Assembly (NCBI GenBank): GCA_003054665.1
Contig: QAYY01000011.1
Span: 408,654-472,653 of the forward strand
Direction of reading: 5' to 3'
From: Opitutaceae bacterium EW11
Lineage (GTDB): Bacteria; Verrucomicrobiota; Verrucomicrobiia; Opitutales; Opitutaceae
DNA: 64,000 nucleotides
A program made the translations under genes and the position numbers. Every line of letters starts with the position of its first letter. Position 1 is the first letter of the stretch. Below the pieces are notes generated by a model, which had not been told where the DNA came from, made no database searches, and was given only the letters and a program-made list of their open reading frames with translations. Shown in pieces: positions 1 through 64,000 of this stretch.

Positions 1-56
1 GGTTCTTGAAGCTGTAGTGCAGCCGCGACGCTGCGATAGGTTACGATAATAAACCC

Positions 57-517
57 ATGACTTCCGGACCAAGTTCGGCGTGCATCGCAATCACCGGCGC
101 CGCTGGAAATCTCGGCAGTCTCTTGGCGCGACACTTGTTGTCGGCAACGGATGCCTTCTCCCTGGAATCGAAGGCATCTACCACCTTGGCGACGACGGAA
201 AACAGACCCTACAGGATTTCTTGGATACGTGCGCGGGTACCTGGGGCACGGCAAAACCCTGGAGGCTTCCACTCGCACTGATCTATTTGGCGGCGTCATT
301 ATGCGAGCTGCAGTCGTTTGTATTTGGCACGCGCTCTCCGCTTACGCGCGACTTCATCGATATCGGCCGGTGCTCTTACTACGGCGACACCACGCGAATG
401 CGCATGGAGCTGCTGCGCTTGCTGAAGTACCCTTCGTTGCAAAACGGATCCATGACACTCACCCCGCCGATAGCGGAGTCATTTCCGGGTGCAAGAAGAG
501 CCCAAAGCTCATCTTAA
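57..517 (+). pseudogene. Remnant of an NAD-dependent epimerase/dehydratase (internal deletion plus frameshift)
   Basis: The first frame, from ATG 57, encodes an N-terminal Rossmann nucleotide-binding start with the glycine motif ITGAAGNLGSLLARHLL. After about 30 codons this frame stops resembling the family. A second frame, readable from about position 160 to 455, carries a typical extended-SDR C-terminus: YHLGDDG, PWRLPLALIYLAASLCELQ, GTRSPLTRDFIDIG and a final RYP-like segment (LLKYPSLQNG). Intact relatives have roughly 300 residues or more, so most of the middle, including the catalytic YxxxK, is missing and the two ends lie in different frames. This is read as a decayed gene, not as two short genes. 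A sequencing error alone could not explain it because the central part is absent. Confidence 0.75.
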
Positions 518-599
518 GGCGCGAGCCGTGACCGCGTGTGGAGGAAAGACAGGCGTCGTTCGCGAGTAGCGGGTTTGTGGCGGTGAGTGGTCATCCTGG

Positions 600-1436
600 G
601 TGACGAGCATGAAAACGTTGTCCTGGCTGTTCTGGATTTCGGTGGTGGCTTATCCGGTTCTCGGTTCGGAGTCTCGTGACCGGGAGAATCCGTTCGCGAA
701 CACGATTACTACGCTGTGTACCATAGTTGGCTCGAATGTGGGGACGCAGGTGATCTATCTGGCGGGCGACGGGACGTTCGTTGGTCTATCGACCACTTTC
801 TATGGCTACACTTCGCAGGCGCCGAACGGGCACCATGGACTCGTGAGGTACCAGCCGGGGTCGGGCACCTACACGGTCCAGCGGGACGCCGTCGATCCGG
901 ACCACGGATTTCTGTATCTTGATTTTGGTGACGACGTGTCGAGGGAAGAGTATTGGTTTCGGGATGCGCGCGGGGGCGCGCTCGAACCGCGAGGCTCGGG
1001 GAGCTCGTTTTCTGTCCAGCCGCGCACGGTGTTGTCCGGCGCAGCCAACGTGTCGAACCGCACTTGGGTTGAGCCCGGACGCGCGTCCATCACGGGCTTT
1101 ATCGTTCCCGAGGGAACTCGGCAGTTCGTGCTTGTTCGAGCGGTGGGTCCCGGGCTCAGAGAGTACGGGGTAGACGAGGCGCTTGCCACGCCCAGCCTGG
1201 AATTGCATTCGGCTTCCGAAGTGGTCGCGCCGCTCCTCGGTTTTGGTCCGAAAGATCACGGACCGGGTGTCACCGCGGTGACCCGGCTTGCCGGAGCGTT
1301 CCCGCTTGCGGATGGGTCGAACGATCGCTCCGCGCTGTTCATGCTGGAACCGGGCGCACACACGGTGATCACGCGGGGAGAGGCCGCAAAGGGTGAGGTG
1401 CTCACGGAGGTGTACCTGCTCCCCTTCAGCGGGTGA
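600..1436 (+). CDS. Secreted protein with Opitutaceae-type C-terminal beta domain
   Basis: A 278-residue protein with an N-terminal signal peptide (hydrophobic LSWLFWISVVAYPVLG, then SES). The start is GTG 600 or ATG 609; neither has a clear Shine-Dalgarno sequence. The N-terminal half is a small beta-rich region with repeated YxG/TxY-type strands. The C-terminal half, about residues 140-278, resembles the domain repeated at the end of the NHL protein at 5943-8117: NVSNRTWVEPGRASITGF and VLVRAVGPGLREYGV correspond there to NISTRSYVGTGGSIQIAGF and VLIRATGPAL. It is probably exported or surface-attached. No enzymatic motif is visible and its function is unknown. It stands alone on this strand between the epimerase remnant and a convergent monooxygenase gene. 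Confidence 0.8.
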   Translation: MTSMKTLSWLFWISVVAYPVLGSESRDRENPFANTITTLCTIVGSNVGTQVIYLAGDGTFVGLSTTFYGYTSQAPNGHHGLVRYQPGSGTYTVQRDAVDPDHGFLYLDFGDDVSREEYWFRDARGGALEPRGSGSSFSVQPRTVLSGAANVSNRTWVEPGRASITGFIVPEGTRQFVLVRAVGPGLREYGVDEALATPSLELHSASEVVAPLLGFGPKDHGPGVTAVTRLAGAFPLADGSNDRSALFMLEPGAHTVITRGEAAKGEVLTEVYLLPFSG

Positions 1437-1446
1437 CTGTCTGAGC

Positions 1447-2469
1447 TCACCGCCAACCCAATCCGGGCGCGACGTGGGTGAGGAGGGAGGTGAGGATGTG
1501 GACGTTGTATTCAACGCCGAGCTGGTTGGGGATGGTCAGCAGCAGCGTGTCGGCTTCGGCGATGGCTTCGTCTTTCTTGAGCTGCCCGATGAGCGCGTCG
1601 GGTTCGGCGGCGTAGCTCCGGCCGAAGATTGCCCGCGTCGTTGCATCGAGATATCCGATCTGGTCCGACTGCTCGCCGTCGCTTCCGAAGTACGCGCGGT
1701 CGAGGTCGTTCATCACCGGAAAAATACGTCGGCTCACGGAAACACGGGCGGGGCGGTTGTGACCTGCCTCGGCCCAGGCGACTCGAAACGCACGGATCTG
1801 TTTCGCTTGCTGGATGTGGAGCGGCTCGCCGGTTTCGTCGAACTTCAGCGTGGAGCTCTGAAGGTTCATCCCGAGTTTGGCCGCCCAGACAGCGGTCGCA
1901 TTCGTTGCCGAACCCCACCAGATCCGCTCACGCAAACTCTCGGAAAACGGCTCGAGCCGCAAAAGCCCCGGAGGGTTGGGAAACATCGGGCGGGGGTTGG
2001 GCTTTGCGAAGCCTTTCCCGCTGAGAAGATCGAGAAAGGTTTCGGCGTGTCGCCGTCCCAGCGCGGCGTCGTCCTCATCATCTTTCGGTTGATATCCGAA
2101 GTGCCGCCACCCATCGATCACTTGCTCGGGAGAACCGCGGCTGATGCCCAGCTGCAACCTCGAGCCGGCGATCAAGTCGGCCGCGCCAGCGTCCTCCGCC
2201 ATGTAGTGCGGGTTCTCATACCGCATGTCGATCACGGCGGTGCCGATTTCGATCTTCTTTGTCCTGGCGCCGACGGCGGCCAGAAGTGGAAACGGCGAGG
2301 CGAGCTGCCGGGCGAAGTGGTGAACGCGGAAGTAGGCGCCGTCGAGTCCCAGCCGTTCGGCCTCGACCGCGAGGTCGATCGACTGCTGCAGCACGTCCGA
2401 AGCGGAGCGCGCCTGCGAGTGCGAGGATGCCGACCAATGGCCAAACGAGAGGAACCCGATCTTCTTCAT
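1447..2469 (-). CDS. Luciferase-like (LLM class) flavin-dependent monooxygenase
   Basis: A 340-residue bacterial-luciferase-family TIM-barrel protein. The start is placed at ATG 2469 (MKKIGFLSFGHW), where family similarity begins; an upstream in-frame start at 2505 would add 12 unlikely residues. Family hallmarks are the N-terminal barrel strand, AERLGLDGAYFRVHHF, a PFPLLAAVGARTKKIEIGTAV segment and the RLQLGISRG loop. Such enzymes use reduced flavin supplied by a partner reductase to oxygenate organic substrates; the substrate cannot be told from sequence. It reads in the same direction as the PadR/glycosidase operon but is separated from it by about 85 bases, so co-transcription is uncertain. 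It converges on the secreted-protein gene that ends at 1436. Confidence 0.88.
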   Translation of the reverse strand: MKKIGFLSFGHWSASSHSQARSASDVLQQSIDLAVEAERLGLDGAYFRVHHFARQLASPFPLLAAVGARTKKIEIGTAVIDMRYENPHYMAEDAGAADLIAGSRLQLGISRGSPEQVIDGWRHFGYQPKDDEDDAALGRRHAETFLDLLSGKGFAKPNPRPMFPNPPGLLRLEPFSESLRERIWWGSATNATAVWAAKLGMNLQSSTLKFDETGEPLHIQQAKQIRAFRVAWAEAGHNRPARVSVSRRIFPVMNDLDRAYFGSDGEQSDQIGYLDATTRAIFGRSYAAEPDALIGQLKKDEAIAEADTLLLTIPNQLGVEYNVHILTSLLTHVAPGLGWR

Positions 2470-2553
2470 GGGCCGCACGTGTACACACGATCGGCCGAAT
2501 CGCAAAACGCTGTGACAACCTGGAGGGGCGCGGCGGTCCGCGCGAATCGCGTT

Positions 2554-3201
2554 TCAGAGAAAGCTGTCCACGATCCGACCGAAGCGGCGGCCGGCGAGGG
2601 CGCTTGTGACGATGGCGAGCGCCACCGCGGCGACGTGGGGGACATTCGAGAGCCAGGCTGAGCGCTCGATGGGGGCGTGAAAAACGATCACGACGCGCAG
2701 CACGGAGTCGACGGCCAGCGCCACGCCGATTCCGAGCGTCACCCAGCGGTGAGTGGCGCGGAACTCCCGGGATTCAGCCCAAGCGCGTTCATAGGCGGCG
2801 ATCCGGGCCGGGCCTCCGGCGGCGGCCATCACGCGGGAGCCGGGGTAACTCACGGGAATCGAGAAGATCGCGGAATAGGCCAGATAGACTGCGGCGGCTC
2901 CGGTGTAGAACGAAGGGCGGGCCAGCATCAGCCGGGGATCTCTCACGAATACGATTACCAGGATCGAGACGGCGATCTCCAGGAGGACCAGGCATCCTGC
3001 GGAATCCAGCCCGCGTTGCCGAACGGTGTTGATGCCGGCGCTGATCGCCGCCGCCAACCCCGCAGCCGTCAGCGCCCAGACGGCGGCCGCGCCGAAAGCC
3101 GAGACAGCCAGGTACGCAACGAACGGCATGATCACGTCCAGCAAGTATGGTCGGAGCAGGGTCCACGCAGAAGGGGGATTCGGACGGGTCGAGTCGTTCA
3201 T
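2554..3201 (-). CDS. VC0807-like multi-pass membrane protein
   Basis: A 215-residue integral membrane protein with about six hydrophobic segments, for example VIMPFVAYLAVSAFGAAAVW, LVLLEIAVSILVIVF and LGIGVALAVDSVLRVVIVF. A conserved-looking short stretch between helices (RPSFYTGAAAVYL) and an acidic AYERAWAESREFRATHR loop match small membrane proteins of the VC0807 type, which often accompany transcriptional regulators and have no established function. Its ATG overlaps the stop of the upstream glycoside hydrolase gene (ATGA at 3198-3201), so the two are likely translationally coupled. With the PadR gene farther upstream it forms a three-gene operon. The family assignment rests on general pattern and is moderate. 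Confidence 0.72.
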   Translation of the reverse strand: MNDSTRPNPPSAWTLLRPYLLDVIMPFVAYLAVSAFGAAAVWALTAAGLAAAISAGINTVRQRGLDSAGCLVLLEIAVSILVIVFVRDPRLMLARPSFYTGAAAVYLAYSAIFSIPVSYPGSRVMAAAGGPARIAAYERAWAESREFRATHRWVTLGIGVALAVDSVLRVVIVFHAPIERSAWLSNVPHVAAVALAIVTSALAGRRFGRIVDSFL

Positions 3202-4736
3202 GGGGCGGTTTCCTTGCGATCGGCGGCGCTCCGGCGGGATTCGATGAAAAGCGGTGTATCCGAAACGTGGACGATGATTCCCTCACCGGACGGCTCGGCG
3301 GCAGTTGTTTCGCCGAAGGCGGTTGCGATCGACACAGCCTCTCCGTCACAGTCACACAAGAGGTGGCAGGTTATGGGCGGCGAGTCCTCGCCGGAGAACG
3401 CGTCGCGACGTTGCCAGACGACCCATGCCGGATGCGGCTCGCCGCGATCGACGCGAAACAGAAACACGGAGGGGTCGGGCAGGGGGACGCGCCGCACCTC
3501 CCGGGCGTCCAGGAGAAGACCCGCCAGGCGCCGAAACACCGACGCCGTGGGCCCCTGTTCCACCCAGCGCTCGGCCTCCCAGCGCAGCATCCCGATTTTC
3601 CCATACATCAGCGTCATCAGATCGTCGCGTGGTCCGGGCAAAACAGGCAGTTGCCAGTACAGAGTGCGCTGCACGCCGGCCGCGCGGGCGAGGACATTGC
3701 GCATCACGAGCTGACGGGACTGGATACGGAGCAGCTTCGCTTCGAGTTCGGGCGCGCAGCCCTGGAGAAACATCTGTGTCTGCGGTGGAAGCGATTCCGC
3801 GCGTTCGTACAGCTCGGCGATCTGGCGCGCCGGGCCTTCGGGCCGGGAGGGCAGCCCTTGTGCGTCGGTTTCGCCGATCTGGTTCGACCACGCATCCACG
3901 AGCGGCAGGTAACACCGATTCTCGGCAAACTCGAAGAAGTTGGGACCGCCGTATTCGGTGCAGACGATCGGACGCGGACAACCGGCGTCGCGCATCATCG
4001 TATGGACGTGTTCCACGCGGGCACCGATGGTGTATGGATCGCCGTAGAGCCGGAGGTCGAAAAAGTCGAAGGCGCCGGCCGCGTGCTTCAGGACGTAGCT
4101 GAAGAATTCCAGTCCCTGTGCCTGACGGGGAAACGGTTCTGTACGCTGATCGGGCAGAGGATCGAGTCTCGGCGGCACGAACATGCCGTCGTGCCCTCCG
4201 AGAATCACCTGGGCCGACGGGTCCGCGTCTTTCACCGCGCGATGGAAGACGCGGAGCTGCGCAGCGTACTCTTCCCGGGAGCCGCTCCAGAAAACGGGGT
4301 TGTTGGGTTCGGCGTCGTTCTGGAAATACCGGATCCGTCCGCCGGCTCGCTGCACGAGCTGAAAAACGAGGATGTAGTAGTCGTCCAACGATTTCGCCGG
4401 AGACGGCGGCAGCATCGCGGAAGACTTTTGGGTCGCCCAGCGAGACGCGGAGAAGAGCGAGACGAGCCCCTGGTCGGGCTCTTCGAGCTGTGCGGCGAAT
4501 GCGTCGAGCGCTGACCAGTTGTATTGCCCGCGCTCTGGTTCGAGCTGCTGCCAGAACAAGTAGACCTTGGTGAAACGTCCCCCGAGCCGCCGCACTTCGG
4601 GGAAAAAGCGCACCGCCGGCAAACCGCAATAGCCGTAGACGAAACACCAGGATAGGCCGAGCGCCGCAGGGATCTCGCCGGGCGGGTGCGCGAGCCGGGA
4701 TTCCGAATGGAAAGGAGAACGAGCCTGATGCGTCAT
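3198..4736 (-). CDS. Clan GH-A glycoside hydrolase (GH39-like)
   Basis: A 512-residue (beta/alpha)8-barrel protein with no signal peptide, so probably cytoplasmic. The start is taken at ATG 4736 (MTHQARSPF); a longer reading to 4844 overlaps the upstream PadR gene heavily and begins with low-quality sequence. Barrel features are FTKVYLFWQQLEPERGQYNW, typical of the strand-2 region of GH-A enzymes, a likely acid/base Glu in NDAEPNNP (the usual N-E-P motif, here A-E-P) and a likely nucleophile Glu in VCTEYGGPNFFEF. A C-terminal beta-rich domain covers about the last 120 residues. The substrate is unknown. It lies 26 bases after padR and overlaps the membrane protein gene downstream. GH39-type specificity is a guess; another GH-A family is possible. 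Confidence 0.7.
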   Translation of the reverse strand: MTHQARSPFHSESRLAHPPGEIPAALGLSWCFVYGYCGLPAVRFFPEVRRLGGRFTKVYLFWQQLEPERGQYNWSALDAFAAQLEEPDQGLVSLFSASRWATQKSSAMLPPSPAKSLDDYYILVFQLVQRAGGRIRYFQNDAEPNNPVFWSGSREEYAAQLRVFHRAVKDADPSAQVILGGHDGMFVPPRLDPLPDQRTEPFPRQAQGLEFFSYVLKHAAGAFDFFDLRLYGDPYTIGARVEHVHTMMRDAGCPRPIVCTEYGGPNFFEFAENRCYLPLVDAWSNQIGETDAQGLPSRPEGPARQIAELYERAESLPPQTQMFLQGCAPELEAKLLRIQSRQLVMRNVLARAAGVQRTLYWQLPVLPGPRDDLMTLMYGKIGMLRWEAERWVEQGPTASVFRRLAGLLLDAREVRRVPLPDPSVFLFRVDRGEPHPAWVVWQRRDAFSGEDSPPITCHLLCDCDGEAVSIATAFGETTAAEPSGEGIIVHVSDTPLFIESRRSAADRKETAP

Positions 4737-4762
4737 CGGCGGAAATAACTGCTCGTCCTGCT

Positions 4763-5404
4763 TCAGGTCTTGCTGCGGGAACGCGATCGCTTGCCGTCGG
4801 CATGGGCGGCGGCGGCTTGGCGAAGAACCGTGTCCGTGTTCCACCGCAATGTGCCGGAACGGATGTCGGCGAGCAGCTGTTTTGCCCAGCTCGCCTCCGC
4901 GGCCATCATCGCCCGCGCATACTCCGACTCCACCAGATGAATACGGCCGACGCGCGCCCGAGCTTCTTCGATCGTGGCGTCGAGCGCGCGCCCCAAGATT
5001 TCCAATTCTGCGAGCCGGCGTTCCAATTGCGCCGCGGCTTCGGTGGGGGAGAGATGCACGAGAAAACTCACGCTGCCGAGGAAGTCGGAGCGCTCCCGCA
5101 CGGGTGTGGCGATCTTCCGCTTTAGCCAGGTCAGGAGCATCTCGCGTCCGGAGTCCGTCAGCGTGTAGGCGGTCCGCTCCGGGCGAAGTCCTTCCCGCGT
5201 GGTCGGCCCCTCTGCAATCGCGCCGTCGCGCACCAAGCGTGCGATGGCGTGGTAGAGCGAACCGCGTTTCAGCACCAGAAAGTCGTCTTTATGCCGGGCC
5301 TTGAGGAGCCGCAGGATATCGTACGGGTGCATCGGCGCCTCGCGCAGCGTTGCCAACACTGCGATCTCCCAGAGTCCATAGACCGGCGGTGCCTTTAAGC
5401 TCAT
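4763..5404 (-). CDS. PadR-family transcriptional regulator
   Basis: A 213-residue protein with an N-terminal winged-helix PadR domain: PVYGLWEIAVLATLREAPMHPYDILRLLKA followed by the LKRGSLYHAIARLVRDGAI recognition region and a RTAYTLTDSGREML wing. A C-terminal helical region (LERRLAELEILGRALDATIEE) is the usual Vir_C-like dimerisation part. The start is ATG 5404, where family similarity begins; an upstream start at 5605 would add 67 unrelated residues and run over the putative operator. PadR proteins are usually repressors of their own operon that respond to a small ligand. Here it heads an operon with a GH-A hydrolase and a membrane protein. A perfect inverted repeat lies 7 bases upstream of the start codon. 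Confidence 0.9.
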   Translation of the reverse strand: MSLKAPPVYGLWEIAVLATLREAPMHPYDILRLLKARHKDDFLVLKRGSLYHAIARLVRDGAIAEGPTTREGLRPERTAYTLTDSGREMLLTWLKRKIATPVRERSDFLGSVSFLVHLSPTEAAAQLERRLAELEILGRALDATIEEARARVGRIHLVESEYARAMMAAEASWAKQLLADIRSGTLRWNTDTVLRQAAAAHADGKRSRSRSKT

Positions 5405-5410
5405 GCGAAA

Positions 5411-5426
5411 TAGCTCATCTGAGCTA
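5411..5426. promoter_or_regulatory. Inverted repeat, candidate PadR operator
   Basis: TAGCTCA-TC-TGAGCTA is a perfect 7-base inverted repeat with a 2-base centre. It sits 7-22 bases upstream of the padR start codon, where a bound dimer would block the ribosome-binding and promoter region. It differs from the best-known PadR site (ATGT/ACAT half-sites), so its assignment to this regulator is by position only. Confidence 0.5.
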
Positions 5427-5942
5427 AAACCGAAGTCAAGTTGCCGGTAGGAATACTTCGGAGGTGCGAATGGAGGTTCGGCGAAGCTGGCTGGACCACT
5501 TTGGTCGCTCGAGGCTGCGCCCTGGCTCGGCCGTCTGCCTTTGCCGTGCTTCGAAAGGGCGAAGCGCTTCGGTAGCAGCCGCCCTGCGAGAGCGGCTGGC
5601 CTCATGCGTGGAGGGGCGCCGGTGTTTTCCGGGCAACCCGACCAAGTCCTACCGATCCAAGGAGCCCGTGCGGGTCGTGGGCGAGGTGACCGAGTGGCAG
5701 GGGCACGCGCCGGAGGTGCTTTTTGATGGTTTTGAAGTCGGAGAGACCGGAGTCGTGCCTATTCCGAATTCACCCCGGGCAGTGATTTGGAGCTGCTATG
5801 CCCTGCGCTTCTTGGCGCCCATGCGTATCCGCGCGGTGTCCAGTCGACTTCGTCACCGCGGAGAGCAAGCGCTCCGCGGCGTGCGCCGCCGATTGATACG
5901 GTAACCCGCGCGGCACCCTCCTTCTCGGGCACCTACTCAGCA
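5427..5942. other. Intergenic stretch with no convincing gene
   Basis: About 500 bases between the divergent padR promoter and the 3' end of the NHL-protein gene. A 146-codon open frame on the plus strand (5464-5904) has an arginine-rich, low-quality first half and no recognisable domain. Its second half (PVRVVGEVTEWQGHAPEVLF) looks more protein-like and could be a gene remnant. No RNA gene, repeat or clear terminator was seen. Confidence 0.45.
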
Positions 5943-8117
5943 TCAAGGGATTTCGTACACCTCAATCAAGGTGACTCCTGTTGCATCACCCTTGCCCGTA
6001 ACTTGAGCGGTGTAGGCGCCGGGTTTCAGCGTCAGCACAAGCGCGGCGTCCTTGCTATTCGTGGGCCATGCAAATGCATGCGTATACTCAGCCGCATCGC
6101 CGACCTCGCTCGGTGACCAGTCATCGTTCGTAGCGATCTGCGTCTGGCCCGAATAAACTGTCAGCACGGGGTCGGCTAGCGTTCCCGGCACCCGGTATGG
6201 AGCAACTGCGATCCCAGGACCGCTGGCTCGGATCAGCACATTTTTGGGAAAGTCCCCGGATACGACGAAGCCCGCGATTTGCACGTTCGCGCCCGTTCTG
6301 GTTTCGGAGCGAGTGGAAATGTTCGTGAGCCGGCTCTTGCCAGACGAGCCGATTTCAAAAACCTCCACGAGCGCCACACCAACACCCTCGTTCTTTCCGC
6401 TTACCTGCGCAGTGTAGGCTCCTGGATCGAGCGTTAAGACGAAGGCGGCGTCCTTGCCGCCGCGAACAAGCGCAAATGCTCCTGTCTTTGCGTTGGCAGC
6501 CTCAACAGCCGTCGCGTTGGTTGCGTCCGTTGACCAATCGTCGTTGGTTGCGATTATTGTTTGCCCGGAAAAGACCGTGAGGACGGGATCGGCCAAGGTG
6601 CCTGGGACGTTAAATGGGGCGTTCGCCAATGCCGGACCCGTTGCCCGAATGAGCACGGTCTTCTTTTCAGTACCGTTGATTATGAACCCGGCGATCTGAA
6701 TGCTTCCGCCTGTACCGACGTAGGAGCGCGTAGAAATATTGGAGAGCCGTGACGAATACGCGTCGGGATTTATGGTCAAAGTAGCCGTTTCGCTAGTTTC
6801 CGTCGCTGTGCTGTTCGAGACTACGCAGGAATAGATGCCGGCATCATCGAAGGTGACATTCGAGATTAGGAGACTTGCAGAAGTCGCGCCGGAGATCGCC
6901 ATGCCATTTTTCAGCCACTGGTAAGTCGCCGGCCCTTGGGCTGACACGGTGAAAAGAACGCTGCCCCCCAGAGATGTCATTTGCGAGATGGGCTGCACCA
7001 GCACAACTCCGCCCGAGGTGTAGGACCCGATCCGGACAGCGTTTGCACTCGAATCGATGATATAAAGCCAACCTTGGGTTCCCACTAAAACTCCTGCTGG
7101 TCCGAAAAATCCTGCTGCTCGACCTGTTCCGTCGCCGCTCCCCAGCTGATTGGGAGCGCCTGCAACAGTACTCACCTCGCCATCTGCGGTGATCTTCCGA
7201 ATCGTTCCATTCAAGTCAGTAATGAATAGCGTCCCCGCTGAATCCACGGCAATAGCAGTTGGCACTGCGAATCGTGCTTCTCCTGCAGGGCCGTCGGTCG
7301 AACCGGAATAGCCTGCCTTTCCAGCATAGGTGGACACCGTTCCGTCAACCGCGATTTTCCTGATGATACAGTTACCGGTATCCGCCACATAGACAGTACC
7401 GTCGGCTGCGACCGCAACGCCCTGTGGTGCATTGAACCGTGCTGTGGAACCGATTCCGTTTGCGGACCCAAGGTTCCCAGCCGAACCGGCAAGCGTCGTC
7501 ACCTCGCCCGAAATGCTAACCTTCCGGATGTTGTGATAGGAAGCATCGGCTACATAGAGGTTTCCCGAAGCGTCGCATGCGACGCCGCAGAGAAGGCCGA
7601 ATCCCGCGGCAGCACCAACCCCATCAACACTGCCGACAACCGCGGTGCTGCCGGCGACGGTCGAAACGGTTCCGTCCGCAGAGATCTTTCGGATTGTCCT
7701 GTTGTGAGAGTCGGCAACATACACATTCTTCGAGGCATCCATTGCTAGCCCCTGGGGATATGAAAAGCGGGCTTCGCCAGAAGCGCCGTCGTTCGATCCT
7801 GCCGAACCGAGTTTGCCAGCCCACGTTGTCACGTCGCCCGTTGGCGATACCTTGCGAATCACATGGTTTCCGGAATCCGCGACGTAGACTGTCCCGTCTG
7901 GATCTACAGTGATCCCTAGCGGGCTGTTGAATCTGGCGCCGTCAAAGGTTCCTTTCGTTTCCCCCGCCAACGTCCAGAACGTATACGGCGTACTATAGTT
8001 TGTCGCGGCGATCGCGGATTCTACGAGTACGCCTATGAACCCTAGAAGGGGCAGGAGCCGAAAGTGCGGACCCCGCAGATTGGGCAATGCAGAGGATAAC
8101 GCGGATATGGATTTCAT
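5943..8117 (-). CDS. Secreted NHL-repeat protein with Ig-like and tandem C-terminal beta domains
   Basis: A 724-residue exported protein. Residues 1-38 form a signal peptide ending ...VESAIA. Residues about 45-375 contain six NHL beta-propeller repeats of roughly 55 residues, each with a core like GTVYVADSGNHVIRKVS followed by VTTWAGKLGS..DG; one six-bladed propeller is likely. Residues about 378-455 form an Ig-like domain (TYQWLKNGMAISGATSASL, DDAGIYSCVVSNS). Residues about 460-590 and 595-724 are two tandem copies of a beta domain (LSNISTRSYVGTGGS; VLIRATGPAL; LADPVLTVFSGQ; GAYTAQVSGKNEGVG). The same domain ends the protein at 600-1436. Propellers of this kind bind protein or carbohydrate partners. 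No catalytic residues are evident and the role is unknown. Confidence 0.88.
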   Translation of the reverse strand: MKSISALSSALPNLRGPHFRLLPLLGFIGVLVESAIAATNYSTPYTFWTLAGETKGTFDGARFNSPLGITVDPDGTVYVADSGNHVIRKVSPTGDVTTWAGKLGSAGSNDGASGEARFSYPQGLAMDASKNVYVADSHNRTIRKISADGTVSTVAGSTAVVGSVDGVGAAAGFGLLCGVACDASGNLYVADASYHNIRKVSISGEVTTLAGSAGNLGSANGIGSTARFNAPQGVAVAADGTVYVADTGNCIIRKIAVDGTVSTYAGKAGYSGSTDGPAGEARFAVPTAIAVDSAGTLFITDLNGTIRKITADGEVSTVAGAPNQLGSGDGTGRAAGFFGPAGVLVGTQGWLYIIDSSANAVRIGSYTSGGVVLVQPISQMTSLGGSVLFTVSAQGPATYQWLKNGMAISGATSASLLISNVTFDDAGIYSCVVSNSTATETSETATLTINPDAYSSRLSNISTRSYVGTGGSIQIAGFIINGTEKKTVLIRATGPALANAPFNVPGTLADPVLTVFSGQTIIATNDDWSTDATNATAVEAANAKTGAFALVRGGKDAAFVLTLDPGAYTAQVSGKNEGVGVALVEVFEIGSSGKSRLTNISTRSETRTGANVQIAGFVVSGDFPKNVLIRASGPGIAVAPYRVPGTLADPVLTVYSGQTQIATNDDWSPSEVGDAAEYTHAFAWPTNSKDAALVLTLKPGAYTAQVTGKGDATGVTLIEVYEIP

Positions 8118-8536
8118 CGCTGGATTTGGCAGAGCGCGGGCGGTACTCAGTCGCCCACTACGATCGCCCCGCCGGAGTTATCCGCGACGATGGAATCTAT
8201 TCGGCGCCGGTCCGATCCGGAAATCTCAAAAATCCGGTAAACATCCAGTCGATGCAGTACTTGTCCAGGGAGGGGACGCCACGGATCAACCGAATTGTCT
8301 ATAGGCACACCGCGGTTGACCGGCGGGAATGGTGTAAACGCGCCTTCGACAGTAACCAGGTGTATTCTGCAGAAGAAGCCTGCCGAACCGGTGGCACGCC
8401 GACTCACGGAGTGAATCGAGAGAATCCCAGCGCGTGAGATGGTTCTGAATACGTCCGGCTGCGAGGGATAGCAGGGGAGATTCGCCACGCTGTGGCGGGG
8501 CGCGCCTTGATGAGGTGACCACGGTGTGCCTATTCT
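8118..8536. other. Intergenic region upstream of the NHL-protein gene
   Basis: About 420 bases between the TonB receptor's terminator hairpin and the NHL-protein start, both on the minus strand. It presumably holds the NHL-protein promoter. A 113-codon minus-strand frame (8147-8488) contains a plausible-looking stretch (FPPVNRGVPIDNSVDPW) but no known domain. I could not support a gene here. Confidence 0.4.
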
Positions 8537-8564
8537 CGGCTTCCGGCCGCATGGCCGGAAGCCG
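8537..8564 (-). terminator. Hairpin after the TonB receptor gene
   Basis: A perfect 12-base stem, CGGCTTCCGGCC, with a GCAT loop, lies 10 bases downstream of the receptor stop codon. The following minus-strand bases are only weakly T-rich, so termination may be inefficient or Rho-assisted. Confidence 0.6.
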
Positions 8565-8574
8565 GATTCGTTGA

Positions 8575-11500
8575 CTAGAAACCGATGCTGGTCGTGAAGC
8601 GCCAGGTGAGGCCGGGGGCGTAGATGTAGCCGTACTGCTTCCGGTCGTTGAGCAGGTTGTCGATGTTCAACGCGAAACGCGTCGAATACCGGCTCTTGAA
8701 CAGCTTCGTCTCGTAGTCGAGGACCATGTTCACGGTGGTCCTCGCCTTGGTATAGAGCTGGTCGGCTTTCACGGTCAGGGTGTCCGGATCGAGTTCACCG
8801 GACACGGTGCCGTCGACCGAGACGGAGGCGTCGTAGAGGCGCTTGCTTTCCCACTGGCCGCCCACACCGATGCCGAAACCCCGGAGGGGGGAATCGCCTC
8901 GGAAGTTGTATTTGGACCAGAACGTCACGGTGTCCTTCGGCGAGTCGTCGAGCGCGAGGCCGTAATCGAACGGTGGCACCTTGAAGGTCGTCGTGTCGTT
9001 GGGGTCTCCATACGCCTGTTCGCGGCTGTAATAATACGTGCCCCAGGTGCCGCCGGGCGCGGCCCAGAGTCCGTACTTGGCGTTGCCGGTCGGATCGTTG
9101 ACGGGGGCGTACCGCAGATTCGCGGTGGTGTTTTTGTTCACGAGGTGCGCCCAGCCGGCGACCACCTGCAGGTTATCCGTCACCTGCATATTGAGCTGCA
9201 CTTCGAAACCCTTGCTTTCGTCGGTGAACGGCACGCGGGCGGAGTTCATTCCGAGGATCGAGTTCATCGTGCCCGTGTGGCTGCCGTCGTCCTTGGCGTT
9301 TGGATCGCTCCAGTACCCGGGGTAGAAGGGCAACGTGTCGCCCGCGCCCGCCCACAACCACGGAATCGGGCCGCCCCAGCCGAAAACCTGCGCGTTCGGG
9401 TTGTTCACGCCATCTCGGGCGGTGCTGGCGTTCATCTGCCAGAACATGTCGTACAACTCCTGCGCGGCGGTTTCGTTCTTGGTCTTGTCGGATACCATCA
9501 GACCGTAAGTCGACACCCAGGCCGCGTCCCAGACGTTCGTGGCGTTGGTGTTCAACGCCACTCCGGTGGGCGTGCCGGGCGCGTTGGTCGGCATCGCGGG
9601 CAGGTTCCCCGCACCGACGGTTTCCGTCCAAAGTTGGGCCAGCGTTTTGCCGAGCGGCTTTCCGCTGGCGTCGACCGCCTGTGAACTCGGCGTGGCGTAA
9701 ATGTCGGCCGCGCCGAGCGGCAGCGCATAGCCGCCCCATTTGCGAGTCGGGTCCTTCGGGACCTTCGAGAGGATGTTCGCCATCGACGGATAGATCGTCG
9801 CCCACGGCGTGTTGCTCACGAGGTCGGAGTGCGAGGCGTACCAGGCGAAGTAGGGGTTCAGCCCGCCCCAGCTGTAGAAGCCGACCGTGGTGGGTTTGTT
9901 GGGATCGTAGTTGGCGAGGTGGCCCGACAGCGCCGCCGGCACGCCGGGAGCCGGCGCCCACCAGATCGAGCGCGCGACGTTCTCGCGCTTGATTTTGAAG
10001 TAGCTCACGGACCCCGAAATCCTGCCGTTCAGGGCATCGAACTTGATGCCGATCTCGCGATTCTTTGCCGTGACCGGACCGAAGAACTGACCGGAGCCGT
10101 CGAGCGTGCCGACCGCATTGGGCAGCAGGCCGGTGGAGTAGACGCCGAAGAGCGAGAGAGACCGCGTGATCTCGAAAGAGGCGCCGTACTGCGGGCTATA
10201 TTTCGTCGGGGCGTCTTCCTGGACGCCGTAGGGATTTTCTGGATTCGCCCGGTCCGTCAGCTCGAGAGGTGCATTGGCGAGCCAGAGCCGGCGCGCGGCG
10301 CCGCGGTAGTCGACGCGGTCCCGGCGGACGCCTGCGATCAGGGTGAGGCGGTCGTGGAAAAACTGACCCTGATAGATGGCAAAGTAGCCGAGGTTCCAGG
10401 TCTTATCGAGATTCCAGGTGACCGGTCCCTGGCGCACCGAGGGTGTGACGCCGTCGCCCTGGAAGGAGAACTGGAGCTTTTTCGCGGCGGTGGGGCTGGC
10501 GTAGTTCCAGACCACCGGGTCGGAGTTCTTCGGGGCGGCCCCGTCCGACTGATCCGGCGACTGGCCGAAGTTGGTGCGCTCCTGGTGGTCGAAGTCGTAC
10601 TGCAGACCCACGAGGAAATTGTGGCGGCCGAAAAAGCCGTTGAACTTGTAGTTCAGGTCGACGCGCCCCTGCCAGCGATCCTCGTCGAGGTGGTACTGCG
10701 ACCACTGGTAGTTGAGCACGGTGTATTTCGCCGGAGTGGAAGGGGTCTGACTGGTGAGCCGGGATGTGGGCGTGATGGTCGCGCCAAAGATGTCGCCGAG
10801 CCAGAAATTCGACGGCCGATTGGCAAAGACGTTGGTCCAGTTCGAACCGCCGAGCGCCACGGCGGCGGCGAGATCGTTGAGGTATTTCGTCTGCTCGGCG
10901 TTGGCTGGCGCCCGGTAGTATCTGGGCAGAGTCGCCGTGAGGGCGTTGGCGACGTTCCCGTTCGCATCGAACGGATCGAGACTGCTCAGCGTGCCGTACC
11001 AGATGTTCCGGGAGTCCTCCTTGTTTCTCGTGTAGCCGCCGGTGGCTTTGAGCCAGAGGTTGTCGGCGAGCTTTTGCTGCACGTCGAGGACGACGTTCCC
11101 GATGTCGTTTTTCCGGAACGTGTCGCCGCCGGACCACCGGAAGGTCCGCGGATCGGTCCCGGGAGGTGTATAGAAGTCGTACCTACGCGCATTCGTCTGG
11201 TAGGGGTTTCCGCTCGTCAGCACCTGGCTTCGCACGGACTGGAAACCGATGCCGTCGTCGCGCGACGTGCCGAATTCCGCGTCGAGCTTGATCAGCGTGT
11301 TGGCGAACAGCTTCGCCTGGACGACTCCGCCGATGAACGAGTGCTCGTGCTTGTAGTCGTCGGTGAAATCCCCGTTGCGCTGCAGCGCTCCGGTGAGACG
11401 GAAGCCGATGTTGGCGTTGGGGCGCTCGTAGATCGGGCCCGGAGATACGTCGATCTCCGCGCGATAGAGGTCGTGCGCGCCGACGGTCACGCCGGCGTGG

Positions 11501-12555
11501 TACAGCGGGCGCTCCGTCGGAACCTTGGGCAGATAGTTCACGACGCCGCCGAAATTGCCGATGCCGTAGAGGAGGGCGCTGGGCCCGCGCAGGACCTCGA
11601 CGCGCTCGATGTTGATCGCGTCCGTGGCGGACTGCCGCAGGAGTCCGTCGCGCAGAGTCCGGTCGGTGACGAAGCCGCGTATCTTCACCGTGGAATTGCT
11701 CGAACTGCGCGTGGCGCCTTCCGGGTTGTTCGCCTGCGAACTGTCGGGTGTATCCATGGAAGTGAGCGAAGCCGACAGGGGGCTGTCGTACTGCGACTGG
11801 AGCACCACGCCCGGCGAGTAGCGCAACGCCTCGCGGAGGTTCAGCGCACCGGTGTCGCGGATAAAGTCGCCGGTGATGACTTCCAGCGAGAGCGGCAGGT
11901 CCTTGATCTTCGTGTCGAGGCGGGTGCCGGAGACGGAGTTGGTGGCCCGGTAGCCTTTGTCCTGGGTCGTGCTGACGGTGAAAGGCGAGAGCACGACCGT
12001 TTCTTCGTCCGGCGTGTTGGCGCGGTCGGTGGCTTGTCCGTAGCTGGCGAGGGGAGCGAAAAGCGCAGCCATTGCGCGCAGGAGCCCGGAGGGCTTCGAG
12101 GAGGTCATCGCGTCACGAGGGTTTTGGGGTTGATCACTTGGTTTTCGTGCAACCTCCTCGCGGGGCGCCGGTGAGGGACGGCGTGTCACGGTGAACCCTC
12201 CAGTGGCTTCGTCCCAGTGGGCGATCAGAGGCGTGTCGAGGAGCATGCGTTCGACCGCCTCGCGCGGCGTGTAGTCGCCGGCGAGCGCGTTCGTCTGCGC
12301 GCCTCTCACTTTGTCCATCATGAACACGACCGGGCGGCCCGAGATGTCGGCAAATTGCCGGAGTCTCACGGCCGCATCCCCGCGGGGAAGGTCGTAGACC
12401 TGCTTCGCCTCCGAGTCGCCTGCGGCCGGCATCTCCTTCGCGATCGCGCAGAAGACTGCGGCGGATACGGCGGGAAGTATGGCAGAGCGGGCGCACAGGA
12501 GGACGAGCAGTGTCACCCGTGTAACGCAGCGGCGGACAAAACGGTCTATGCCCAT
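8575..12555 (-). CDS. TonB-dependent outer-membrane receptor with N-terminal STN domain
   Basis: About 1326 residues from ATG 12555 (MGIDRFVRRCVTRVTLL); an upstream in-frame start at 12654 would overlap the fecR gene. The order is signal peptide, STN domain (about residues 50-125, VYDLPRGDAAVRLRQFADIS and GDYTPREAVERML), a linker, then plug and 22-strand barrel. The barrel ends in a C-terminal Phe (TTSIGF). Plug motifs are RLDTKIKDLPLSLEVIT and IERVEVLRGPSALLYGIGN. The STN domain signals substrate loading to the FecR/ECF pair encoded just upstream. After the STN domain, a second signal-peptide-like segment begins at MTSSKPSGLLRAMAALFAP (ATG 12106-12108), immediately followed by the VVLSPFTVS start typical of these receptors. 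The substrate is unknown. sigma-fecR-receptor is the standard cell-surface signalling order. Confidence 0.92.
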   Translation of the reverse strand: MGIDRFVRRCVTRVTLLVLLCARSAILPAVSAAVFCAIAKEMPAAGDSEAKQVYDLPRGDAAVRLRQFADISGRPVVFMMDKVRGAQTNALAGDYTPREAVERMLLDTPLIAHWDEATGGFTVTRRPSPAPREEVARKPSDQPQNPRDAMTSSKPSGLLRAMAALFAPLASYGQATDRANTPDEETVVLSPFTVSTTQDKGYRATNSVSGTRLDTKIKDLPLSLEVITGDFIRDTGALNLREALRYSPGVVLQSQYDSPLSASLTSMDTPDSSQANNPEGATRSSSNSTVKIRGFVTDRTLRDGLLRQSATDAINIERVEVLRGPSALLYGIGNFGGVVNYLPKVPTERPLYHAGVTVGAHDLYRAEIDVSPGPIYERPNANIGFRLTGALQRNGDFTDDYKHEHSFIGGVVQAKLFANTLIKLDAEFGTSRDDGIGFQSVRSQVLTSGNPYQTNARRYDFYTPPGTDPRTFRWSGGDTFRKNDIGNVVLDVQQKLADNLWLKATGGYTRNKEDSRNIWYGTLSSLDPFDANGNVANALTATLPRYYRAPANAEQTKYLNDLAAAVALGGSNWTNVFANRPSNFWLGDIFGATITPTSRLTSQTPSTPAKYTVLNYQWSQYHLDEDRWQGRVDLNYKFNGFFGRHNFLVGLQYDFDHQERTNFGQSPDQSDGAAPKNSDPVVWNYASPTAAKKLQFSFQGDGVTPSVRQGPVTWNLDKTWNLGYFAIYQGQFFHDRLTLIAGVRRDRVDYRGAARRLWLANAPLELTDRANPENPYGVQEDAPTKYSPQYGASFEITRSLSLFGVYSTGLLPNAVGTLDGSGQFFGPVTAKNREIGIKFDALNGRISGSVSYFKIKRENVARSIWWAPAPGVPAALSGHLANYDPNKPTTVGFYSWGGLNPYFAWYASHSDLVSNTPWATIYPSMANILSKVPKDPTRKWGGYALPLGAADIYATPSSQAVDASGKPLGKTLAQLWTETVGAGNLPAMPTNAPGTPTGVALNTNATNVWDAAWVSTYGLMVSDKTKNETAAQELYDMFWQMNASTARDGVNNPNAQVFGWGGPIPWLWAGAGDTLPFYPGYWSDPNAKDDGSHTGTMNSILGMNSARVPFTDESKGFEVQLNMQVTDNLQVVAGWAHLVNKNTTANLRYAPVNDPTGNAKYGLWAAPGGTWGTYYYSREQAYGDPNDTTTFKVPPFDYGLALDDSPKDTVTFWSKYNFRGDSPLRGFGIGVGGQWESKRLYDASVSVDGTVSGELDPDTLTVKADQLYTKARTTVNMVLDYETKLFKSRYSTRFALNIDNLLNDRKQYGYIYAPGLTWRFTTSIGF

Positions 12556-12592
12556 CGCGGAAAATCGGCGCGGGCCGGACGCGACGTGCGGC

Positions 12593-13624
12593 TCAACGCG
12601 CACGTCGCAGGGCAATCCGACCCGCCTGGGTGCGGTCGGCGACGACGTCGCCATCCTGCTCCAGCAGGCGCACGAACGCTTCGACCTGATCGAGGGCGAT
12701 CATCCCTCCGATTTTCCGTTCGCCCAAGTCCGCGTCCTCAAGCAGGAGTTGCGTCACGTTGCGCCGGTTGAAACGCGCGATCACGTCGCGTAGAGGCACG
12801 TCGGTGAAACTCGTCATCGGATTCTGCCACGTGAGCAGCGCCGAGATGGAGCCCGCGTCGATCTGCTCGATCTTCGGCGCGGCGGCGACGGCGTTCAGGA
12901 CAATCTGGGCCACCTCCCCCGAACGCAGGAGCGGCGGAGTCTCCCTGGCGCTCGGCGCGGCGTTCGACAGCGCACGACTCAGCTGCACCTTGCCTTCGAC
13001 CACCACGACCTTGACCGCCTCCTTGGCGAGACGCACGTCGAAGGCCGTGCCGACGGCGCGAACCGAAACGTCTCCCGCCGTCACGATGAACGGCCGGTTC
13101 GGGTTGTGCGAAACCTGGAAGTGCGCCTCGCCCTTCTGCAGCGTGATGCGGCGCTCGCTGGCGGTGAACTTCACCTTCACCTCGCTGCCGGTGTTGAGGT
13201 CCAACACGGACCCGTCAGAAAGCGCCAGCGTCCGCTGCGCAGTCGCATCCGCCGTGTAGTGCTCTTCTGGATGTCCGGAGGATCGCAGGCTCCACCACGA
13301 AACGAAAGCCAGGGCCAACACCGCCGCCGCGGCCAAGCCGATGACGGGGAAACGGAGGAGGGGACGGTTCGCGGCCGAATCCGTCTTTCCGGCGGCGCCC
13401 CCGAGGCGTTCTTCGAGCGGCGCGCGCACCGTGGGGAGGTCGTTCAACAATTCGAGAGTGCGCTCGATGCGTGTCACGGCCTCGGCGTGGCGTGGATCGC
13501 TCGCGCACCAGGCGGCGAACTCGCGTTTTCTTTCCGGCGTGAAACCGGCTTCGCGCTCGAAGAGCCATTCGGCGGCCGCGCCGTCGAGTTCGTTCTCGTC
13601 CGGGATTGCCTCATTCGCGCTCAT
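12593..13624 (-). CDS. FecR-family anti-sigma factor
   Basis: A 343-residue inner-membrane regulator. The start is ATG 13624 (MSANEAIPDENEL), which overlaps the stop of the sigma gene (ATGA at 13621-13624). An N-terminal cytosolic anti-sigma region carries the conserved EWLFEREAGFT and FAAWCASDPRHAEA motifs. One transmembrane helix follows at about residues 92-112 (VIGLAAAAVLALAFVSWW). Next come the periplasmic FecR domain (RTLALSDGSVLDLNTGSEV, VRAVGTAFDVR) and a C-terminal STN-like lobe (FTDVPLRDVIARFNRRN). It should hold the ECF sigma factor inactive until the receptor's STN domain contacts it. It lies 37 bases before the receptor gene. Confidence 0.92.
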   Translation of the reverse strand: MSANEAIPDENELDGAAAEWLFEREAGFTPERKREFAAWCASDPRHAEAVTRIERTLELLNDLPTVRAPLEERLGGAAGKTDSAANRPLLRFPVIGLAAAAVLALAFVSWWSLRSSGHPEEHYTADATAQRTLALSDGSVLDLNTGSEVKVKFTASERRITLQKGEAHFQVSHNPNRPFIVTAGDVSVRAVGTAFDVRLAKEAVKVVVVEGKVQLSRALSNAAPSARETPPLLRSGEVAQIVLNAVAAAPKIEQIDAGSISALLTWQNPMTSFTDVPLRDVIARFNRRNVTQLLLEDADLGERKIGGMIALDQVEAFVRLLEQDGDVVADRTQAGRIALRRAR

Positions 13625-14190
13625 GACTGGGAACTCCCTTCCGAAACCGCCGGCCGCGTTGCGACCTGCAGCAGGCCCTGCGTGCGGAAGAACGCCGCGC
13701 AATCCTTCGTGCCCTTGATGATGTGGAGCTTGACGGTGTTGGGGGATATCCCGAGCCGCTCGGCGATTTCCTTGTACGACAGCCCTTCGAGATGCCTGAG
13801 CACGATGACTTCGCGGCAGCGGTCGGGCAGGGCGGCGATGGCCTCGATCAACACGGCCTCGCGTTGCTTCCGGTCAAGCGCCTCGGCCACTCCGGGGCTT
13901 TCTTCCAGAACGGGCTCCTCGGTGACTTCGGAAATGCGTTCGTGCGCGACCGTCTGCTGCCGGCGCAGCATGTCGATCGCGACGTTGCGGGCGATGGTGA
14001 AGAGGAAGGCCTTGGCGCTCGAGAGCGGCCGACCCGAACCGGTTCTGAGGAGGCGCGCGTAGGCCTCCTGCACGATGTCGTCGTGGTCGGGGAGGGACGG
14101 GAAGCGTTTTTGCAGGTAGCCTCTCAACAGAGGTTCATGCGGCCGCACCTGCTCCACCAACCACTGGGAGTATTCTGGCGATGAAGGCAT
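13621..14190 (-). CDS. ECF RNA polymerase sigma factor (FecI-like)
   Basis: A 189-residue sigma-70-family ECF factor, start ATG 14190 (MPSSPEYSQWL). Region 2 is clear (DHDDIVQEAYARLL, SAKAFLFTIARNVAIDMLRR), as is region 4 (ALPDRCREVIVLRHLEGLSYKEIAERLGISPNTV, split here only by its natural linker). It is the first gene of the sigma-fecR-receptor operon and overlaps fecR by four bases. By family precedent it directs transcription of the receptor operon once released by FecR. No Shine-Dalgarno sequence is evident. Confidence 0.93.
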   Translation of the reverse strand: MPSSPEYSQWLVEQVRPHEPLLRGYLQKRFPSLPDHDDIVQEAYARLLRTGSGRPLSSAKAFLFTIARNVAIDMLRRQQTVAHERISEVTEEPVLEESPGVAEALDRKQREAVLIEAIAALPDRCREVIVLRHLEGLSYKEIAERLGISPNTVKLHIIKGTKDCAAFFRTQGLLQVATRPAVSEGSSQS

Positions 14191-14423
14191 TTGGGGGTAA
14201 TGCTTTTGCCGGGACGGGGTACCGCGTGACTGTGCCCCGGAAGATCCGGAGCGCAACTGGCGAACTCAGCGAGTTCGCGGTTTTTTTCCGCCTCCGGACT
14301 AGTCCATAACCGCGGCCAGCGCGTTTCATACTGATGCCGTTCTCCGCATGCCGGATCGGCGACACGCACCTGCAGCGCGTCGCCGCGATTTTCGAGAAAT
14401 TCCGAGGGCTCGTTCGTTTCTAG

Positions 14424-15152
14424 ATGAGGCGACCCGGATTTCGCGGGCACCTCGCGTATTGGAAAAACGCATTCAAGATGCCACGGAGTTCGAGAGAAGC
14501 AGGCGTGTCGGTCGCGGAGTACCTGGCGGATCGGGAGGGTCTCACCGGCGCCGCACGGGCCGCCTATTTGCGGCTGCTGCACGAGGTGTTCGGGTTCCGC
14601 TCCGTCCAGCGGGGACGCATCGGAGTCTTCCTGGGGATTTTCATGGCCGTGGTGGCCGGCGTGGGTATCGGCGTCGAACTCGCGACGGGTGCGGGCTCTC
14701 GCGCCTGCTGGCACTGGCTCGCGATGGGCGCAGCGGGCTCGGCGCTGGCGATCGAGACGGCGCGTGCGCGCAGGGACGAACGCAGCGCGGAGCGGGAATT
14801 CGAGTGGCGCGCGTACTGTCTGGTGGTTCGCCCGCTGATCCTTCGGGACCGGCCTGGACTGTTGGACCGAAATCATGCGGCGGATCGAGGTCCGGACGAC
14901 ACCGGTGCCGGCGAACACCGGCTGTCGGTCGAGGCCGTCCTGCGAAACCGGGGCGTCGATCTCTGGGCGCCTGCGGGCATCGGCTGGGCTTGTGGTTCCC
15001 TGGCTGGGCTGATCTGGAGGTTCGCCGCAGGCCCGCAGCCTTGGTTTCTCGCGTTGCCTGTCGGAGCTGCAGTCGCAGGAACCGCGGCCTGGAGCGTTTT
15101 CAGGTCGTCGGTCTTTCGGCGCCTCCACCGGCTGGCGCGGGACGACGGGTAG
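14424..15152 (+). CDS. Hypothetical membrane protein
   Basis: A 242-residue protein of unknown family. The N-terminal part is soluble (MPRSSREAGVSVAEYLADR, alternative start ATG 14478). Two hydrophobic helices follow (IGVFLGIFMAVVAGVGIGVEL and CWHWLAMGAAGSALAIET), then a charged helical segment and a second hydrophobic pair near the C-terminus (WACGSLAGLIWRF and FLALPVGAAVAGTAAW). Arrangement and codon-position GC look like a real gene, although a different frame is also open across it. It lies between the divergent sigma operon and the ars operon and has no obvious partner. Confidence 0.55.
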   Translation: MRRPGFRGHLAYWKNAFKMPRSSREAGVSVAEYLADREGLTGAARAAYLRLLHEVFGFRSVQRGRIGVFLGIFMAVVAGVGIGVELATGAGSRACWHWLAMGAAGSALAIETARARRDERSAEREFEWRAYCLVVRPLILRDRPGLLDRNHAADRGPDDTGAGEHRLSVEAVLRNRGVDLWAPAGIGWACGSLAGLIWRFAAGPQPWFLALPVGAAVAGTAAWSVFRSSVFRRLHRLARDDG

Positions 15153-15225
15153 GGAAAACGCAAGAGCGCGGGTCGGAGACGCGAACGGTCCGGAGCCGGG
15201 AAGGACGCCGGCACGCAATTGTCAC

Positions 15226-15251
15226 AATATTCCGCTTGCGGCATATGCCGC
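15226..15251. promoter_or_regulatory. Candidate ArsR operator
   Basis: AATATTCCGC-TT-GCGGCATATG is an imperfect inverted repeat (8 of 10 positions pair) centred 36 bases upstream of the arsR start. Its right arm is also part of a perfect 14-base palindrome, GCGGCATATGCCGC (15238-15251). Position and ATAT...ATAT spacing fit ArsR/SmtB-type operators. Confidence 0.5.
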
Positions 15252-15271
15252 GCCAGGAATGTAGTGGGCGC

Positions 15272-15739
15272 ATGGACTTGGTGGCGATCTACGAATGCCT
15301 GTGCGATCGGACGCGGCTGCGCATCCTGCACCTGCTGCTGGGCGGGCCCCTGTGCGTCTGCCATTTCCAGGAGATTCTGGGAGAACCTCAGGTGAAGATT
15401 TCGAAGCACCTCGGGTACCTGAAGCGAAACGGCCTGGTGGCGGCGGAGCGCTGCGGACAGTGGATGATCTACCGGTTGCCGGAAACGCGGCCGGCACCGC
15501 TGGAGGCCAACCTCGCCTGTCTGCAGGACTGCGTGCGCGAAGAGACGGTCTTTCGGAGCGATGCGGCGCGGCTTCGGAAGATCCGGGCGAAGTTCGGCCC
15601 GGACGTTCCGGTTTGCGTGCGGGAGCTGGGAGGAGTCTGCGACGGCGCGGCTCAAACCCGCGGAACTCGGCGCAGGAAAGCGACGGCGGCGGGTCGAGGC
15701 CGCCCCGGCCGGTCCTTCGCCTCGGAGAACCTTCGCTGA
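15272..15739 (+). CDS. arsR: ArsR-family arsenic-responsive repressor
   Basis: A 155-residue winged-helix repressor, start ATG 15272 (MDLVAIYECLCDRTRLRIL) with an AGGA element upstream; an earlier ATG at 15245 falls inside the probable operator. The metalloid-binding pair lies at Cys28 and Cys30 (PLCVCHFQEIL) on the DNA-binding helix, as in classical ArsR. The recognition region is QVKISKHLGYLKRNGLV. The C-terminal tail carries two further Cys (VCVRELGGVC) and a basic end. It should repress the downstream ACR3 pump and arsenate reductase genes and release DNA on binding As(III) or Sb(III). The ACR3 gene starts 15 bases later. Confidence 0.92.
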   Translation: MDLVAIYECLCDRTRLRILHLLLGGPLCVCHFQEILGEPQVKISKHLGYLKRNGLVAAERCGQWMIYRLPETRPAPLEANLACLQDCVREETVFRSDAARLRKIRAKFGPDVPVCVRELGGVCDGAAQTRGTRRRKATAAGRGRPGRSFASENLR

Positions 15740-15754
15740 CGAAGCCAAACGATC

Positions 15755-16861
15755 ATGAGTGAGCAAACGATGGAGTCCGCATCTGTTCCCGCCGCGCCGG
15801 CAAAGCCGAAGCGGCTGAATTTCTTCGAGCGCTATCTGTCGCTCTGGGTGCTGAGCTGTATGGTGGTGGGAGTCGCCGCGGGGAAACTTCTGCCCGAGGC
15901 CGTCAACGCTCTCAGCCGGGTCGAATTCGGAAGCGGTTCCCAGGTCAACGTGCCGATCGCGATCCTGATCTGGCTGATGATCTACCCGATGATGCTGAAG
16001 ATCGATTTCGGCTCGCTGGTGGGCGTGACGAAGAGGCCGAAGGGGCTGCTCGTGACGCTCTTCGTCAACTGGCTGGTGAAGCCGTTCAGCATGGCGTTCT
16101 TCGCCTGGCTGTTCTTCCAGCACGTGTTTTCCGCCTGGGTCGATCCGTCGGCGGCGAGCAATTACACGGCCGGACTGATCATCCTCGCGGCGGCGCCCTG
16201 CACGGCGATGGTCTTTGTCTGGAGCTATCTCACCGACGGCGATCCGGCGTACACGCTCGTGCAGGTGGCGGTGAACGACTTGATCATGCTCGTGGCCTTT
16301 GCGCCGATCGTGATGTTCCTCTGCGGCGTGGCCAACGTCGTGGTGCCGTCGAAGGTCCTGATCACGTCGGTCGTAGTCTTTATCGTGATACCGCTGGCCG
16401 CGGGATGGTTCACCCGCACGCTGCTTCTGCGGACGAAAGGGAAGACGTGGTTCGAGAGCCGATTCCTCCCGCGTTTCCACCCGGTGACGGTGCTCGCGCT
16501 GCTGGCGACGCTCGTGCTGATTTTTGCCTTCCAGGCGGAGAATCTCACCAGCCGCTGGTTCGCGGTTCTCCTCCTGGCGGTGCCGATCCTGGTCCAGGTC
16601 TATTTCAACTCGACGCTGGCCTACCTGCTCATGCGGTTTTTCAAGGTGCCGCACGACGTCGCGTCTCCCGGTTCGCTGATCGGCGCGAGCAACTTCTTCG
16701 AGCTGGCGGTCGCGGTGGCGATCACGCTTTTCGGTCCCGGCTCGGGGGCCGCGCTGGCGTGCGTCGTCGGCGTGCTCGTCGAGGTGCCGGTCATGCTTTC
16801 CGTCTGCAAAGTCTGCAACGCCTCGCGCTCCTGGTACGACCGTGCCGTCGCCGCCCACTGA
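15755..16861 (+). CDS. acr3: ACR3-type arsenite efflux transporter
   Basis: A 368-residue inner-membrane carrier with ten predicted hydrophobic helices. ACR3 hallmarks are [18 protein letters not shown] in helix 2 and the functional Cys in [15 protein letters not shown] (Cys149), plus [11 protein letters not shown] and a late [17 protein letters not shown]. It exports arsenite, powered by the proton gradient. It lies between arsR and arsC in one operon, 15 and 5 bases from its neighbours. Some annotations call this family ArsB, although it is unrelated to the E. coli ArsB fold. The C-terminus retains [12 protein letters not shown], common in this group. Confidence 0.95.
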
Positions 16862-16866
16862 ATCAC

Positions 16867-17301
16867 ATGAACCCCAACGTTCTCATTCTCTGCACCGGAA
16901 ACTCGTGCCGGAGTCACATGGCGGAAGGCGTCCTGCGCGCCGCCGCGGGCGACCTTGTGGAGGTCCACAGCGCCGGATCCAAGCCGGCGGGTTACGTGCA
17001 CCCGAAGGCGATCCAGGTGATGAAGGAGATCGGCGTCGACCTCTCCGGCCACGTTTCGAAACACATGAACGACTTCCTCAACCGGAAGATCACCACCGTC
17101 ATCACGGTGTGCGGCAACGCCGACCAAGCTTGCCCGATGTTTCCGGGGCAGGTGAACCGCCATCACTGGGGTTTCGACGATCCGGCTCACGCCACCGGCA
17201 CGGACGAGGAGATCCTCCAGGAATTTCGCCGAGTTCGGGACCAGATCCGCCTTGTGTTCCAGGCCTACGCGGCGGGATTGAAAGAGGGCAGATCGCTGTA
17301 G
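16867..17301 (+). CDS. arsC: Thioredoxin-coupled arsenate reductase (low-MW phosphatase fold)
   Basis: A 144-residue enzyme that reduces arsenate to arsenite for export by ACR3. The start is ATG 16867, five bases after the acr3 stop. The phosphate-binding loop Cys9-X5-Arg15 ([14 protein letters not shown]) is intact. The redox relay cysteines are Cys82 and Cys89 ([10 protein letters not shown]), at the same positions as in the S. aureus pI258 enzyme, so it should use thioredoxin and not glutaredoxin. The segment [16 protein letters not shown] is also typical of the family. It is the last gene of the arsR-acr3-arsC operon. Confidence 0.95.
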
Positions 17302-17306
17302 CAGGA

Positions 17307-17332
17307 GGCGCTCGGGGACCCGCGAGAGCGCC
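17307..17332 (+). terminator. Hairpin after the ars operon
   Basis: GGCGCTC and GAGCGCC form a 7-base stem with a 12-base loop, starting 5 bases after the arsC stop. There is no T-tract, so this is only a possible Rho-independent element. Confidence 0.3.
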
Positions 17333-17497
17333 GCCGGCGCATCGGATATCCGGCTGCGTTTTCTTTCGTCGAATCGTCGCTTGACGGTGGGTCTGCACCG
17401 CATGATGCACAGCTTCTCTGTAGATTTTCGGAAATTGTGATCGCTGAAAGCGGGCGGTCGTATAGGGTGCGTTTGCTCCCTCTAGCTGCCGCCTGCC

Positions 17498-20400
17498 GTG
17501 AAGAAGTCTGAAGAGAATCGCAGAGGCGAACTGCGCCCGGATATCCACCCCGGCGCTACAAAACCGGTTGTCGCCCGGCGGGCCAGGGCTCTGCAGTGGC
17601 TGACCGGAGCACCTCCCGGAGGCGAAGCCGACTCGGGGTCCTTCGATCGGCTGATGCTCGTGATCGGCTCCGTCGCGGGCGCCGCCCTGCTCGGCGCGGG
17701 CTACTTGTATCTGAATTTCCACTTCAGACAGGCCGAGAACCAGGTCCAGAGCGAGCTGGCGGCGGTGGCGGAACTGAAAGCCGGGCAGATCGGAGCGTGG
17801 CGTGCCGGGCGGCTCGAGGATGTCCGCTCGGTGGTGCGGCTTCTCCAACTGGAGCGCGAGTATCCCATCCAGGACGGCTCAGCCTCGGAACAGCGCGTCG
17901 CCGCGTATCTCGACGAAATGCGGCGCTCACGCGGCTACGAGAGCGTGGCGTGGGTGACGGACGGCGGCCGCGTCCTGCGCTCCTCGCCGGCGGAACTGCC
18001 GGACCGCGTCCTGTTTCCGCCCGGGTTTGCCGCGGGTTCCGGGCCCGTCGTGCGCGACATCCACAGCGAATTCGCAGGCAGACTGTGGATCGAGTTCTGG
18101 GGCTCCGTCAGCGCGTTGGAAGACCCCGCCACGGTGGGTGCCGTGCGGATTCGGGTGAACGCGGAGACGCAGCTTTTCCCGCTCTTCAGCGGCTGGCCTT
18201 TGCCGAGCAGGACGGCGGAGATCCTTCTCCTGCATCGCGACGGTTCGCGTCTGGTGTGGGTCGCGGACCAGCGTCTCCAGAGGACTCCCACGGACGCGGA
18301 GAACCGCTCCGCGGCGCTTTTGTCGAGAGCCGCGCGCGAACCGCGCTTCAACCTGGTCGGCGGCATCGATCGCCGCGGGAAGCGCGTGCTCGCGCTGGCG
18401 CGTCCCGTCGAAGGCAGCCCTTGGGTGCTCGTGGCGAAGATCGACCGGGAGGAGGCGTTCGAGAGCTTGCGGCACGAAGTCTGGCTGGTGGCCGGCGGCA
18501 TCGCCGTGGTCGGGCTGCTCGTCGCGGCGGGACTCGCTCAATACTGGCGCCGGCAGCGGCTCCAGCTGGAGTTGCGACGTCAGGAAGCGGACCGGCGGCG
18601 CCGCGCCGCGATGGAGCGGCTGGGTCTGCTTCTCCAGCACGCCAACGACGTGGTGCTGATCCTCGACGAAGAGATGCGAATCGTCGAAGCCAACCAGCGC
18701 GCCGAGGAGGTCTACGGCTGGCCGTCGGCGGAGTTGTTGAAACTGAGCATCCGCGACCTCCGCGCGCTGGAGAACCGCGCCACCGTCGAGACGGATTTCC
18801 GTCTCTCGCTTGACCGGAGCACGCTGCGAGAGACGGTGCATCGGCGCCGCGACGGCACGACGTTTCAGGCGGAGATCAGCGCCCGGCCCGTGCAGATTGA
18901 CGGCCGCAGGCACGTGCTCTCGATCATCCGCGACATCACGGAGCGGAAGCGGCACGAGCAGGAGATCGAGCGCCTCGGACGGATGTACCGCGTGCTCAGC
19001 GAAATCAACCACGTCATCGCGCACCGGAAGACGAAGAGCGAAATTTTCTCCGCCGTCTGCACGTCGCTGGTGCGCTCCGGCCACTTCAGCCTTGCCTGGA
19101 TCGGCTGGCACAACCCGGAGACTCGTGAGATCGAGCCCGTCGCGGTCGTGGGCGAATCGGCCGAGGGCTACACATCGCAGGTCCGCATCTCGTCGGATCC
19201 GAACGTGCCGGAAGGAAAGGGCCCGACCGGCACCGCGTTCCGCGAGGACCGCACTTACGTCTGCGACGACCTCTTGGCGAACCAGGCGATCGGGCCCTGG
19301 CGCGACCACGCATTGAAGTGCCGGATACGTTCCAGCGCGGCGCTTCCGATCCGATTGCACGGCGTTCCGCAGGGGATGCTGTCCGTCTACCACGGCGAAC
19401 CGGGTTATTTTCGCGACCGCGAGCTGGCTCTTCTCGAGGAGGCGGCGGGAGACGTGTCGTTCGCCATCGATGTGCTCGCCAGCGAGGCCCAGCGCCGCGA
19501 GGCGGAGGCCGCGCGGCTGGCGAGCGAGGCACGGTTGACCCATCTGCTCACCGCCACGCCCGCGGTGATCTACTCCCTGGCGCCCGACGTTTGGGAGAAC
19601 ACCTTCCTGAGCGCCAACGTCGTGGAGGTCCTGGGCTACGAGCCCAGTGCCTTCCTCGGAAGTCCGAATTTCTGGTTCGAGCACACTCACCCCGACGACC
19701 TGCCGGCCGCGACTGAGGCGATGAGGAACATCGGCGTCACGGGCAGCGCGGTCCGGGAGTATCGGTTTCGACACCGCGACGGCGTGTATCGGTGGGTCCA
19801 CGACGAGTGCCGGCTGGTACGCGACGAGACCGGAAAGCCCCGGGAGGTCGTCGGCTACGCCCTGGATATCACGAAGCGCAAGGAGGCGGAGCAGACCCTC
19901 AGGGCGAGCGAGGAGAGGCATCGCGCGCTTTTCGAGAGCATGAATCTGGGCGTCGTCTATCACAACGCCTCGGGACGCACGATCAGCGCCAATCCGGCCG
20001 CCTCCCAAATCCTGGGATTCTCTCTGGAAGACCTGACCGCGCACACCTGCGTGGAGCTGGGCTGGTTCCCGTTTCGCGAGGACGGGACGGCTTTCGACGT
20101 GGAGGAACAGCCGGCGTACGTCGCGCTGCGCACCGGCAGGGCGGTGAACGGCGTGGTGATGGGCTTCGTGCACGGCTCCGACCGGCGCATCCGCTGGATC
20201 CTGCTCGACGCGGTGCCGGAGTTTCGCGCAGGGGAGTCGAAACCGCATCGGGCGTTTTCGATCTTCGCGGATATCACGGAGCGACTTCATGACGAGCTCG
20301 AGCGGCGCAAACTGTCGCTCACGATCGAGCAGAGCCCGGTCTCTATCCTCGTCACGGATTTGGACGGCGCGATCGAGTACGTGAATCCGCGCTTCACGAA

Positions 20401-23287
20401 AGTCACGGGCTACACCCTGGACGAGGTGAGGGGGAAAAAGCCCGGGATCTTCAAATCGGGAGTGATGAAGCCCGAGGTTTACCGCGACCTCTGGAAAACG
20501 ATCACCGAAGGCAGCGTTTGGCGCGGGGAAATCGTGAACCGCAAGAAGTCGGGCGAGCTGTACACCGAGATGGTCATCATCACGCCGGTGACGGACGCGC
20601 GCGGCCGCCGCACGCACTACGTCGCGGCGAGGGAGGACATCACCGAGCGGAAACGGGCGGAGGAGAATTTGCGGAAACTCACGCGGGCGATCGAACAGGC
20701 GCCGGTGTCGATGCTGATCACCGATCTGGAGGGCAACATCGAGTACGCGAACCCCTATTTCACGGAGATCTCCGGATATACCCTGCCGGAGGTGCTCGGC
20801 CGGAATCCTCGCATCTTCCAGTCCGGGCAGACTCCGTGCGAGACCTATGTGGAAATGTGGCGGACCCTCACCGCCGGTCAGGTGTGGCGCGGGGAGCTCT
20901 GCAACCGCAAAAAGAACGGCGACAGACACGACGAGTTCATCGTCATCGCGCCGGTGGTCGACGACACGGGCAAGGCGACCCACTACGTCGCGGTGAAGGA
21001 GGACATCACCGAGCGCAAGCGCGCCGCGGCGGCGCTGCGCCAGAGTCGCGAGCAGCTGGCCACCGCCGAGGCGCTGGCGCACGTCGGCCACTGGTCCTTC
21101 GATCTGGTGAGCGGCAAGAACGACTGGTCGGACGAGACGTATCGGATCTATGAATTCCCACTGGGGAGCCCCATCGTGTTCGACCGTTTTCTGGAGAGGG
21201 TGCATCCCGACGATCGCGAGCGCGTGGCGACGCTCGAAGGCGCATGCACTCCGAAAAGCCCGTGGTTTTCGATCTCGCACCGGCTGCTCCTCCCGGACGG
21301 GCGGGTCAAATACGTCGAGGCGACCGGCGCGCTGAGCTTCGGGACGGACGGCAAACCGGTGCGCTCGGTGGGGATGCTGCAGGACATCACCGAGCGGAAA
21401 CAGGTGGAACTCCAGCTTCACGAATTCGTGAAGGTGCTGCGTGCGCTGCATGCCGTCTCGCTCGCGGTGGAGAACCGCGGGCTGGACTCCGCGAACCTGC
21501 TCCTACGGATCGTCGGGCAGCTCCCGTGCGCGCTGCGCGTGCCGCTCCTTGGCCAGGCGGAAATCGTGTTGCGCGACAAACGCCTCGAGGCCGGCGCCTC
21601 CGGGAGGCGGGTGAAAGAGATATCCGCCCCGATCATGGTCAACGGCGCGAACGTCGGCGAAGTCGCGGTCGGTTATGTCGCTCCCCCGGCAGGCCACCCG
21701 ATTCCGGATTTTGTCGCTCAGGAGAGCGAGTTCGTGGAGAGCGTCGCTCGCACGATCGGGCTCGGCCTCGGCGAGCGTGAGACGTTCGACCAGCTGCGGA
21801 GGAGCGAAGAACGGTTCCGCGCGATCTTCGATCAGGCGGAGATGGGCATGTTCGAGACCACGCTCGACGGTGCGATCACCCGCGCCAATCCCTGCTTCGG
21901 CCGACTTCTCGGGGACGAACCGTCGAAGTGGGTGGGACGGCACTGGAGCGATATCCTCCTGGAAAAACAGGAAATCGCAGGCGGGGCGCCGTCCTCGGCG
22001 GCCAACGAAGTCCGCTGCAGGAACGCCGAGGGACGGAGTTTTTGGGGCGTGCTCACGAGCAAGCGGGAGCTGGCATCGGACGGTTCAGCCATCGGGCACA
22101 TCTGCCTGCTGCAAGACATCTCCGATCAGGTCGCCGCGCGCGAAACCCTGCTGCGCTTCAACGCGGAACTTGAAGCGAAGGTCGCCCAGCGCACGGCCGA
22201 GCTGAATGCCCGAAACCGCGAGGTGCAGGGCCTGCTTCAGGCGAATCCGGACATGATTCTGCGGATGAGAAACGACGGGTTCGTGCTCCACTGCCAGCGC
22301 GCGCCGGGACTGGACCATCTGGCATTGCGGGGCTGCGAATCGAACCGCGACGCCCAGCGATGCAAGGATTGCGCGGTGATGCGCGAGAGCCTCGCCATCG
22401 GTCGCGTGGCGGTCGAGGAATCCGCCACGCTGAGCTCGGAAGCCGAACTCAGGCTGCGGGACACGGCGTGCACGGTCGAGCTGCGCGCGGCGCCCATCGG
22501 CGAATCTGAGTTCGTCGTCTTTGTGCGGGACATCACCGACCGGAAACGGCTCGAGGTGGAAACGGCCGCGATGCTGGAAAAGGAGCGCCAGGTCTCGGAG
22601 ATGAAGACGCGGTTCATTTCTGTCACGTCGCACGAGTTCCGCACGCCGATGTCGGCGATGCTCGGCTCCGTCGATCTGCTGAGAAACCATTTCGATCAGC
22701 TCACGCCCGCGAAACGTTCGGAACTCCTGAGCCGGATCTCCTCCTCGATCGCGCGGATGACGGACATGCTCGACGACGTGCTCACCCTGAGCCGGATGGA
22801 CGCCAAACGCACGGAGGTCCGCCCCGGCCGCGTCGAGATCCGCGCGCTGATGGAGAGTCTGGTCGAGGAAATACGCGATGGAGACCGCGGTTCGCATCCG
22901 CTGGCGCTCGCGACCGACGCGGAGGTGGGCACCGTCATGACCGACGCGAATCTGCTGCGGCACATCGTCTCGAATCTCCTGAGCAACGCGGTCCGCTACT
23001 CTCCGGCCGGCGTCCCCGTCTCCATCCGCGTGGCTGCACAGGGAGAACGTATTCAGATCACCGTGACCGATCAGGGAATCGGCATCCCTCCGGAGGACCG
23101 GGCGCGGATCTTCGAACCCTTCGAACGCGGATCCAACGTCGGAAACATCAAGGGCACGGGACTCGGGCTGAACATCGTGAAACGGATGACCGAGCTTCTG
23201 GGCGGTACGATCGCCATCGAAGACGCGCAGCCGCGCGGCAGCCGGTTCATCGTCGTGCTGCCTCGCGACGCGGCCCCCAAGTCATGA
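17498..23287 (+). CDS. Giant membrane-bound multi-PAS/GAF sensor histidine kinase
   Basis: A 1929-residue sensor starting at GTG 17498. Two transmembrane helices (about residues 53-75 and 328-350) enclose a roughly 250-residue extracytoplasmic sensor region. The cytoplasmic part then carries eight PAS domains (about 368-486, 678-798, 803-931, 938-1055, 1061-1176, 1188-1303, 1435-1545 and 1575-1688), most ending in the DITERK signature. There is a GAF domain at 496-661 and a weaker GAF-like segment at 1308-1428. HisKA has its phospho-acceptor at His1712 (TSHEFRTPMSAML). The HATPase has an N box at Asn1830 and TDQGIGIPPEDRARIFEPF and GTGLGLNIVK motifs. It has no receiver domain of its own. Its stop overlaps the start of the next gene, which supplies one. 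The ligands are unknown. Confidence 0.93.
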   Translation: MKKSEENRRGELRPDIHPGATKPVVARRARALQWLTGAPPGGEADSGSFDRLMLVIGSVAGAALLGAGYLYLNFHFRQAENQVQSELAAVAELKAGQIGAWRAGRLEDVRSVVRLLQLEREYPIQDGSASEQRVAAYLDEMRRSRGYESVAWVTDGGRVLRSSPAELPDRVLFPPGFAAGSGPVVRDIHSEFAGRLWIEFWGSVSALEDPATVGAVRIRVNAETQLFPLFSGWPLPSRTAEILLLHRDGSRLVWVADQRLQRTPTDAENRSAALLSRAAREPRFNLVGGIDRRGKRVLALARPVEGSPWVLVAKIDREEAFESLRHEVWLVAGGIAVVGLLVAAGLAQYWRRQRLQLELRRQEADRRRRAAMERLGLLLQHANDVVLILDEEMRIVEANQRAEEVYGWPSAELLKLSIRDLRALENRATVETDFRLSLDRSTLRETVHRRRDGTTFQAEISARPVQIDGRRHVLSIIRDITERKRHEQEIERLGRMYRVLSEINHVIAHRKTKSEIFSAVCTSLVRSGHFSLAWIGWHNPETREIEPVAVVGESAEGYTSQVRISSDPNVPEGKGPTGTAFREDRTYVCDDLLANQAIGPWRDHALKCRIRSSAALPIRLHGVPQGMLSVYHGEPGYFRDRELALLEEAAGDVSFAIDVLASEAQRREAEAARLASEARLTHLLTATPAVIYSLAPDVWENTFLSANVVEVLGYEPSAFLGSPNFWFEHTHPDDLPAATEAMRNIGVTGSAVREYRFRHRDGVYRWVHDECRLVRDETGKPREVVGYALDITKRKEAEQTLRASEERHRALFESMNLGVVYHNASGRTISANPAASQILGFSLEDLTAHTCVELGWFPFREDGTAFDVEEQPAYVALRTGRAVNGVVMGFVHGSDRRIRWILLDAVPEFRAGESKPHRAFSIFADITERLHDELERRKLSLTIEQSPVSILVTDLDGAIEYVNPRFTKVTGYTLDEVRGKKPGIFKSGVMKPEVYRDLWKTITEGSVWRGEIVNRKKSGELYTEMVIITPVTDARGRRTHYVAAREDITERKRAEENLRKLTRAIEQAPVSMLITDLEGNIEYANPYFTEISGYTLPEVLGRNPRIFQSGQTPCETYVEMWRTLTAGQVWRGELCNRKKNGDRHDEFIVIAPVVDDTGKATHYVAVKEDITERKRAAAALRQSREQLATAEALAHVGHWSFDLVSGKNDWSDETYRIYEFPLGSPIVFDRFLERVHPDDRERVATLEGACTPKSPWFSISHRLLLPDGRVKYVEATGALSFGTDGKPVRSVGMLQDITERKQVELQLHEFVKVLRALHAVSLAVENRGLDSANLLLRIVGQLPCALRVPLLGQAEIVLRDKRLEAGASGRRVKEISAPIMVNGANVGEVAVGYVAPPAGHPIPDFVAQESEFVESVARTIGLGLGERETFDQLRRSEERFRAIFDQAEMGMFETTLDGAITRANPCFGRLLGDEPSKWVGRHWSDILLEKQEIAGGAPSSAANEVRCRNAEGRSFWGVLTSKRELASDGSAIGHICLLQDISDQVAARETLLRFNAELEAKVAQRTAELNARNREVQGLLQANPDMILRMRNDGFVLHCQRAPGLDHLALRGCESNRDAQRCKDCAVMRESLAIGRVAVEESATLSSEAELRLRDTACTVELRAAPIGESEFVVFVRDITDRKRLEVETAAMLEKERQVSEMKTRFISVTSHEFRTPMSAMLGSVDLLRNHFDQLTPAKRSELLSRISSSIARMTDMLDDVLTLSRMDAKRTEVRPGRVEIRALMESLVEEIRDGDRGSHPLALATDAEVGTVMTDANLLRHIVSNLLSNAVRYSPAGVPVSIRVAAQGERIQITVTDQGIGIPPEDRARIFEPFERGSNVGNIKGTGLGLNIVKRMTELLGGTIAIEDAQPRGSRFIVVLPRDAAPKS

Positions 23288-24366
23288 AAGCCGTCACCAT
23301 CCTTGTCATCGACGACGACGAAGCCGTCCGCCAGACCCTGCTGGATATCCTCGAGTTGAACGGCTACGAAACGCTGTCCGCCAGCAACGGGCAGGCCGGC
23401 TTCGAACTGGCGCAGGCCAGAAAACCCTCGCTGATCATCACGGACATTTCGATGCCCGGGCTCGGTGGTCTGGAGCTGCTGACGCGGCTGCGCACCGATC
23501 TCGAATTGCGGGACATCCCCGTGATCGTGATCTCGGCGAAGACCGACCGGGCCGCGACGCGGCGGGGAATGGATCTTGGTGCGGCCGACTACATCACGAA
23601 GCCGTTCACCGAGGAGGAAATCCTGCATTCGATCGGGACCCGTCTGGCGAACAAGGAGCTGCTCGACGAACTGGACGCATTCGCCCACACCGTCGCGCAC
23701 GATCTTCGCAATCCGCTCTGCGCGTTGAAAGGTCAGTTGTACCTGGCGGCCACGGAGGAAGGCCCGGATGCGCCGCGGCTGGTCCAGGAGCACCTCTCGG
23801 AGGCGAACCAGATCACGGATACGCTCGCTTCCATCCTCGACGAACTCCTGATCCTCGCGGGAGTGCGCCGCCAGATCGTCTGCTTTGAGCAGATCGACAC
23901 CGCCGGCGTGGTCGCCGAGGCGATTTCGCGGCTGGAGACATTGCTCAAGGACAGCCACGCCACGATCCGACAGCCGGAGACCTGGCCGGTGGCGTTCGGG
24001 CATGCGCCCTGGGTCGTCCACATTTGGGTCAACTACATCGGGAACGCCCTGAAATACGCCGGGCCCAACGTGGACATCCTTCTGGGGAGCGGGCCGGGCG
24101 AGGACCCGCGGCGCGTGCGGTTCTGGGTGCAGGACCGCGGCCCGGGACTCGACGCGGCCGCCTGTCAACGACTGTTCGTTCCGTTCACCCGGATATCGAC
24201 GGTGCGGGTGAAGGGGCACGGACTCGGGCTGTCGATCGTGCGGCGCATCGCGGAAAAACTTGGCGGCGCGGTCGGCGTGGAGAGCGAGCTGGGCAAGGGC
24301 TCGCGTTTTTGGTTCGAGCTTCCGGCGGCCCAGCCCGGAAGCGACGGACCGCACACGGTGTTCTAG
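23284..24366 (+). CDS. Receiver-histidine kinase hybrid (first copy)
   Basis: A 360-residue soluble protein. An N-terminal receiver domain (about 1-120) has its acidic pocket in VIDDDEA and phospho-acceptor Asp54 (ITDISMPG), with Lys106 in ITKPFTEE. A HisKA region follows with His139 (TVAHDLRNPLCALKG), then a HATPase with Asn in VNYIGNALKYAG and GHGLGLSIVRRIAEKLGG. This order, receiver first and kinase second, is that of a phosphorylation-controlled kinase. It overlaps the multi-PAS kinase gene by four bases (ATGA) and is likely its immediate target. No DNA-binding or enzymatic output is present. It is a paralogue of the next gene. Confidence 0.92.
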   Translation: MKAVTILVIDDDEAVRQTLLDILELNGYETLSASNGQAGFELAQARKPSLIITDISMPGLGGLELLTRLRTDLELRDIPVIVISAKTDRAATRRGMDLGAADYITKPFTEEEILHSIGTRLANKELLDELDAFAHTVAHDLRNPLCALKGQLYLAATEEGPDAPRLVQEHLSEANQITDTLASILDELLILAGVRRQIVCFEQIDTAGVVAEAISRLETLLKDSHATIRQPETWPVAFGHAPWVVHIWVNYIGNALKYAGPNVDILLGSGPGEDPRRVRFWVQDRGPGLDAAACQRLFVPFTRISTVRVKGHGLGLSIVRRIAEKLGGAVGVESELGKGSRFWFELPAAQPGSDGPHTVF

Positions 24367-24380
24367 CGGAGCGGGCGACC

Positions 24381-25460
24381 ATGAAGATCCTCATCATCGA
24401 AGACGACCAGGCGATCCGAGACGTGTTGATCGATCTGCTCGAACTCAATGGATACGCCGTTCTTTCGGCGACGAGCGGGGAGGAAGGCGTGCGGCTGTCC
24501 AGCGCCGTGCCTGACCTGATTCTCTGCGATATCGGCCTGCCGGGAATCGACGGCTTTCAGGTGATCTCGGCGATCCGCGAGCAGCCCGGGTGCCGCGAAA
24601 TCCCTTTCCTTTTTCTCACCGCGCGCGCGGATCGCGGCGACCTGCGAAAAGCGATGGCGCTGGGCGCCGACGACTACCTCACGAAGCCTTTCACCGAGCA
24701 CGAGGTGATCGAGGCGATTCAGGCCCGCGTGGCGCGCCACAAGCCGCTCCGGGACCGTATCCAGTCCCTGATTTCCGAAAAGCACACCGCGGCGCTGGCG
24801 GAGTGGTCGCATGAACTCCTGACTCCGTTGAACGGCGTGCTCGGCGGCCTCGAGCTGATCGAGATGTCGGCCGATTCGATCGATCGCGACGAACTCAAAG
24901 AGGCCCTCGGCCTGATCCGCGCCGGCGCCGAACGCCAGCGTCGCTTGTCCCGAAAACTTGTTACGTACTTCGATACCCAGCGCCCCCGGGCCGGCGCCCC
25001 GGATGCGGAGATCGAGATCTGTCTTGCGCCCGAGACGATCGCCTTCGCCGCGACGTCTACGGCGGCGTCCGAAGGGCGAGTCGCCGACGTGGCGGTGCAC
25101 GCGGCGTCGTCGAAACTGGGGATCCTTGCGTCTCGCCTCGTGATCGCCGTGTCCGAGTTGGTGGAGAACGCGCTTCGCTTTTCCGAGTCTGGCGACCGAG
25201 TGACGATTCTGGGAAGCCTCGAAGGAGCAACCTATCGGATCGCGGTTTCGGACGAGGGGCCCGGAATCTCGGCGGACGAACGGAACCGCGTGGGTCCTTT
25301 TGTCCGCTTTCCCCGCCGCGGCAGCGAGCGCCCCGGGCTCGGCCTCGGGTTGGCTACGGTGAGGTCGATCGCGGATTCAGCAGGAGGACGTTTTGCGCTG
25401 GAAGACGGTCCGCACGGGCGAGGATTGACGGCGACGCTGATCGTTCCGGCGAGAGGGTAG
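24381..25460 (+). CDS. Receiver-histidine kinase hybrid (second copy)
   Basis: A 359-residue protein with the same receiver-HisKA-HATPase order as its neighbour, starting 14 bases after that gene's stop. Receiver: EDDQA acidic pair, Asp50 (LILCDIGLPGIDGF), Lys102 in LTKPFTEHE. HisKA: His144 (EWSHELLTPLNGVLGGLEL). HATPase: VSELVENALRFSESG, DEGPGISADERNRVGPF and GLGLATVRSIADSAGG. Similar wording in both proteins (LIDLLELNGYAVLSA and LLDILELNGYETLSA) points to tandem duplication. Together with the multi-PAS kinase it forms a three-kinase cascade with no output protein encoded beside it. Confidence 0.92.
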   Translation: MKILIIEDDQAIRDVLIDLLELNGYAVLSATSGEEGVRLSSAVPDLILCDIGLPGIDGFQVISAIREQPGCREIPFLFLTARADRGDLRKAMALGADDYLTKPFTEHEVIEAIQARVARHKPLRDRIQSLISEKHTAALAEWSHELLTPLNGVLGGLELIEMSADSIDRDELKEALGLIRAGAERQRRLSRKLVTYFDTQRPRAGAPDAEIEICLAPETIAFAATSTAASEGRVADVAVHAASSKLGILASRLVIAVSELVENALRFSESGDRVTILGSLEGATYRIAVSDEGPGISADERNRVGPFVRFPRRGSERPGLGLGLATVRSIADSAGGRFALEDGPHGRGLTATLIVPARG

Positions 25461-25591
25461 ATCGCGGAGGACTGAGATCGGACGATAGAGGCCGGATGAC
25501 GGAGGTCGGGGGCGGGTGGGGCGGCGCGTCCCTGCAACGGCCATTCTCTTCGCCTCTCAACACGCTCGCCGAAGTGTTGGCGGTGGACGCG

Positions 25592-26029
25592 TCAGCGGCG
25601 TTTGCTGATGCGGCGAAAAATCCGGAGAAATTCGTCCGCGGGCGAGCGAGTTTCCCGGTGATTCGGCGGCCAGCGACTGAGCTCGAAAGGGTTGAGCGTC
25701 GGATGCGGATGCCGCGACGGTTCGGAGCCGTCGTCGAAGGCGAGCGTGTAGTCCGAATACTCGCGGGAGTGGAGGTATCCGTCCCACACGCGGCTGACGT
25801 TGAAGTGGCGGGGATCGCGTTCGATTTTTCCGAAGAGCCGTCGAACGGGCACATCGCCTCCCTCGATTACCTGCAGGAATTGTCGATCGTGGTAGATCAG
25901 GATCCCGGTGATACCCTGGACCGCGTTTCGAGTGTGGTTCTCCTCGAACAGCGTTTTGAGATCAGGCGTAACCCAAGGAAATCTGGAGGTGCTGACGTAG
26001 ATGAGCTGGTAGGGACTCGCTCCTTGCAT
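25592..26029 (-). CDS. BLUF-domain blue-light sensor protein
   Basis: A 145-residue protein that is almost entirely a BLUF flavin-binding photoreceptor domain (about 5-100) with a short C-terminal extension. The photocycle residues are present: Tyr11 (LIYVSTSR), Asn35 (TRNAVQGITGILIY) and Gln53 (RQFLQVIEGG). Their spacing (24 and 18) equals that of AppA Tyr21/Asn45/Gln63. The semi-conserved Trp (AppA Trp104) is replaced by Tyr94 in YSDYTLAF. Short BLUF proteins act by binding a partner. It is convergent with the three-kinase operon and follows the large kinase gene on its own strand after about 200 bases, so a link to either is possible but unproven. Confidence 0.93.
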   Translation of the reverse strand: MQGASPYQLIYVSTSRFPWVTPDLKTLFEENHTRNAVQGITGILIYHDRQFLQVIEGGDVPVRRLFGKIERDPRHFNVSRVWDGYLHSREYSDYTLAFDDGSEPSRHPHPTLNPFELSRWPPNHRETRSPADEFLRIFRRISKRR

Positions 26030-26226
26030 TCGGGCCGGAAAAGGAAGGAAACGGCAGTCGCGCTCGGAGTGTGGGAATCCCGCGCGCAGCGCCGGTGGGG
26101 GGAATTGGGCTGGGGCGTCGAAAAGACTGTGAATCCGAGCGTTTCACGCAAGTCAGCAGTTCGCTCGCGGGACATTTCTTTCTGCGTCGTATGCAGAATT
26201 GTGTTACGAAAGGACACGATTTTGCG

Positions 26227-29200
26227 TTAAGCTCCGGAGGACATTTTCGGCAGCGTGAAATAGAGGGTCGCGCCGCGATCGACCTCGCCCTCGATCCACA
26301 CGCGGCCGCCGTGGCGATCCATCACGCGGCGCACACTCGCGAGTCCGATTCCCGTGCCGGGAAACTCCTGCGTGCTGTGAAGACGCTGGAATGCGCCGAA
26401 GAGCTTTTTCGAATACGTCATGTCGAAGCCGCAGCCGTTGTCGCGGACGAAGTAGATCGGTCCGGCAGGATCGTCCTTCACGCCGAATTCGATCCGGGCG
26501 CTGTCTTTTTTTCCCGTGTATTTCCAGGCGTTCGAAAACACGTTGTCCAACGCGATGCGGAGCAGAGCCGCGTCGCCCTGGACGATGCAGTTGGGTGCGA
26601 TGGCGAATTCGACGTTGCGCTCGGGGCCGGATTTCCTGAGGTCCGCCGCGATGACCTCCGCGATCTCGCTGAGGTTCACGCTGGAAAGGCGCATCTCGGT
26701 GCGGTTGATCCGGGAGAGCCGCAGGACGTCGTCGATCAATTGTCCCATCTTCTGGCTGGCGGATCGGACGGTGCGAAGATTCTCGCGCCCTTCGGCGTCG
26801 ATCTTGTCGGAGTAGTCCTCCAGCAGGATCCGGCTGAAGCCGTCGATGCTGCGCAGCGGCGCGCGGAGATCGTGCGAGACGGAGTAGCTGAAGGACTCCA
26901 GCTCCTTGTTCGCCGCCTCGAGCTGGGCGGTGCGAATCTTCACGCGCTCGTCGAGTTCCTGATTGAGCCGGCGGATGGCCTCTTCGGCGCGTTTTCGTTC
27001 GATCAACCGCCACATGCCTTCCATCAGCAGCGTGAGCTGGCGGACGTCGGCGTCGTTGTAGTCCCCGTCCTTGTTGCCCACGCCGGCGACGAGCACGATC
27101 TTCCCGCCGACGATGACCGGTAGATTCATGTGGCGCTTCAAACGCACGTGCCCCTCCGGCATGCCTCGTTTCCACGGATTCGCGGCTTCGTAATCGTTGG
27201 TCACGATCGGGCGGCGCTGTCGGACGGCTTCGCCCCAGAGGCCGGTCGTTTCGAGGCGGAAAACGCGGGGCGCATTTTGCACCCGGCACGACTCCATCGC
27301 TTCCTTTGACCAGAGCTGCATCGTCAGGACGGTCTCGTCGTCGTTCACGAACGCGAGGTAGCCGAGCCTGCTGCTGGTCAGTCGGACCGCGGCCTGAAAC
27401 GCGTACTCCATGATTTCGGCCTCGGTGGCGGACGCCATCTGGTTCAGCTGGAGGAGGGCGTCGATCCGCTCCGCGTTGAGCCGAAACGCCTCTTCCGCCT
27501 CCTTGCGCGCCGTGATGTCGCGTCCCTCCGCGATCAGCTGGACGACGCTTCCCTCCGAATCGACGATCGGTTTGATCGAGAAGTCGACGTGCCGCGTCTG
27601 GCCCGTTTTCGCCAGGTGGGTCACCTCGAGCCGCAGGAGCCGGCCGCCGGCCGCCTCGCGCACCGCTAAGCGGATACGCTCCTGGAGCTCCGGAGAATGC
27701 GACCACCAGGGCGTGAGCCAGAACGGCTTGCCGACCACTTCCTCCGCGGTGGTCCCGATCATCGTCAGCGCCGCTTGGTTGGTTTCCAGAAGTGCGCCGT
27801 CGACGGAGAGCACGCCGATGAGCTGGAACGTTTGGTCGAAGACGGCGTGAAATCTCTGTTCGCTCTGGCGCAGCGCCTCCTCGGTCCGTTTGCGCTCCTC
27901 GATTTCGGCGAGCAGGCGTGCGTTCGCGGCCTTGAGTTCGGACGTTCGCTCCGAGACCCGCTGCTCGAGCTGATCGTGCGCCTGCTGCAGCGCTTGCTGG
28001 ATTTCGACGCGGTCCGCGATTTCCCGAAGAAGCCGGGAATTGGCGTCGCTCAGCTCCGCGGTGCGCGCTTTCACCTGGTCCTCGAGGAAGTCGCGATACT
28101 GCCTCAATTCGCCCTCCGCGGTTTCGAGGGCGGAAATCTTCTTCTCCAGGTCGGCATAGAGACCGGCGTTTTCGATCGAGATGGCGGCCTGGGCGGCGAG
28201 GGCCCGGAGAACCTCGAGACGTTCGGCGGTGAACACTTCGGCCGCGAGGCTGTTTTCGAGGTAAAGGATGCCCGAGAGTTTGCCTTGGTAAACGACCGGG
28301 AGGCAGAGCAGGGACCGGATGCGGCCCTCGACGACATGCGGGTCGGTCCCGTAGGTGCGGTCCCGGTGGGCGTCTCCCAACACGACGTGGCTCTGGGTGC
28401 GCGCCACGTAGTTGAGCACTGAATGCGCGATGTCCGTCGAAGCCTCCGCGGGAGTGCCCTGCATCGTCTCCACGCCGTCGCGCGTGGCGCGCGCCTGGAC
28501 GAGGAGGCGTCCTCCGGCGCTCTGGATCAGGATTCCCCGTTCCGCTCCGGCGCTCTCGACGACGATGCCCATCAGCTTTTCGAGCAGCCGCCCGAGCCGG
28601 ACCTCCTGGGAAAGCGTCTGGGAGGCCTTCAGGATCGCGACGGTATCGAGCGGAGTGGAAACGCCCTCGGCCTTCAGCCGCTGCTCCATATCGCGGACTT
28701 TCCGGTTCGCTCCCCACGAACGGTACGCATCAGCGGCTTTCCGAAGCGAGAAAGCCGCGAGGTCCTCCCGGCCGACGCCCTGGTGGAACACCGCTTCGCG
28801 CTCGTACGCGAGAGCCTCGTCCTGGATGTAGCCGTTTTCCCGGGAGAGGCGGATGGCGTGCTTGAAATGCTCCATTGCTCGGTCGTTCTCCCCCTTGAGC
28901 CGGGCGCGCTCGGCCTCGAGGAGCGCGAGCTTGTGGGCGAAGTTGAACGGGGCGAGGGCGGCCCACTGCTTGAACCGGTCGATCAGCGGCGCGGCGAAGG
29001 CCGCCGTCGACGGCTGGGCGAGCAGGGCCATGGCGTAATAGAAAGTCTGGTACGCGTTGTACAGGTAGCTGTGCCCCGCCTCGGCGTGGGCTTCGGCGAG
29101 CCGCCCCGACTCGATCGCGCCCGCGTAGTCGCCGAAGAGATACTGCAGCATCATCCGGCAGTAGAGGGTCCGCAGGACCAGGAGGGAGTTGTTTTCCTTG

Positions 29201-32200
29201 ATCCAGGTCGGCAGCAGCTTCGTTTCGTCGAACAGCTCGCCCGAGAGCCGGCGCGGATCCGCGGGATTCCCGCGCAGGTTTTCCACCAGCTGGCCGAACA
29301 TGCGCACGGTGTAGGTTTGATACGGCAGACGGGTGCGCTCGATCGCCTCGATGTACTCCAGCTGTTTCCGATGCACCGATTCGAGCGGCGCTCCCGTGCA
29401 GAAAAGGTAACCGCAATGGTGGATGGCGCCGAGGCAGGCGGACTCGACGTCGCCCGCCTCGAGCCCGCGGCGGTAGACGTCGAGGAGCGGGCCGACGCAG
29501 TCGCGCACGTTTTCTTTCCAGGGCCGGATCTGGGCGTGAAAGAGCAGGCACACCTTCGGCTCGAGTTCCGGCGCCGGCAGGCGTTGCAGGACTTCGAGCG
29601 CGAGCCGGCCGAAACGGTAGCCGAGATCCACGCCCCCGGGATCGGTGCAATGAAGGGCCCCGTACCAGCCGTAGGCGTCGGCGGCCATGGGCGAGTTTCC
29701 CTCCTCCGCGGCGAGCAGGACCATTCGCGCGACGATGGCCTTGAGAAACTCCCGATGCGCGCGGTGGGCCGGCGCGGGAAGCTGCATCATCACCCGCATC
29801 GCGGCGAGATGCCGCGCGTCGGACATCCGCGGGAGGTCTGCCAGCGCCTCGACCGAGCCGGCTTTCTCGGCGAGCTGCCGCTCCCACTCGGCTCCCCCGG
29901 CCGCGACCTCGTCGGGGCTGGACGGCAGATCGAGGTCGAGTTCGTTCAGGGCCTCCAGACCGGCCTTGATCGCCTCGGCGTCCTGATTCTGCGCCGTGTG
30001 AAGGAGAATCCGGCACTCATGGACCCTGATGCGGGTGTAGAGATCGGCGGTGTGGGCGAGGACCTCCTTGGCCAGCAGGGCGGCGCGATCGAAGTTGGCG
30101 CTCAAGTATTCGGCCTCCATGGCCTCCACGAACAGGGCGAGGGCGAGTTCATGTCGCCGCGTCCAGCGATCGGCCGGGAGCAGCCCGACCCCCATGCTCA
30201 GGTACCGGATCGCCGCCTGGTAGGCCACCGCACGTTTGGCTTTTCGTCCGGCGCGCAGATTCAGGTCTGCAAGCTCGAGGAGCTCGCCGTCGCTCGTGAG
30301 CAACTGGAAGCCCTCGTTCAGTTGATCCACGACGAGAAAAATCCCGTCGTCCAGCAGGCTGGGCGGAGTCCGTCCGAGCAGCAGCCTCCCCAGCCGGAGG
30401 TGGGCCTGCCGGCGCTGTTTTTTTGGCAGCAGCGCGTACGCCGCCTGCCGCACTCGGTCGTGGGAGAACTCGAACGACTCCGAGGCCGCGGAGGATCCTG
30501 TGGCTTCGACCCGAGGAGCGCGCACGGCGCCGCCTGGGCGTATCAAACCGGCGGTTACGGCGGGACGCAGGAGCCCGGGAATGTCGCCCCCCGCGCGCCC
30601 GGCAATCTCGACAAGGTCCGAGATCGTGAACCGGTTTCCCGCGCAGGCCGCGAGCGAAAGGAGCCCGCGAGTTTCGGCCGGGAGCGTCTCGAAGCGCTCC
30701 GTCATCAGTCTCGCGACGCCGCCGGTCGTCTCCTTCCGACGAATCGCCTCTGCGTCCCACTGCCAGGCTCGTTTCTCCCAGTCGAAGCGGAGAAGACCTT
30801 CGCCGGAAAGCGAGGACAGGAGTTGCCGGACGAGAAGGGGATTGCCGTTCGTCTTCTCCATCACGAGCTGCGCGAGGGGGGAGGCGGCGGAGACATCGAC
30901 GGTGAGCGCGTCGGCGACGAGGTCGTTGGTCGCGGCGAGGGGGAGGTTTTCCAGTACGATTGTGCGGGTGAAAGATTTCAGCGGACGGAGTCTTTCCACC
31001 ACCGGGGCGAGCGGGTGCTCCGCATCGACTTCGTCGTTTCGGTACGCGCCGACGAACGCGATCGGCCGCGCGTCCAGGTCCGAAAGCAGGAGGTCGAGCA
31101 CGTGCAACGACGCCTGGTCGGCCCACTGCAGATTGTCGAGAAACAGCACCAGCGGCTGGCCAACCCGGGCGAGAGCCTGGATGAAGCTGTGGAAGACGCG
31201 CAGAAACCGGTGCTGCGCTTCCGCCGGACCGAGCGCGAGCGCGGCGGGCTGCGGCCCGATCACCAGTTCAAGGCGAGGCAGCATGTCCACGAGCAGCCGC
31301 CCGTTGCCGCCGGCGGTGTCGAGGATCCGCGCCTTCCAATCCGCCAGCTTCGCCGTGTTTTCCGTGAGCGCGAGATCCACGAACTCGTCGAAGGCCTGCA
31401 GCAGTCCGGCGTAGGGAAGGTGGCGTTGCGTGCCATCGTAGCTTCCCTCGACAAAGATGCCTCCCAAACCGGCGACGAACCGACGAAGGCTGTCGACCAG
31501 CGCGCTCTTTCCGACGCCGGTCGGTCCGGAGACAAAGACCACGCGGCCGTGGCCGGCGGCGGCGTCCCGCACCGCCTGCTTCAGCCCGAGGAGTTCCTGT
31601 TCGCGGCCCACGAGCCGATCGGAAAGCTGAAGGACGCCGCGATGGTCCGCGGTGCCGAGCGGGAATGCTTCGACTCGGCCGGTCTGCTGGAGCTGATCGA
31701 GGCAGATGGCGAGGTCGGCACGGAGTCCGAAAGCAGATTGGTAACGCTCGTCCGCGTCCTTGGCCAGGAGGCGTAGGAGGATCGTCGATACGGATTCCGG
31801 GATCCCAGAATCCACCTCCCGAGGCGGAACAGGACTCTGCGCGAGGTGGCAGTGAATGAGTTCCGAAGGATCGCTCGCGGAGAACACCGGCCTCCCCGTG
31901 AACACCTCGTAGAGCACGGCGCCGAGCGAATACAGATCCGATCGTTGGTCGACCGGGCGGTTGGTGCGTCCGGTTCGCTCCGGAGAAATGCAGGCGGCGA
32001 AGACTTCCTCGGGGTCGGACGTTTCGGCGACGGCTTCCTCTCCGGCTCGGCAGGCGCTTCCCAGATCGATCAGTGTCGCGGAGAATGGGCGGGCTGCGGT
32101 GACGAGAATGTGGTCGCCGGTGAGGTTGCGGTGAACGAGGCCGAGGCGATGCAGTTCGTCGAGCGCCCCGGAGATGGCGACTGCGACCTCGAGGTTCTCC

Positions 32201-32520
32201 TCGAGCGAGCGCCGCGTCTGGACAAACTCCTCCCGCAGCGTTGCTTCTTCGCGATACTCCAGGACCAGCGCGGGGTGCTCGCCGACCCGGATCTCCGCCA
32301 GAGCGCGCCGGATGCGCGGAGAATCGATGCCCGCGGACAGGGCATATTCGTTGGCGAGCCGCTTCGCGTGCAGGGGGCTGCCGTCGCCGGGGCGGAGGGC
32401 CTTGACGACGACGGGGCGGTCGAAGGCGCTCTCCCGCTCGAGGTGGAGCACGTACGTGCGTCCCTCGTGGATGCAGGGGAGGGAGGCGAGCGCCTGCGGC
32501 GTGAGTTTGCGCGTCTTCAT
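26227..32520 (-). CDS. Kinase-like/AAA/TPR/GAF/PAS/GAF/histidine kinase multi-sensor protein
   Basis: A 2097-residue cytoplasmic signalling protein, start ATG 32520 (MKTRKLTPQAL), overlapping the DUF1638 stop by four bases. Residues about 15-290 are an Hanks-type kinase-like domain with Lys40 (VVVKALRPG), but HRD is changed to H130-R-N132 (LVHRNLTGDHILV) and DFG is DLG152-154. About 310-590 is an AAA/STAND ATPase (P-loop GPTGVGKSAL, Lys338; Walker B LVLFLDNLQWAD). A long helical TPR-like region spans about 600-1250. A GAF domain (about 1300-1450), coiled coil, PAS (about 1550-1675) and second GAF (about 1690-1840) follow. A HisKA with His1883 (VSHDLRAPLRSIDGF) and an HATPase (GTGIGLASVRRVMDRHGG) complete it. 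The architecture matches known multi-sensor multi-kinases. Being last in the mtaCB operon suggests it senses or regulates that pathway. Confidence 0.92.
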   Translation of the reverse strand: MKTRKLTPQALASLPCIHEGRTYVLHLERESAFDRPVVVKALRPGDGSPLHAKRLANEYALSAGIDSPRIRRALAEIRVGEHPALVLEYREEATLREEFVQTRRSLEENLEVAVAISGALDELHRLGLVHRNLTGDHILVTAARPFSATLIDLGSACRAGEEAVAETSDPEEVFAACISPERTGRTNRPVDQRSDLYSLGAVLYEVFTGRPVFSASDPSELIHCHLAQSPVPPREVDSGIPESVSTILLRLLAKDADERYQSAFGLRADLAICLDQLQQTGRVEAFPLGTADHRGVLQLSDRLVGREQELLGLKQAVRDAAAGHGRVVFVSGPTGVGKSALVDSLRRFVAGLGGIFVEGSYDGTQRHLPYAGLLQAFDEFVDLALTENTAKLADWKARILDTAGGNGRLLVDMLPRLELVIGPQPAALALGPAEAQHRFLRVFHSFIQALARVGQPLVLFLDNLQWADQASLHVLDLLLSDLDARPIAFVGAYRNDEVDAEHPLAPVVERLRPLKSFTRTIVLENLPLAATNDLVADALTVDVSAASPLAQLVMEKTNGNPLLVRQLLSSLSGEGLLRFDWEKRAWQWDAEAIRRKETTGGVARLMTERFETLPAETRGLLSLAACAGNRFTISDLVEIAGRAGGDIPGLLRPAVTAGLIRPGGAVRAPRVEATGSSAASESFEFSHDRVRQAAYALLPKKQRRQAHLRLGRLLLGRTPPSLLDDGIFLVVDQLNEGFQLLTSDGELLELADLNLRAGRKAKRAVAYQAAIRYLSMGVGLLPADRWTRRHELALALFVEAMEAEYLSANFDRAALLAKEVLAHTADLYTRIRVHECRILLHTAQNQDAEAIKAGLEALNELDLDLPSSPDEVAAGGAEWERQLAEKAGSVEALADLPRMSDARHLAAMRVMMQLPAPAHRAHREFLKAIVARMVLLAAEEGNSPMAADAYGWYGALHCTDPGGVDLGYRFGRLALEVLQRLPAPELEPKVCLLFHAQIRPWKENVRDCVGPLLDVYRRGLEAGDVESACLGAIHHCGYLFCTGAPLESVHRKQLEYIEAIERTRLPYQTYTVRMFGQLVENLRGNPADPRRLSGELFDETKLLPTWIKENNSLLVLRTLYCRMMLQYLFGDYAGAIESGRLAEAHAEAGHSYLYNAYQTFYYAMALLAQPSTAAFAAPLIDRFKQWAALAPFNFAHKLALLEAERARLKGENDRAMEHFKHAIRLSRENGYIQDEALAYEREAVFHQGVGREDLAAFSLRKAADAYRSWGANRKVRDMEQRLKAEGVSTPLDTVAILKASQTLSQEVRLGRLLEKLMGIVVESAGAERGILIQSAGGRLLVQARATRDGVETMQGTPAEASTDIAHSVLNYVARTQSHVVLGDAHRDRTYGTDPHVVEGRIRSLLCLPVVYQGKLSGILYLENSLAAEVFTAERLEVLRALAAQAAISIENAGLYADLEKKISALETAEGELRQYRDFLEDQVKARTAELSDANSRLLREIADRVEIQQALQQAHDQLEQRVSERTSELKAANARLLAEIEERKRTEEALRQSEQRFHAVFDQTFQLIGVLSVDGALLETNQAALTMIGTTAEEVVGKPFWLTPWWSHSPELQERIRLAVREAAGGRLLRLEVTHLAKTGQTRHVDFSIKPIVDSEGSVVQLIAEGRDITARKEAEEAFRLNAERIDALLQLNQMASATEAEIMEYAFQAAVRLTSSRLGYLAFVNDDETVLTMQLWSKEAMESCRVQNAPRVFRLETTGLWGEAVRQRRPIVTNDYEAANPWKRGMPEGHVRLKRHMNLPVIVGGKIVLVAGVGNKDGDYNDADVRQLTLLMEGMWRLIERKRAEEAIRRLNQELDERVKIRTAQLEAANKELESFSYSVSHDLRAPLRSIDGFSRILLEDYSDKIDAEGRENLRTVRSASQKMGQLIDDVLRLSRINRTEMRLSSVNLSEIAEVIAADLRKSGPERNVEFAIAPNCIVQGDAALLRIALDNVFSNAWKYTGKKDSARIEFGVKDDPAGPIYFVRDNGCGFDMTYSKKLFGAFQRLHSTQEFPGTGIGLASVRRVMDRHGGRVWIEGEVDRGATLYFTLPKMSSGA

Positions 32521-33299
32521 TCCGCCGGCCTCCGTTCCCCCACGCCCGCCTGGACGCAGCTTTTCGCCTCGCTCCAGGCCTTGGCCAGGAGGGCGAGCGT
32601 ACCCTGGCATACCTCAAGCCGGAGTCCGGTCTTTTCGCTAAATTCCTGGCCGCGCCGGCGCATTTCGGTTTCGGGCAACACCGGTGTGGTCACCAGCAGG
32701 GCGCGCTCGTATCCGGCCAGGGTCCGCGCCAGGGCGGGCTGGGCGATTTCGCCGGTGCGCGAATCGAGCATCCGCTTCCAATGCTGCGTCCATCCCGGCG
32801 TGAGGAAAAACGTACCGGGAACCCTGCACTGTTCGCCGTGGTACCGGTCCCTGCCGCCGAGGCACAGCGCGATGCAGTCGTCGACGGGGTGGCATCCGTC
32901 CATCGGCAGGAACACCGGGATATCCACGTCGAGGACCGCCCGCGGATCCTCGAGCGCGTTGCCGCACAGCCCGTAGCCGAGCAGCAGGGCTTCCACGTGC
33001 GGGCGAAGCTCGCGGGCCGCGGCGGCGATCGCGCCGCTCAGGACGGAGCGCGTCCGGTGCAGGCCGAGCCGAAGAACGCGTATCAGAGCCTCCACTTCAT
33101 GGTCGGGCTCGGGCCCGAACGCGTGGACGTGGGGAAGGCGCTGGACGTAGCGGAGGGGACTCGCCTCCAGCAGGTCGGCCAACCGGGCGGAGGTCGCGTT
33201 TTCCAGGATGCTGACGCGATCGACGTCCGGGTCCGACGCGAGCAGCTGCGCGAACTCGAGTTCGAGGACTTCGCAGGTGACGATGCCGATGACGGCCAT
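32517..33299 (-). CDS. DUF1638 protein of the corrinoid methyltransferase operon
   Basis: A 260-residue cytoplasmic protein. The family is recognised from TCEVLELEFAQLL, LLGYGLCGNAL, a PMDGCHPVDDCIALCLGG core and GTFFLTPGWTQHW. Four conserved-looking cysteines (in GLCGN, DGCH, DDCIALC) could hold a metal or cofactor. DUF1638 genes are commonly found beside corrinoid-dependent methyltransferases and their activases, but their biochemical role is not established as far as I know. It starts 12 bases after the ramA-like gene and overlaps the multi-sensor kinase gene by four bases, so it is within the operon. Confidence 0.85.
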   Translation of the reverse strand: MAVIGIVTCEVLELEFAQLLASDPDVDRVSILENATSARLADLLEASPLRYVQRLPHVHAFGPEPDHEVEALIRVLRLGLHRTRSVLSGAIAAAARELRPHVEALLLGYGLCGNALEDPRAVLDVDIPVFLPMDGCHPVDDCIALCLGGRDRYHGEQCRVPGTFFLTPGWTQHWKRMLDSRTGEIAQPALARTLAGYERALLVTTPVLPETEMRRRGQEFSEKTGLRLEVCQGTLALLAKAWSEAKSCVQAGVGERRPAE

Positions 33300-33311
33300 G
33301 GCGGAGGGGTG

Positions 33312-35006
33312 TCACGCGATCGGAGCGGCGCGGGACGCAGTGGCTTCGAAAAAGGCGTTGAGATGGAAAACGCCCGACGGGCAGGCCGGCTCGCAGCGGC
33401 GACACGCGACGCCGTTGCACAGAGCCTGGGTCAGGGAAAGCGTGGGAGGCTCGAAAATCCCCTCCAGCGCGAGGGCTCCGGCCGGGCAGGCGTCGAGGCA
33501 GGCGCGGCAGCCGGTGCAGCCGTCCAGGCGCAGGCCGACGACGAGACCCACGCGCTGAAGCGTCGCCAGTCCCATGCGTCCGTGATCCTCGATGTCGCGT
33601 TCCGCCTCGTGAACCACGACAGGAGTTCCCGAGACGGGCGGAAGCTCGGGAAGTCCGTATTGCCGGAGAAGGTCGCGGTACGTCGCCATCGGCATGCCCT
33701 CCGTCCAGCGCGAGAGTTCCAGGACATACACGCGGGAGAACGTCTTGGTCGCGGCGAACAGGCAATGCGTCTCCCGCAGCTTCGTCGCGAGAGCGTCCAG
33801 GGCGTCCAGTTTTTCCGGCTCGAGAGCCAGGTCTCGCGCGAGGGCGAGCGAGGTGTTCCCGATGTGGCGCACGGTTTTCACCAGCGGCGGAACCAAACCC
33901 AGCCGTCGCGCCTTGATCGCGTCCATGTAGGTGCCGGACGCTCCCGCGAGGTAGGCGGTGCGGACGTCCTCGACGTTCGCGCCGGCCTCGTTCAGGAGCG
34001 TGAAATACCCGGCCCGGACGGCGCCGATCGCCTTCCCGGCTTCGGCGACGTCGGCCTCCGTGAGAAAGATCCCGTCGCCGAAATGCAGCCGGCGGTCGCC
34101 GGTGAGTATCCGCGGCGGCACGACGAGGCCGCGCTCCATTCCCTGGTCCATCGCCGCGATGGTCCCCGTGCCCGTGATCTTGGTCGCGGGCACTCCCGCC
34201 GCGCCATCGGACTCGGCCGGTTTTCTCAGATCCACGAGCGCGCCGGGCGCCGGTTGCATCGCCGCGTCGAGGACGATCAGCCGGTGCAGGTCTCCTTCGG
34301 CGATGAGGTCGGCAATCGTGCCGGGCATGGCGAGGGAGCCGCAGACGATATGCTGCCCCTCGAGCGCCGGACCGGCGGCGGCCGAACCGGTGAAAAGGCG
34401 CCCGCGGTGGAGCAGAGCCATCTCGGCGTTCGTGCCGTAGTCGATCGCGATGGCGGTTTCTTCCCGGTCGGTGATCCCCGACCGCACGATCAACGCCAGC
34501 GCGTCCGCGCCGACCTCGTGGCGCACGGCGGGTGGGACGATGACGGCACATCCCGAAGGCAGGGCGAGGCCGGGGAATTCCGACGCGGGGCGCACCGTTG
34601 CGGCGCGTTCCGGAGGCTCGACTCCGAGCGCCTTCAGCTTGCGAGGACCGGCGAAGGCCAGGTCTCTGATCTCTGACCCCTGGAAGAGCGAGAGCTGCGT
34701 GGGATTCCCGCATACCGCCAGACGAACGACCTCGCCGTTGCCGGTGTGGAGGAGCCCGATGAGCTGATTGACCGTCTGCAGGATGATCTCGCGCGCGGTC
34801 TCCACGCCCAGTTCCAGTGCGAAATGGAGGTGGTCGATGACGTTGGCGCCAGGCAGCGGATGCCGCGCGGTGACCGCCGTCGAGATCACCTCGCCCGAGG
34901 ACAGATCAAGGACCTGGGCGCGAAATCCGCTCGTGCCCAAATCCATGGCGACGGCCAGGCGGGCCCGGCCGCGCGCAGTCGGAGGGGTGGCGGGCGCAGC
35001 GGTCAT
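33312..35006 (-). CDS. RamA-like ATP-dependent corrinoid activation protein with ferredoxin tail
   Basis: A 564-residue protein, start ATG 35006, overlapping the mtaB stop (ATGA). Residues about 15-490 are the ASKHA-type ATPase/DUF4445 domain of corrinoid activases (VAMDLGTSGFRAQVLDLSSG, AIAIDYGTNAEMALLH, TGTGTIAAM). The C-terminus is a two-cluster ferredoxin: Cys497/500/503/507 (CTGCRACLDACPAGAL) and Cys530/535/538/542 (CNGVACRRCEPACP), each able to ligate a [4Fe-4S] cluster. This C-terminal arrangement is that of RamA, not of RACo, which has an N-terminal [2Fe-2S] domain. By family knowledge it uses ATP to drive reduction of inactive Co(II) corrinoid to Co(I), here most likely on the MtaC encoded two genes upstream. 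Confidence 0.9.
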   Translation of the reverse strand: MTAAPATPPTARGRARLAVAMDLGTSGFRAQVLDLSSGEVISTAVTARHPLPGANVIDHLHFALELGVETAREIILQTVNQLIGLLHTGNGEVVRLAVCGNPTQLSLFQGSEIRDLAFAGPRKLKALGVEPPERAATVRPASEFPGLALPSGCAVIVPPAVRHEVGADALALIVRSGITDREETAIAIDYGTNAEMALLHRGRLFTGSAAAGPALEGQHIVCGSLAMPGTIADLIAEGDLHRLIVLDAAMQPAPGALVDLRKPAESDGAAGVPATKITGTGTIAAMDQGMERGLVVPPRILTGDRRLHFGDGIFLTEADVAEAGKAIGAVRAGYFTLLNEAGANVEDVRTAYLAGASGTYMDAIKARRLGLVPPLVKTVRHIGNTSLALARDLALEPEKLDALDALATKLRETHCLFAATKTFSRVYVLELSRWTEGMPMATYRDLLRQYGLPELPPVSGTPVVVHEAERDIEDHGRMGLATLQRVGLVVGLRLDGCTGCRACLDACPAGALALEGIFEPPTLSLTQALCNGVACRRCEPACPSGVFHLNAFFEATASRAAPIA

Positions 35007-36370
35007 AAACCATAGGCGGCGGGCTGAAAGCCTTTCACCTTGCCGTATTTTTTCAGGCAGAGGTCGATGAAGTCCGCTTCGGTTGCCGGCAGGGAATCGA
35101 GTTCCTTGGCGAAGCCCATCAGGGCGTCCTTCTCGAAGCTCGTAAAACGCACCTGGGAATCCGCGAGCATGAGTTCCGCGCAGGTGATGGCGGCGGCGCG
35201 GGCCCGCGAGTAATAACTCTCGTTGTTGTCGACGACCGCCTTGCCGATGGCCCACGCATTGTCGGGGCAGAGGATGAATCCCTGCAGGCTCCGGTAGCGG
35301 TCCGATGTGACAAGGCACGCCTGGTACTGCTTCTCGTAGCCGAGCGAAATCGCCGAGTTCATCGCGGCGGTGTCGTAACCGAGGATCTCGGCGAAGACCG
35401 CGGGAGAACTGCCGCCGAACATGTGGTGGTACTCGACGGCTTCGTTCGACCAGAGGTCGCACACCGCGGCCATGACGTTCCCGCAGAGGGAGGAGTGGGC
35501 GCAGGCGCAGCTCTTTCCCTCCATCGACATCGGCAGCCCGGTCACCGCTTTGATAATCGGGTTTTCGTAGCCGCAGTCCTTCCCAGGCCCCAGCGCGCCG
35601 CATTCGTAGGCGACGAGCGAGCGCCCGACGGCGATCGCCCGGCAGAGCGCGGCGAGCGTGTGCGGCACGTCTTTCGAGATGTATCCCGCGGCCATGAACA
35701 TCGCCGTGTTCGCCTGAGCGCAGTCGGTGTCGCCCCCGGGCACGGCGCCCCGCTTTCTGGCGATTGCGACAATCTGCGGCCAGAGCCAGGCCATGTCGCG
35801 GCTGCCGAGGACGGCCTGGGAAAAGAGCAGTCCGGTGATGTCGTTTCGGATGATCGAATAGTCGAAAACCTCTTTCCCACCCAACGACTCGATCGAGACG
35901 ATATCGGCGTATTTGGCGCAGGCGTCGAACGCCTCCAGCACCTTGCGGGTCCGGTCGGAGTTGCGGAGGTCCACCATGTCCGGCTTGCGGATGTCGGCGA
36001 CCGTGGAGCGATAGGCGGCCTTGATTCCGTACTTCTCGATGTAGTCGTCGATCTGGTGGGTCGTCTGTGCGGCGATCTCCATTCCCCAGCTGGGATCGTC
36101 GGTCATCTGGAAAACATGCTCGTTCTCCACGACGACGCTCGGGTGCCCCACGCTCACGCAGCGTTCGAGAATGTCGCCGGTGGCGCGCTCGAATTCCCGC
36201 AGCAACGTGCGCAGATCCTTCTCGCTTCCGGGCCGGGGGTGGGGAACGACCTCGGGGATGACGAGGCCGCCGCCGATCACGAGCCCGCGCCGGGTCGTCA
36301 CCGGCTTTTTCGCGGAACCGAAGATCATTTCGTCCGCGCTGGCGTAGGCCATGGAGTCGGACAGTTTCAT
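35003..36370 (-). CDS. mtaB: Methanol:corrinoid methyltransferase MtaB
   Basis: A 455-residue cytoplasmic zinc enzyme that transfers the methyl group of methanol to the Co(I) corrinoid of MtaC. Similarity to Methanosarcina MtaB runs end to end, from MAYASADEMIFG to the final KVKGFQPAAYGL. The three zinc ligands are Glu161 (VSIESLGGKEVFDY), Cys217 (GGDTDCAQANTAMF) and Cys266 (GPGKDCGYENPIIKA), the same motifs and spacing as Glu164/Cys220/Cys269 of the M. barkeri enzyme. Length is normal for the family. It starts 17 bases after mtaC and overlaps the activase gene. It is not a pyrrolysine-type MttB protein. A non-methanol substrate for a divergent member cannot be excluded, but all catalytic residues are retained. 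Confidence 0.93.
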   Translation of the reverse strand: MKLSDSMAYASADEMIFGSAKKPVTTRRGLVIGGGLVIPEVVPHPRPGSEKDLRTLLREFERATGDILERCVSVGHPSVVVENEHVFQMTDDPSWGMEIAAQTTHQIDDYIEKYGIKAAYRSTVADIRKPDMVDLRNSDRTRKVLEAFDACAKYADIVSIESLGGKEVFDYSIIRNDITGLLFSQAVLGSRDMAWLWPQIVAIARKRGAVPGGDTDCAQANTAMFMAAGYISKDVPHTLAALCRAIAVGRSLVAYECGALGPGKDCGYENPIIKAVTGLPMSMEGKSCACAHSSLCGNVMAAVCDLWSNEAVEYHHMFGGSSPAVFAEILGYDTAAMNSAISLGYEKQYQACLVTSDRYRSLQGFILCPDNAWAIGKAVVDNNESYYSRARAAAITCAELMLADSQVRFTSFEKDALMGFAKELDSLPATEADFIDLCLKKYGKVKGFQPAAYGL

Positions 36371-36387
36371 TGCCTGGATTGGGTTCG

Positions 36388-37140
36388 CTAGCCGTTCCAC
36401 TTCGCCCGCATCTCGGACCAGCCGAGACCATTGAGGGCGTCTTCCGCCATGCCGGGAGCCTGGCTTGCCTCCTTGCCCCAGACGCCGAGCTCGAAACCGG
36501 TGACAAAATCCTCGCTGACGGCGCCGCCTCCGCAGACGAACGGAATCTGGAGCCCCGCCTGTTTGAGCCGCGCGGCAATCTTCGGGAAGGCCGTCATCGT
36601 CGTCGTCATGAGCGCGGTGCCCGTCACCATCACCGGTTTGTGCACGCGGCAGGCCTCGACCACCTCGTCCACCGGCACGTCCGCTCCCAGATTCACGACG
36701 TCGAACCCGGATGCCCGGAGCAGCGCGTTGACGATGGCCTGGCCGATGTCGTGGATGTCGCCTTCCGCCGTGTGCGTGACGACCTTGGCTTTCTTCTCCA
36801 TCGCCCGTCCCATCCTCTCCTCGCAGAGCGTGATGCCGGCGACCATCGCGTCGGACGACAGGATGACCTGCGGGAGGAAATATTCGCCGATCTCCCAGAG
36901 CCGGCCGACCTCCTTCATTCCGGGAATCAGGCTTTGGTCGATGACCTCCCGGGGATCCCGCGAACGGAGAGCTTCGGCGACCATCGTTGCCGTCCCTTCC
37001 TCGTCGCCTCTGACCAGGCAATCGGCGACGCGCTGCAGGAGGGGGTCTTCCGAGATACGGCGGGCTGCTTCTCCCCGCCGGGCGTCGATCGTGAGATCGT
37101 AGCGAGTGAAGATCGGAACGGGACTCATCGCGTCTTTCAT
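36388..37140 (-). CDS. mtaC: Methanol methyltransferase corrinoid protein MtaC
   Basis: A 250-residue cobalamin-binding protein that carries the methyl group between MtaB and a downstream acceptor methyltransferase. An N-terminal four-helix cap domain (about 35-110, LIPGMKEVGRLWEIGEYFLPQ) is followed by a Rossmann-like B12-binding domain. The cobalt-ligating His130 lies in AEGDIHDIGQAIV, with the LGADVPVDEVVEA, TGTALMTTTM and VCGGGAVSEDFV motifs characteristic of MtaC. The start is ATG 37140, chosen because a GGAAAGG ribosome-binding site (37149-37155) lies 8 bases upstream; a second ATG at 37128 is possible. It is the first gene of the five-gene mtaC-mtaB-ramA-DUF1638-kinase run. Confidence 0.93.
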   Translation of the reverse strand: MKDAMSPVPIFTRYDLTIDARRGEAARRISEDPLLQRVADCLVRGDEEGTATMVAEALRSRDPREVIDQSLIPGMKEVGRLWEIGEYFLPQVILSSDAMVAGITLCEERMGRAMEKKAKVVTHTAEGDIHDIGQAIVNALLRASGFDVVNLGADVPVDEVVEACRVHKPVMVTGTALMTTTMTAFPKIAARLKQAGLQIPFVCGGGAVSEDFVTGFELGVWGKEASQAPGMAEDALNGLGWSEMRAKWNG

Positions 37141-37407
37141 GCAATGGACCTTTCCTTGTCGGAGCTGAGGTAACTGCTGCGCGCGAATGCCTGTCGGCTG
37201 GGGGGCGGGGGCAACGTAGATTTTGTCCCGGGGGGCCCGTTTCGCGAGCACGAAATCGAGCGCGCCGAGCTGGTCCTGGGTGCCCCAAACGCCTCGGAAA
37301 AAGCGCCGCTCGAGCGTTCTGCCGGAAGGCCGGCATCCACGTTGCGCCTCGAAGTGCGACGCGTCGATGCAACGGCGACCGTGTCGCCGAAATCCCACTA
37401 CAAGCTT
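37141..37407. other. Leader/promoter region of the mtaCB operon
   Basis: About 270 bases upstream of mtaC with the ribosome-binding site at its mtaC end. A small perfect inverted repeat, TGCCGG-AAGG-CCGGCA, lies at 37320-37335. I saw no cobalamin riboswitch core and no -12/-24 promoter. Confidence 0.4.
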
Positions 37408-37469
37408 GGCCCTCCGGCCGCACCGGCAAGGCCCGCCGGAGGCGGCGAACCTCCCTTGTGCGGAGGGCC
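37408..37469 (-). terminator. Possible terminator of the upstream hypothetical gene
   Basis: GGCCCTCCG (37408-37416) pairs with CGGAGGGCC (37461-37469) just after the stop of the 37475-38098 gene. The loop is long, GC-rich and may itself fold. There is no T-tract. Confidence 0.3.
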
Positions 37470-37474
37470 CCGGG

Positions 37475-38098
37475 CTATCGTCCGAGGCTGGTCGTGAACT
37501 CGCCGATGCCGTCCTCGTAGGTGAATACGCTCCGCCACTTGGCTCCGAACAGCCACTGATATTCCTCCACGGCGGCCTTGGGGTCCTTTTCGTACGCCTT
37601 CGCGAAGGCCATGCTGTACTTCGCCGTGTCGATCAGCGTCGAAGTGCTGCTCGCGGCGGCGTACGCCTGATCGAATTCGGCATTGTCGTTGAGCGCGTCC
37701 TCGACGCGCTGCCGATCTTGAGCGGAGAGGTCGCCTGCCACCGAGATGTGAGCGAATTCGTTTCTTTCGACGGTGAGCCTGGTCGACGGCGGGAGGCCCA
37801 GCTCCTTCAGGGTTTCTTTCAGCAGTTGGGTCGCCTTCGCGGTGTTCCGGTCCCGGAACGCGCACAGCTCATCCATCGTGATGACACCGTCTGCGCCCGC
37901 CCCGTCCAGAAAGCTCGAGGCCATCCGGGTCCGCAGGGGAGTGGAAACGGAGCCGGCTTCCGATCCCGCGGAGGACTCGGTGGCGTCCCCGGCCTGGTCC
38001 AGCACGGCCGCGAAGTCGGGCGAGCCGGAAGCACTCCTGCGCTGCACGCCTGTGGTGGAAACGTAACTACTCGTGGATGCTAACGGATTGACGATCAT
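37475..38098 (-). CDS. Hypothetical protein with a possible EF-hand-like loop
   Basis: A 207-residue protein of no recognised family. The first 50 residues are Ser/Thr/Ala-rich and probably disordered (SPDFAAVLDQAGDATESSAG). An EF-hand-like loop and exit helix, DGAGADGVITMDELCAF, lies near residue 65; it has the D-x-x-x-x-DG-x-I-x-x-x-E pattern, but the third calcium ligand position is Ala. The rest is helical with an aromatic C-terminus (YQWLFGAKWRSVFTYEDG). No signal peptide or membrane helix is evident. The Ser/Thr-rich N-terminus is reminiscent of flagellar or secreted accessory proteins, but that is not evidence of function. It lies upstream of mtaC in the same direction, more than 330 bases away. 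Confidence 0.65.
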   Translation of the reverse strand: MIVNPLASTSSYVSTTGVQRRSASGSPDFAAVLDQAGDATESSAGSEAGSVSTPLRTRMASSFLDGAGADGVITMDELCAFRDRNTAKATQLLKETLKELGLPPSTRLTVERNEFAHISVAGDLSAQDRQRVEDALNDNAEFDQAYAAASSTSTLIDTAKYSMAFAKAYEKDPKAAVEEYQWLFGAKWRSVFTYEDGIGEFTTSLGR

Positions 38099-38350
38099 GC
38101 CCTTTCACAAGCATCAACCGGGCCCGATTGCGGCTGCCTGTCGCAAACGCCCGGATACGATGCGGTAGTGCAGTTTTGGCGACGGTGTGCCGGTATCGTG
38201 GGCGGCCCGCGGGAAAAGTCTTCCCTGCCGGAGAGCAGAATTTGCCTGCGGCCCTCGTGCAGCCCGGGTTTGGCTGTCTAGGAAACGTGGATACCACCCG
38301 CACGACGACTGCGATGCCGGCGGGCAGTGGCGCGCGTTCGGCGGCGCAGC

Positions 38351-38917
38351 TCAGTCGACGTGCACGACGCCGGCGGCGCGGAGGACGGCGGCGGCTTCCT
38401 GTTCGAATCTCCTCCACTCGCGCCAGACGGCGGCGGGGACGCGCGACGTGTGGATGACGCGTTTGGCGAACTGCAGGGCCGACGTCAGTCGTTCGCGGTC
38501 GGCGGAGGATTCTTCACCCGGCTTGTTGAGCAGGGTGAAATCGGGAAGAACGCCGAAGTTTTTGGGGTCGTCCAGAGACGTTCCGGTGGGAAGGGGTGCG
38601 GGAGCCGGGGGAGGAACTGGCGCGGCCGGGGCCGGTGCGGGAGCGGCCGAGGCGGGAGCGGGAACCGGGTCGGCAGGGTCCGGCTGGGTCTGGGGCGACG
38701 GTGCTGTCTTGGCCGGCTTTCGGCCGGGGTGCGCGGCCTGTCGTGCCCTCATCTCCGTCGCCCAGATCGCGTGGCGAATCGCTTCGGCGAGGTCGTCCGG
38801 ATCGTCGAATCCGAACCGCTTCGGCTGCGAGGCGAGTTCCTCGGCGAGGCGTTTCTCCAGTTGTGCAACCTTCGAGCGAGCCGCTTCGAGTTCTTTGAGC
38901 AACGGAACGAGGGACAT
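38351..38917 (-). CDS. Hypothetical coiled-coil protein with Pro/Ala-rich linker
   Basis: A 188-residue protein, start ATG 38917 (MSLVPLLKELEAAR). Residues 1-35 form a heptad coiled coil (LEAARSKVAQLEKRLAEELA). A short domain follows with FGFDDPDDLAEAIRHAIW and a basic GRKPAKT motif. The middle (about 75-115) is a low-complexity Pro/Ala linker. The C-terminal 60 residues are helical (LTSALQFAKRVIHTS, VWREWRRFEQEAAAVLRAAG). The layout, an oligomerisation coil, basic patch and flexible tail, could suit a DNA- or scaffold-binding protein, but there is no family match. Confidence 0.6.
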   Translation of the reverse strand: MSLVPLLKELEAARSKVAQLEKRLAEELASQPKRFGFDDPDDLAEAIRHAIWATEMRARQAAHPGRKPAKTAPSPQTQPDPADPVPAPASAAPAPAPAAPVPPPAPAPLPTGTSLDDPKNFGVLPDFTLLNKPGEESSADRERLTSALQFAKRVIHTSRVPAAVWREWRRFEQEAAAVLRAAGVVHVD

Positions 38918-39216
38918 GTGCGAGTAGGGTGCCCGGCGGAATGGCGTGCAGCATTGCATGAAGCTTGCCGGGGTGACGTGTCAATAAGCGCGCGGTCGGA
39001 GCGCGCCTTTTCCGCAGTCCGGAGGGCACGCACGGCACGGCGGGGGGCGTCCGACGCCCGGCCGCCTGCTTCGTCGAGAGCGGGGGTGGCGGGACTTCGC
39101 GATGCTTAAGTTCCTCCGACCGGCGCCTGGAGGACAATACGAGCGCAGTTTCCCGCCGAATACGGCGATCTGGACGACGCGGTCGGGTGAACGACTTTGT
39201 GGGAGCCCGATCGGAT

Positions 39217-40953
39217 TCAGCCCTTCGTCGCAGGCTGACCGGAGTCGTCGCTTTCCGGGCCGACGGGACGTCCGGACGTCTCCGCCGGAACTCCCAAGCT
39301 GCCGGGCTCGACGGAATCGGAAAAATCGAGGCTCTCTTCCAGCGTGGCGGAGGGCGGCCTGGTTTCGATCCGGGACGTCGACGGGCTGGAGGGAAGCGGT
39401 ATCCGACCGGCGGTGCTGCGCTTTCCATCGCCGGAGGTCCCGATGCGCGAAGTTCCCGTTTCCTGCCCCAAGCCGGCGTCCTGGCCGCGATCGCCCTCCA
39501 CCAGCTTCATCAGCACGTTCACGTGCGAACGAAGCAGGTTCGCCTGGGCATTGAGCTCCTCGGCGGCCGCGGCGCCTTCTTCGGCGGCAGCGGTGTTCTG
39601 GTGGGTGACGGTGTTGATCTGCCCCAGGGCGAGGGACGACTGCTGCGCGTGCAGTTGGGCGGTGGAGGACGTGCTGGCGATCTTTGCGACCAGTTCGTCG
39701 ACCTGCCGTGTTTGCTCGCAGATCCGGTCCAGCTTTTCCGCCGCCGTTTCCGACAGTCCCGCGCCGCGGGCGGTGCGTTCGGTGGATTCTTCGATCTTGG
39801 CCTCCGTCTCCTTCGCGGCGCTGGCCGCGCGCTGCGCCAGACTGCGCACCTCGTCGGCGACGACCGCGAAACCCGCGCCGGCTTCCCCGGCGCGTGCGGC
39901 CTCCACCGCGGCGTTGAGGGCAAGGATGTTCGTCTGGAACGCGATTTCGTCGATTGTCCTGACGATCCTCGCCGTTTCCGATGCGGACCGCTGGGCTGCC
40001 GCCATGGCGTCGCGCAGGAGACGAATGTCCTTCGCGCTTTCCTCGATCAGGCCCCTCGATCGCGCCGCCGCCACGTGCGCGGTCTCCGCCAGCTCGGTAT
40101 TCGATGCGCTGGTACGGACGAGCTGATCCAGAGTGGCCGTCGTCTCCTCGATCGCGCCGGCCTGTTCTTCGGTTCCGGCCGCGAGATTCTGGCTTGCGGC
40201 GGACACCTGGCCGGCGGCCGAGGCGGTCAGGTCCGCGCTTTCGTGAAGCGAAACCGAGACGTTGCGGAGGACGTGGTTTATGGCGGTGAAAATGAGCGTG
40301 CCGAGAAGTGCCGCGACCAGCGTCGCGAGCACCATCGAACCCCCGACGGCCGATTTCGTTCGGCGTGCTTGGGCGTCGATCTGAGCCGCCTGCGCGATCG
40401 CGGCCTTGGAGTTCCAGTCGAGCATCGTCTGGAGGAGATAGCGGTAGCCTGCGAACGATGGTTCCAGCTGGGTGCGCGACAGCTCTTCGGCCTGATCGGC
40501 GTTTCCGCTCTTGAGCAGATCGAGGTACGCTGTTCGCGCCTGTTCGTAGCGTGCGCGTTTCTCGCGCAGGGTGTCGAAGTTCGCCCGGTCCTCCGCGAGG
40601 AAGATGGTCGACTCGTACCTCGCGAGAGCCTTGGTCGCGTCGGCCAGATTGGCGTCTCCCCTGGCCAGATGGGTCTGACGTTCCTTTTCGTCTTTGGCGA
40701 CGGCGGCGGCCACAAGCCGAAGGTGCGACCGGAGGGTTTGGGTGGCAGCTTCCGCCATGTCGGCGGTGCCGGGGACGCAATCGACGCGGATTTTGGTCGC
40801 CGAGCGACTCATGTCGTCGGCGAAGCGCCAGAGCGCGACGTCGACCGCGAGGATGACGAAAAGCACGGAACCGAATCCGAGGGCGATCCGCCTGGCGACG
40901 GACGCGCGGCTCCAGAACCAGCTGAGGGGGTTCGGACTTCTCAGGGAAGACAT
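39217..40953 (-). CDS. Methyl-accepting chemotaxis protein
   Basis: A 578-residue chemoreceptor. The first transmembrane helix is at about residues 22-42 ([19 protein letters not shown]). A four-helix-bundle periplasmic sensor (about 45-205) follows, and the second helix is at about 205-228 ([19 protein letters not shown]). There is no clear HAMP. The signalling coiled coil has the conserved hairpin tip ([20 protein letters not shown], about 355) that binds CheA/CheW. After about residue 490 a Ser/Pro-rich tail replaces further coil and does not end in a CheR-binding pentapeptide. No other chemotaxis gene is in the window, so its partners are elsewhere. It is divergent from the hybrid kinase gene at 41286 across a 332-base promoter region. 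Confidence 0.92.
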
Positions 40954-41137
40954 GGCAAGTCAGGTTCGATCCGGCACTGCCGAAGGTCTTCTGCCCACCG
41001 TCGTGGCGGGCGGTGTTCCGAAACGGAAGGCCGGGCAGCGCGGGAATTCTAGGGGTTTTCGGGCGGGCCTGATCACTGTTCAGTCCCGCCTTTGGGTCTA
41101 GTTTCGATCCCATCCCGCGGCGGCTTGAATGTGAGTT

Positions 41138-41154
41138 TGCTTAATCCTTAAGCA
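41138..41154. promoter_or_regulatory. Perfect inverted repeat, candidate operator site 1
   Basis: TGCTTAA-TCC-TTAAGCA: 7-base arms around a 3-base centre in the divergent region between the chemoreceptor and the hybrid kinase/REC-LacI genes. The rest of the roughly 330-base gap shows nothing else clear. Confidence 0.5.
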
Positions 41155-41243
41155 GGCGGTGGGTAATTACATCGTATTTCCCGGTAGCGACTTCCGTGTC
41201 TCGCCGTCCTTCGTCTCATTAGTCGGATTCACCATCGCACAGG

Positions 41244-41257
41244 TGCTTAACGATTAA
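41244..41257. promoter_or_regulatory. Partial copy of the same motif, candidate operator site 2
   Basis: TGCTTAA-CGA-TTAA repeats the first 14-base framework of site 1, starting 106 bases further on and ending 29 bases before the hybrid kinase start. A CG at the centre is typical of LacI-family operators. Confidence 0.42.
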
Positions 41258-41285
41258 ACGGAATACCCGCCGCATACCGAAAGTT

Positions 41286-43019
41286 GTGCTCCACAATCGG
41301 TATGGCCGGCCGCTAACTACCGCAGCGTTTTCTCTCGTGACTTGTTCTTCTCTCGGTTCCCACGCCTCGAGTTCCTCCCACGGTTCCGTGCAGGACCGTT
41401 TGGTGAATCGAGTGCTCGGTCTGGCCATGGGGTTGTCGGGAGCGCGCCATGCCGCCCTGTTGGAGTGGGAGGGCGAAAAACGCGTCTTTCGCGTCATCGG
41501 CGTCGGAGGGGGCCTCGCCGCGGTCTTGAATGGCGATGTCGAGATTCGGATTGCGGAGGTGCCGGAAGAATCCGGGGCATCGTTTTCCACCAGTGCCTGC
41601 GGGCGTATAGCCGACGAAGTCAGATCGCGGTTTGCGCCGGGCGAGACGGCCGCCGCCACGCCGATCGTGCTTCGTATCGACGGCCGCCCGTCCGGCCTCC
41701 TCGTGCTGATCCATGCGCCGCGGATCGTCTGCGAAGAGTTGATGCATGCGGAGATCGCCGCGCTCGGCGCGCTGGTGCTCGAGATCCGCCAGGGGTGGCG
41801 GGACGAGCAACGGAAAACGCGGGCTGCGGTCGAGCAGCTGCGGCAGGCCGGCCGCCTTTCGATGCTCGGAGAATCCGTTTCCAGCGTCGTCCACGAGTTG
41901 AACAACACCCTCACGTCGGTGTTGGGGTTCACGGAGATGGTGAGGGAGCGCCTCGGAGCCGCCGATCGGGAGAACGTGGAGGCCGTCTCCGCGATCCTCT
42001 CGGAGACGCGCCGGGGCACGGTCCTGCTGCAGGACATCCTGAGCTTCTCCCGCCGCGAGGCGGGTTCGGCTGAGGAGTTCGACGTGAATGAACTTCTCGG
42101 ATACGTCGCGCTCCTGCGGCGGATGCCCCAGAGGGAGGCGAGGATCCGGCTGGAGACGTCGGCTGCACCCGTGCCGGCGCTCGTGTGCGGGAGTTCCGCG
42201 CAGCTGCTGCAGGTGCTCCTCAATCTGGTCGTCAACGCGGAGCAGGCGATCGGGGGCGAGCGGACCGATGGACACATCGAGCTCCGTGCGCGGGTGGAGA
42301 AGGATTGGGTGGAAATCGCCGTGTCGGACAATGGACCCGGGATTCCCGCCGCGGTGGAGGCGCGGATTTTCGAGCCGTATTTCACCACCAAACCCTCGGG
42401 CAAGGGCTCCGGTCTCGGGCTTTCGATTTCCCGCACCATAGTCGGCGAAAACGGCGGCGACCTGAGGTTGTTGTCCAACACCTCGAAAGGCGCGGTGTTT
42501 GTCGTCGAGCTGCCCCTTTCGAACCCGCGCGGCCCCGCGGTCGAGCTGCCCGGCGCTCCGCTGCCGGAACGCGGTTTACCGGCAAACGAGAGCGCCTCCC
42601 CGGAGGCTCGGCCGTGCATCCTCGTGGTGGACGACGAACTGCCGATCCTCGACGTCACCGCCCAGGTTCTGGCCCGGTGCAATCTGAACGTTACCCAGGC
42701 GCGCAGCGGAGCGGAGGCGTTGCAGCAGCTCCAGAGCGGGGACTTCGATCTCGTGCTGAGCGACTTCTATATGCCGGGAATCGACGGTCTCCGACTTTTC
42801 GATACGCTTTGCGAGCTGAAGCCCCAGTACCGCGGACGCTTCGCGCTGATGACCGGACATAGCGCCGCGGAGGAGGTGGAGGATTTCCTGAAGAGAACCC
42901 GCGTCGGCTGCCTGGCAAAACCCTTCACCGGCGTGGAGCTGAGGGACTTTGTTCGCGTGCGGCTTCCCGCACAGGGAGGCGCGAAGGCGGGAGAGGTTCG
43001 GCAAGCCCGGGAGCGGTGA
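41286..43019 (+). CDS. Hybrid sensor histidine kinase with C-terminal receiver
   Basis: Up to 577 residues. The start is uncertain: GTG 41286 gives the longest form, and GTG 41388 (VQDRLVNRVLGLAMG) begins where domain structure starts. Residues about 38-170 look GAF-like (RHAALLEWEGEKRVFRVIG). An NtrB-type HisKA region has His203 (SVVHELNNTLTSVLGFTEM), followed by an HATPase (LLNLVVNAEQAIGGE, DNGPGIPAAVEARIFEPYF, GSGLGLSISRTIVGENGG). A receiver at about 440-560 has Asp493 (LVLSDFYMPGIDGL). There are no membrane helices. It lies 81 bases before the REC-LacI fusion gene and is its most likely cognate kinase. Confidence 0.9.
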   Translation: MLHNRYGRPLTTAAFSLVTCSSLGSHASSSSHGSVQDRLVNRVLGLAMGLSGARHAALLEWEGEKRVFRVIGVGGGLAAVLNGDVEIRIAEVPEESGASFSTSACGRIADEVRSRFAPGETAAATPIVLRIDGRPSGLLVLIHAPRIVCEELMHAEIAALGALVLEIRQGWRDEQRKTRAAVEQLRQAGRLSMLGESVSSVVHELNNTLTSVLGFTEMVRERLGAADRENVEAVSAILSETRRGTVLLQDILSFSRREAGSAEEFDVNELLGYVALLRRMPQREARIRLETSAAPVPALVCGSSAQLLQVLLNLVVNAEQAIGGERTDGHIELRARVEKDWVEIAVSDNGPGIPAAVEARIFEPYFTTKPSGKGSGLGLSISRTIVGENGGDLRLLSNTSKGAVFVVELPLSNPRGPAVELPGAPLPERGLPANESASPEARPCILVVDDELPILDVTAQVLARCNLNVTQARSGAEALQQLQSGDFDLVLSDFYMPGIDGLRLFDTLCELKPQYRGRFALMTGHSAAEEVEDFLKRTRVGCLAKPFTGVELRDFVRVRLPAQGGAKAGEVRQARER

Positions 43020-43100
43020 TGGGTAACGGCAACCGATCCCACGCCGCGGAGTGCGGCTTGCGTCCGGGTTTGCACCGGAGCGGCAGAGGCGGGTGACGCG

Positions 43101-44774
43101 ATGAGAATCCTCGCGGTCGAAGACGATCCGGTATCGCTCAGGGTGCTCGCCAAGACCCTGAAAACACTCGGCTGGGAGGTCGAGCAGGCCGTCTCGGCCG
43201 AACACGCGTGGGCGCTCCTCGAAAAGCATATGTTTCGAATCGTGGTGGCCGACTGGCGTCTGCCCGGCGAGGACGGGCTGCAGCTTTGCCGGCGTGTCCG
43301 GGCCCGCGGCGGCGACTACGTTTATTTCATGCTGCTCACCGAGGAGGAGGCGACCGAGGCAAACGAGGGAGCGGCCAATCAGGCGGGAGTGGACGATTTT
43401 CTTTCGAAACCCGTTCGTCCCTACCAGCTCGAGAATCGGCTCCGGGTCGCGAAACGCATCCTCAGCTACACGGCGCAGGTGCGCGAACTCGAAGCCATCC
43501 TCCCGATTTGCGGTTACTGCAAAAAGGTCCGAAACGACGGCAACTATTGGGAGCAGATCGAGGATTATCTCAGTCGCCATGCGGGTGCGCCGCTGAGTCC
43601 CGGCGTGTGCCCCGACTGCTATCAGGCACGCGTGCTTCCGCTCCTCGAACAGGCAGGCGAGGGAGCGGCCGCGTCCGCGGCGGGACCGCACGCTTCAGGG
43701 GCGAGGCCCACGCTCGGCATGATCGCGCGCCGCCTCGGAGTTTCCTCGGCCGCCGTCTCGATGGCGCTTCGAAACCACACGCGGATTTCTGTCGAATTGA
43801 GAAACCGCGTGGCCACGGTTGCCCAGGAAATTGGATACCGCCCGGACCCGGAGGTCCGGAAAGTCATGCGGCATCTTCGGGTGAGCCGGAAAGCACGTTT
43901 CAACTCCGTGCTGTATGGACTCACGCACCTGGCGAAGGACGAGTATCCCTCTCACCTCTCGGACCTGGTGCGCGGCTGCGAGACTCGCGCCGTGCAGCGC
44001 GGCTACGGTTTCGCCGTTTTCCGGATACGCGGGATCGAAGAAGTCGCCCGGCTTCAGCGCATGCTGATCAGCCGCGGAGTTGAGGGCGTCGTTCTGCTCT
44101 CCGCCTCTCCGGAGATGGCCTCGCTCCGGGAGCTGGTCGACTGGACGCACTTTTCCGTCATCACGACGGCGGAAGGGGAGGCGTTGGGTGAGTTCGATGC
44201 CGTCAGGCCTCACTGGCGCTACACCGTCAAGCGGACCTACCAGGAGCTGGAGGCGCGCGGCTATCGCCGAATCGGCGCGGTGCTCGATGCGGACTTCGAT
44301 GCCTGCGTGGATCACTTGCTGAGCACGACCGTGCGCGGCCTGCGCGGTCTCGCGAGCAGCGATGTCGCCGAACCCTTTCTCTTCCGAAGGGCGCAGGCGA
44401 TCGCTTCGTCTGAGGGCGCTTTACCGGGAAGCCTAGGGCCCTGCCTGGGACCCGAGAGCGGCCCGGTCGATTGGACGGGTCTGCCCGACTGGTACGTCCA
44501 AGGCGGATTGGACGCCCTCGTGTTCGACCACGACGTGCATGTCGACTCCGCACTGGAGGAACTCGCGCGAGCCGGCCTGAAACCCGGCTGCGTCGCGATC
44601 CTCGGTCGAAGCGATGGATCGCGTCATCCCGGAGTCTGCCAGCGCTCGTTCGATATCGGCTACGCGGCGGTGGAAGCCCTCGCCCACAAGATCGAGCAAG
44701 GGCTCCGCGGATACCAAAACCCTCCTGCGGTGACGAAGATCAAGGGCCGTTGGGTTCTCCCGCCCGGGTCGTAG
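43101..44774 (+). CDS. Receiver domain fused to a four-cysteine module and a LacI-type repressor
   Basis: A 557-residue single open frame, start ATG 43101. Residues 1-120 are a receiver domain with Asp51 (RIVVADWRLPGEDGL) and Lys103 (DDFLSKPVRPY). Residues about 130-175 are the four-Cys segment often found after receiver or PAS domains (LPICGYCKKVRNDGNYW and SPGVCPDCY; Cys137, 140, 170, 173), a likely metal site. Residues 203-250 are a LacI-type helix-turn-helix and hinge (TLGMIARRLGVSSAAVSMAL, RVATVAQEIGYRPDP). Residues about 260-550 are the periplasmic-binding-protein-like effector domain. This would be a LacI repressor controlled by phosphorylation as well as, or instead of, a sugar. I know no described protein with this order. 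A separate LacI start inside the frame is unlikely because the HTH begins before any usable Met. Confidence 0.9.
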   Translation: MRILAVEDDPVSLRVLAKTLKTLGWEVEQAVSAEHAWALLEKHMFRIVVADWRLPGEDGLQLCRRVRARGGDYVYFMLLTEEEATEANEGAANQAGVDDFLSKPVRPYQLENRLRVAKRILSYTAQVRELEAILPICGYCKKVRNDGNYWEQIEDYLSRHAGAPLSPGVCPDCYQARVLPLLEQAGEGAAASAAGPHASGARPTLGMIARRLGVSSAAVSMALRNHTRISVELRNRVATVAQEIGYRPDPEVRKVMRHLRVSRKARFNSVLYGLTHLAKDEYPSHLSDLVRGCETRAVQRGYGFAVFRIRGIEEVARLQRMLISRGVEGVVLLSASPEMASLRELVDWTHFSVITTAEGEALGEFDAVRPHWRYTVKRTYQELEARGYRRIGAVLDADFDACVDHLLSTTVRGLRGLASSDVAEPFLFRRAQAIASSEGALPGSLGPCLGPESGPVDWTGLPDWYVQGGLDALVFDHDVHVDSALEELARAGLKPGCVAILGRSDGSRHPGVCQRSFDIGYAAVEALAHKIEQGLRGYQNPPAVTKIKGRWVLPPGS

Positions 44775-45103
44775 CGGAGCGTACGCCGCAGCCGGCGGCC
44801 GCGTTTGTGCGTCTCCTCTCTTGAGAAGGGCGGTGGAGTACTGTATCCGTGTTCTGCAGTCACTTCGTGGGCGGAAAGACCTCACGGAAACGCCCACCTT
44901 CGCAGTCAAACCTGGATACGCGATCCGATCGATACGCCTGAGACGAACCAGGAGGTGCCCCGCCTCGTTCCCACCCTGTTGCCGTCGTAGCGCGCGAGAA
45001 TTCCCCCCTCGCATTCCGGTCCTGCGCCGCGCCCTCGCGCCGTGCGCAGGAGATTCAGCGGCCCGCCGCCGCCCGTCTGAAAAGACGTGAAACGCTTTCT
45101 CCC
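44775..45103. other. Intergenic region
   Basis: About 330 bases after the REC-LacI gene. The only structured element noticed is GAAACGCTTTC (45089-45099), 5 bases before the next start codon, which resembles a shortened LacI-type operator. No gene or terminator is supported. Confidence 0.35.
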
Positions 45104-45328
45104 ATGAGCATTCCCGATTCGACGCATTCCTGTTGGCAGAAGCTGGCCTCGAACAGCGTGCCCGGCTTCACCCCGAAACAACTTGCCCTCCAACTGCTGT
45201 TCACCCGTCTGAAAAACGAAACGATGTCGGTGCGCGACAAAGCCGCCGCGATCCACGCGTTTTTCGTGAAGTACGAGAAAATCCTCACCGCAGAAATGAA
45301 CCAGCTGAGAGACCTGCACCAACTATGA
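45104..45328 (+). CDS. Small hypothetical protein, partner of the DUF6976-type gene
   Basis: A 74-residue helical protein with no signal peptide or membrane helix (GFTPKQLALQLLFTRLKNET, VRDKAAAIHAFFVKYEKIL). Its stop overlaps the next start (ATGA at 45325-45328), which supports a real gene translated together with the following one. No family was recognised. Confidence 0.68.
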   Translation: MSIPDSTHSCWQKLASNSVPGFTPKQLALQLLFTRLKNETMSVRDKAAAIHAFFVKYEKILTAEMNQLRDLHQL

Positions 45329-46302
45329 ACACCCTATTGTCCATTCCCGAAACCAAGCGACTGATCGAGTCCGGCGCCGCTCTTGCCGTGGCTGGATCGG
45401 CGCGCGCGCTGTCGGCTCTGCCGCGGGGCAACTGGATCGGCGGCACGTCCCATTACTTCATCGGCTCCGATGGGGCCGTGAAGAGCGACGATCGGGTGTT
45501 CGTCACGGATCTCGGGGCCTTCGGACCGGTGCAGCTCGCCGTGTATGGACCGAACCGGATCGAACAGCTGACGACGGAGGCTCCGGAGCACGGCTTCTCC
45601 GTCGTCGTGATTCCTGCAGCGTCCGAAAGTTTGCGGCGTTTTGCCCAGCGTCCGTACACATCCGACCTGTTCCTCAAGGCGGTGGTGGGGTGGGTCGCCG
45701 GCGTGGACCTCGCCGAACTTCGGACGGCGCACGCCCAGGTGGTCGACGGTCGCAGCGGCAAGTTCGAAACCGACGCGGTCGTCGCGGCGCACGTGAAGTT
45801 GCCCCCTGAAAAGATGCCGGCGATTTCGATCGTGAATCCGTTCCGCGCCGCTGCCGCGGATATTGTTCAATTCGAGGAGCCGGCTTTCTCGGCTACGCAT
45901 GCGCAGGTCAACGGAAGCCGCACGGCCCTGGCGGATTTTCTCGTGAAAAAAGGCTACGCGCATGGACGGCTCCCGCTCATCGGCGACTACTCCGGGGCGG
46001 CGGTGAACGTATCCATCCAGGCCGTCGAGTGTGTGTCGGGTCGCGTGGATTTCTACGCGCCCGTGTTTCCGGGAATCTCGTACCGGCTGGCCGAGCCTGT
46101 GGCCGATTACGCGAAGGCTTTTCGCGAGGCGTTGCAGGGACGCGAGACGCCCCACATCGCCCTGAGCTGCAATTGCATTCTCAACTACCTCTACGGCGAA
46201 CTCGAAGGCAAACGCCTGGGAAACACGCTCGGTCCGGTGACGTTTGGCGAGATCGCGTACCAGCTGCTGAATCAGACGATGGTCATCCTGGAAATCGTGT
46301 AG
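45325..46302 (+). CDS. DUF6976/FIST-like domain protein
   Basis: A 325-residue cytoplasmic protein. Its opening (SGAALAVAGSARALSALPRGNW and IGGTSHYFI) is the pattern I associate with the DUF6976 family. The repeated glycine-rich strand layout and the C-terminal LSCNCILNYLYGELEGKRLGN segment recall FIST sensory proteins, in which a similar C-terminal part binds small ligands. Function is unknown. It is translationally coupled to the 74-residue gene before it. No signalling gene is directly adjacent, but the two-gene unit follows the REC-LacI gene by about 330 bases. Confidence 0.7.
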   Translation: MNTLLSIPETKRLIESGAALAVAGSARALSALPRGNWIGGTSHYFIGSDGAVKSDDRVFVTDLGAFGPVQLAVYGPNRIEQLTTEAPEHGFSVVVIPAASESLRRFAQRPYTSDLFLKAVVGWVAGVDLAELRTAHAQVVDGRSGKFETDAVVAAHVKLPPEKMPAISIVNPFRAAAADIVQFEEPAFSATHAQVNGSRTALADFLVKKGYAHGRLPLIGDYSGAAVNVSIQAVECVSGRVDFYAPVFPGISYRLAEPVADYAKAFREALQGRETPHIALSCNCILNYLYGELEGKRLGNTLGPVTFGEIAYQLLNQTMVILEIV

Positions 46303-46519
46303 GTTTCGCTGCGGATCGTCCCCGGGGCCGCGCGTTGTCGCGGTCTCCGGGCGCGTGGGCCGGCCCCGTCGCACGGGCCGGCGAAGCGCTACCCTGGAAG
46401 GTTGCACCTGGTCGGCGCGCTCCCGGGGAAAACCGAGGCCGCTCATCTTCGACTTCGCGGCATCGTCGCGGGAAGGTCTTGCCGATGGCCGCCCCGCGCC
46501 GGAATCATGGCCGGCTGCC

Positions 46520-47275
46520 ATGACGACTCCCCAACGCCCGCGTGTCATCCTGCAGATGGCGGCGTCCCTCGACGGACGCATCGCCTTCGGACCGGGACTG
46601 ACGATGTTCGACCAGCATCCCGCCGCGAAACTCCTGCCGGACCAAGGTCCGCTCTGGAAAGAAGTGCGCGACGCCATCGACGCCGAATGGCACCCGCAGG
46701 CGACGATGATGGGCAGTCGCACCGTGTTACGCGAAGGGGCTGAGCTCAAGGAACTCCCCGCGTATGCGGATTCCCGAGACACGCTGCTCCAGGATTTTCT
46801 CCCCGACGACGTGGTGCAGGCGACGCGTCATTGGGCGGTGCTGGTGGACGGCCGTGGCCGCTGCCGCAGCGGCTACAAGGCGACGGAGACGCTGGGCTGG
46901 CACGTTCTGCACCTCGTTTCGCGATCCGCGCCGTCCGAACACCTGGCGTTTCTCCGCGAGAAGCGGATTCCGTACCTCGTCGGCGGGGAGCGACATGCCG
47001 ATCTTGCCGGAGCGCTTGCGAAGATGGCCGGCCAACTCGGCGTGAAGAGCATGGTTCTCTGGGGCGGCGGAACGCTGAACGGAGCGATGCTCCGCCAGCG
47101 GCTCGTCGACGAGATCCACCTGATCGTCCAGCCCGTCGCGATCGGCGGCCGGACGACGCCCACGCTTTTCGATTGCGACGACCTGCGCGAAGGCGAATCG
47201 CCTGCCCTGGTGCGTCTGATCTCGGCCCGTCCGGCCGCGGGCGGGTATCTCTGGCTCCACTACACCGTGCAGTGA
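46520..47275 (+). CDS. RibD C-terminal/dihydrofolate reductase-like protein
   Basis: A 251-residue protein with the RibD-C fold: VILQMAASLDGRIAFG at the N-terminus, a substrate-region AEWHPQATMMGSRTVLREG, VLWGGGTLNGAMLRQRLVDEIHLIVQP and a final GGRTTPTLFD. Family members reduce pyrimidine- or pterin-like substrates with NADPH, as in riboflavin synthesis, but this one lacks the RibD deaminase domain and no riboflavin gene is nearby, so its substrate is open. The start at ATG 46520 (MTTPQRPRVIL) is where similarity begins. It converges on the TonB receptor gene, with a strong terminator between. Confidence 0.85.
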   Translation: MTTPQRPRVILQMAASLDGRIAFGPGLTMFDQHPAAKLLPDQGPLWKEVRDAIDAEWHPQATMMGSRTVLREGAELKELPAYADSRDTLLQDFLPDDVVQATRHWAVLVDGRGRCRSGYKATETLGWHVLHLVSRSAPSEHLAFLREKRIPYLVGGERHADLAGALAKMAGQLGVKSMVLWGGGTLNGAMLRQRLVDEIHLIVQPVAIGGRTTPTLFDCDDLREGESPALVRLISARPAAGGYLWLHYTVQ

Positions 47276-47308
47276 TCCACCCGGCGCCGGACGGCAAACC
47301 GCCCGGCG

Positions 47309-47346
47309 AAAAAAAAACGCCGTGGGGTCCCAGAACCCACGGCGTT
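47309..47346 (-). terminator. Rho-independent terminator of the TonB receptor gene
   Basis: The 11-base stem AACGCCGTGGG/CCCACGGCGTT, followed on the minus strand by a run of nine T, lies about 30 bases after the receptor stop. On the plus strand the same hairpin lacks a T-run, so it mainly serves the minus-strand gene. Confidence 0.9.
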
Positions 47347-47376
47347 GTCTGGCGTGAACCTAACGAACCGACCTCG

Positions 47377-50300
47377 CTAGAGGTCGAAGCTGGCGCTCAG
47401 GATGAACTGTCGGGGATCCACGATGCGGTACGAGTGCGCCACACCGTTGGGGAACGCGCCGATGGGCTGGAGATGGCCGCTCTCCTGGATGTTGCGGACG
47501 TTGAGCTGGAACTTCGCCCCGACCTTGTTCGAGAAGAGTTTCGTTTTGTACGAGATCAGCGCGTCCACGTAGTAGTGCGCCTTGTCCCAGATCGGACGGT
47601 TCGGATCCAGCCGGGTGATGGTGGCCGGATAAGTTTCCACGCCCCAGTAGCCGATCGAACCCCGGTCTTCCCAGCGCACCGCGCCGCCGATGTTGAAGTT
47701 GCGCAGGATCCGATTGTCGGTGATCGCGGCGAGGCTGAGGTTCGTGCTGATGCGCGCCGCGTAACGGCGGATCTGCGGGCGGGACTTGCCCTGGGTCTCG
47801 CGAATGATCGACCAGGGCTGCTCCACGTTGACGGCGAAGTTCTGCGCCGGCGTCTGCGAACCGGCGTAGCTGTGCAGCCACCACAGGTGATTCGGATTGC
47901 TCGAATTCGCGACCCAGCCGGTGGTCTCCGTCGGTCCGGAGGTGAGGTTCGGATCGAAGTTCTGATCGACGATCTGCGTCCAGACCGGCATGCGGAGGTC
48001 GATCCACTCCTGCACGGTCGAGGAGACGTTTTCGTTGATCGACTTCTTCTCCTCCGCGTTGGCCGAGATCGTCCAGTACGGCGTGGGATTGTAGTTCACC
48101 TCGATCTCCGTGCCCTTCGCGACGATGTCGTTGGTCGCGGCGACCGTGCCCGATCGGAAGGCGTCCGCCAGGGCGTAGTAGACGTCGGAGCTCATGCCCA
48201 TCTGCTTGAAGACCGCGGCCTCGACCTGCTCGGGCGACCAGCTCGGATTGGTGAGCTGGTACCAGCTCGTCGCCCGCGTGTAGAGGCGCGTGCGGTCGGT
48301 GGTGACGTCCAGATCCAGGCGCAGCACGCGCTGGGCGATCGTATTCGCTTCGCCATCACGCGCGTTGAGCTGCTTGTTCTCGTAGCGGTTGATGCGGACC
48401 ACCAGCTTGTCCTTGAACAGGTTGAACATGACGCCGAAGTCCTTGCCTTCGCCGGTCTGGTTCGGGAGCTGGTGGAGGAACAGGTCCACCGCGGGAGGCG
48501 CGGGGATGAAGTTGTCGGATTTGTTGTAGAAGAGGGAGGTGCTGCGGAGCACCTCGCCGAAAAATCCGGCAGCGCCCGTGCCGCGCTCGGCCCAGCGGCT
48601 CACGAAACCCAGATCGCGGAACGGACGAACGACGGCCTGATAGGTCTTCGTTCTGCCAACGGAGGAGCGGTAGTCGCCGGTCGCCCAATGATCGATCACC
48701 GAATGATCGTGCTCGGTGTTCCCGTTGGTGAGCTGGACGGGCTGGTAGCCGTTTTTCGAGAAAACCTTGTCCTCGCGGAGGCCGATCGTGGTCACGAGTT
48801 TGCTGTCGAGAAAATGGCTCTGCACGACGCCGCCCTTGGTCTTCACGATCTTCTTCAGGTTGTTCGTGCCGCCGGTGTTGTCGGTCGTCGCGAGCAGGCC
48901 GAGGGTGTCGACTTCGCGACGCCAGTTGCCCGCCGTGCCCCAGTTGAAGGTGTAGTCGCCGTGGGCGATGCTGCCGGGCGCGTAGTCGACGTTGGTGTCA
49001 TTGGCGTCGCCGACGTAGTAGCGGAAGAACTCGCGGGCGATGTTCGGCCCGGCCTGCGGCCCTCCGAGGACGTTGGACTGGTTGGCAGGGGCGAAATTCT
49101 GCGCGATGCCGCCCACTCCCGCCGCCAGCCAGGAAGGTTTGGAAGCGATGGCTTCGCGATACGAGTACTGCCGCTGGATGCGGTATTTGTATTCGTAATA
49201 CCCACTCATCTGGTGCATGCCGAGCCACTTCGTCCAGTTGTCGGCCTTGGTGAAGTCGTAGCGATACGCCGCCTGGGCGCGTGAGGTTTCCCACGTCTGC
49301 GGTGTGTACCAAGTGCGCGGTTCGTTCACGCCGATGTAGGTGCGGCCGAAGAAGGGATTGACCGTTCCGTCGAGGTTGCGCTCGTTCACGTCGACCCAGA
49401 GCTGTCCGTTCTGCCCGCTGGTGCCGGCGTCGCCAATCGGCGTGCGACGGTAGCGCTGGCCATCTTCGCGAAAGTACCCGAGCTGGAACGCGAGGAGCTG
49501 CCGCTGGGTGTTGAGGAGGACCTGGTCAATCGTGACCATGTAGGTCTTCACCTCGTCCATGACGCGGTTGGGCGACGCGAGATTGATCGAGGACCAGTCG
49601 TAGATGTCCTTGCTCGTGACCGACGGCACGCTGGCGAACAGCGGCTGGTTCGTGAACTTGCCGTTGCTCGTATTGGGACCCGGGGTGGAGCCCATGAGGC
49701 GGATGAAATTCGCGCCCGATCCGGTGTTCTGCGTCGGCGTCGCGCCGGTATTGTTGTTGGTCGCGGTCCAGTACGCCACGCCGTCGCGGTCGACGAATAC
49801 GTTGCTGCGCTGGAACTGTCCGCCGGCCCTCTGGAAATAGCTGTATTGGGACTGGCTGAGGAAGCTGTCGTTGATGAATGGACCGAACGTCTGGCCGTTC
49901 ACGTGGACCGATTGGGTAACCGGATCCCAGCCCGGTTTTCCGCTCTGCACCCAATAGGAGACGAAATCGCGGGGCGGAGTGTAGTTCGGGCGGTTGCCGT
50001 CGGATTTGTAGTAGAGGTACGAGGCGTTGATCGTGGTGTTCTTGAACGGCTGGTACTTGACCATCGCGTTGTACCGCCGCGTATCCATGCCGGAAGGTTT
50101 GCGTACGAAACCCTCGTGCTGCGCGACGCCGCTCACCCGGATCGCGAGCTTGTTTTTGATCAGCACGCGATTGACGTCGAGGCTGCCTCGGTAGCCGTCG
50201 TAGCTGTCCCAACGCACTTCGGCGCGGTTGCGGTCCCGCTGCGTGTTGGCGGCGGCAGGCACCTGGTTCACGGTGCCGGAAGGATTGCCGAGTCCGAAGA

Positions 50301-50862
50301 CATTCGCGTTGGGACCTCGGCTGATCTCCACGCCGTCGAGTACGATCGGGTCGAGCGGCGCGTAACCCATCGTCTCGAAGTTGCCGTAGGAAACATTGGC
50401 CGCCGCGATGCCGCGCACGCGGTTGGCCTGGGCTGGGTTGAGCTGGACGTTGTCGTTCAGCTGGCCGTTTCGGTCCATCACCATGTCCGAATAGGTCGCC
50501 GTGCCCTCCGTGTTGGCGGTGTACATGAACACGTCGTTGATATCGAGCATGGCGAAGTCCTGCATCTGCTCCTTCGTCATCACGGTCACCGACGTGCCCA
50601 GGTCCTCGAGCTTCGTATTGAAGCGGGTGCCGGACATCGTGTTCGCCGAGTAGTAACCCTTCGTGTCGGCGACGACTTCGAAGGGAGAGAGGACGATCAG
50701 CTCCTCCTTTTCCGGTCCGGCGGCGGGAGCTTTTTCGTGCGCGCTCTGAGCGCCGGCGAACGTGCCGAGCAGGGGAAGAAGGGAGGTGCCGAGCAGAACG
50801 CGCTTCAGATGGGCGGCTGGTTTTGCGGAGTGGGGTGATCGATGCGGAGCGTTCGTAGTCAT
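47377..50862 (-). CDS. TonB-dependent outer-membrane receptor (no STN domain)
   Basis: A 1161-residue receptor. The signal peptide (LKRVLLGTSLLPLLGTFAGA) is followed by LIVLSPFEVVADTKGYY, a start typical of Opitutaceae receptors, then the plug (RFNTKLEDLGTSVTVMT, GVEISRGPNANVFGLGNPSG) and the barrel ending in FILSASFDL. There is no N-terminal STN domain and no sigma/FecR partner, so it is probably controlled by the adjacent LacI protein. It shares orientation with the GH2 gene and the LacI gene upstream (317-base gap to GH2). Context suggests uptake of pectin- or galactan-derived oligosaccharides; this is inference from position only. Confidence 0.9.
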   Translation of the reverse strand: MTTNAPHRSPHSAKPAAHLKRVLLGTSLLPLLGTFAGAQSAHEKAPAAGPEKEELIVLSPFEVVADTKGYYSANTMSGTRFNTKLEDLGTSVTVMTKEQMQDFAMLDINDVFMYTANTEGTATYSDMVMDRNGQLNDNVQLNPAQANRVRGIAAANVSYGNFETMGYAPLDPIVLDGVEISRGPNANVFGLGNPSGTVNQVPAAANTQRDRNRAEVRWDSYDGYRGSLDVNRVLIKNKLAIRVSGVAQHEGFVRKPSGMDTRRYNAMVKYQPFKNTTINASYLYYKSDGNRPNYTPPRDFVSYWVQSGKPGWDPVTQSVHVNGQTFGPFINDSFLSQSQYSYFQRAGGQFQRSNVFVDRDGVAYWTATNNNTGATPTQNTGSGANFIRLMGSTPGPNTSNGKFTNQPLFASVPSVTSKDIYDWSSINLASPNRVMDEVKTYMVTIDQVLLNTQRQLLAFQLGYFREDGQRYRRTPIGDAGTSGQNGQLWVDVNERNLDGTVNPFFGRTYIGVNEPRTWYTPQTWETSRAQAAYRYDFTKADNWTKWLGMHQMSGYYEYKYRIQRQYSYREAIASKPSWLAAGVGGIAQNFAPANQSNVLGGPQAGPNIAREFFRYYVGDANDTNVDYAPGSIAHGDYTFNWGTAGNWRREVDTLGLLATTDNTGGTNNLKKIVKTKGGVVQSHFLDSKLVTTIGLREDKVFSKNGYQPVQLTNGNTEHDHSVIDHWATGDYRSSVGRTKTYQAVVRPFRDLGFVSRWAERGTGAAGFFGEVLRSTSLFYNKSDNFIPAPPAVDLFLHQLPNQTGEGKDFGVMFNLFKDKLVVRINRYENKQLNARDGEANTIAQRVLRLDLDVTTDRTRLYTRATSWYQLTNPSWSPEQVEAAVFKQMGMSSDVYYALADAFRSGTVAATNDIVAKGTEIEVNYNPTPYWTISANAEEKKSINENVSSTVQEWIDLRMPVWTQIVDQNFDPNLTSGPTETTGWVANSSNPNHLWWLHSYAGSQTPAQNFAVNVEQPWSIIRETQGKSRPQIRRYAARISTNLSLAAITDNRILRNFNIGGAVRWEDRGSIGYWGVETYPATITRLDPNRPIWDKAHYYVDALISYKTKLFSNKVGAKFQLNVRNIQESGHLQPIGAFPNGVAHSYRIVDPRQFILSASFDL

Positions 50863-51179
50863 AGGTCAATGCGCGGTGGGATGGGGGTGGGGCACGTGCG
50901 CGGCTCGGCCGACATGGGCCGCCGGAGTCGCAACGAGATCGAGAACGGAGGTGATCCGTGGGCAGGAAGTCGCCTGCTGCGAGGTGGGGGTGGGGAGGTG
51001 GAGCTACCTTGGCCAAACGCGCCGAGCGGAGGCAACGAGCTGCCTGCGCGCATTGTTGACCGGAGGCTGTCTCCAGAGAGGAAAATCTCCGCGGTCCCCT
51101 TGGCTTTGCGCTCCATTTCGACTTCGGAGACAGCCTCTCACGATGGCCGCTTGTCCGGAGCGGATCCTGGCGAGGGGGC
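50863..51179. other. Intergenic region upstream of the TonB receptor
   Basis: About 317 bases between the GH2 stop and the receptor start, both minus strand. It probably carries the receptor's promoter. No operator-like repeat, gene or terminator stood out. Confidence 0.35.
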
Positions 51180-54100
51180 CTAGTCGCGGAGAAAGTTGAA
51201 GAACAGTTTTCTGGCTGCCTCGGAGGGGCCGTCGTTCGCGTTGAGGTTGGAAGTCACGTCGAGCGTCGAGAAAATGACCTGGCCCCTGCCGACCGCGACG
51301 CGGCCGACGACCGTGCCGAGTCGCATCGGGTAGCTGTGATAGCAGCCGGCGATCAGATCTTCGCCCTCGAGCTGAAGACCGAGACGTTCGTCGCCGTTGC
51401 GCACGAGGCCCTGGTACGGCCAATCCATCGCACCGTCGATCGGCAGACCGCTCAGGAGCCGATCGTGGCCGACGAAGTGGACGCCGCCGAGCCAAGTGCG
51501 GCCGACTTTGAAGAGCCCCCGGTAGCGAAGTTTCCCACCGGTGGCCTCCGCAAGGAGCGGCATCCAGAGTTCTGCGTGATCGAGAATGACGAGGCGTGTT
51601 CCGTCTTGGGCGACGCGTCGAAGAATCTCCGCCGAAAGCGGAGGCGCGGAGGTCGGCGGCACCCAGGCGAGTTCGCACCGTGCGTCGCCCTTGGCCTGGC
51701 GCAGCTCGACCGCGATGCGCACGGGAGTGCCGGCCTTGAGATCGACGGCTCCGCGCAGCGACTGGATTCCGCGCTCCGCGCCGGCGTCGATCACGACGGT
51801 ATTGCCGACGCTCAGGCGGACGCCGCCTGAGGCGCGGACGACAAAAACGTGGTTGCCGTTACGAACGGGAGTGAGGGCGCCTTCCCAGCGCACGCCGTAG
51901 TTGGTCATCACAGACAGCGCCGGATCGGGCGCCGCTCCGTCCTCGACGGCGTACTGCAGCTGCGCGTCGGTTCGCCTGAAGATGGGATGCTCGAGTTCCC
52001 GGTCGGCGAAGAAGGTCGCAAGCAGCCCGGGCCGCCCGCGTTCCGGCTGGTGAAACTGGGACGGAGGAATCGCGACGGGCTGACCTTGTAGGGGAGGAGC
52101 GGAGACAACGATCCAGTCGAGCGCGCCTAGCGAACTGGCGTAGGCCGGCGCTTCGATGCCCAAACCGCTCGACAGGAATCTCCGGATCTGTCCGTCGGTC
52201 TCCCACACGGCGCCCTTTCCTGCGATGGACTCGGCGCGCCAATTCACGGACCAAGCGGAGTCGTGACCGGTGGCCCGCACCTGCCCGCCGGCGTCGGCGA
52301 GGCTCGCTTCCAGCTTCAGCTCGCCGAGGTCGCCCGCGCCGACGGGGAACTCCAGCCCTTCCGCGAGCAGTTGTCCGTAGGTGTCGCCGCCCTGTACGAC
52401 CACTTTCCGTTCCGCGCTCGCCAGATCCCGGCCATTGCTGCCGCGCAAAACCACACGCAACGTATGGGGTCCCTGGAGACCCAGTTCGTTGACGATAAAA
52501 AAGTCCGCCACGAGTTTGCCCGGCGCCGCGAGGACCGACGTCCGCGCCTTTACCGCGACGTACAGCGGCTGGTTGTAGTAGGCGAGGATCGCAGGGTCGG
52601 CTTTGGGATTTCGGAAACAATCGACGATGCCGGAGTGGTTCTCGACGATTTCCGACTCCCAGCCGTTGATCGCATAACCGTCGGCGATGTTGGACATCCG
52701 GATGTTTTCGATCCGCCGTCCCTGGTGCCCGAGCGAAACTGCGCCCATCGCGGTGGTGAGTGCGTCGACCGAGGGAAACGCGTCCCGCAGCTTCTTCTCG
52801 GTGAGAAACGCGTCGAACGCTCGAAACCACTCCCGGTAAAGCGCCCCGTCCCAACCCGGGTGGGGAGTCCGCGAGAGCTCCCGCTCGATTTTCTCGAGCC
52901 GGGGCGGCGTCGAGAGTGCGCCCTCCTCGCCCCAGTAGACGACTTCCTTCGTGTTGTCCGTCTGTCCGTAGAACTCCGCCGGACTTCGATAAAGGCTTTC
53001 GTTCCAAACGGCGGGACCGCCGGCGTGGTGCACGTCGTACCAGCCGTTCAAATACGGCTTGGGGTCGAAAGGCCGGAAATGAAGTTTTGCCGGATCGTCG
53101 ATGTCGTTGCCGCGCGCCCAGGCCGACGTGTGGGTGATGAGCCGGCTCGGATCCACGGCGTGCGCCGCCGCCATCGCGGCTTCATGCCGGGCGATCTCCT
53201 CCTGACTCGGGTGCGGATTTCGCGAATCCCACTCGTTGATGAGATTGTATAGCACGAGCGACGGATGGCTGCGGTCGCGTCTCACCATCCGGAGGAGCTT
53301 CTCGCGCACGATCGGATAGCCGAAGCCGTCGCTGCTGACGGATTTGAAGGCGCCCGGTTCTTCGTAGTAGAGGAGGCCGAGTTCGTCGGCTTTCTCGAGG
53401 ACGATCGGATTCCCGATCGCCCGGTGGAAATTCAGCATGTTCAACCCGAGTTCCTTTGCCGTGCGGACCTGCCGCTCCGCCAGTTCTTCGGTCGGACAGA
53501 TGCCGTTGCTCGGCCAAAAGCCCCAGCTGATGGCGGTCCGCAGAACGATGCGTTTTCCGTTGAGGCGCAGCACGGCGTCGCGGCCGAGGCCGTCCATCGC
53601 GAACCAGCGGAAGCCGAAGACGCGGCGATCGCTGTCGCCAGACTGGAGAGCGACCTCGCAGACATACAGGTGGGGAGAATCTGGCGACCAGAGCTGCGCG
53701 GCGGGCACCCTCAAGGGGATCTGAACCTCGCGGCGCGCGTTCGCTTCGATTTCCACGTCGCTCAGCCGAGCCGAGAAGACGGTTTCGCCGCTCGCGCGGT
53801 CTGTGACCCGCAGCGTGATCCCGCCGCGGACAGTGTCGGGCGAGGTGTTCCGAAGGGCGACTACGGCATTCGCCTTCGTGATTTCGGGCGTGTTTTGGAC
53901 GTAGAGGTCGTCCACAAAAACGGGGTCGCAGACGACGAGACGGACGCGTCCGGTGATTCCGCCGAAACCGTGGCTCATCGGGAGGCGATAATCGCCCCAG
54001 GTCATCGGGCGCGAATCGCGCCAATCGAAATTGCCTCCGGGGTCCGTCACCCGCACCGAAAGGTCGCAGCTCTGGCCGGGAGTGACGAATGAGGTGGCAT

Positions 54101-54614
54101 CGACTTCAAACGGCGTGCTGCCAACGAGGTCGTAGCCGGCCAGGCGGCGATTGATGTAGATCTCGGCCCGCTCGCGGACGCCCTCGAACCGCAACAGCAC
54201 GCGTCGTCCTCGCGCTTCCGCAGGGATCCGAATGCTCCGTGTCCACCAGCTGACACCCTGATAGTCGCCCTCGGGGCCGGGAGTCTTCTGCGTATATTCC
54301 TCGGTCGTGCCGGGGACACGCACTGGGAGGCTCGCCTTGCCGGCGATGGCATCCCAGCCCTGGGTCGGCGCGTGCGTTGGAAGCGAAGCGAGGTTTGGGG
54401 CGGGAAAAAAGAGGCGGTCCGATTTCCAAGGCGCGTTCGTGTCGACGAGCAGGCTCCAACCATCTCCGGAAAGGTTCGTCTCGATGCGCGGCGCCGCGAG
54501 GAGGGCCGAGCCGCTCAAAATCACTGCGCAAGGGAGGCCCAGCGCACGCAGCCGGGCGGCAAGACGGGAAAACGTGGAGACGCGGGAAGGCAGGGGCGAG
54601 CGCGGCAAAATCAT
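51180..54614 (-). CDS. Secreted glycoside hydrolase family 2 enzyme with inserted PA14 domain
   Basis: A 1144-residue exported enzyme with a signal peptide ending near ALLAAP. GH2 sugar-binding jelly roll (about 60-230; WWTRSIRIPAEARGRRVLLRFEGV), immunoglobulin-like domain (about 235-345) and TIM barrel (about 345-690) follow in order. The acid/base is Glu461 (YNLINEWDSR) and the nucleophile is Glu563 or Glu564 (VVYWGEEGAL). After a beta domain comes the start of a Rossmann-like segment (FLSSGLGIEAPAY, LDWIVVSAPP, about 808-841). A PA14 domain (about 858-975, GLLATFFADRELEHPIF) interrupts it, and the second half of that fold follows (TRLVILDHAELWMPLLAEATG, GRGQVIFSTLDV). It is probably a beta-galactosidase-type enzyme on plant polysaccharide side chains. 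The gene follows the LacI gene by 95 bases. Confidence 0.88.
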   Translation of the reverse strand: MILPRSPLPSRVSTFSRLAARLRALGLPCAVILSGSALLAAPRIETNLSGDGWSLLVDTNAPWKSDRLFFPAPNLASLPTHAPTQGWDAIAGKASLPVRVPGTTEEYTQKTPGPEGDYQGVSWWTRSIRIPAEARGRRVLLRFEGVRERAEIYINRRLAGYDLVGSTPFEVDATSFVTPGQSCDLSVRVTDPGGNFDWRDSRPMTWGDYRLPMSHGFGGITGRVRLVVCDPVFVDDLYVQNTPEITKANAVVALRNTSPDTVRGGITLRVTDRASGETVFSARLSDVEIEANARREVQIPLRVPAAQLWSPDSPHLYVCEVALQSGDSDRRVFGFRWFAMDGLGRDAVLRLNGKRIVLRTAISWGFWPSNGICPTEELAERQVRTAKELGLNMLNFHRAIGNPIVLEKADELGLLYYEEPGAFKSVSSDGFGYPIVREKLLRMVRRDRSHPSLVLYNLINEWDSRNPHPSQEEIARHEAAMAAAHAVDPSRLITHTSAWARGNDIDDPAKLHFRPFDPKPYLNGWYDVHHAGGPAVWNESLYRSPAEFYGQTDNTKEVVYWGEEGALSTPPRLEKIERELSRTPHPGWDGALYREWFRAFDAFLTEKKLRDAFPSVDALTTAMGAVSLGHQGRRIENIRMSNIADGYAINGWESEIVENHSGIVDCFRNPKADPAILAYYNQPLYVAVKARTSVLAAPGKLVADFFIVNELGLQGPHTLRVVLRGSNGRDLASAERKVVVQGGDTYGQLLAEGLEFPVGAGDLGELKLEASLADAGGQVRATGHDSAWSVNWRAESIAGKGAVWETDGQIRRFLSSGLGIEAPAYASSLGALDWIVVSAPPLQGQPVAIPPSQFHQPERGRPGLLATFFADRELEHPIFRRTDAQLQYAVEDGAAPDPALSVMTNYGVRWEGALTPVRNGNHVFVVRASGGVRLSVGNTVVIDAGAERGIQSLRGAVDLKAGTPVRIAVELRQAKGDARCELAWVPPTSAPPLSAEILRRVAQDGTRLVILDHAELWMPLLAEATGGKLRYRGLFKVGRTWLGGVHFVGHDRLLSGLPIDGAMDWPYQGLVRNGDERLGLQLEGEDLIAGCYHSYPMRLGTVVGRVAVGRGQVIFSTLDVTSNLNANDGPSEAARKLFFNFLRD

Positions 54615-54709
54615 TGCCTGTCTTCCCTAACGCCGCGCTTGCTCAGCTCGACCGTTTCGTTGCGCACATCGTCGAGGAAGCGCGGGGGGGGCCGATGCTG
54701 AGAAAACCT

Positions 54710-55741
54710 CTATCGTTTGCGAACGGGGAGAGTCTTCCCTTCGCGCCATTCGCCGGTGAGCATCACCTCGTGCGGGCTCTCCGGGATTCCGGTATCGTTG
54801 CGGTGCATGAGGCCCACGAGCATCTCCACCGCCAGCGAACCGATCTTCGAAGCGTCGTAATAAACGCCCGAGTTTCCCGATTCGGGACTATCCTGTAGTT
54901 CCACCATCCCTACGTCTTTCGGCACGGAGCGACCGAGTGTGCCCAGCCACTGCAGGACCGGTGCGGCGTGCGTCACCAGCAGCGCGTCCGGCCGGTTGCG
55001 CCGGTACCATGCTGCGAAAGTGGCGGCGTCGGTCGGCTCGCCCGGGCAGAGCGGCAGTCGGTCTGCCGGAGCGAACTTGAGCTGCTGAAGCAGGTAGGCG
55101 CCGAGCCAGCGTTCGCCGACCCGCGGGCTGTCGTTGGCCTCGGAGAAGACAAAACCGACGCGCCGGTAACCTCGCTCGAGCGCCTGCTGCATGGCCTGCC
55201 AGGCCGTGTCGAAGTGATTCTCCGTCACGTGGTGCAGCTGCGGCGAACGCAGCGTCATGCCGAGAGCGACCGACGAAAAACGCTGCCAGGCGAGATCCAT
55301 CGCATGCTGCCCCGGCGGCATGCGGCCGATCATCACGCCGTGAACGCCGCGCGTGACGAGGATGTCGCAGAAGCGCGCCGGCGTCATGCCCGGTTCGGCG
55401 AGCCAGAAATGTTCGAGCCGGTAGCCGAACTCTTTTGCACGCTCCACCGCGCCCGGAAAGAAGTCCGGCCGGTCGTGATGCTGCGGGCGCCAGCCGTAGC
55501 GCGTGGGGTAGCTGGTGACGAAGGCGAGGGAGGCGTGACGCACCGCGCGGCCGCTGCGCCGCGACTGCATCAGCGCGGCGACAAACGGGTTCATGCGGTA
55601 CCCGAGCTTGGCCGCGAGCGCCTTGATCCGCTCGCGCGTTTCCAGCGGGATGCGCGGATGGTCGCGGAGGGCCAGGGCGACGGTCGAACGATGGACGCGG
55701 GCCCGATCGGCGACATCCTGCAGCGTGGCGGGGCGGGGCAT
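54710..55741 (-). CDS. LacI-family transcriptional regulator
   Basis: A 343-residue repressor, start ATG 55741 (MPRPATLQDVADRARV). The HTH and hinge are ATLQDVADRARVHRSTVALA followed by LRDHPRIPLETRERIKALAA and GYRMNPFVAALM. The effector domain is PBP-like (ASLAFVTSYPTRYG, RGYRRVGFVFSEAND, PDALLVTHAAPVLQW, DVGMVELQDSPESG). It shares its promoter region with the divergent MFS-GH43-GH28 operon and is followed by the GH2 and TonB receptor genes, so it is the likely local regulator of pectin/galactan use. The inducer is unknown. Its HTH resembles that of the REC-LacI fusion at 43101. Confidence 0.92.
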   Translation of the reverse strand: MPRPATLQDVADRARVHRSTVALALRDHPRIPLETRERIKALAAKLGYRMNPFVAALMQSRRSGRAVRHASLAFVTSYPTRYGWRPQHHDRPDFFPGAVERAKEFGYRLEHFWLAEPGMTPARFCDILVTRGVHGVMIGRMPPGQHAMDLAWQRFSSVALGMTLRSPQLHHVTENHFDTAWQAMQQALERGYRRVGFVFSEANDSPRVGERWLGAYLLQQLKFAPADRLPLCPGEPTDAATFAAWYRRNRPDALLVTHAAPVLQWLGTLGRSVPKDVGMVELQDSPESGNSGVYYDASKIGSLAVEMLVGLMHRNDTGIPESPHEVMLTGEWREGKTLPVRKR

Positions 55742-55768
55742 GCGGCGATTCCACAAAACGGCCCCCGG

Positions 55769-55799
55769 TTGTCGAGATCGCTCCAGCGTTGGTCGACAA
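55769..55799. promoter_or_regulatory. Inverted repeat in the divergent lacI/MFS promoter region
   Basis: TTGTCGA (55769-55775) and TCGACAA (55793-55799) are perfect 7-base arms spaced 17 bases apart, 28 bases upstream of the lacI start. This is a possible operator for the divergent pectin genes; the wide spacing is unusual for a single LacI dimer site. Confidence 0.35.
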
Positions 55800-55908
55800 T
55801 GCGCGCAGAGGAGCCGTTGCCGCGGAAGCCCGGGCCGCAAATGATCCGGGTCCAACCCCGACGTCGCCGGCATGCCGGAGGCGACGAGCCCTTCCTTTTC
55901 CCCGTTTC

Positions 55909-57270
55909 ATGGACACATCGACGGCGCCGCAATCCGAGCCAGGGATTCCTTTGCGTTCGGATAACCGCAGCCCGACGATGCCGAACCCCGCCCCCATGGA
56001 TCCTTCTGCTCCGTCCGCGCGGACTCGCGTGGGCTCCTTTCGCTGGTCGATCTGCTCGCTGCTCTTTTTTTCGGTCACGATCAACTACGTCGACCGGCAG
56101 ATCATCGGTATCCTCAAGCTTCCGCTCAGCCAGCAGCTCGGCTGGAGCGAGAGCGACTACGCCAGCATCGCGGCTGCTTTCCAGTTCGCCTACGCTTTCG
56201 GATACCTTTTCGGCGGTCGGACGATGGATTGGATCGGAGTGAAGCTCGGCTTGCCGCTCTCGGTCGTGTTCTGGAGCCTTGCCTGCGCAGCCCACGGCTT
56301 GGTGCGATCGGTGACGGGATTCATGGCCGCCCGAATCGGCCTCGGGCTGTCGGAGGGAGGCAACTTCCCCGGGGCGATCAAGACGGTGGCCGAGTGGTTT
56401 CCGGCCAAGGAGCGCGCGTTGGCCACGGGGCTCTTCAATGCCGGCTCGAACGTCGGCGCCATCGTCTGCCCTCTCGTGGTGCCGTGGATGGCGACCGCGT
56501 GGGGTTGGCAGGCGACGTTTTTCGTCACCGGAGGACTTGGTTTCCTGTGGATCGTCGCTTGGGCGCTGCTCTACGACAACCCGGAGAAACACCGCCGGCT
56601 CTCCGAAACGGAGCGCTCCTACATTCGCGAGGGACGTCCGCCTGCCGAGGCGCCCGCGCCGACCGTTCCCTGGCTGTCGATTCTCCAGTACAAGGCAACC
56701 TGGGCCTACCTGATCGCGAGCGTGCTGGCGGGGCCGGTGTGGCCGTTCTACCTCTTTTTCCTCCCGGATTTTCTCCAGAAACGATACCACCTCGCGCTCG
56801 AGCAGTTGGGCGTGCCGGTCGCGGTCTTTTATCTGCTGGCGTCGTTCGGAGGAATCGGTGGCGGTTGGCTTTCGTCGTTTCTCATCGGCCGCGGCTGGTC
56901 GGTCATCCTCTCGCGCAAGCTTTCGCTCCTCATCTGCGCTCTCTGCGCGCTTCCGGTCTTCCTCGCTCCCACCGTATCCAGCCTTTGGCTCACGGTGGCG
57001 ATCGTCGGTCTCGCGGGCTCGGCCCATCAAGGCTGGTCGGCCAACCTGTATACGTTCGTGTCCGACGCGATGCCGAAGCAGGCCGTGAGCTCGGTGGTGG
57101 GCCTGGGCGGATTCGTCGCCTTCGTCACCGGCGGATTCACCTCGAAGCTGGTGGGCCATATCCTCGAGAGGACCGGCAGTTATGCGACCGTCTTTGCGAC
57201 GGCTTCGTTGATGTACCTCTCAGCCCTGCTCGCGCTGCATCTTCTCGTGCCTCGGCTGGAACGCCGCTGA
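55909..57270 (+). CDS. MFS transporter of the hexuronate/ACS type
   Basis: A 453-residue, 12-helix inner-membrane carrier. The start is ATG 55909; ATG 55978 (MPNPAPMDPS) is also possible since the first residues are unordered. The ExuT-like signature is INYVDRQIIGILKLPLSQQL, then GGRTMDWIGVKLGL, LGLSEGGNFPGAIKTVAEWF and GLFNAGSNVGAIV. Members import hexuronates or related sugar acids with protons. The gene starts the operon MFS-GH43-GH28, with a one-base TGATG overlap to GH43. Together with an exported polygalacturonase this fits uptake of galacturonate released from pectin. Confidence 0.9.
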   Translation: MDTSTAPQSEPGIPLRSDNRSPTMPNPAPMDPSAPSARTRVGSFRWSICSLLFFSVTINYVDRQIIGILKLPLSQQLGWSESDYASIAAAFQFAYAFGYLFGGRTMDWIGVKLGLPLSVVFWSLACAAHGLVRSVTGFMAARIGLGLSEGGNFPGAIKTVAEWFPAKERALATGLFNAGSNVGAIVCPLVVPWMATAWGWQATFFVTGGLGFLWIVAWALLYDNPEKHRRLSETERSYIREGRPPAEAPAPTVPWLSILQYKATWAYLIASVLAGPVWPFYLFFLPDFLQKRYHLALEQLGVPVAVFYLLASFGGIGGGWLSSFLIGRGWSVILSRKLSLLICALCALPVFLAPTVSSLWLTVAIVGLAGSAHQGWSANLYTFVSDAMPKQAVSSVVGLGGFVAFVTGGFTSKLVGHILERTGSYATVFATASLMYLSALLALHLLVPRLERR

Positions 57271-58916
57271 TGTCGGCGCACCGCGGAACCCGCTTGCCAC
57301 GTTTCACAACCATGACATCCCCCTTCGCGCCCCCTGCGCCCGCATCGGCAAAGGCCGCGGTCTCCGCGCCTTGGATACCGGATACGGGGGACGGCGGTTA
57401 CCGGAACCCGGTGCTGTACGCCGACTATTCGGATCCCGACGCAATCCGGGTGGGGGACGACTACTGGCTCGTCTCGTCGAGCTTCGGCCATGTCCCGGGG
57501 CTGCCGATCCTGCACTCGCGCGACCTGGTGAACTGGACGCTGGTCAATCACGCCCTCCCGCGTCTCGTTCCGGATGATCACTTTTCGACGCCCCGCCACG
57601 GCCAGGGCGTGTGGGCGCCATCCCTCCGGCACCACCAGGGCAGGTATTGGATCTTTTATCCGGACCCGGACTTCGGCCTGTACGCGATCACGGCCGACGA
57701 TCCGCGCAGCCGCTGGTCGGATCCCGTGCTGATCAAAGCGGGCAAAGGCCTGATCGATCCGTGCCCGTTGTGGGATGAGGACGGCACCGGATACCTTGTC
57801 CATGGCTGGGCCAAGAGCCGTTCGGGGGTGAAAAACCGGGTGACCCTGCATCGGCTCAGGCCGGACAGCTTCGGCGTCGCGGACGTCGGCACCGTCGTGA
57901 TCGACGGGGACCGGATGGACGGCTGGAACACGATCGAAGGACCGAAGCTGTATCGGCGCGGGAATTACTACTACATCTTCTCTCCCGCAGGTGGCGTGAC
58001 GCACGGGTATCAGGCGGTGTTTCGTTCGAAAAACGTCTTCGGGCCCTACGAACACCGAATCGTGCTCGCGCAAGGTTCGACTCCGGTGAACGGCCCGCAT
58101 CAGGGCGCTTGGGTCGATTCCCCCGACGGTCGTCATTGGTTTCTGCACTTCCAGGAGCTCCCGGCCTATGGACGCGTGGTGCATCTCCAGCCGGTGGAGT
58201 GGAAGGACGACTGGCCGTCGATGGGCGCTCCGACGTTTGACGGCGGACCGGGAGTGCCGGTCCTGGTCGGTCGGGGCCCTTCTCCGGCGGCGGTCAAAAC
58301 CGTGCCGGCCACCTCCGACGAGTTCGACGGCGGAGCCCTGGGGCTGCAGTGGCAATGGCAGTGCAATCCATCGCCGGAGTGGGTAGCGCTCGGCTCCGTC
58401 GCCAGCTGCCTCCGGCTTCGCTGTGTGCCGCGCCCGGACAACGAGACGCTTTGGAAGGCGGGAAATCTCCTGATGCAGAAATTCCCCGCACCGGAATTCG
58501 AGGTCACGACGAGCGTGGATGCGACGGCGCTCGGCGACGGCGAACGGTGCGGACTGGTCGTTTTCGGTTATTCGTATGCGTCGCTCAGCCTGCGGCGCGT
58601 TTCAGGCAAACTCGACGTGGTGCTGCACCGTTGCGATGACGCTCACCAGAGCGGCGTGGAGAGACTCGTCGCCTCGTCACCCGCGAATTCCAGCCGTGCG
58701 TTGCTGCGCGTAACGGTCGCATCCGGGGGCGAATGCCGATTCGCCTTCAGCTTCGACGGAACGGCTTTCGTCGCCCTCGGCATGCCCTTTCAGGCGCGTT
58801 CGAGCTACTGGGTCGGTGCCAAGGTGGGACTCTTCGCCCTCGGTCCTATGAACGGGCAGCAGCGCGGGCACGCGGATTTCGACTGGTTCCGCGTATCCGC
58901 GCTCCCATCACCATGA
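57270..58916 (+). CDS. Glycoside hydrolase family 43 enzyme
   Basis: A 548-residue enzyme with no signal peptide, so probably cytoplasmic. The start at ATG 57270 overlaps the MFS stop (TGATG); ATG 57312 (MTSPFAPPAP) is an alternative. A five-bladed propeller carries the GH43 triad: base Asp55 (YADYSDPDAIRVGDDYW), pKa-modulating Asp163 (GLIDPCPLWDEDGTGYLVH) and acid Glu223 (WNTIEGPKLYRRGNYYYIF). A C-terminal concanavalin-like domain (about 380-548; SDEFDGGALGLQWQWQ) is that of beta-xylosidase/arabinofuranosidase subfamilies. It likely cleaves arabinose- or xylose-containing oligosaccharides after import. Its stop overlaps the GH28 start (ATGA). Confidence 0.92.
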   Translation: MSAHRGTRLPRFTTMTSPFAPPAPASAKAAVSAPWIPDTGDGGYRNPVLYADYSDPDAIRVGDDYWLVSSSFGHVPGLPILHSRDLVNWTLVNHALPRLVPDDHFSTPRHGQGVWAPSLRHHQGRYWIFYPDPDFGLYAITADDPRSRWSDPVLIKAGKGLIDPCPLWDEDGTGYLVHGWAKSRSGVKNRVTLHRLRPDSFGVADVGTVVIDGDRMDGWNTIEGPKLYRRGNYYYIFSPAGGVTHGYQAVFRSKNVFGPYEHRIVLAQGSTPVNGPHQGAWVDSPDGRHWFLHFQELPAYGRVVHLQPVEWKDDWPSMGAPTFDGGPGVPVLVGRGPSPAAVKTVPATSDEFDGGALGLQWQWQCNPSPEWVALGSVASCLRLRCVPRPDNETLWKAGNLLMQKFPAPEFEVTTSVDATALGDGERCGLVVFGYSYASLSLRRVSGKLDVVLHRCDDAHQSGVERLVASSPANSSRALLRVTVASGGECRFAFSFDGTAFVALGMPFQARSSYWVGAKVGLFALGPMNGQQRGHADFDWFRVSALPSP

Positions 58917-60466
58917 ATCAACGGGTTTCCAGAACATTTTTCGCGGCGCTTCTTGCCGCCTCCGCTGCCTGCTTCGTTCAAGCCGGAGAGGCCTGGGGCG
59001 GCGATCCGATCGAGCCGATTCGTGCGCCGTTCCCCATGCCGGCTCTGACGCGCCCTTCGTTTCCCCAGCGGGTCGTGAGCATCGTGGATCACGGCGCGCT
59101 GCCCGGAGGGGCGGTGAAGAATACCGACGCGTTTCGCCGCGCGATCGAGGCGTGCGCCAACGCTGGCGGAGGACGCGTGCTTGTGCCCACCGGACGCTGG
59201 CTCACGGGCCCGATTCATTTGCGAAGCCACATTGAGCTTCACCTGGCGGAGGGCGCAGAGGTCGTTTTCAGCGATCGTTTCGAGGACTACCTGCCCGTCG
59301 TGTTGGTGCGGTCGGGGGGCGTCGATCTCTACAACTACTCGCCGCTGATCTATGCGCGGGATTGCGAGGACGTGGCGATCACCGGGCCCGGCAGGCTCGA
59401 CGGCAACGCGCGGGCTTGGTGGGCCTGGAAGAAAAAGGAATCCAAGGAACCGGCTCGGATGGCGCGGGAGGGCGTGCCGGTGAAGCGGCGCGTTTTCGGC
59501 ACACCCGAGGCGGCGATCCGTCCGAGTTTTGTCGTTTTCCTGAACTGCCGGAACGTCCTGCTGGAGGGCTTCACGATCGGAGGCGGCCCTAACTGGACGG
59601 TCCATCCCATCTATAGCGAGAACGTCGTCATCCGCCGCGTCCACGTGCTCACCGACGGACCCAACAACGACGGCATCGATCCGGATTCCTGCCGCAACGT
59701 GCTTGTCGAACATTGCGTATTCGATACGGGCGACGACTGCCTCGTGTTGAAGTCCGGCTACAACGAGGATGGCTGGCGCGTTGGGCGGCCGACCGAAAAC
59801 GTCGTGATGCGCTGGTGTTCCAGCAAGAAGGGGCACGGGGGACTCGTCGTCGGCAGCGAGATGTCCGGTGGCGTCCACAACGTCTACCTGCACGACTGCA
59901 CGTTCGACGGCACCGATCACGCTCTGCGGATCAAGTCGCGCCGCGACCGCGGAGGCGTGGTGGAAAACATCTGGGCGGAGAACCTCACGGTGAGGGACAT
60001 GAAATACGACGTGGTCGTGGTCACGATGGACTACGGAGCCGATCCGTCGCGCATCGTGGCGGAGAAGCCGCCCATCTTCCGGAACATCACCGTGCGGAAT
60101 GTGATTGCCGAGCGGGTGCCCGTGGCCGTGCAGATCGACGGCCTGTCGGAATCGCCGGTTGAGAACCTCCGCTTCGAGCGCCTGACGATTTCGTCGACGA
60201 GGGGCGTTGTCGCCCGCCAGGTGAAAAACGTGGAGTTCTCCGATGTCGCTATCGCTCCGGAGAAAGGTCCAGTTTTCGCGCTGACCGAAGCGCGCGATGT
60301 TACGATTCGCCGCGCGAAAATCGCCCCCGGCACCGAAAGGTTCCTCGCGGTGACCGGTGCGTCGTCGAGAGGAATCCGGATCGAGGAGAGCGATCTTCGA
60401 GGAGTAGAGTCCCCGATCATGCGAAGCCCAGAAGTGCCGGAGACCGCCATTGAACTGGCGAAGTGA
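58913..60466 (+). CDS. Secreted polygalacturonase-type glycoside hydrolase family 28
   Basis: A 517-residue right-handed beta-helix enzyme with an N-terminal signal peptide (RTFFAALLAASAACFVQAG). The start is ATG 58913, overlapping the GH43 stop by four bases. All GH28 catalytic motifs are present: NND (251-253, in DGPNNDGIDPDS), GDD with Asp274/Asp275 (FDTGDDCLVLKSGYN), GHG with His308 (KKGHGGLVVGSE) and RIK at 339-341 (HALRIKSRR). It hydrolyses galacturonan or rhamnogalacturonan backbones outside the cytoplasm; exo or endo mode and exact substrate are not decided by sequence. It is the last gene of the MFS-GH43-GH28 operon. Confidence 0.94.
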   Translation: MNQRVSRTFFAALLAASAACFVQAGEAWGGDPIEPIRAPFPMPALTRPSFPQRVVSIVDHGALPGGAVKNTDAFRRAIEACANAGGGRVLVPTGRWLTGPIHLRSHIELHLAEGAEVVFSDRFEDYLPVVLVRSGGVDLYNYSPLIYARDCEDVAITGPGRLDGNARAWWAWKKKESKEPARMAREGVPVKRRVFGTPEAAIRPSFVVFLNCRNVLLEGFTIGGGPNWTVHPIYSENVVIRRVHVLTDGPNNDGIDPDSCRNVLVEHCVFDTGDDCLVLKSGYNEDGWRVGRPTENVVMRWCSSKKGHGGLVVGSEMSGGVHNVYLHDCTFDGTDHALRIKSRRDRGGVVENIWAENLTVRDMKYDVVVVTMDYGADPSRIVAEKPPIFRNITVRNVIAERVPVAVQIDGLSESPVENLRFERLTISSTRGVVARQVKNVEFSDVAIAPEKGPVFALTEARDVTIRRAKIAPGTERFLAVTGASSRGIRIEESDLRGVESPIMRSPEVPETAIELAK

Positions 60467-60702
60467 TCGGGATGGATGGCCGCCATCGGGGGACGCGCTG
60501 GACTGTATTTGCCGACAGGATGCGCATGCCGGCACGCTTGCGGGTGGCGCGACACGTCCCTGTGGCGCGCTTGGACATGAGAACGACGCACGGGCGTGTT
60601 TGCGGGGATACTGCGTATCGACGCAGAACGCAGGCTGGAGACCCTCGAGCGCCGCAGGGACGCGTCGCTCCACCTACAGGCACTTCGTCTGCGCGAGTAG
60701 GA

Positions 60703-61842
60703 CTACGGATGTCGAGGCGGGGTCTGAGACGATAAGCGCGGCGCGGCGAAGCTCAGGGCGGGCAGGGCGTTCCCGTTGACGTCGAACAACGCGCAGGAGC
60801 CTCCGACCCAGGCGTGGAGGCCTTCAACCGGAATGGCCTCGGGAAACCAGTAGAAGAGTCCGGCGCCGAGACCCTCGGGCGTGTCGCGCACCGCGGCGAG
60901 GACGTCCGAGAGGAAGGCGCGCTGACCTTCCGGACTGATCGGCCAGTCGAGGTTCGGCTTGCCGTTCCAGTACTTGTCGCCGCGGGACGGATACGCCGTT
61001 TCCACCACCAGGATCGGTTTGTGAAACGTGGTGGCGAGGGTTGCCAGCGTTGCCCGGAAATCGGCGATTTTGCCGTGCCAGTCGGGATAGTAGCTCAGGC
61101 CGATCGCGTCGTAGGGCACGCGGTGGCGTTCGATGCCGCGGAAAAACCAAAGCGAACGCGGGGCGTTCCCCGAACTCTCGATGTGAAGCAGGATTTGGGG
61201 CCGGTTTTTGTCCGGAAACACGGCGCGCACGCCGTCGACGCCCGCTTGGAGAAGCCGCGTGAATCGTCGCCAGGATTCCTCGTCGTCGGTTTTTTCGAAT
61301 TCCACCTTCCCGTCCGGCCAGAGCAGGCCGTTGGTGATCTCGTTTCCGATCTGGACGTAGTCGGGCGCCGTCCCCTGGGCGGCGAGACTCCGCAGAACCT
61401 CCTGCGTGTGGCGCTCCACGGCTGCGACGAGCTGCTCGAACGGGAGTTTTTCCCAGGCGGCCGGCTTGAACTGCTTCTGCGGGTCGGCCCATGTATCCGA
61501 ATAGTGGAGGTCCAGGAGCAGCCCCGCGCCGGACGCCTTCACGCGCTTGGCGAGGGCGAGGGTGTAGGGAAGGTCGTTCGTGACGATCCCCACGCCATCG
61601 GGCGAAACGAAGAGCCGAAGGCGGAAACAGGAGAACCCGTTTTGCCGGAAAATCGTCAGCGCGTCCTCGCGTTTCCCGCCGTCGCTGAAATGCCCTCCGT
61701 GAGCCTCGATGGTGGCGAGCGCCGACACGTCCGCTCCGATGAGCACCTCGGCCCCTGGTTTTTCCGGTGCGGCAAAGGCGAGCAGGGACACCGCGAGGGA
61801 CAACGCGGGCAGCAAACGGCGAGACGGGGTAGGCGTGCGCAT
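60703..61842 (-). CDS. Secreted endo-beta-1,4-galactanase, family GH53
   Basis: A 379-residue enzyme, start ATG 61842 (MRTPTPSRRLLPALSLAVSL), with a signal peptide ending near AFAAP. The GH53 barrel is recognised by GADVSALATIEAHGG, FRLRLFVSPDG, LLLDLHYSDTWADPQKQ, acid/base Glu168 (VQIGNEITNGLLWP), GLSYYPDWHG and nucleophile Glu281 (ILVVETAYPSRG). It degrades the galactan side chains of rhamnogalacturonan I. It is convergent with GH28 (236-base gap, nothing seen in it). A perfect inverted repeat lies 39 bases upstream of its start. Confidence 0.94.
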   Translation of the reverse strand: MRTPTPSRRLLPALSLAVSLLAFAAPEKPGAEVLIGADVSALATIEAHGGHFSDGGKREDALTIFRQNGFSCFRLRLFVSPDGVGIVTNDLPYTLALAKRVKASGAGLLLDLHYSDTWADPQKQFKPAAWEKLPFEQLVAAVERHTQEVLRSLAAQGTAPDYVQIGNEITNGLLWPDGKVEFEKTDDEESWRRFTRLLQAGVDGVRAVFPDKNRPQILLHIESSGNAPRSLWFFRGIERHRVPYDAIGLSYYPDWHGKIADFRATLATLATTFHKPILVVETAYPSRGDKYWNGKPNLDWPISPEGQRAFLSDVLAAVRDTPEGLGAGLFYWFPEAIPVEGLHAWVGGSCALFDVNGNALPALSFAAPRLSSQTPPRHP

Positions 61843-61880
61843 AGAGGTGGGGATCGGGGCCTGAAAAGGGCGTGGCGGTG

Positions 61881-61898
61881 TTTGCCTGAAGAGGCAAA
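61881..61898. promoter_or_regulatory. Inverted repeat upstream of the GH53 gene
   Basis: TTTGCCT-GAAG-AGGCAAA: perfect 7-base arms with a 4-base centre, 39-56 bases before the GH53 start codon. A position within the promoter region suits a repressor operator. It does not match the lacI/MFS repeat. Confidence 0.45.
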
Positions 61899-62288
61899 AG
61901 TTTAGTTGGGAATAAAACAGTTCTACCGAGCTCGTCCGTGACCGAGGTGGGAGCGATCCAGGGTTCAGATTTGCCGGCTCGCAGTTGCGATCCGAACGGA
62001 CGGCGCCTGTCTCGGTCGTGGCGCCATCCCGTTCGCAGCTAGCCCGCCGCTTCGGAGTGCGGCCCAGGTGCAGCCGGAGCATCCCTGTGGGGTGGATACC
62101 CGCCGTTTTTTGATAATTATCTGCATTCAGCGATTGCGCTGTGGCGGTTCTCAGGTAGCTTCGCGTTCAGGAAGGAGGTTGTGTGGGTGGAGTTGGAAAA
62201 CGTGCAGAGTGGTGTTCGGAGGTAGCTTGCGGCGGATCTGCGCGTAGGGTCGGGGTTTCACGTTCGCCCGCTTCCTCGTCCGCAAATC
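61899..62288. other. Intergenic region
   Basis: About 390 bases without a supported gene. A notably AT-rich patch near 62106-62130 contains the perfect palindrome GATAATTATC (62112-62121), which could belong to a promoter or a protein-binding site. Nothing else was seen. Confidence 0.35.
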
Positions 62289-62639
62289 ATGCAGCAGGAC
62301 ATTCATAATCCTTGGGAGGCGATAAAGACCCCGTTCTTTCCGCTGGCATTTCCTGCCCTCTACGTTGCCCCCGCAGGAGCGGACTCCGCGGCGCTTGGCA
62401 CGTTGATCCACATCAATCTCCACGGCGATGGAGGTCTGAGCGTCGAGGGGCAACGCACGACGCCGTCGACGTTGACGGTCGTGATGAGCCAACTGGTGAC
62501 CGACAGGGATCACACCGCGGTGGAAATCAGTGTGCCGCAGGACGCCCCGAAGTCCGATGTGGAGCAGCTCATGGATTCCTGCCGAAAGGCGGGCATCTCT
62601 CGTTTCTCGCTGGCGAAGAGGGCGGCGGAGAAAAACTAA
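62289..62639 (+). CDS. ExbD-like domain protein lacking a membrane helix
   Basis: A 116-residue protein. The second half (TLTVVMSQLVTDRDHTAVEI, then DAPKSDVEQLMDSCRKAGIS) follows the pattern of the periplasmic domain of ExbD/TolR, including the final C-x-x-AGI-x-x-x-x-L. The first 50 residues (PFFPLAFPALYVAPAGAD) are only mildly hydrophobic and do not form the usual N-terminal helix with its conserved Asp. No exbB partner is adjacent. It could be a degenerate or specialised ExbD paralogue. The assignment is by pattern and moderate. Confidence 0.55.
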   Translation: MQQDIHNPWEAIKTPFFPLAFPALYVAPAGADSAALGTLIHINLHGDGGLSVEGQRTTPSTLTVVMSQLVTDRDHTAVEISVPQDAPKSDVEQLMDSCRKAGISRFSLAKRAAEKN

Positions 62640-62870
62640 GCAGCGACGGGCAACGCCCGGGCTAGCGACCGGTTGAAAGAGCCGCTACCCCGTGGAGTGA
62701 CGGCGGGCCGTCTCGTCGCACCAGGCGGACGGATTTCCCTCAAAGCCAGCGGCTTTCGGCCGATGAAATCCGCAGGTGACCGATCCTCTCTCGCTTTCCT
62801 CGCACCTGTCCGGATTCCGGCCAGGAAGAGTTCCGGCTGAACGCAGTCCGGAAGTACGGATGCGGGGTAA

Positions 62871-63299
62871 ATGCTCCGCGCCGTCTTTCGGGCCGTGACC
62901 GCGCCCGCCGCCAGACGTCGCTTCGCGTACGGCGCCGCTGTCGTGGCCGCGCTCCTCTTGGTGGGCGTCTTCGTTTGGAGGCGTCCGGGAACGTTGCGCC
63001 GCCTGACAGGCACCGCCGTTGCGCGGCTCGAAATCGTGAACCTCTGCGACCGCACGTGGAGCATCGCTGCGGCCAAACCGGGAAGCCGGCCTTCCGAGCC
63101 GTGGACGATCCCGCCGAAAGAAACGCGCACCTGGGAACTGCCAGAGGGAGAGTACGCGTTCGTCCAGGCGCTTGTCGGCCCGGACGACAAACCCGAATCC
63201 ACTCGGACGTTTTCGATGCAGTTGTCGGCCGACGAAACGTACCGCTGGAAGCTGGTCACGTTGCTCACGGACGATTCGGGCGGGAGGTCCGCGCCGTGA
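62871..63299 (+). CDS. Membrane-anchored hypothetical protein
   Basis: A 142-residue protein with a basic N-terminus and one transmembrane segment at about residues 19-36 (YGAAVVAALLLVGVFVW), followed by an extracytoplasmic beta-rich domain (ARLEIVNLCDRTWSIAAAKP, IPPKETRTWELPEGEYAFVQ). No family was recognised. Its stop overlaps the GTG of a 25-codon frame (GTGA), which in turn overlaps the next gene, so the three may be translated together. Confidence 0.65.
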   Translation: MLRAVFRAVTAPAARRRFAYGAAVVAALLLVGVFVWRRPGTLRRLTGTAVARLEIVNLCDRTWSIAAAKPGSRPSEPWTIPPKETRTWELPEGEYAFVQALVGPDDKPESTRTFSMQLSADETYRWKLVTLLTDDSGGRSAP

Positions 63300-63373
63300 A
63301 CGCGCTCTGGCCAACCGTTCCGGCTGAACCGCCGCCCCTCCCTGCGATTTCCAGAATCGGAGGATTCGCGTGA
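63296..63373 (+). CDS. Possible 25-residue small ORF bridging two genes
   Basis: A GTG frame of 25 codons with a GGGAGG ribosome-binding site (63282-63287) 8 bases upstream. It overlaps the gene before it by GTGA and the gene after it by GTGA. The peptide is Pro-rich (PTVPAEPPPLPAISRIGG). It may serve mainly to couple translation. It could equally be chance. Confidence 0.35.
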   Translation: MNALWPTVPAEPPPLPAISRIGGFA

Positions 63374-64000
63374 GCGCGCCGTCCAGTTCGGGAAAACTGA
63401 TGGCCGAAATCCGTTACGCGGACGATCGGTCCGCCGTCAGCCGCGTATGGAATCGCCCGATACACCAGTTCTGGCACCTGCTCGAGCCGCATTTCGAAAA
63501 CCTCTGGCTCGCTCCCCATCGGCGAAGCGACGGGGCGGGAGTCTTCTGGCTCTGGAAGCCGCCGTCGGATTCCCGTCCGCCGTCCTCCTCGGAAATGGCG
63601 GACTTGAGAAAGAAACTGAACGACGCGAATCGCCGCCTTCTCGACGGGCCGGTGGGCATCAGCGACGATGAGCGGCGCGCCGGCGGCGCGACGGACGAGA
63701 TGGTGAAGGAACTCGCCGCGCAGGCTTCGCGCATCGTGGCTCACCTTGTCGGAAAATCGGATTCCGACCTGGCTGCCTACGTCTGCCGCACCGACGCGGG
63801 CATCCGCATTCACAGCTGGGGTTCCTCCATTCCCGCGCAGCCCTACGACCCGGCTTCTCAGCGATGGGAGGTGAGCGGGACGGTCCTTGTTTCCGGAAAA
63901 CCGTCGGCGGGGCACGTCGTTCGCCTGGAGAACCGGAAGGGTCTGCGTTTCGGCGAAACGCGCTCCGATGCCCAGGGACAGTTCGTTTTCGAGGACGTAT
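63370..64000 (+). CDS. Hypothetical protein with a carboxypeptidase-regulatory-like domain (cut by window end)
   Basis: An open frame from GTG 63370 to the window edge (210 residues so far, no stop). A GGAGG ribosome-binding site at 63359-63363 lies 6 bases before the GTG, which favours it over ATG 63400. There is no signal peptide. The N-terminal 140 residues have no recognised domain (HQFWHLLEPHFENLWLAPHR, MVKELAAQASRIVAHLVG). From about residue 165 a Greek-key beta domain begins (WEVSGTVLVSGKPSAGHVVR, then SDAQGQFVFEDV), as in carboxypeptidase-regulatory-like folds. Function is unknown. Confidence 0.7.
   Translation, partial: MSAPSSSGKLMAEIRYADDRSAVSRVWNRPIHQFWHLLEPHFENLWLAPHRRSDGAGVFWLWKPPSDSRPPSSSEMADLRKKLNDANRRLLDGPVGISDDERRAGGATDEMVKELAAQASRIVAHLVGKSDSDLAAYVCRTDAGIRIHSWGSSIPAQPYDPASQRWEVSGTVLVSGKPSAGHVVRLENRKGLRFGETRSDAQGQFVFEDV

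Follow-up and report, generated by a model that had tools for sequence, protein, structure and literature searches.

A recurring Opitutaceae module of one large sensor kinase and two receiver-kinases of different lineages, with a candidate role in fanning out a single signal

The gene module HK1-A-B, located in a 64,000-nucleotide stretch of contig QAYY01000011.1 from Opitutaceae bacterium EW11 (hereafter the window), comprises a large membrane sensor histidine kinase (HK1) and two small kinases (A and B), each of which carries its own receiver. The module is real, recurring and coherent, and constitutes a new variant of receiver-controlled kinase cascades. It is characterized by intact motifs, a recurring gene order with overlapping genes, matched receivers placed on unrelated kinases, and linkers held in two fixed registers. 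Judged from the sequences, there is a reasonable likelihood that HK1-A-B is a conserved fan-out module of the Opitutaceae, in which HK1 would feed both receivers and the targets would lie elsewhere. We infer this fan-out, as well as the switching of the two kinases, from the evidence presented below.

HK1 (17498–23287, on the plus strand as are all features of the window described here; 1929 aa) was delimited by its open reading frame and by Pfam and NCBIfam matches as a multi-PAS/GAF membrane sensor histidine kinase without a receiver. Its GTG start at 17498 is uncertain, and the codon-usage gene caller favours an ATG at 17654. The extracytoplasmic part (17723–18478) lies between two hydrophobic stretches recognised by eye in the translation, and its match to dCache_1 is weak and under the cut-off (E 0.0059). 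This part is followed by the PAS array and GAF (18620–22573), which contain seven sensory_box stretches (NCBIfam), one divergent PAS at 22220–22573 with a sub-threshold match (E 0.025), and a clear GAF domain at residues 514–658 (Pfam). The original prediction of eight PAS domains is thus a fair count of seven plus one sub-threshold; the GAF domain had been overlooked, and the weak dCache-like part is a further addition. A C-terminal HisKA and HATPase_c core (22601–23269) ends the protein, and a receiver is absent by Pfam, in agreement with the earlier description of a membrane kinase lacking one. Among relatives the identity of this core is 46–67%, even as the called length of HK1 ranges from about 460 to 2400 aa, which indicates that the inputs change while the core of the trio does not.

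Both A (P0001; 23284–24366; 360 aa) and B (P0002; 24381–25460; 359 aa) are REC-HisKA-HATPase_c kinases according to Pfam, which bears out the proposal of three consecutive genes all ending in kinase domains. In A, the receiver extends over 23299–23643 to an inferred junction near residue 120, as defined by Pfam, receiver comparisons and the breakpoint, and the DHp-CA core occupies 23674–24330, its kin by Pfam and trees being REC-kinases of Chloroflexi and Thiotrichaceae. In B, the receiver (24387–24722) is the best match of the A receiver among 150 scored in the same genome, and the DHp-CA core (24792–25451) belongs, by Pfam and trees, to a lineage within the Opitutaceae that A does not share. 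As in the LvrB class, the DHp-CA core directly follows the receiver in both proteins; no DNA-binding or other output domain was found in A or B, and no HPt domain in HK1, A or B, by Pfam. The residues that define the LvrB-class receiver (acid pocket, phospho-Asp, Thr/Ser and Lys) are likewise retained: D54, S/T84 and K106 in 47 of 47 A sequences, and D50, T80 and K102 in 38 of 38 B sequences.

The catalytic motifs are similarly well kept. All 47 A sequences have H139, N254 and DxGxG, with one glycine position replaced by Ser in five of them; the ATP-binding motifs are otherwise intact in both families. In B, N263 is present in 38/38 and the phospho-accepting H144 in 36/38, the remaining two having Asn. 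These observations bear on the possibility that A and B are mainly phosphatases or phosphate sinks, quenching HK1 or other pathways. An acidic residue combined with N, S or T at H+4 of the DHp domain is a mark of phosphatase-competent kinases, and it is seen in A (D140 in 47/47, N/S/T143 in 46/47) as well as in B (E145 in 37/38, T/S148 in 36/38). It is also described that single-receiver proteins can serve as sinks (PMC8578825). However, the retention of the ATP motifs, with a single glycine changed in 5/47 A, and the loss of the phospho-His in only 2/38 B speak against a purely quenching role, and a pure sink would presumably not need two different conserved catalytic domains. This alternative is therefore considered unlikely.

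The stop codon of HK1 and the start codon of A share an ATGA overlap (23284–23287), while the end of A (24366) and the ATG of B (24381) are separated by a 14-nt gap (24367–24380). The ATGA overlap claimed for the operon consequently stands for HK1/A and fails for A/B. Relatives, with starts picked by the codon-usage gene caller, most often show a 4-nt overlap at either junction, in 26 of 35 called HK1/A pairs and 21 of 28 called A/B pairs. The scan for sigma-70-like promoters returned none, with 0.7 expected, and the terminator-like sites (12 against 6.1 expected), several of which fall within genes, are uninformative. A connection with the upstream arsenic genes, or with the downstream genes for BLUF and a giant kinase, was considered and rejected: ACR3, ArsC, BLUF and residues 1–1300 of the giant kinase had zero matches (E 1e-10) at 62 relative loci, and the neighbourhood is accordingly taken as incidental.

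With a threshold of E≤1e-60 and the best 8 first-look candidates scored per genome, 44 of 252 Opitutaceae genomes contained A and 41 contained B. In a phylum-wide draw, where the best 10 candidates were scored, B was found in 3 of 194 genomes, all of them Opitutaceae; two further genome searches scored the best 35. A lies directly behind an HK1-type core in 42 of the 52 copies examined. The other ten include four at contig edges and six with upstream sequence and no HK1 nearby, five of these six being divergent copies. Among 46 B hits, the gene context was examined for 42, and 30 of them show the full HK1-A-B order. These 30 include one in which a lone receiver gene separates A from B, two that carry a pair of HK1-type kinases and one whose HK1 is frameshifted. 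A contig end interrupts the order in one further copy (L037), and in another the sequence upstream of A-B falls outside the contig (L041). Three loci carry HK1-B without an intact A, seven of the 42 copies are B alone, and nine loci have HK1-A without B despite the contig continuing. This gene order, recurring across the Opitutaceae, argues that the module is not a product of chance, and the question of whether relatives have one or two copies of the small hybrid is answered by the usual presence of one A and one B per locus.

Other features of these loci were also recorded. The six A copies without a nearby HK1 and the seven lone B copies indicate that other inputs exist. The genome with the one clear locus holding a broken A (L078) carries other A copies. 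B-like genes mostly stand alone, being placed behind another kinase in L174, L177 and L182, and no common regulator was found beside them. An apparent HK1-A fusion of 2549 aa with an LvrA-type look (L045) was discarded, as its junction is out of the HK1 frame and represents an assembly frameshift, giving no evidence of fusion.

The kinase cores of A and B are separate deep lineages and not sisters, as judged from the sequence trees. In a tree of 57 rows, A joins the receiver-kinases from Chloroflexi and Thiotrichaceae, and B joins those of other Opitutaceae, each with support of 100; two long-branch rows of this set were dropped from later trees. The original prediction had regarded the two small kinases as a tandem duplication that diverged, and a recent duplication of one small hybrid kinase would agree with their adjacency, their likeness in length and domain order, and the close kinship of their receivers. 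For the kinase halves this is wrong: a single A+B clade is rejected by the AU test (p=5.7e-34), as it is for the full-length proteins (p=5e-5). Moreover, A and B are 33% identical in the window, compared with 54–64% among A orthologues and 46–50% among B orthologues beside the module across the first genera compared. The duplication is hence hardly credible, surviving for the receiver halves only.

The receivers reveal a different relationship. The best 150 of 200 and 187 first-look candidates, for A and B respectively, were scored among the receivers of the genome. The A receiver has its best relative in that of B (108 bits, next 81), and the B receiver in that of A (111 bits, next 106 and 103). 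The mean identity between A and B is 0.449 in the receiver and 0.220 in the kinase, and this pattern is inverted between A and its kin outside the Opitutaceae (0.351 and 0.452). The best breakpoint falls at A residue 120, the end of the receiver, with a 5–95% bootstrap range of 110–120. These sequence comparisons make A a chimaera joined at about residue 120. In addition, the AU test rejects a clade uniting the A receiver with those of its kinase kin (p=3.4e-6; second set, 4.8e-5).

The A+B receiver clade has support of 77 and 86 in two trees, which makes the two receivers candidate sisters. One clade for A+B was rejected (p=0.012) in the first large receiver tree before rows were relabelled: four rows scored as outside were known A/B receivers (L037, L085, L105) and a lone REC-B-like receiver (L050). 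After these were moved inside and eight long-branch rows dropped, A and B fell on one side of a branch with support of 86. The placement of the B receiver with its own kinase kin varied with the data, the clade being not rejected in the largest set (p=0.83) and rejected in a smaller one (p=0.009), and in a 55-row receiver tree neither A nor B forms one group. The excess of A-B identity over that of A to A-like kinases is largest in helix 4 (0.48 vs 0.15), is also evident in the part covering the loop and helix 1 (0.47 vs 0.23), and is reversed in strand 4 (0.33 vs 0.56, the latter to the A-like kinase kin). At nine kinase-contact positions of helix 1 and the segment following strand 5, which derive, like the contact positions of the DHp domain, from work on EnvZ, Spo0F and HK853, the values are 0.47 and 0.24. 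Receivers of the same locus are no more alike than those of different loci (28 pairs, p=0.21), and so give no sign of continuing conversion or close co-adaptation.

After each other, the next relatives of both receivers, among the 150 scored in the same genome, are those of two REC-LuxR regulators (L167:7677-8303 and L168:8889-9536; Pfam). The kinases directly before both regulator genes are the nearest paralogues of HK1 (156 and 147 bits, next 129; 140 candidates scored), which is what a lasting partnership of HK1-type kinases with A/B-type receivers would predict. The simplest reading of these sequences is an origin from an ancestral pair of a histidine kinase and a REC-LuxR regulator, whose DNA-binding output would have been swapped for kinase cores. 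The same evidence weighs on the idea that three separately wired kinases merely travel together as a cassette. Such an arrangement could account for the six A copies with upstream sequence and no HK1, and for the B copies found alone (7/42). However, it fits poorly with the finding that most called pairs overlap by 4 nt at either junction, and with matched receivers whose nearest kin are paired with the nearest kin of HK1, and is regarded as very improbable.

The linkers between receiver and kinase core were compared by the spacing from the receiver Pro to the phospho-His, anchored on alignment columns, the rows being related and the counts thus not independent. In A this spacing is 32 in 47/47 sequences (4 modulo 7). 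A-like kinases have spacings of 39, 46, 53, 60, 67 or 88, which are also 4 modulo 7 in 55 of 58, three being not measurable. In B the spacing is 41 in 36/38 and 48 in 2/38, all 6 modulo 7, and in B-like kinases it is 41 in 5/10 (register 6) and 37 in 4/10 (register 2), with one not measurable. A, A-like and B linkers conform to heptad steps, as is characteristic of the LvrB class, and their two fixed registers (4 for A, 6 for B) may cause the A and B kinases to respond differently. The AlphaFold model of A contains a single unbroken helix at 110–157 (mean pLDDT 83.8, about 70 at the junction), and the linker in the model of B is of low confidence. Searched against the PDB with Foldseek, the A model has its best match in LvrB (8vc9, E 6e-20), and the TM score of only 0.37 (rmsd 24) probably reflects a differing arrangement of parts in the model.

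The registers suggest a further, rather doubtful elaboration, in which the module would be a push-pull splitter. A B/LuxR-type receiver would have been joined to a foreign kinase core, so that two kinases replace the DNA-binding output, and the same phosphorylation would turn one kinase on and the other off. In engineered light-sensitive kinases a linker change can reverse the response, through register in one system and across several registers in a second (PMC11164954), which motivates this idea and does not demonstrate it. If true, it would yield opposed outputs from one stimulus.

In the fan-out that is favoured here, HK1 would autophosphorylate on an envelope or cytoplasmic signal and hand the phosphate to A and B alike through their matching receivers. 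In either protein the receiver would then shift the attached kinase core, unrelated to that of the other, between autokinase and phosphatase activity, and the two cores would act on different response regulators, or in opposite ways on one, encoded by unlinked genes. One signal would probably be split in this manner to two kinases with final targets elsewhere in the genome. The expectation of kinase-to-kinase signalling with an unlinked output agrees with the lack of a response regulator or HPt gene in the module, and in relatives no such gene recurred next to it in gene calls and similarity searches with the module's own domains. By analogy with LvrA/LvrB, it is the signal and not the phosphoryl group that would cross the second kinase, HK1 setting both A and B. 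In contrast, the phosphate itself had been expected to run from kinase to kinase, which finds no support in that form: the matching receivers, the nine HK1-A loci without B and the three HK1-B loci without an intact A favour a fan-out.

The same loci weaken a serial chain, in which HK1 would phosphorylate A, the A kinase would phosphorylate the B receiver and B alone would face the output. Such a chain would suit the HK1-A-B order of 30/42 examined B copies and the likeness of the two receivers, since a kinase able to recognise one could recognise the other as well. However, the DHp domain of A is little like that of HK1, with 34% at the contact positions compared with 65% within HK1s. The chain is thus judged improbable, and the fan-out is preferred to it by virtue of the matching receivers and of A and B each being found with HK1 without the other.

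The significance of the module lies in the fact that receiver-controlled kinase-to-kinase cascades are structurally understood in one case, that of LvrB. Members of the Opitutaceae keep a sensor and two REC-kinases that have the receiver type in common and not the kinase lineage. The family thereby offers a natural test of how receivers keep their specificity when outputs are exchanged, and of whether the direction of the signal is set by the linker register. It also suggests a route by which a two-component pair could shed its transcription factor and turn into a splitter.

No literature description of an HK1-A-B module was present among the matches listed, subscription journals being mostly outside the coverage. 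The closest known system is that of Leptospira, where phosphorylation of the LvrB receiver by LvrA increases LvrB autokinase activity (PMC5863495). In pseudo-phosphorylated LvrB, a coiled coil frees the catalytic domain, and LvrB then phosphorylates LvrC (PMC13269768). Both systems are kinase operons without a DNA-binding output (PMC5863495, PMC13269768), and in both an upstream kinase feeds a small REC-DHp-CA kinase and the output is unlinked, two features that for HK1-A-B are predicted from the genes. Nevertheless, LvrA has its own receiver and a second kinase module (HK-REC-HK), while HK1 has no receiver, and Leptospira has one LvrB in place of two REC-kinases of different lineages. The distance from phospho-Asp to phospho-His is 85 residues in A and 94 in B, compared with 105 in LvrB (D56–H161), A being 20 shorter and without most of the three-heptad signalling helix. 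A scores 153 bits against the REC-HK part of the NCBIfam LvrA model, whose cut-off of 1200 refers to the whole 819-aa protein and is beyond the size of A. A LvrC-like REC-Bergerat output, with a receiver immediately ahead of a short Bergerat domain, was not recognised when coordinates were compared by eye in the same genome, among 37 HATPase_c_2 matches and the best 150 of 208 receiver candidates.

In the studied precedents, phosphorylation of a receiver governs the autophosphorylation of the second kinase (PMC5863495, PMC13269768, PMC3868531). In CheA3-CheS3-CheY3 of Rhodospirillum centenum, a kinase phosphorylates the receiver of a second kinase and turns it off (PMC3868531). As the receiver turns the kinase off in CheA3/CheS3 and raises its activity in LvrB, the switch in A and B could operate in either direction. 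Control of a second kinase through its receiver is what is proposed for HK1 with A and B, but that system has chemotaxis-like kinases, one downstream kinase and a dedicated CheY3 output (PMC3868531). A classical phosphorelay also differs, as its HPt and terminal regulator were not found in HK1, A or B by Pfam, and gene calls and module-domain similarity in relatives showed neither as a repeated neighbour of the module. PhcS-PhcR-PhcQ of Ralstonia is another operon that combines a sensor kinase with a receiver-kinase lacking a DNA-binding domain, but it has one receiver-kinase and a separate receiver protein, PhcQ, and is devoted to quorum sensing (PMC8578825). KipF-PakF of Sphingomonas likewise has a kinase that feeds a receiver-kinase, but belongs to a stress-response pathway (PMC5863495). 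Finally, the pairs of histidine kinase and REC-LuxR regulator in the genome itself (L167:6062-8303 and L168:6910-9536) hold the nearest paralogues of HK1 and the next kin of the A and B receivers, but are ordinary two-component systems with, by Pfam, a DNA-binding output where the module has kinase cores.

Variants of the two receiver-kinases A (23284-24366, +) and B (24381-25460, +), each of REC-HisKA-HATPase_c architecture, which lie behind the membrane sensor histidine kinase HK1 (17498-23287, +), were observed in relatives. At locus L050, a lone receiver gene (5629-6036 of that locus, -), with 54% identity to the receiver of B, is inserted between A and B. At L078, the copy of A (6118-6504, -) has kept its position between HK1 and B and carries a large in-frame internal deletion, which leaves part of the receiver fused directly to the ATPase domain's end.

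Outside Opitutaceae, Anaerolineae and Beggiatoa-type gammaproteobacteria are rich in receiver-kinases related to A by their kinase core, as seen among the best 80 of at least 572 matches (L106-L166); within these 80, some genomes hold several such matches each, and two of the loci (L135 and L141) encode two consecutive A-like receiver-kinases. Within Opitutaceae, a further kinase chain is found at L174 and L182, where a B-like receiver-kinase lies directly between a kinase and a hybrid kinase.

Immediately 5' of HK1, an ArsR-like regulator, an ACR3 arsenite pump and an ArsC-type reductase are encoded (15272-17301, +); in a similarity search, ACR3 and ArsC had no match at any of the 62 loci of relatives. 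On the 3' side, a BLUF blue-light sensor (25592-26029, -) adjoins the gene of a 2127-aa multidomain protein (26227-32610, -), which comprises Ser/Thr kinase, AAA, GAF, PAS, GAF and histidine kinase domains. A methanol methyltransferase cluster (32517-37140, -) includes MtaB, an MtaC-like B12-binding protein, a RACo activator and a DUF1638 protein. Finally, a receiver joined to a LacI-type DNA-binding domain in one protein, an arrangement of which we know of no earlier example, is present in a 557-aa protein encoded after a hybrid kinase, the two genes together lying at 41412-44774 (+).
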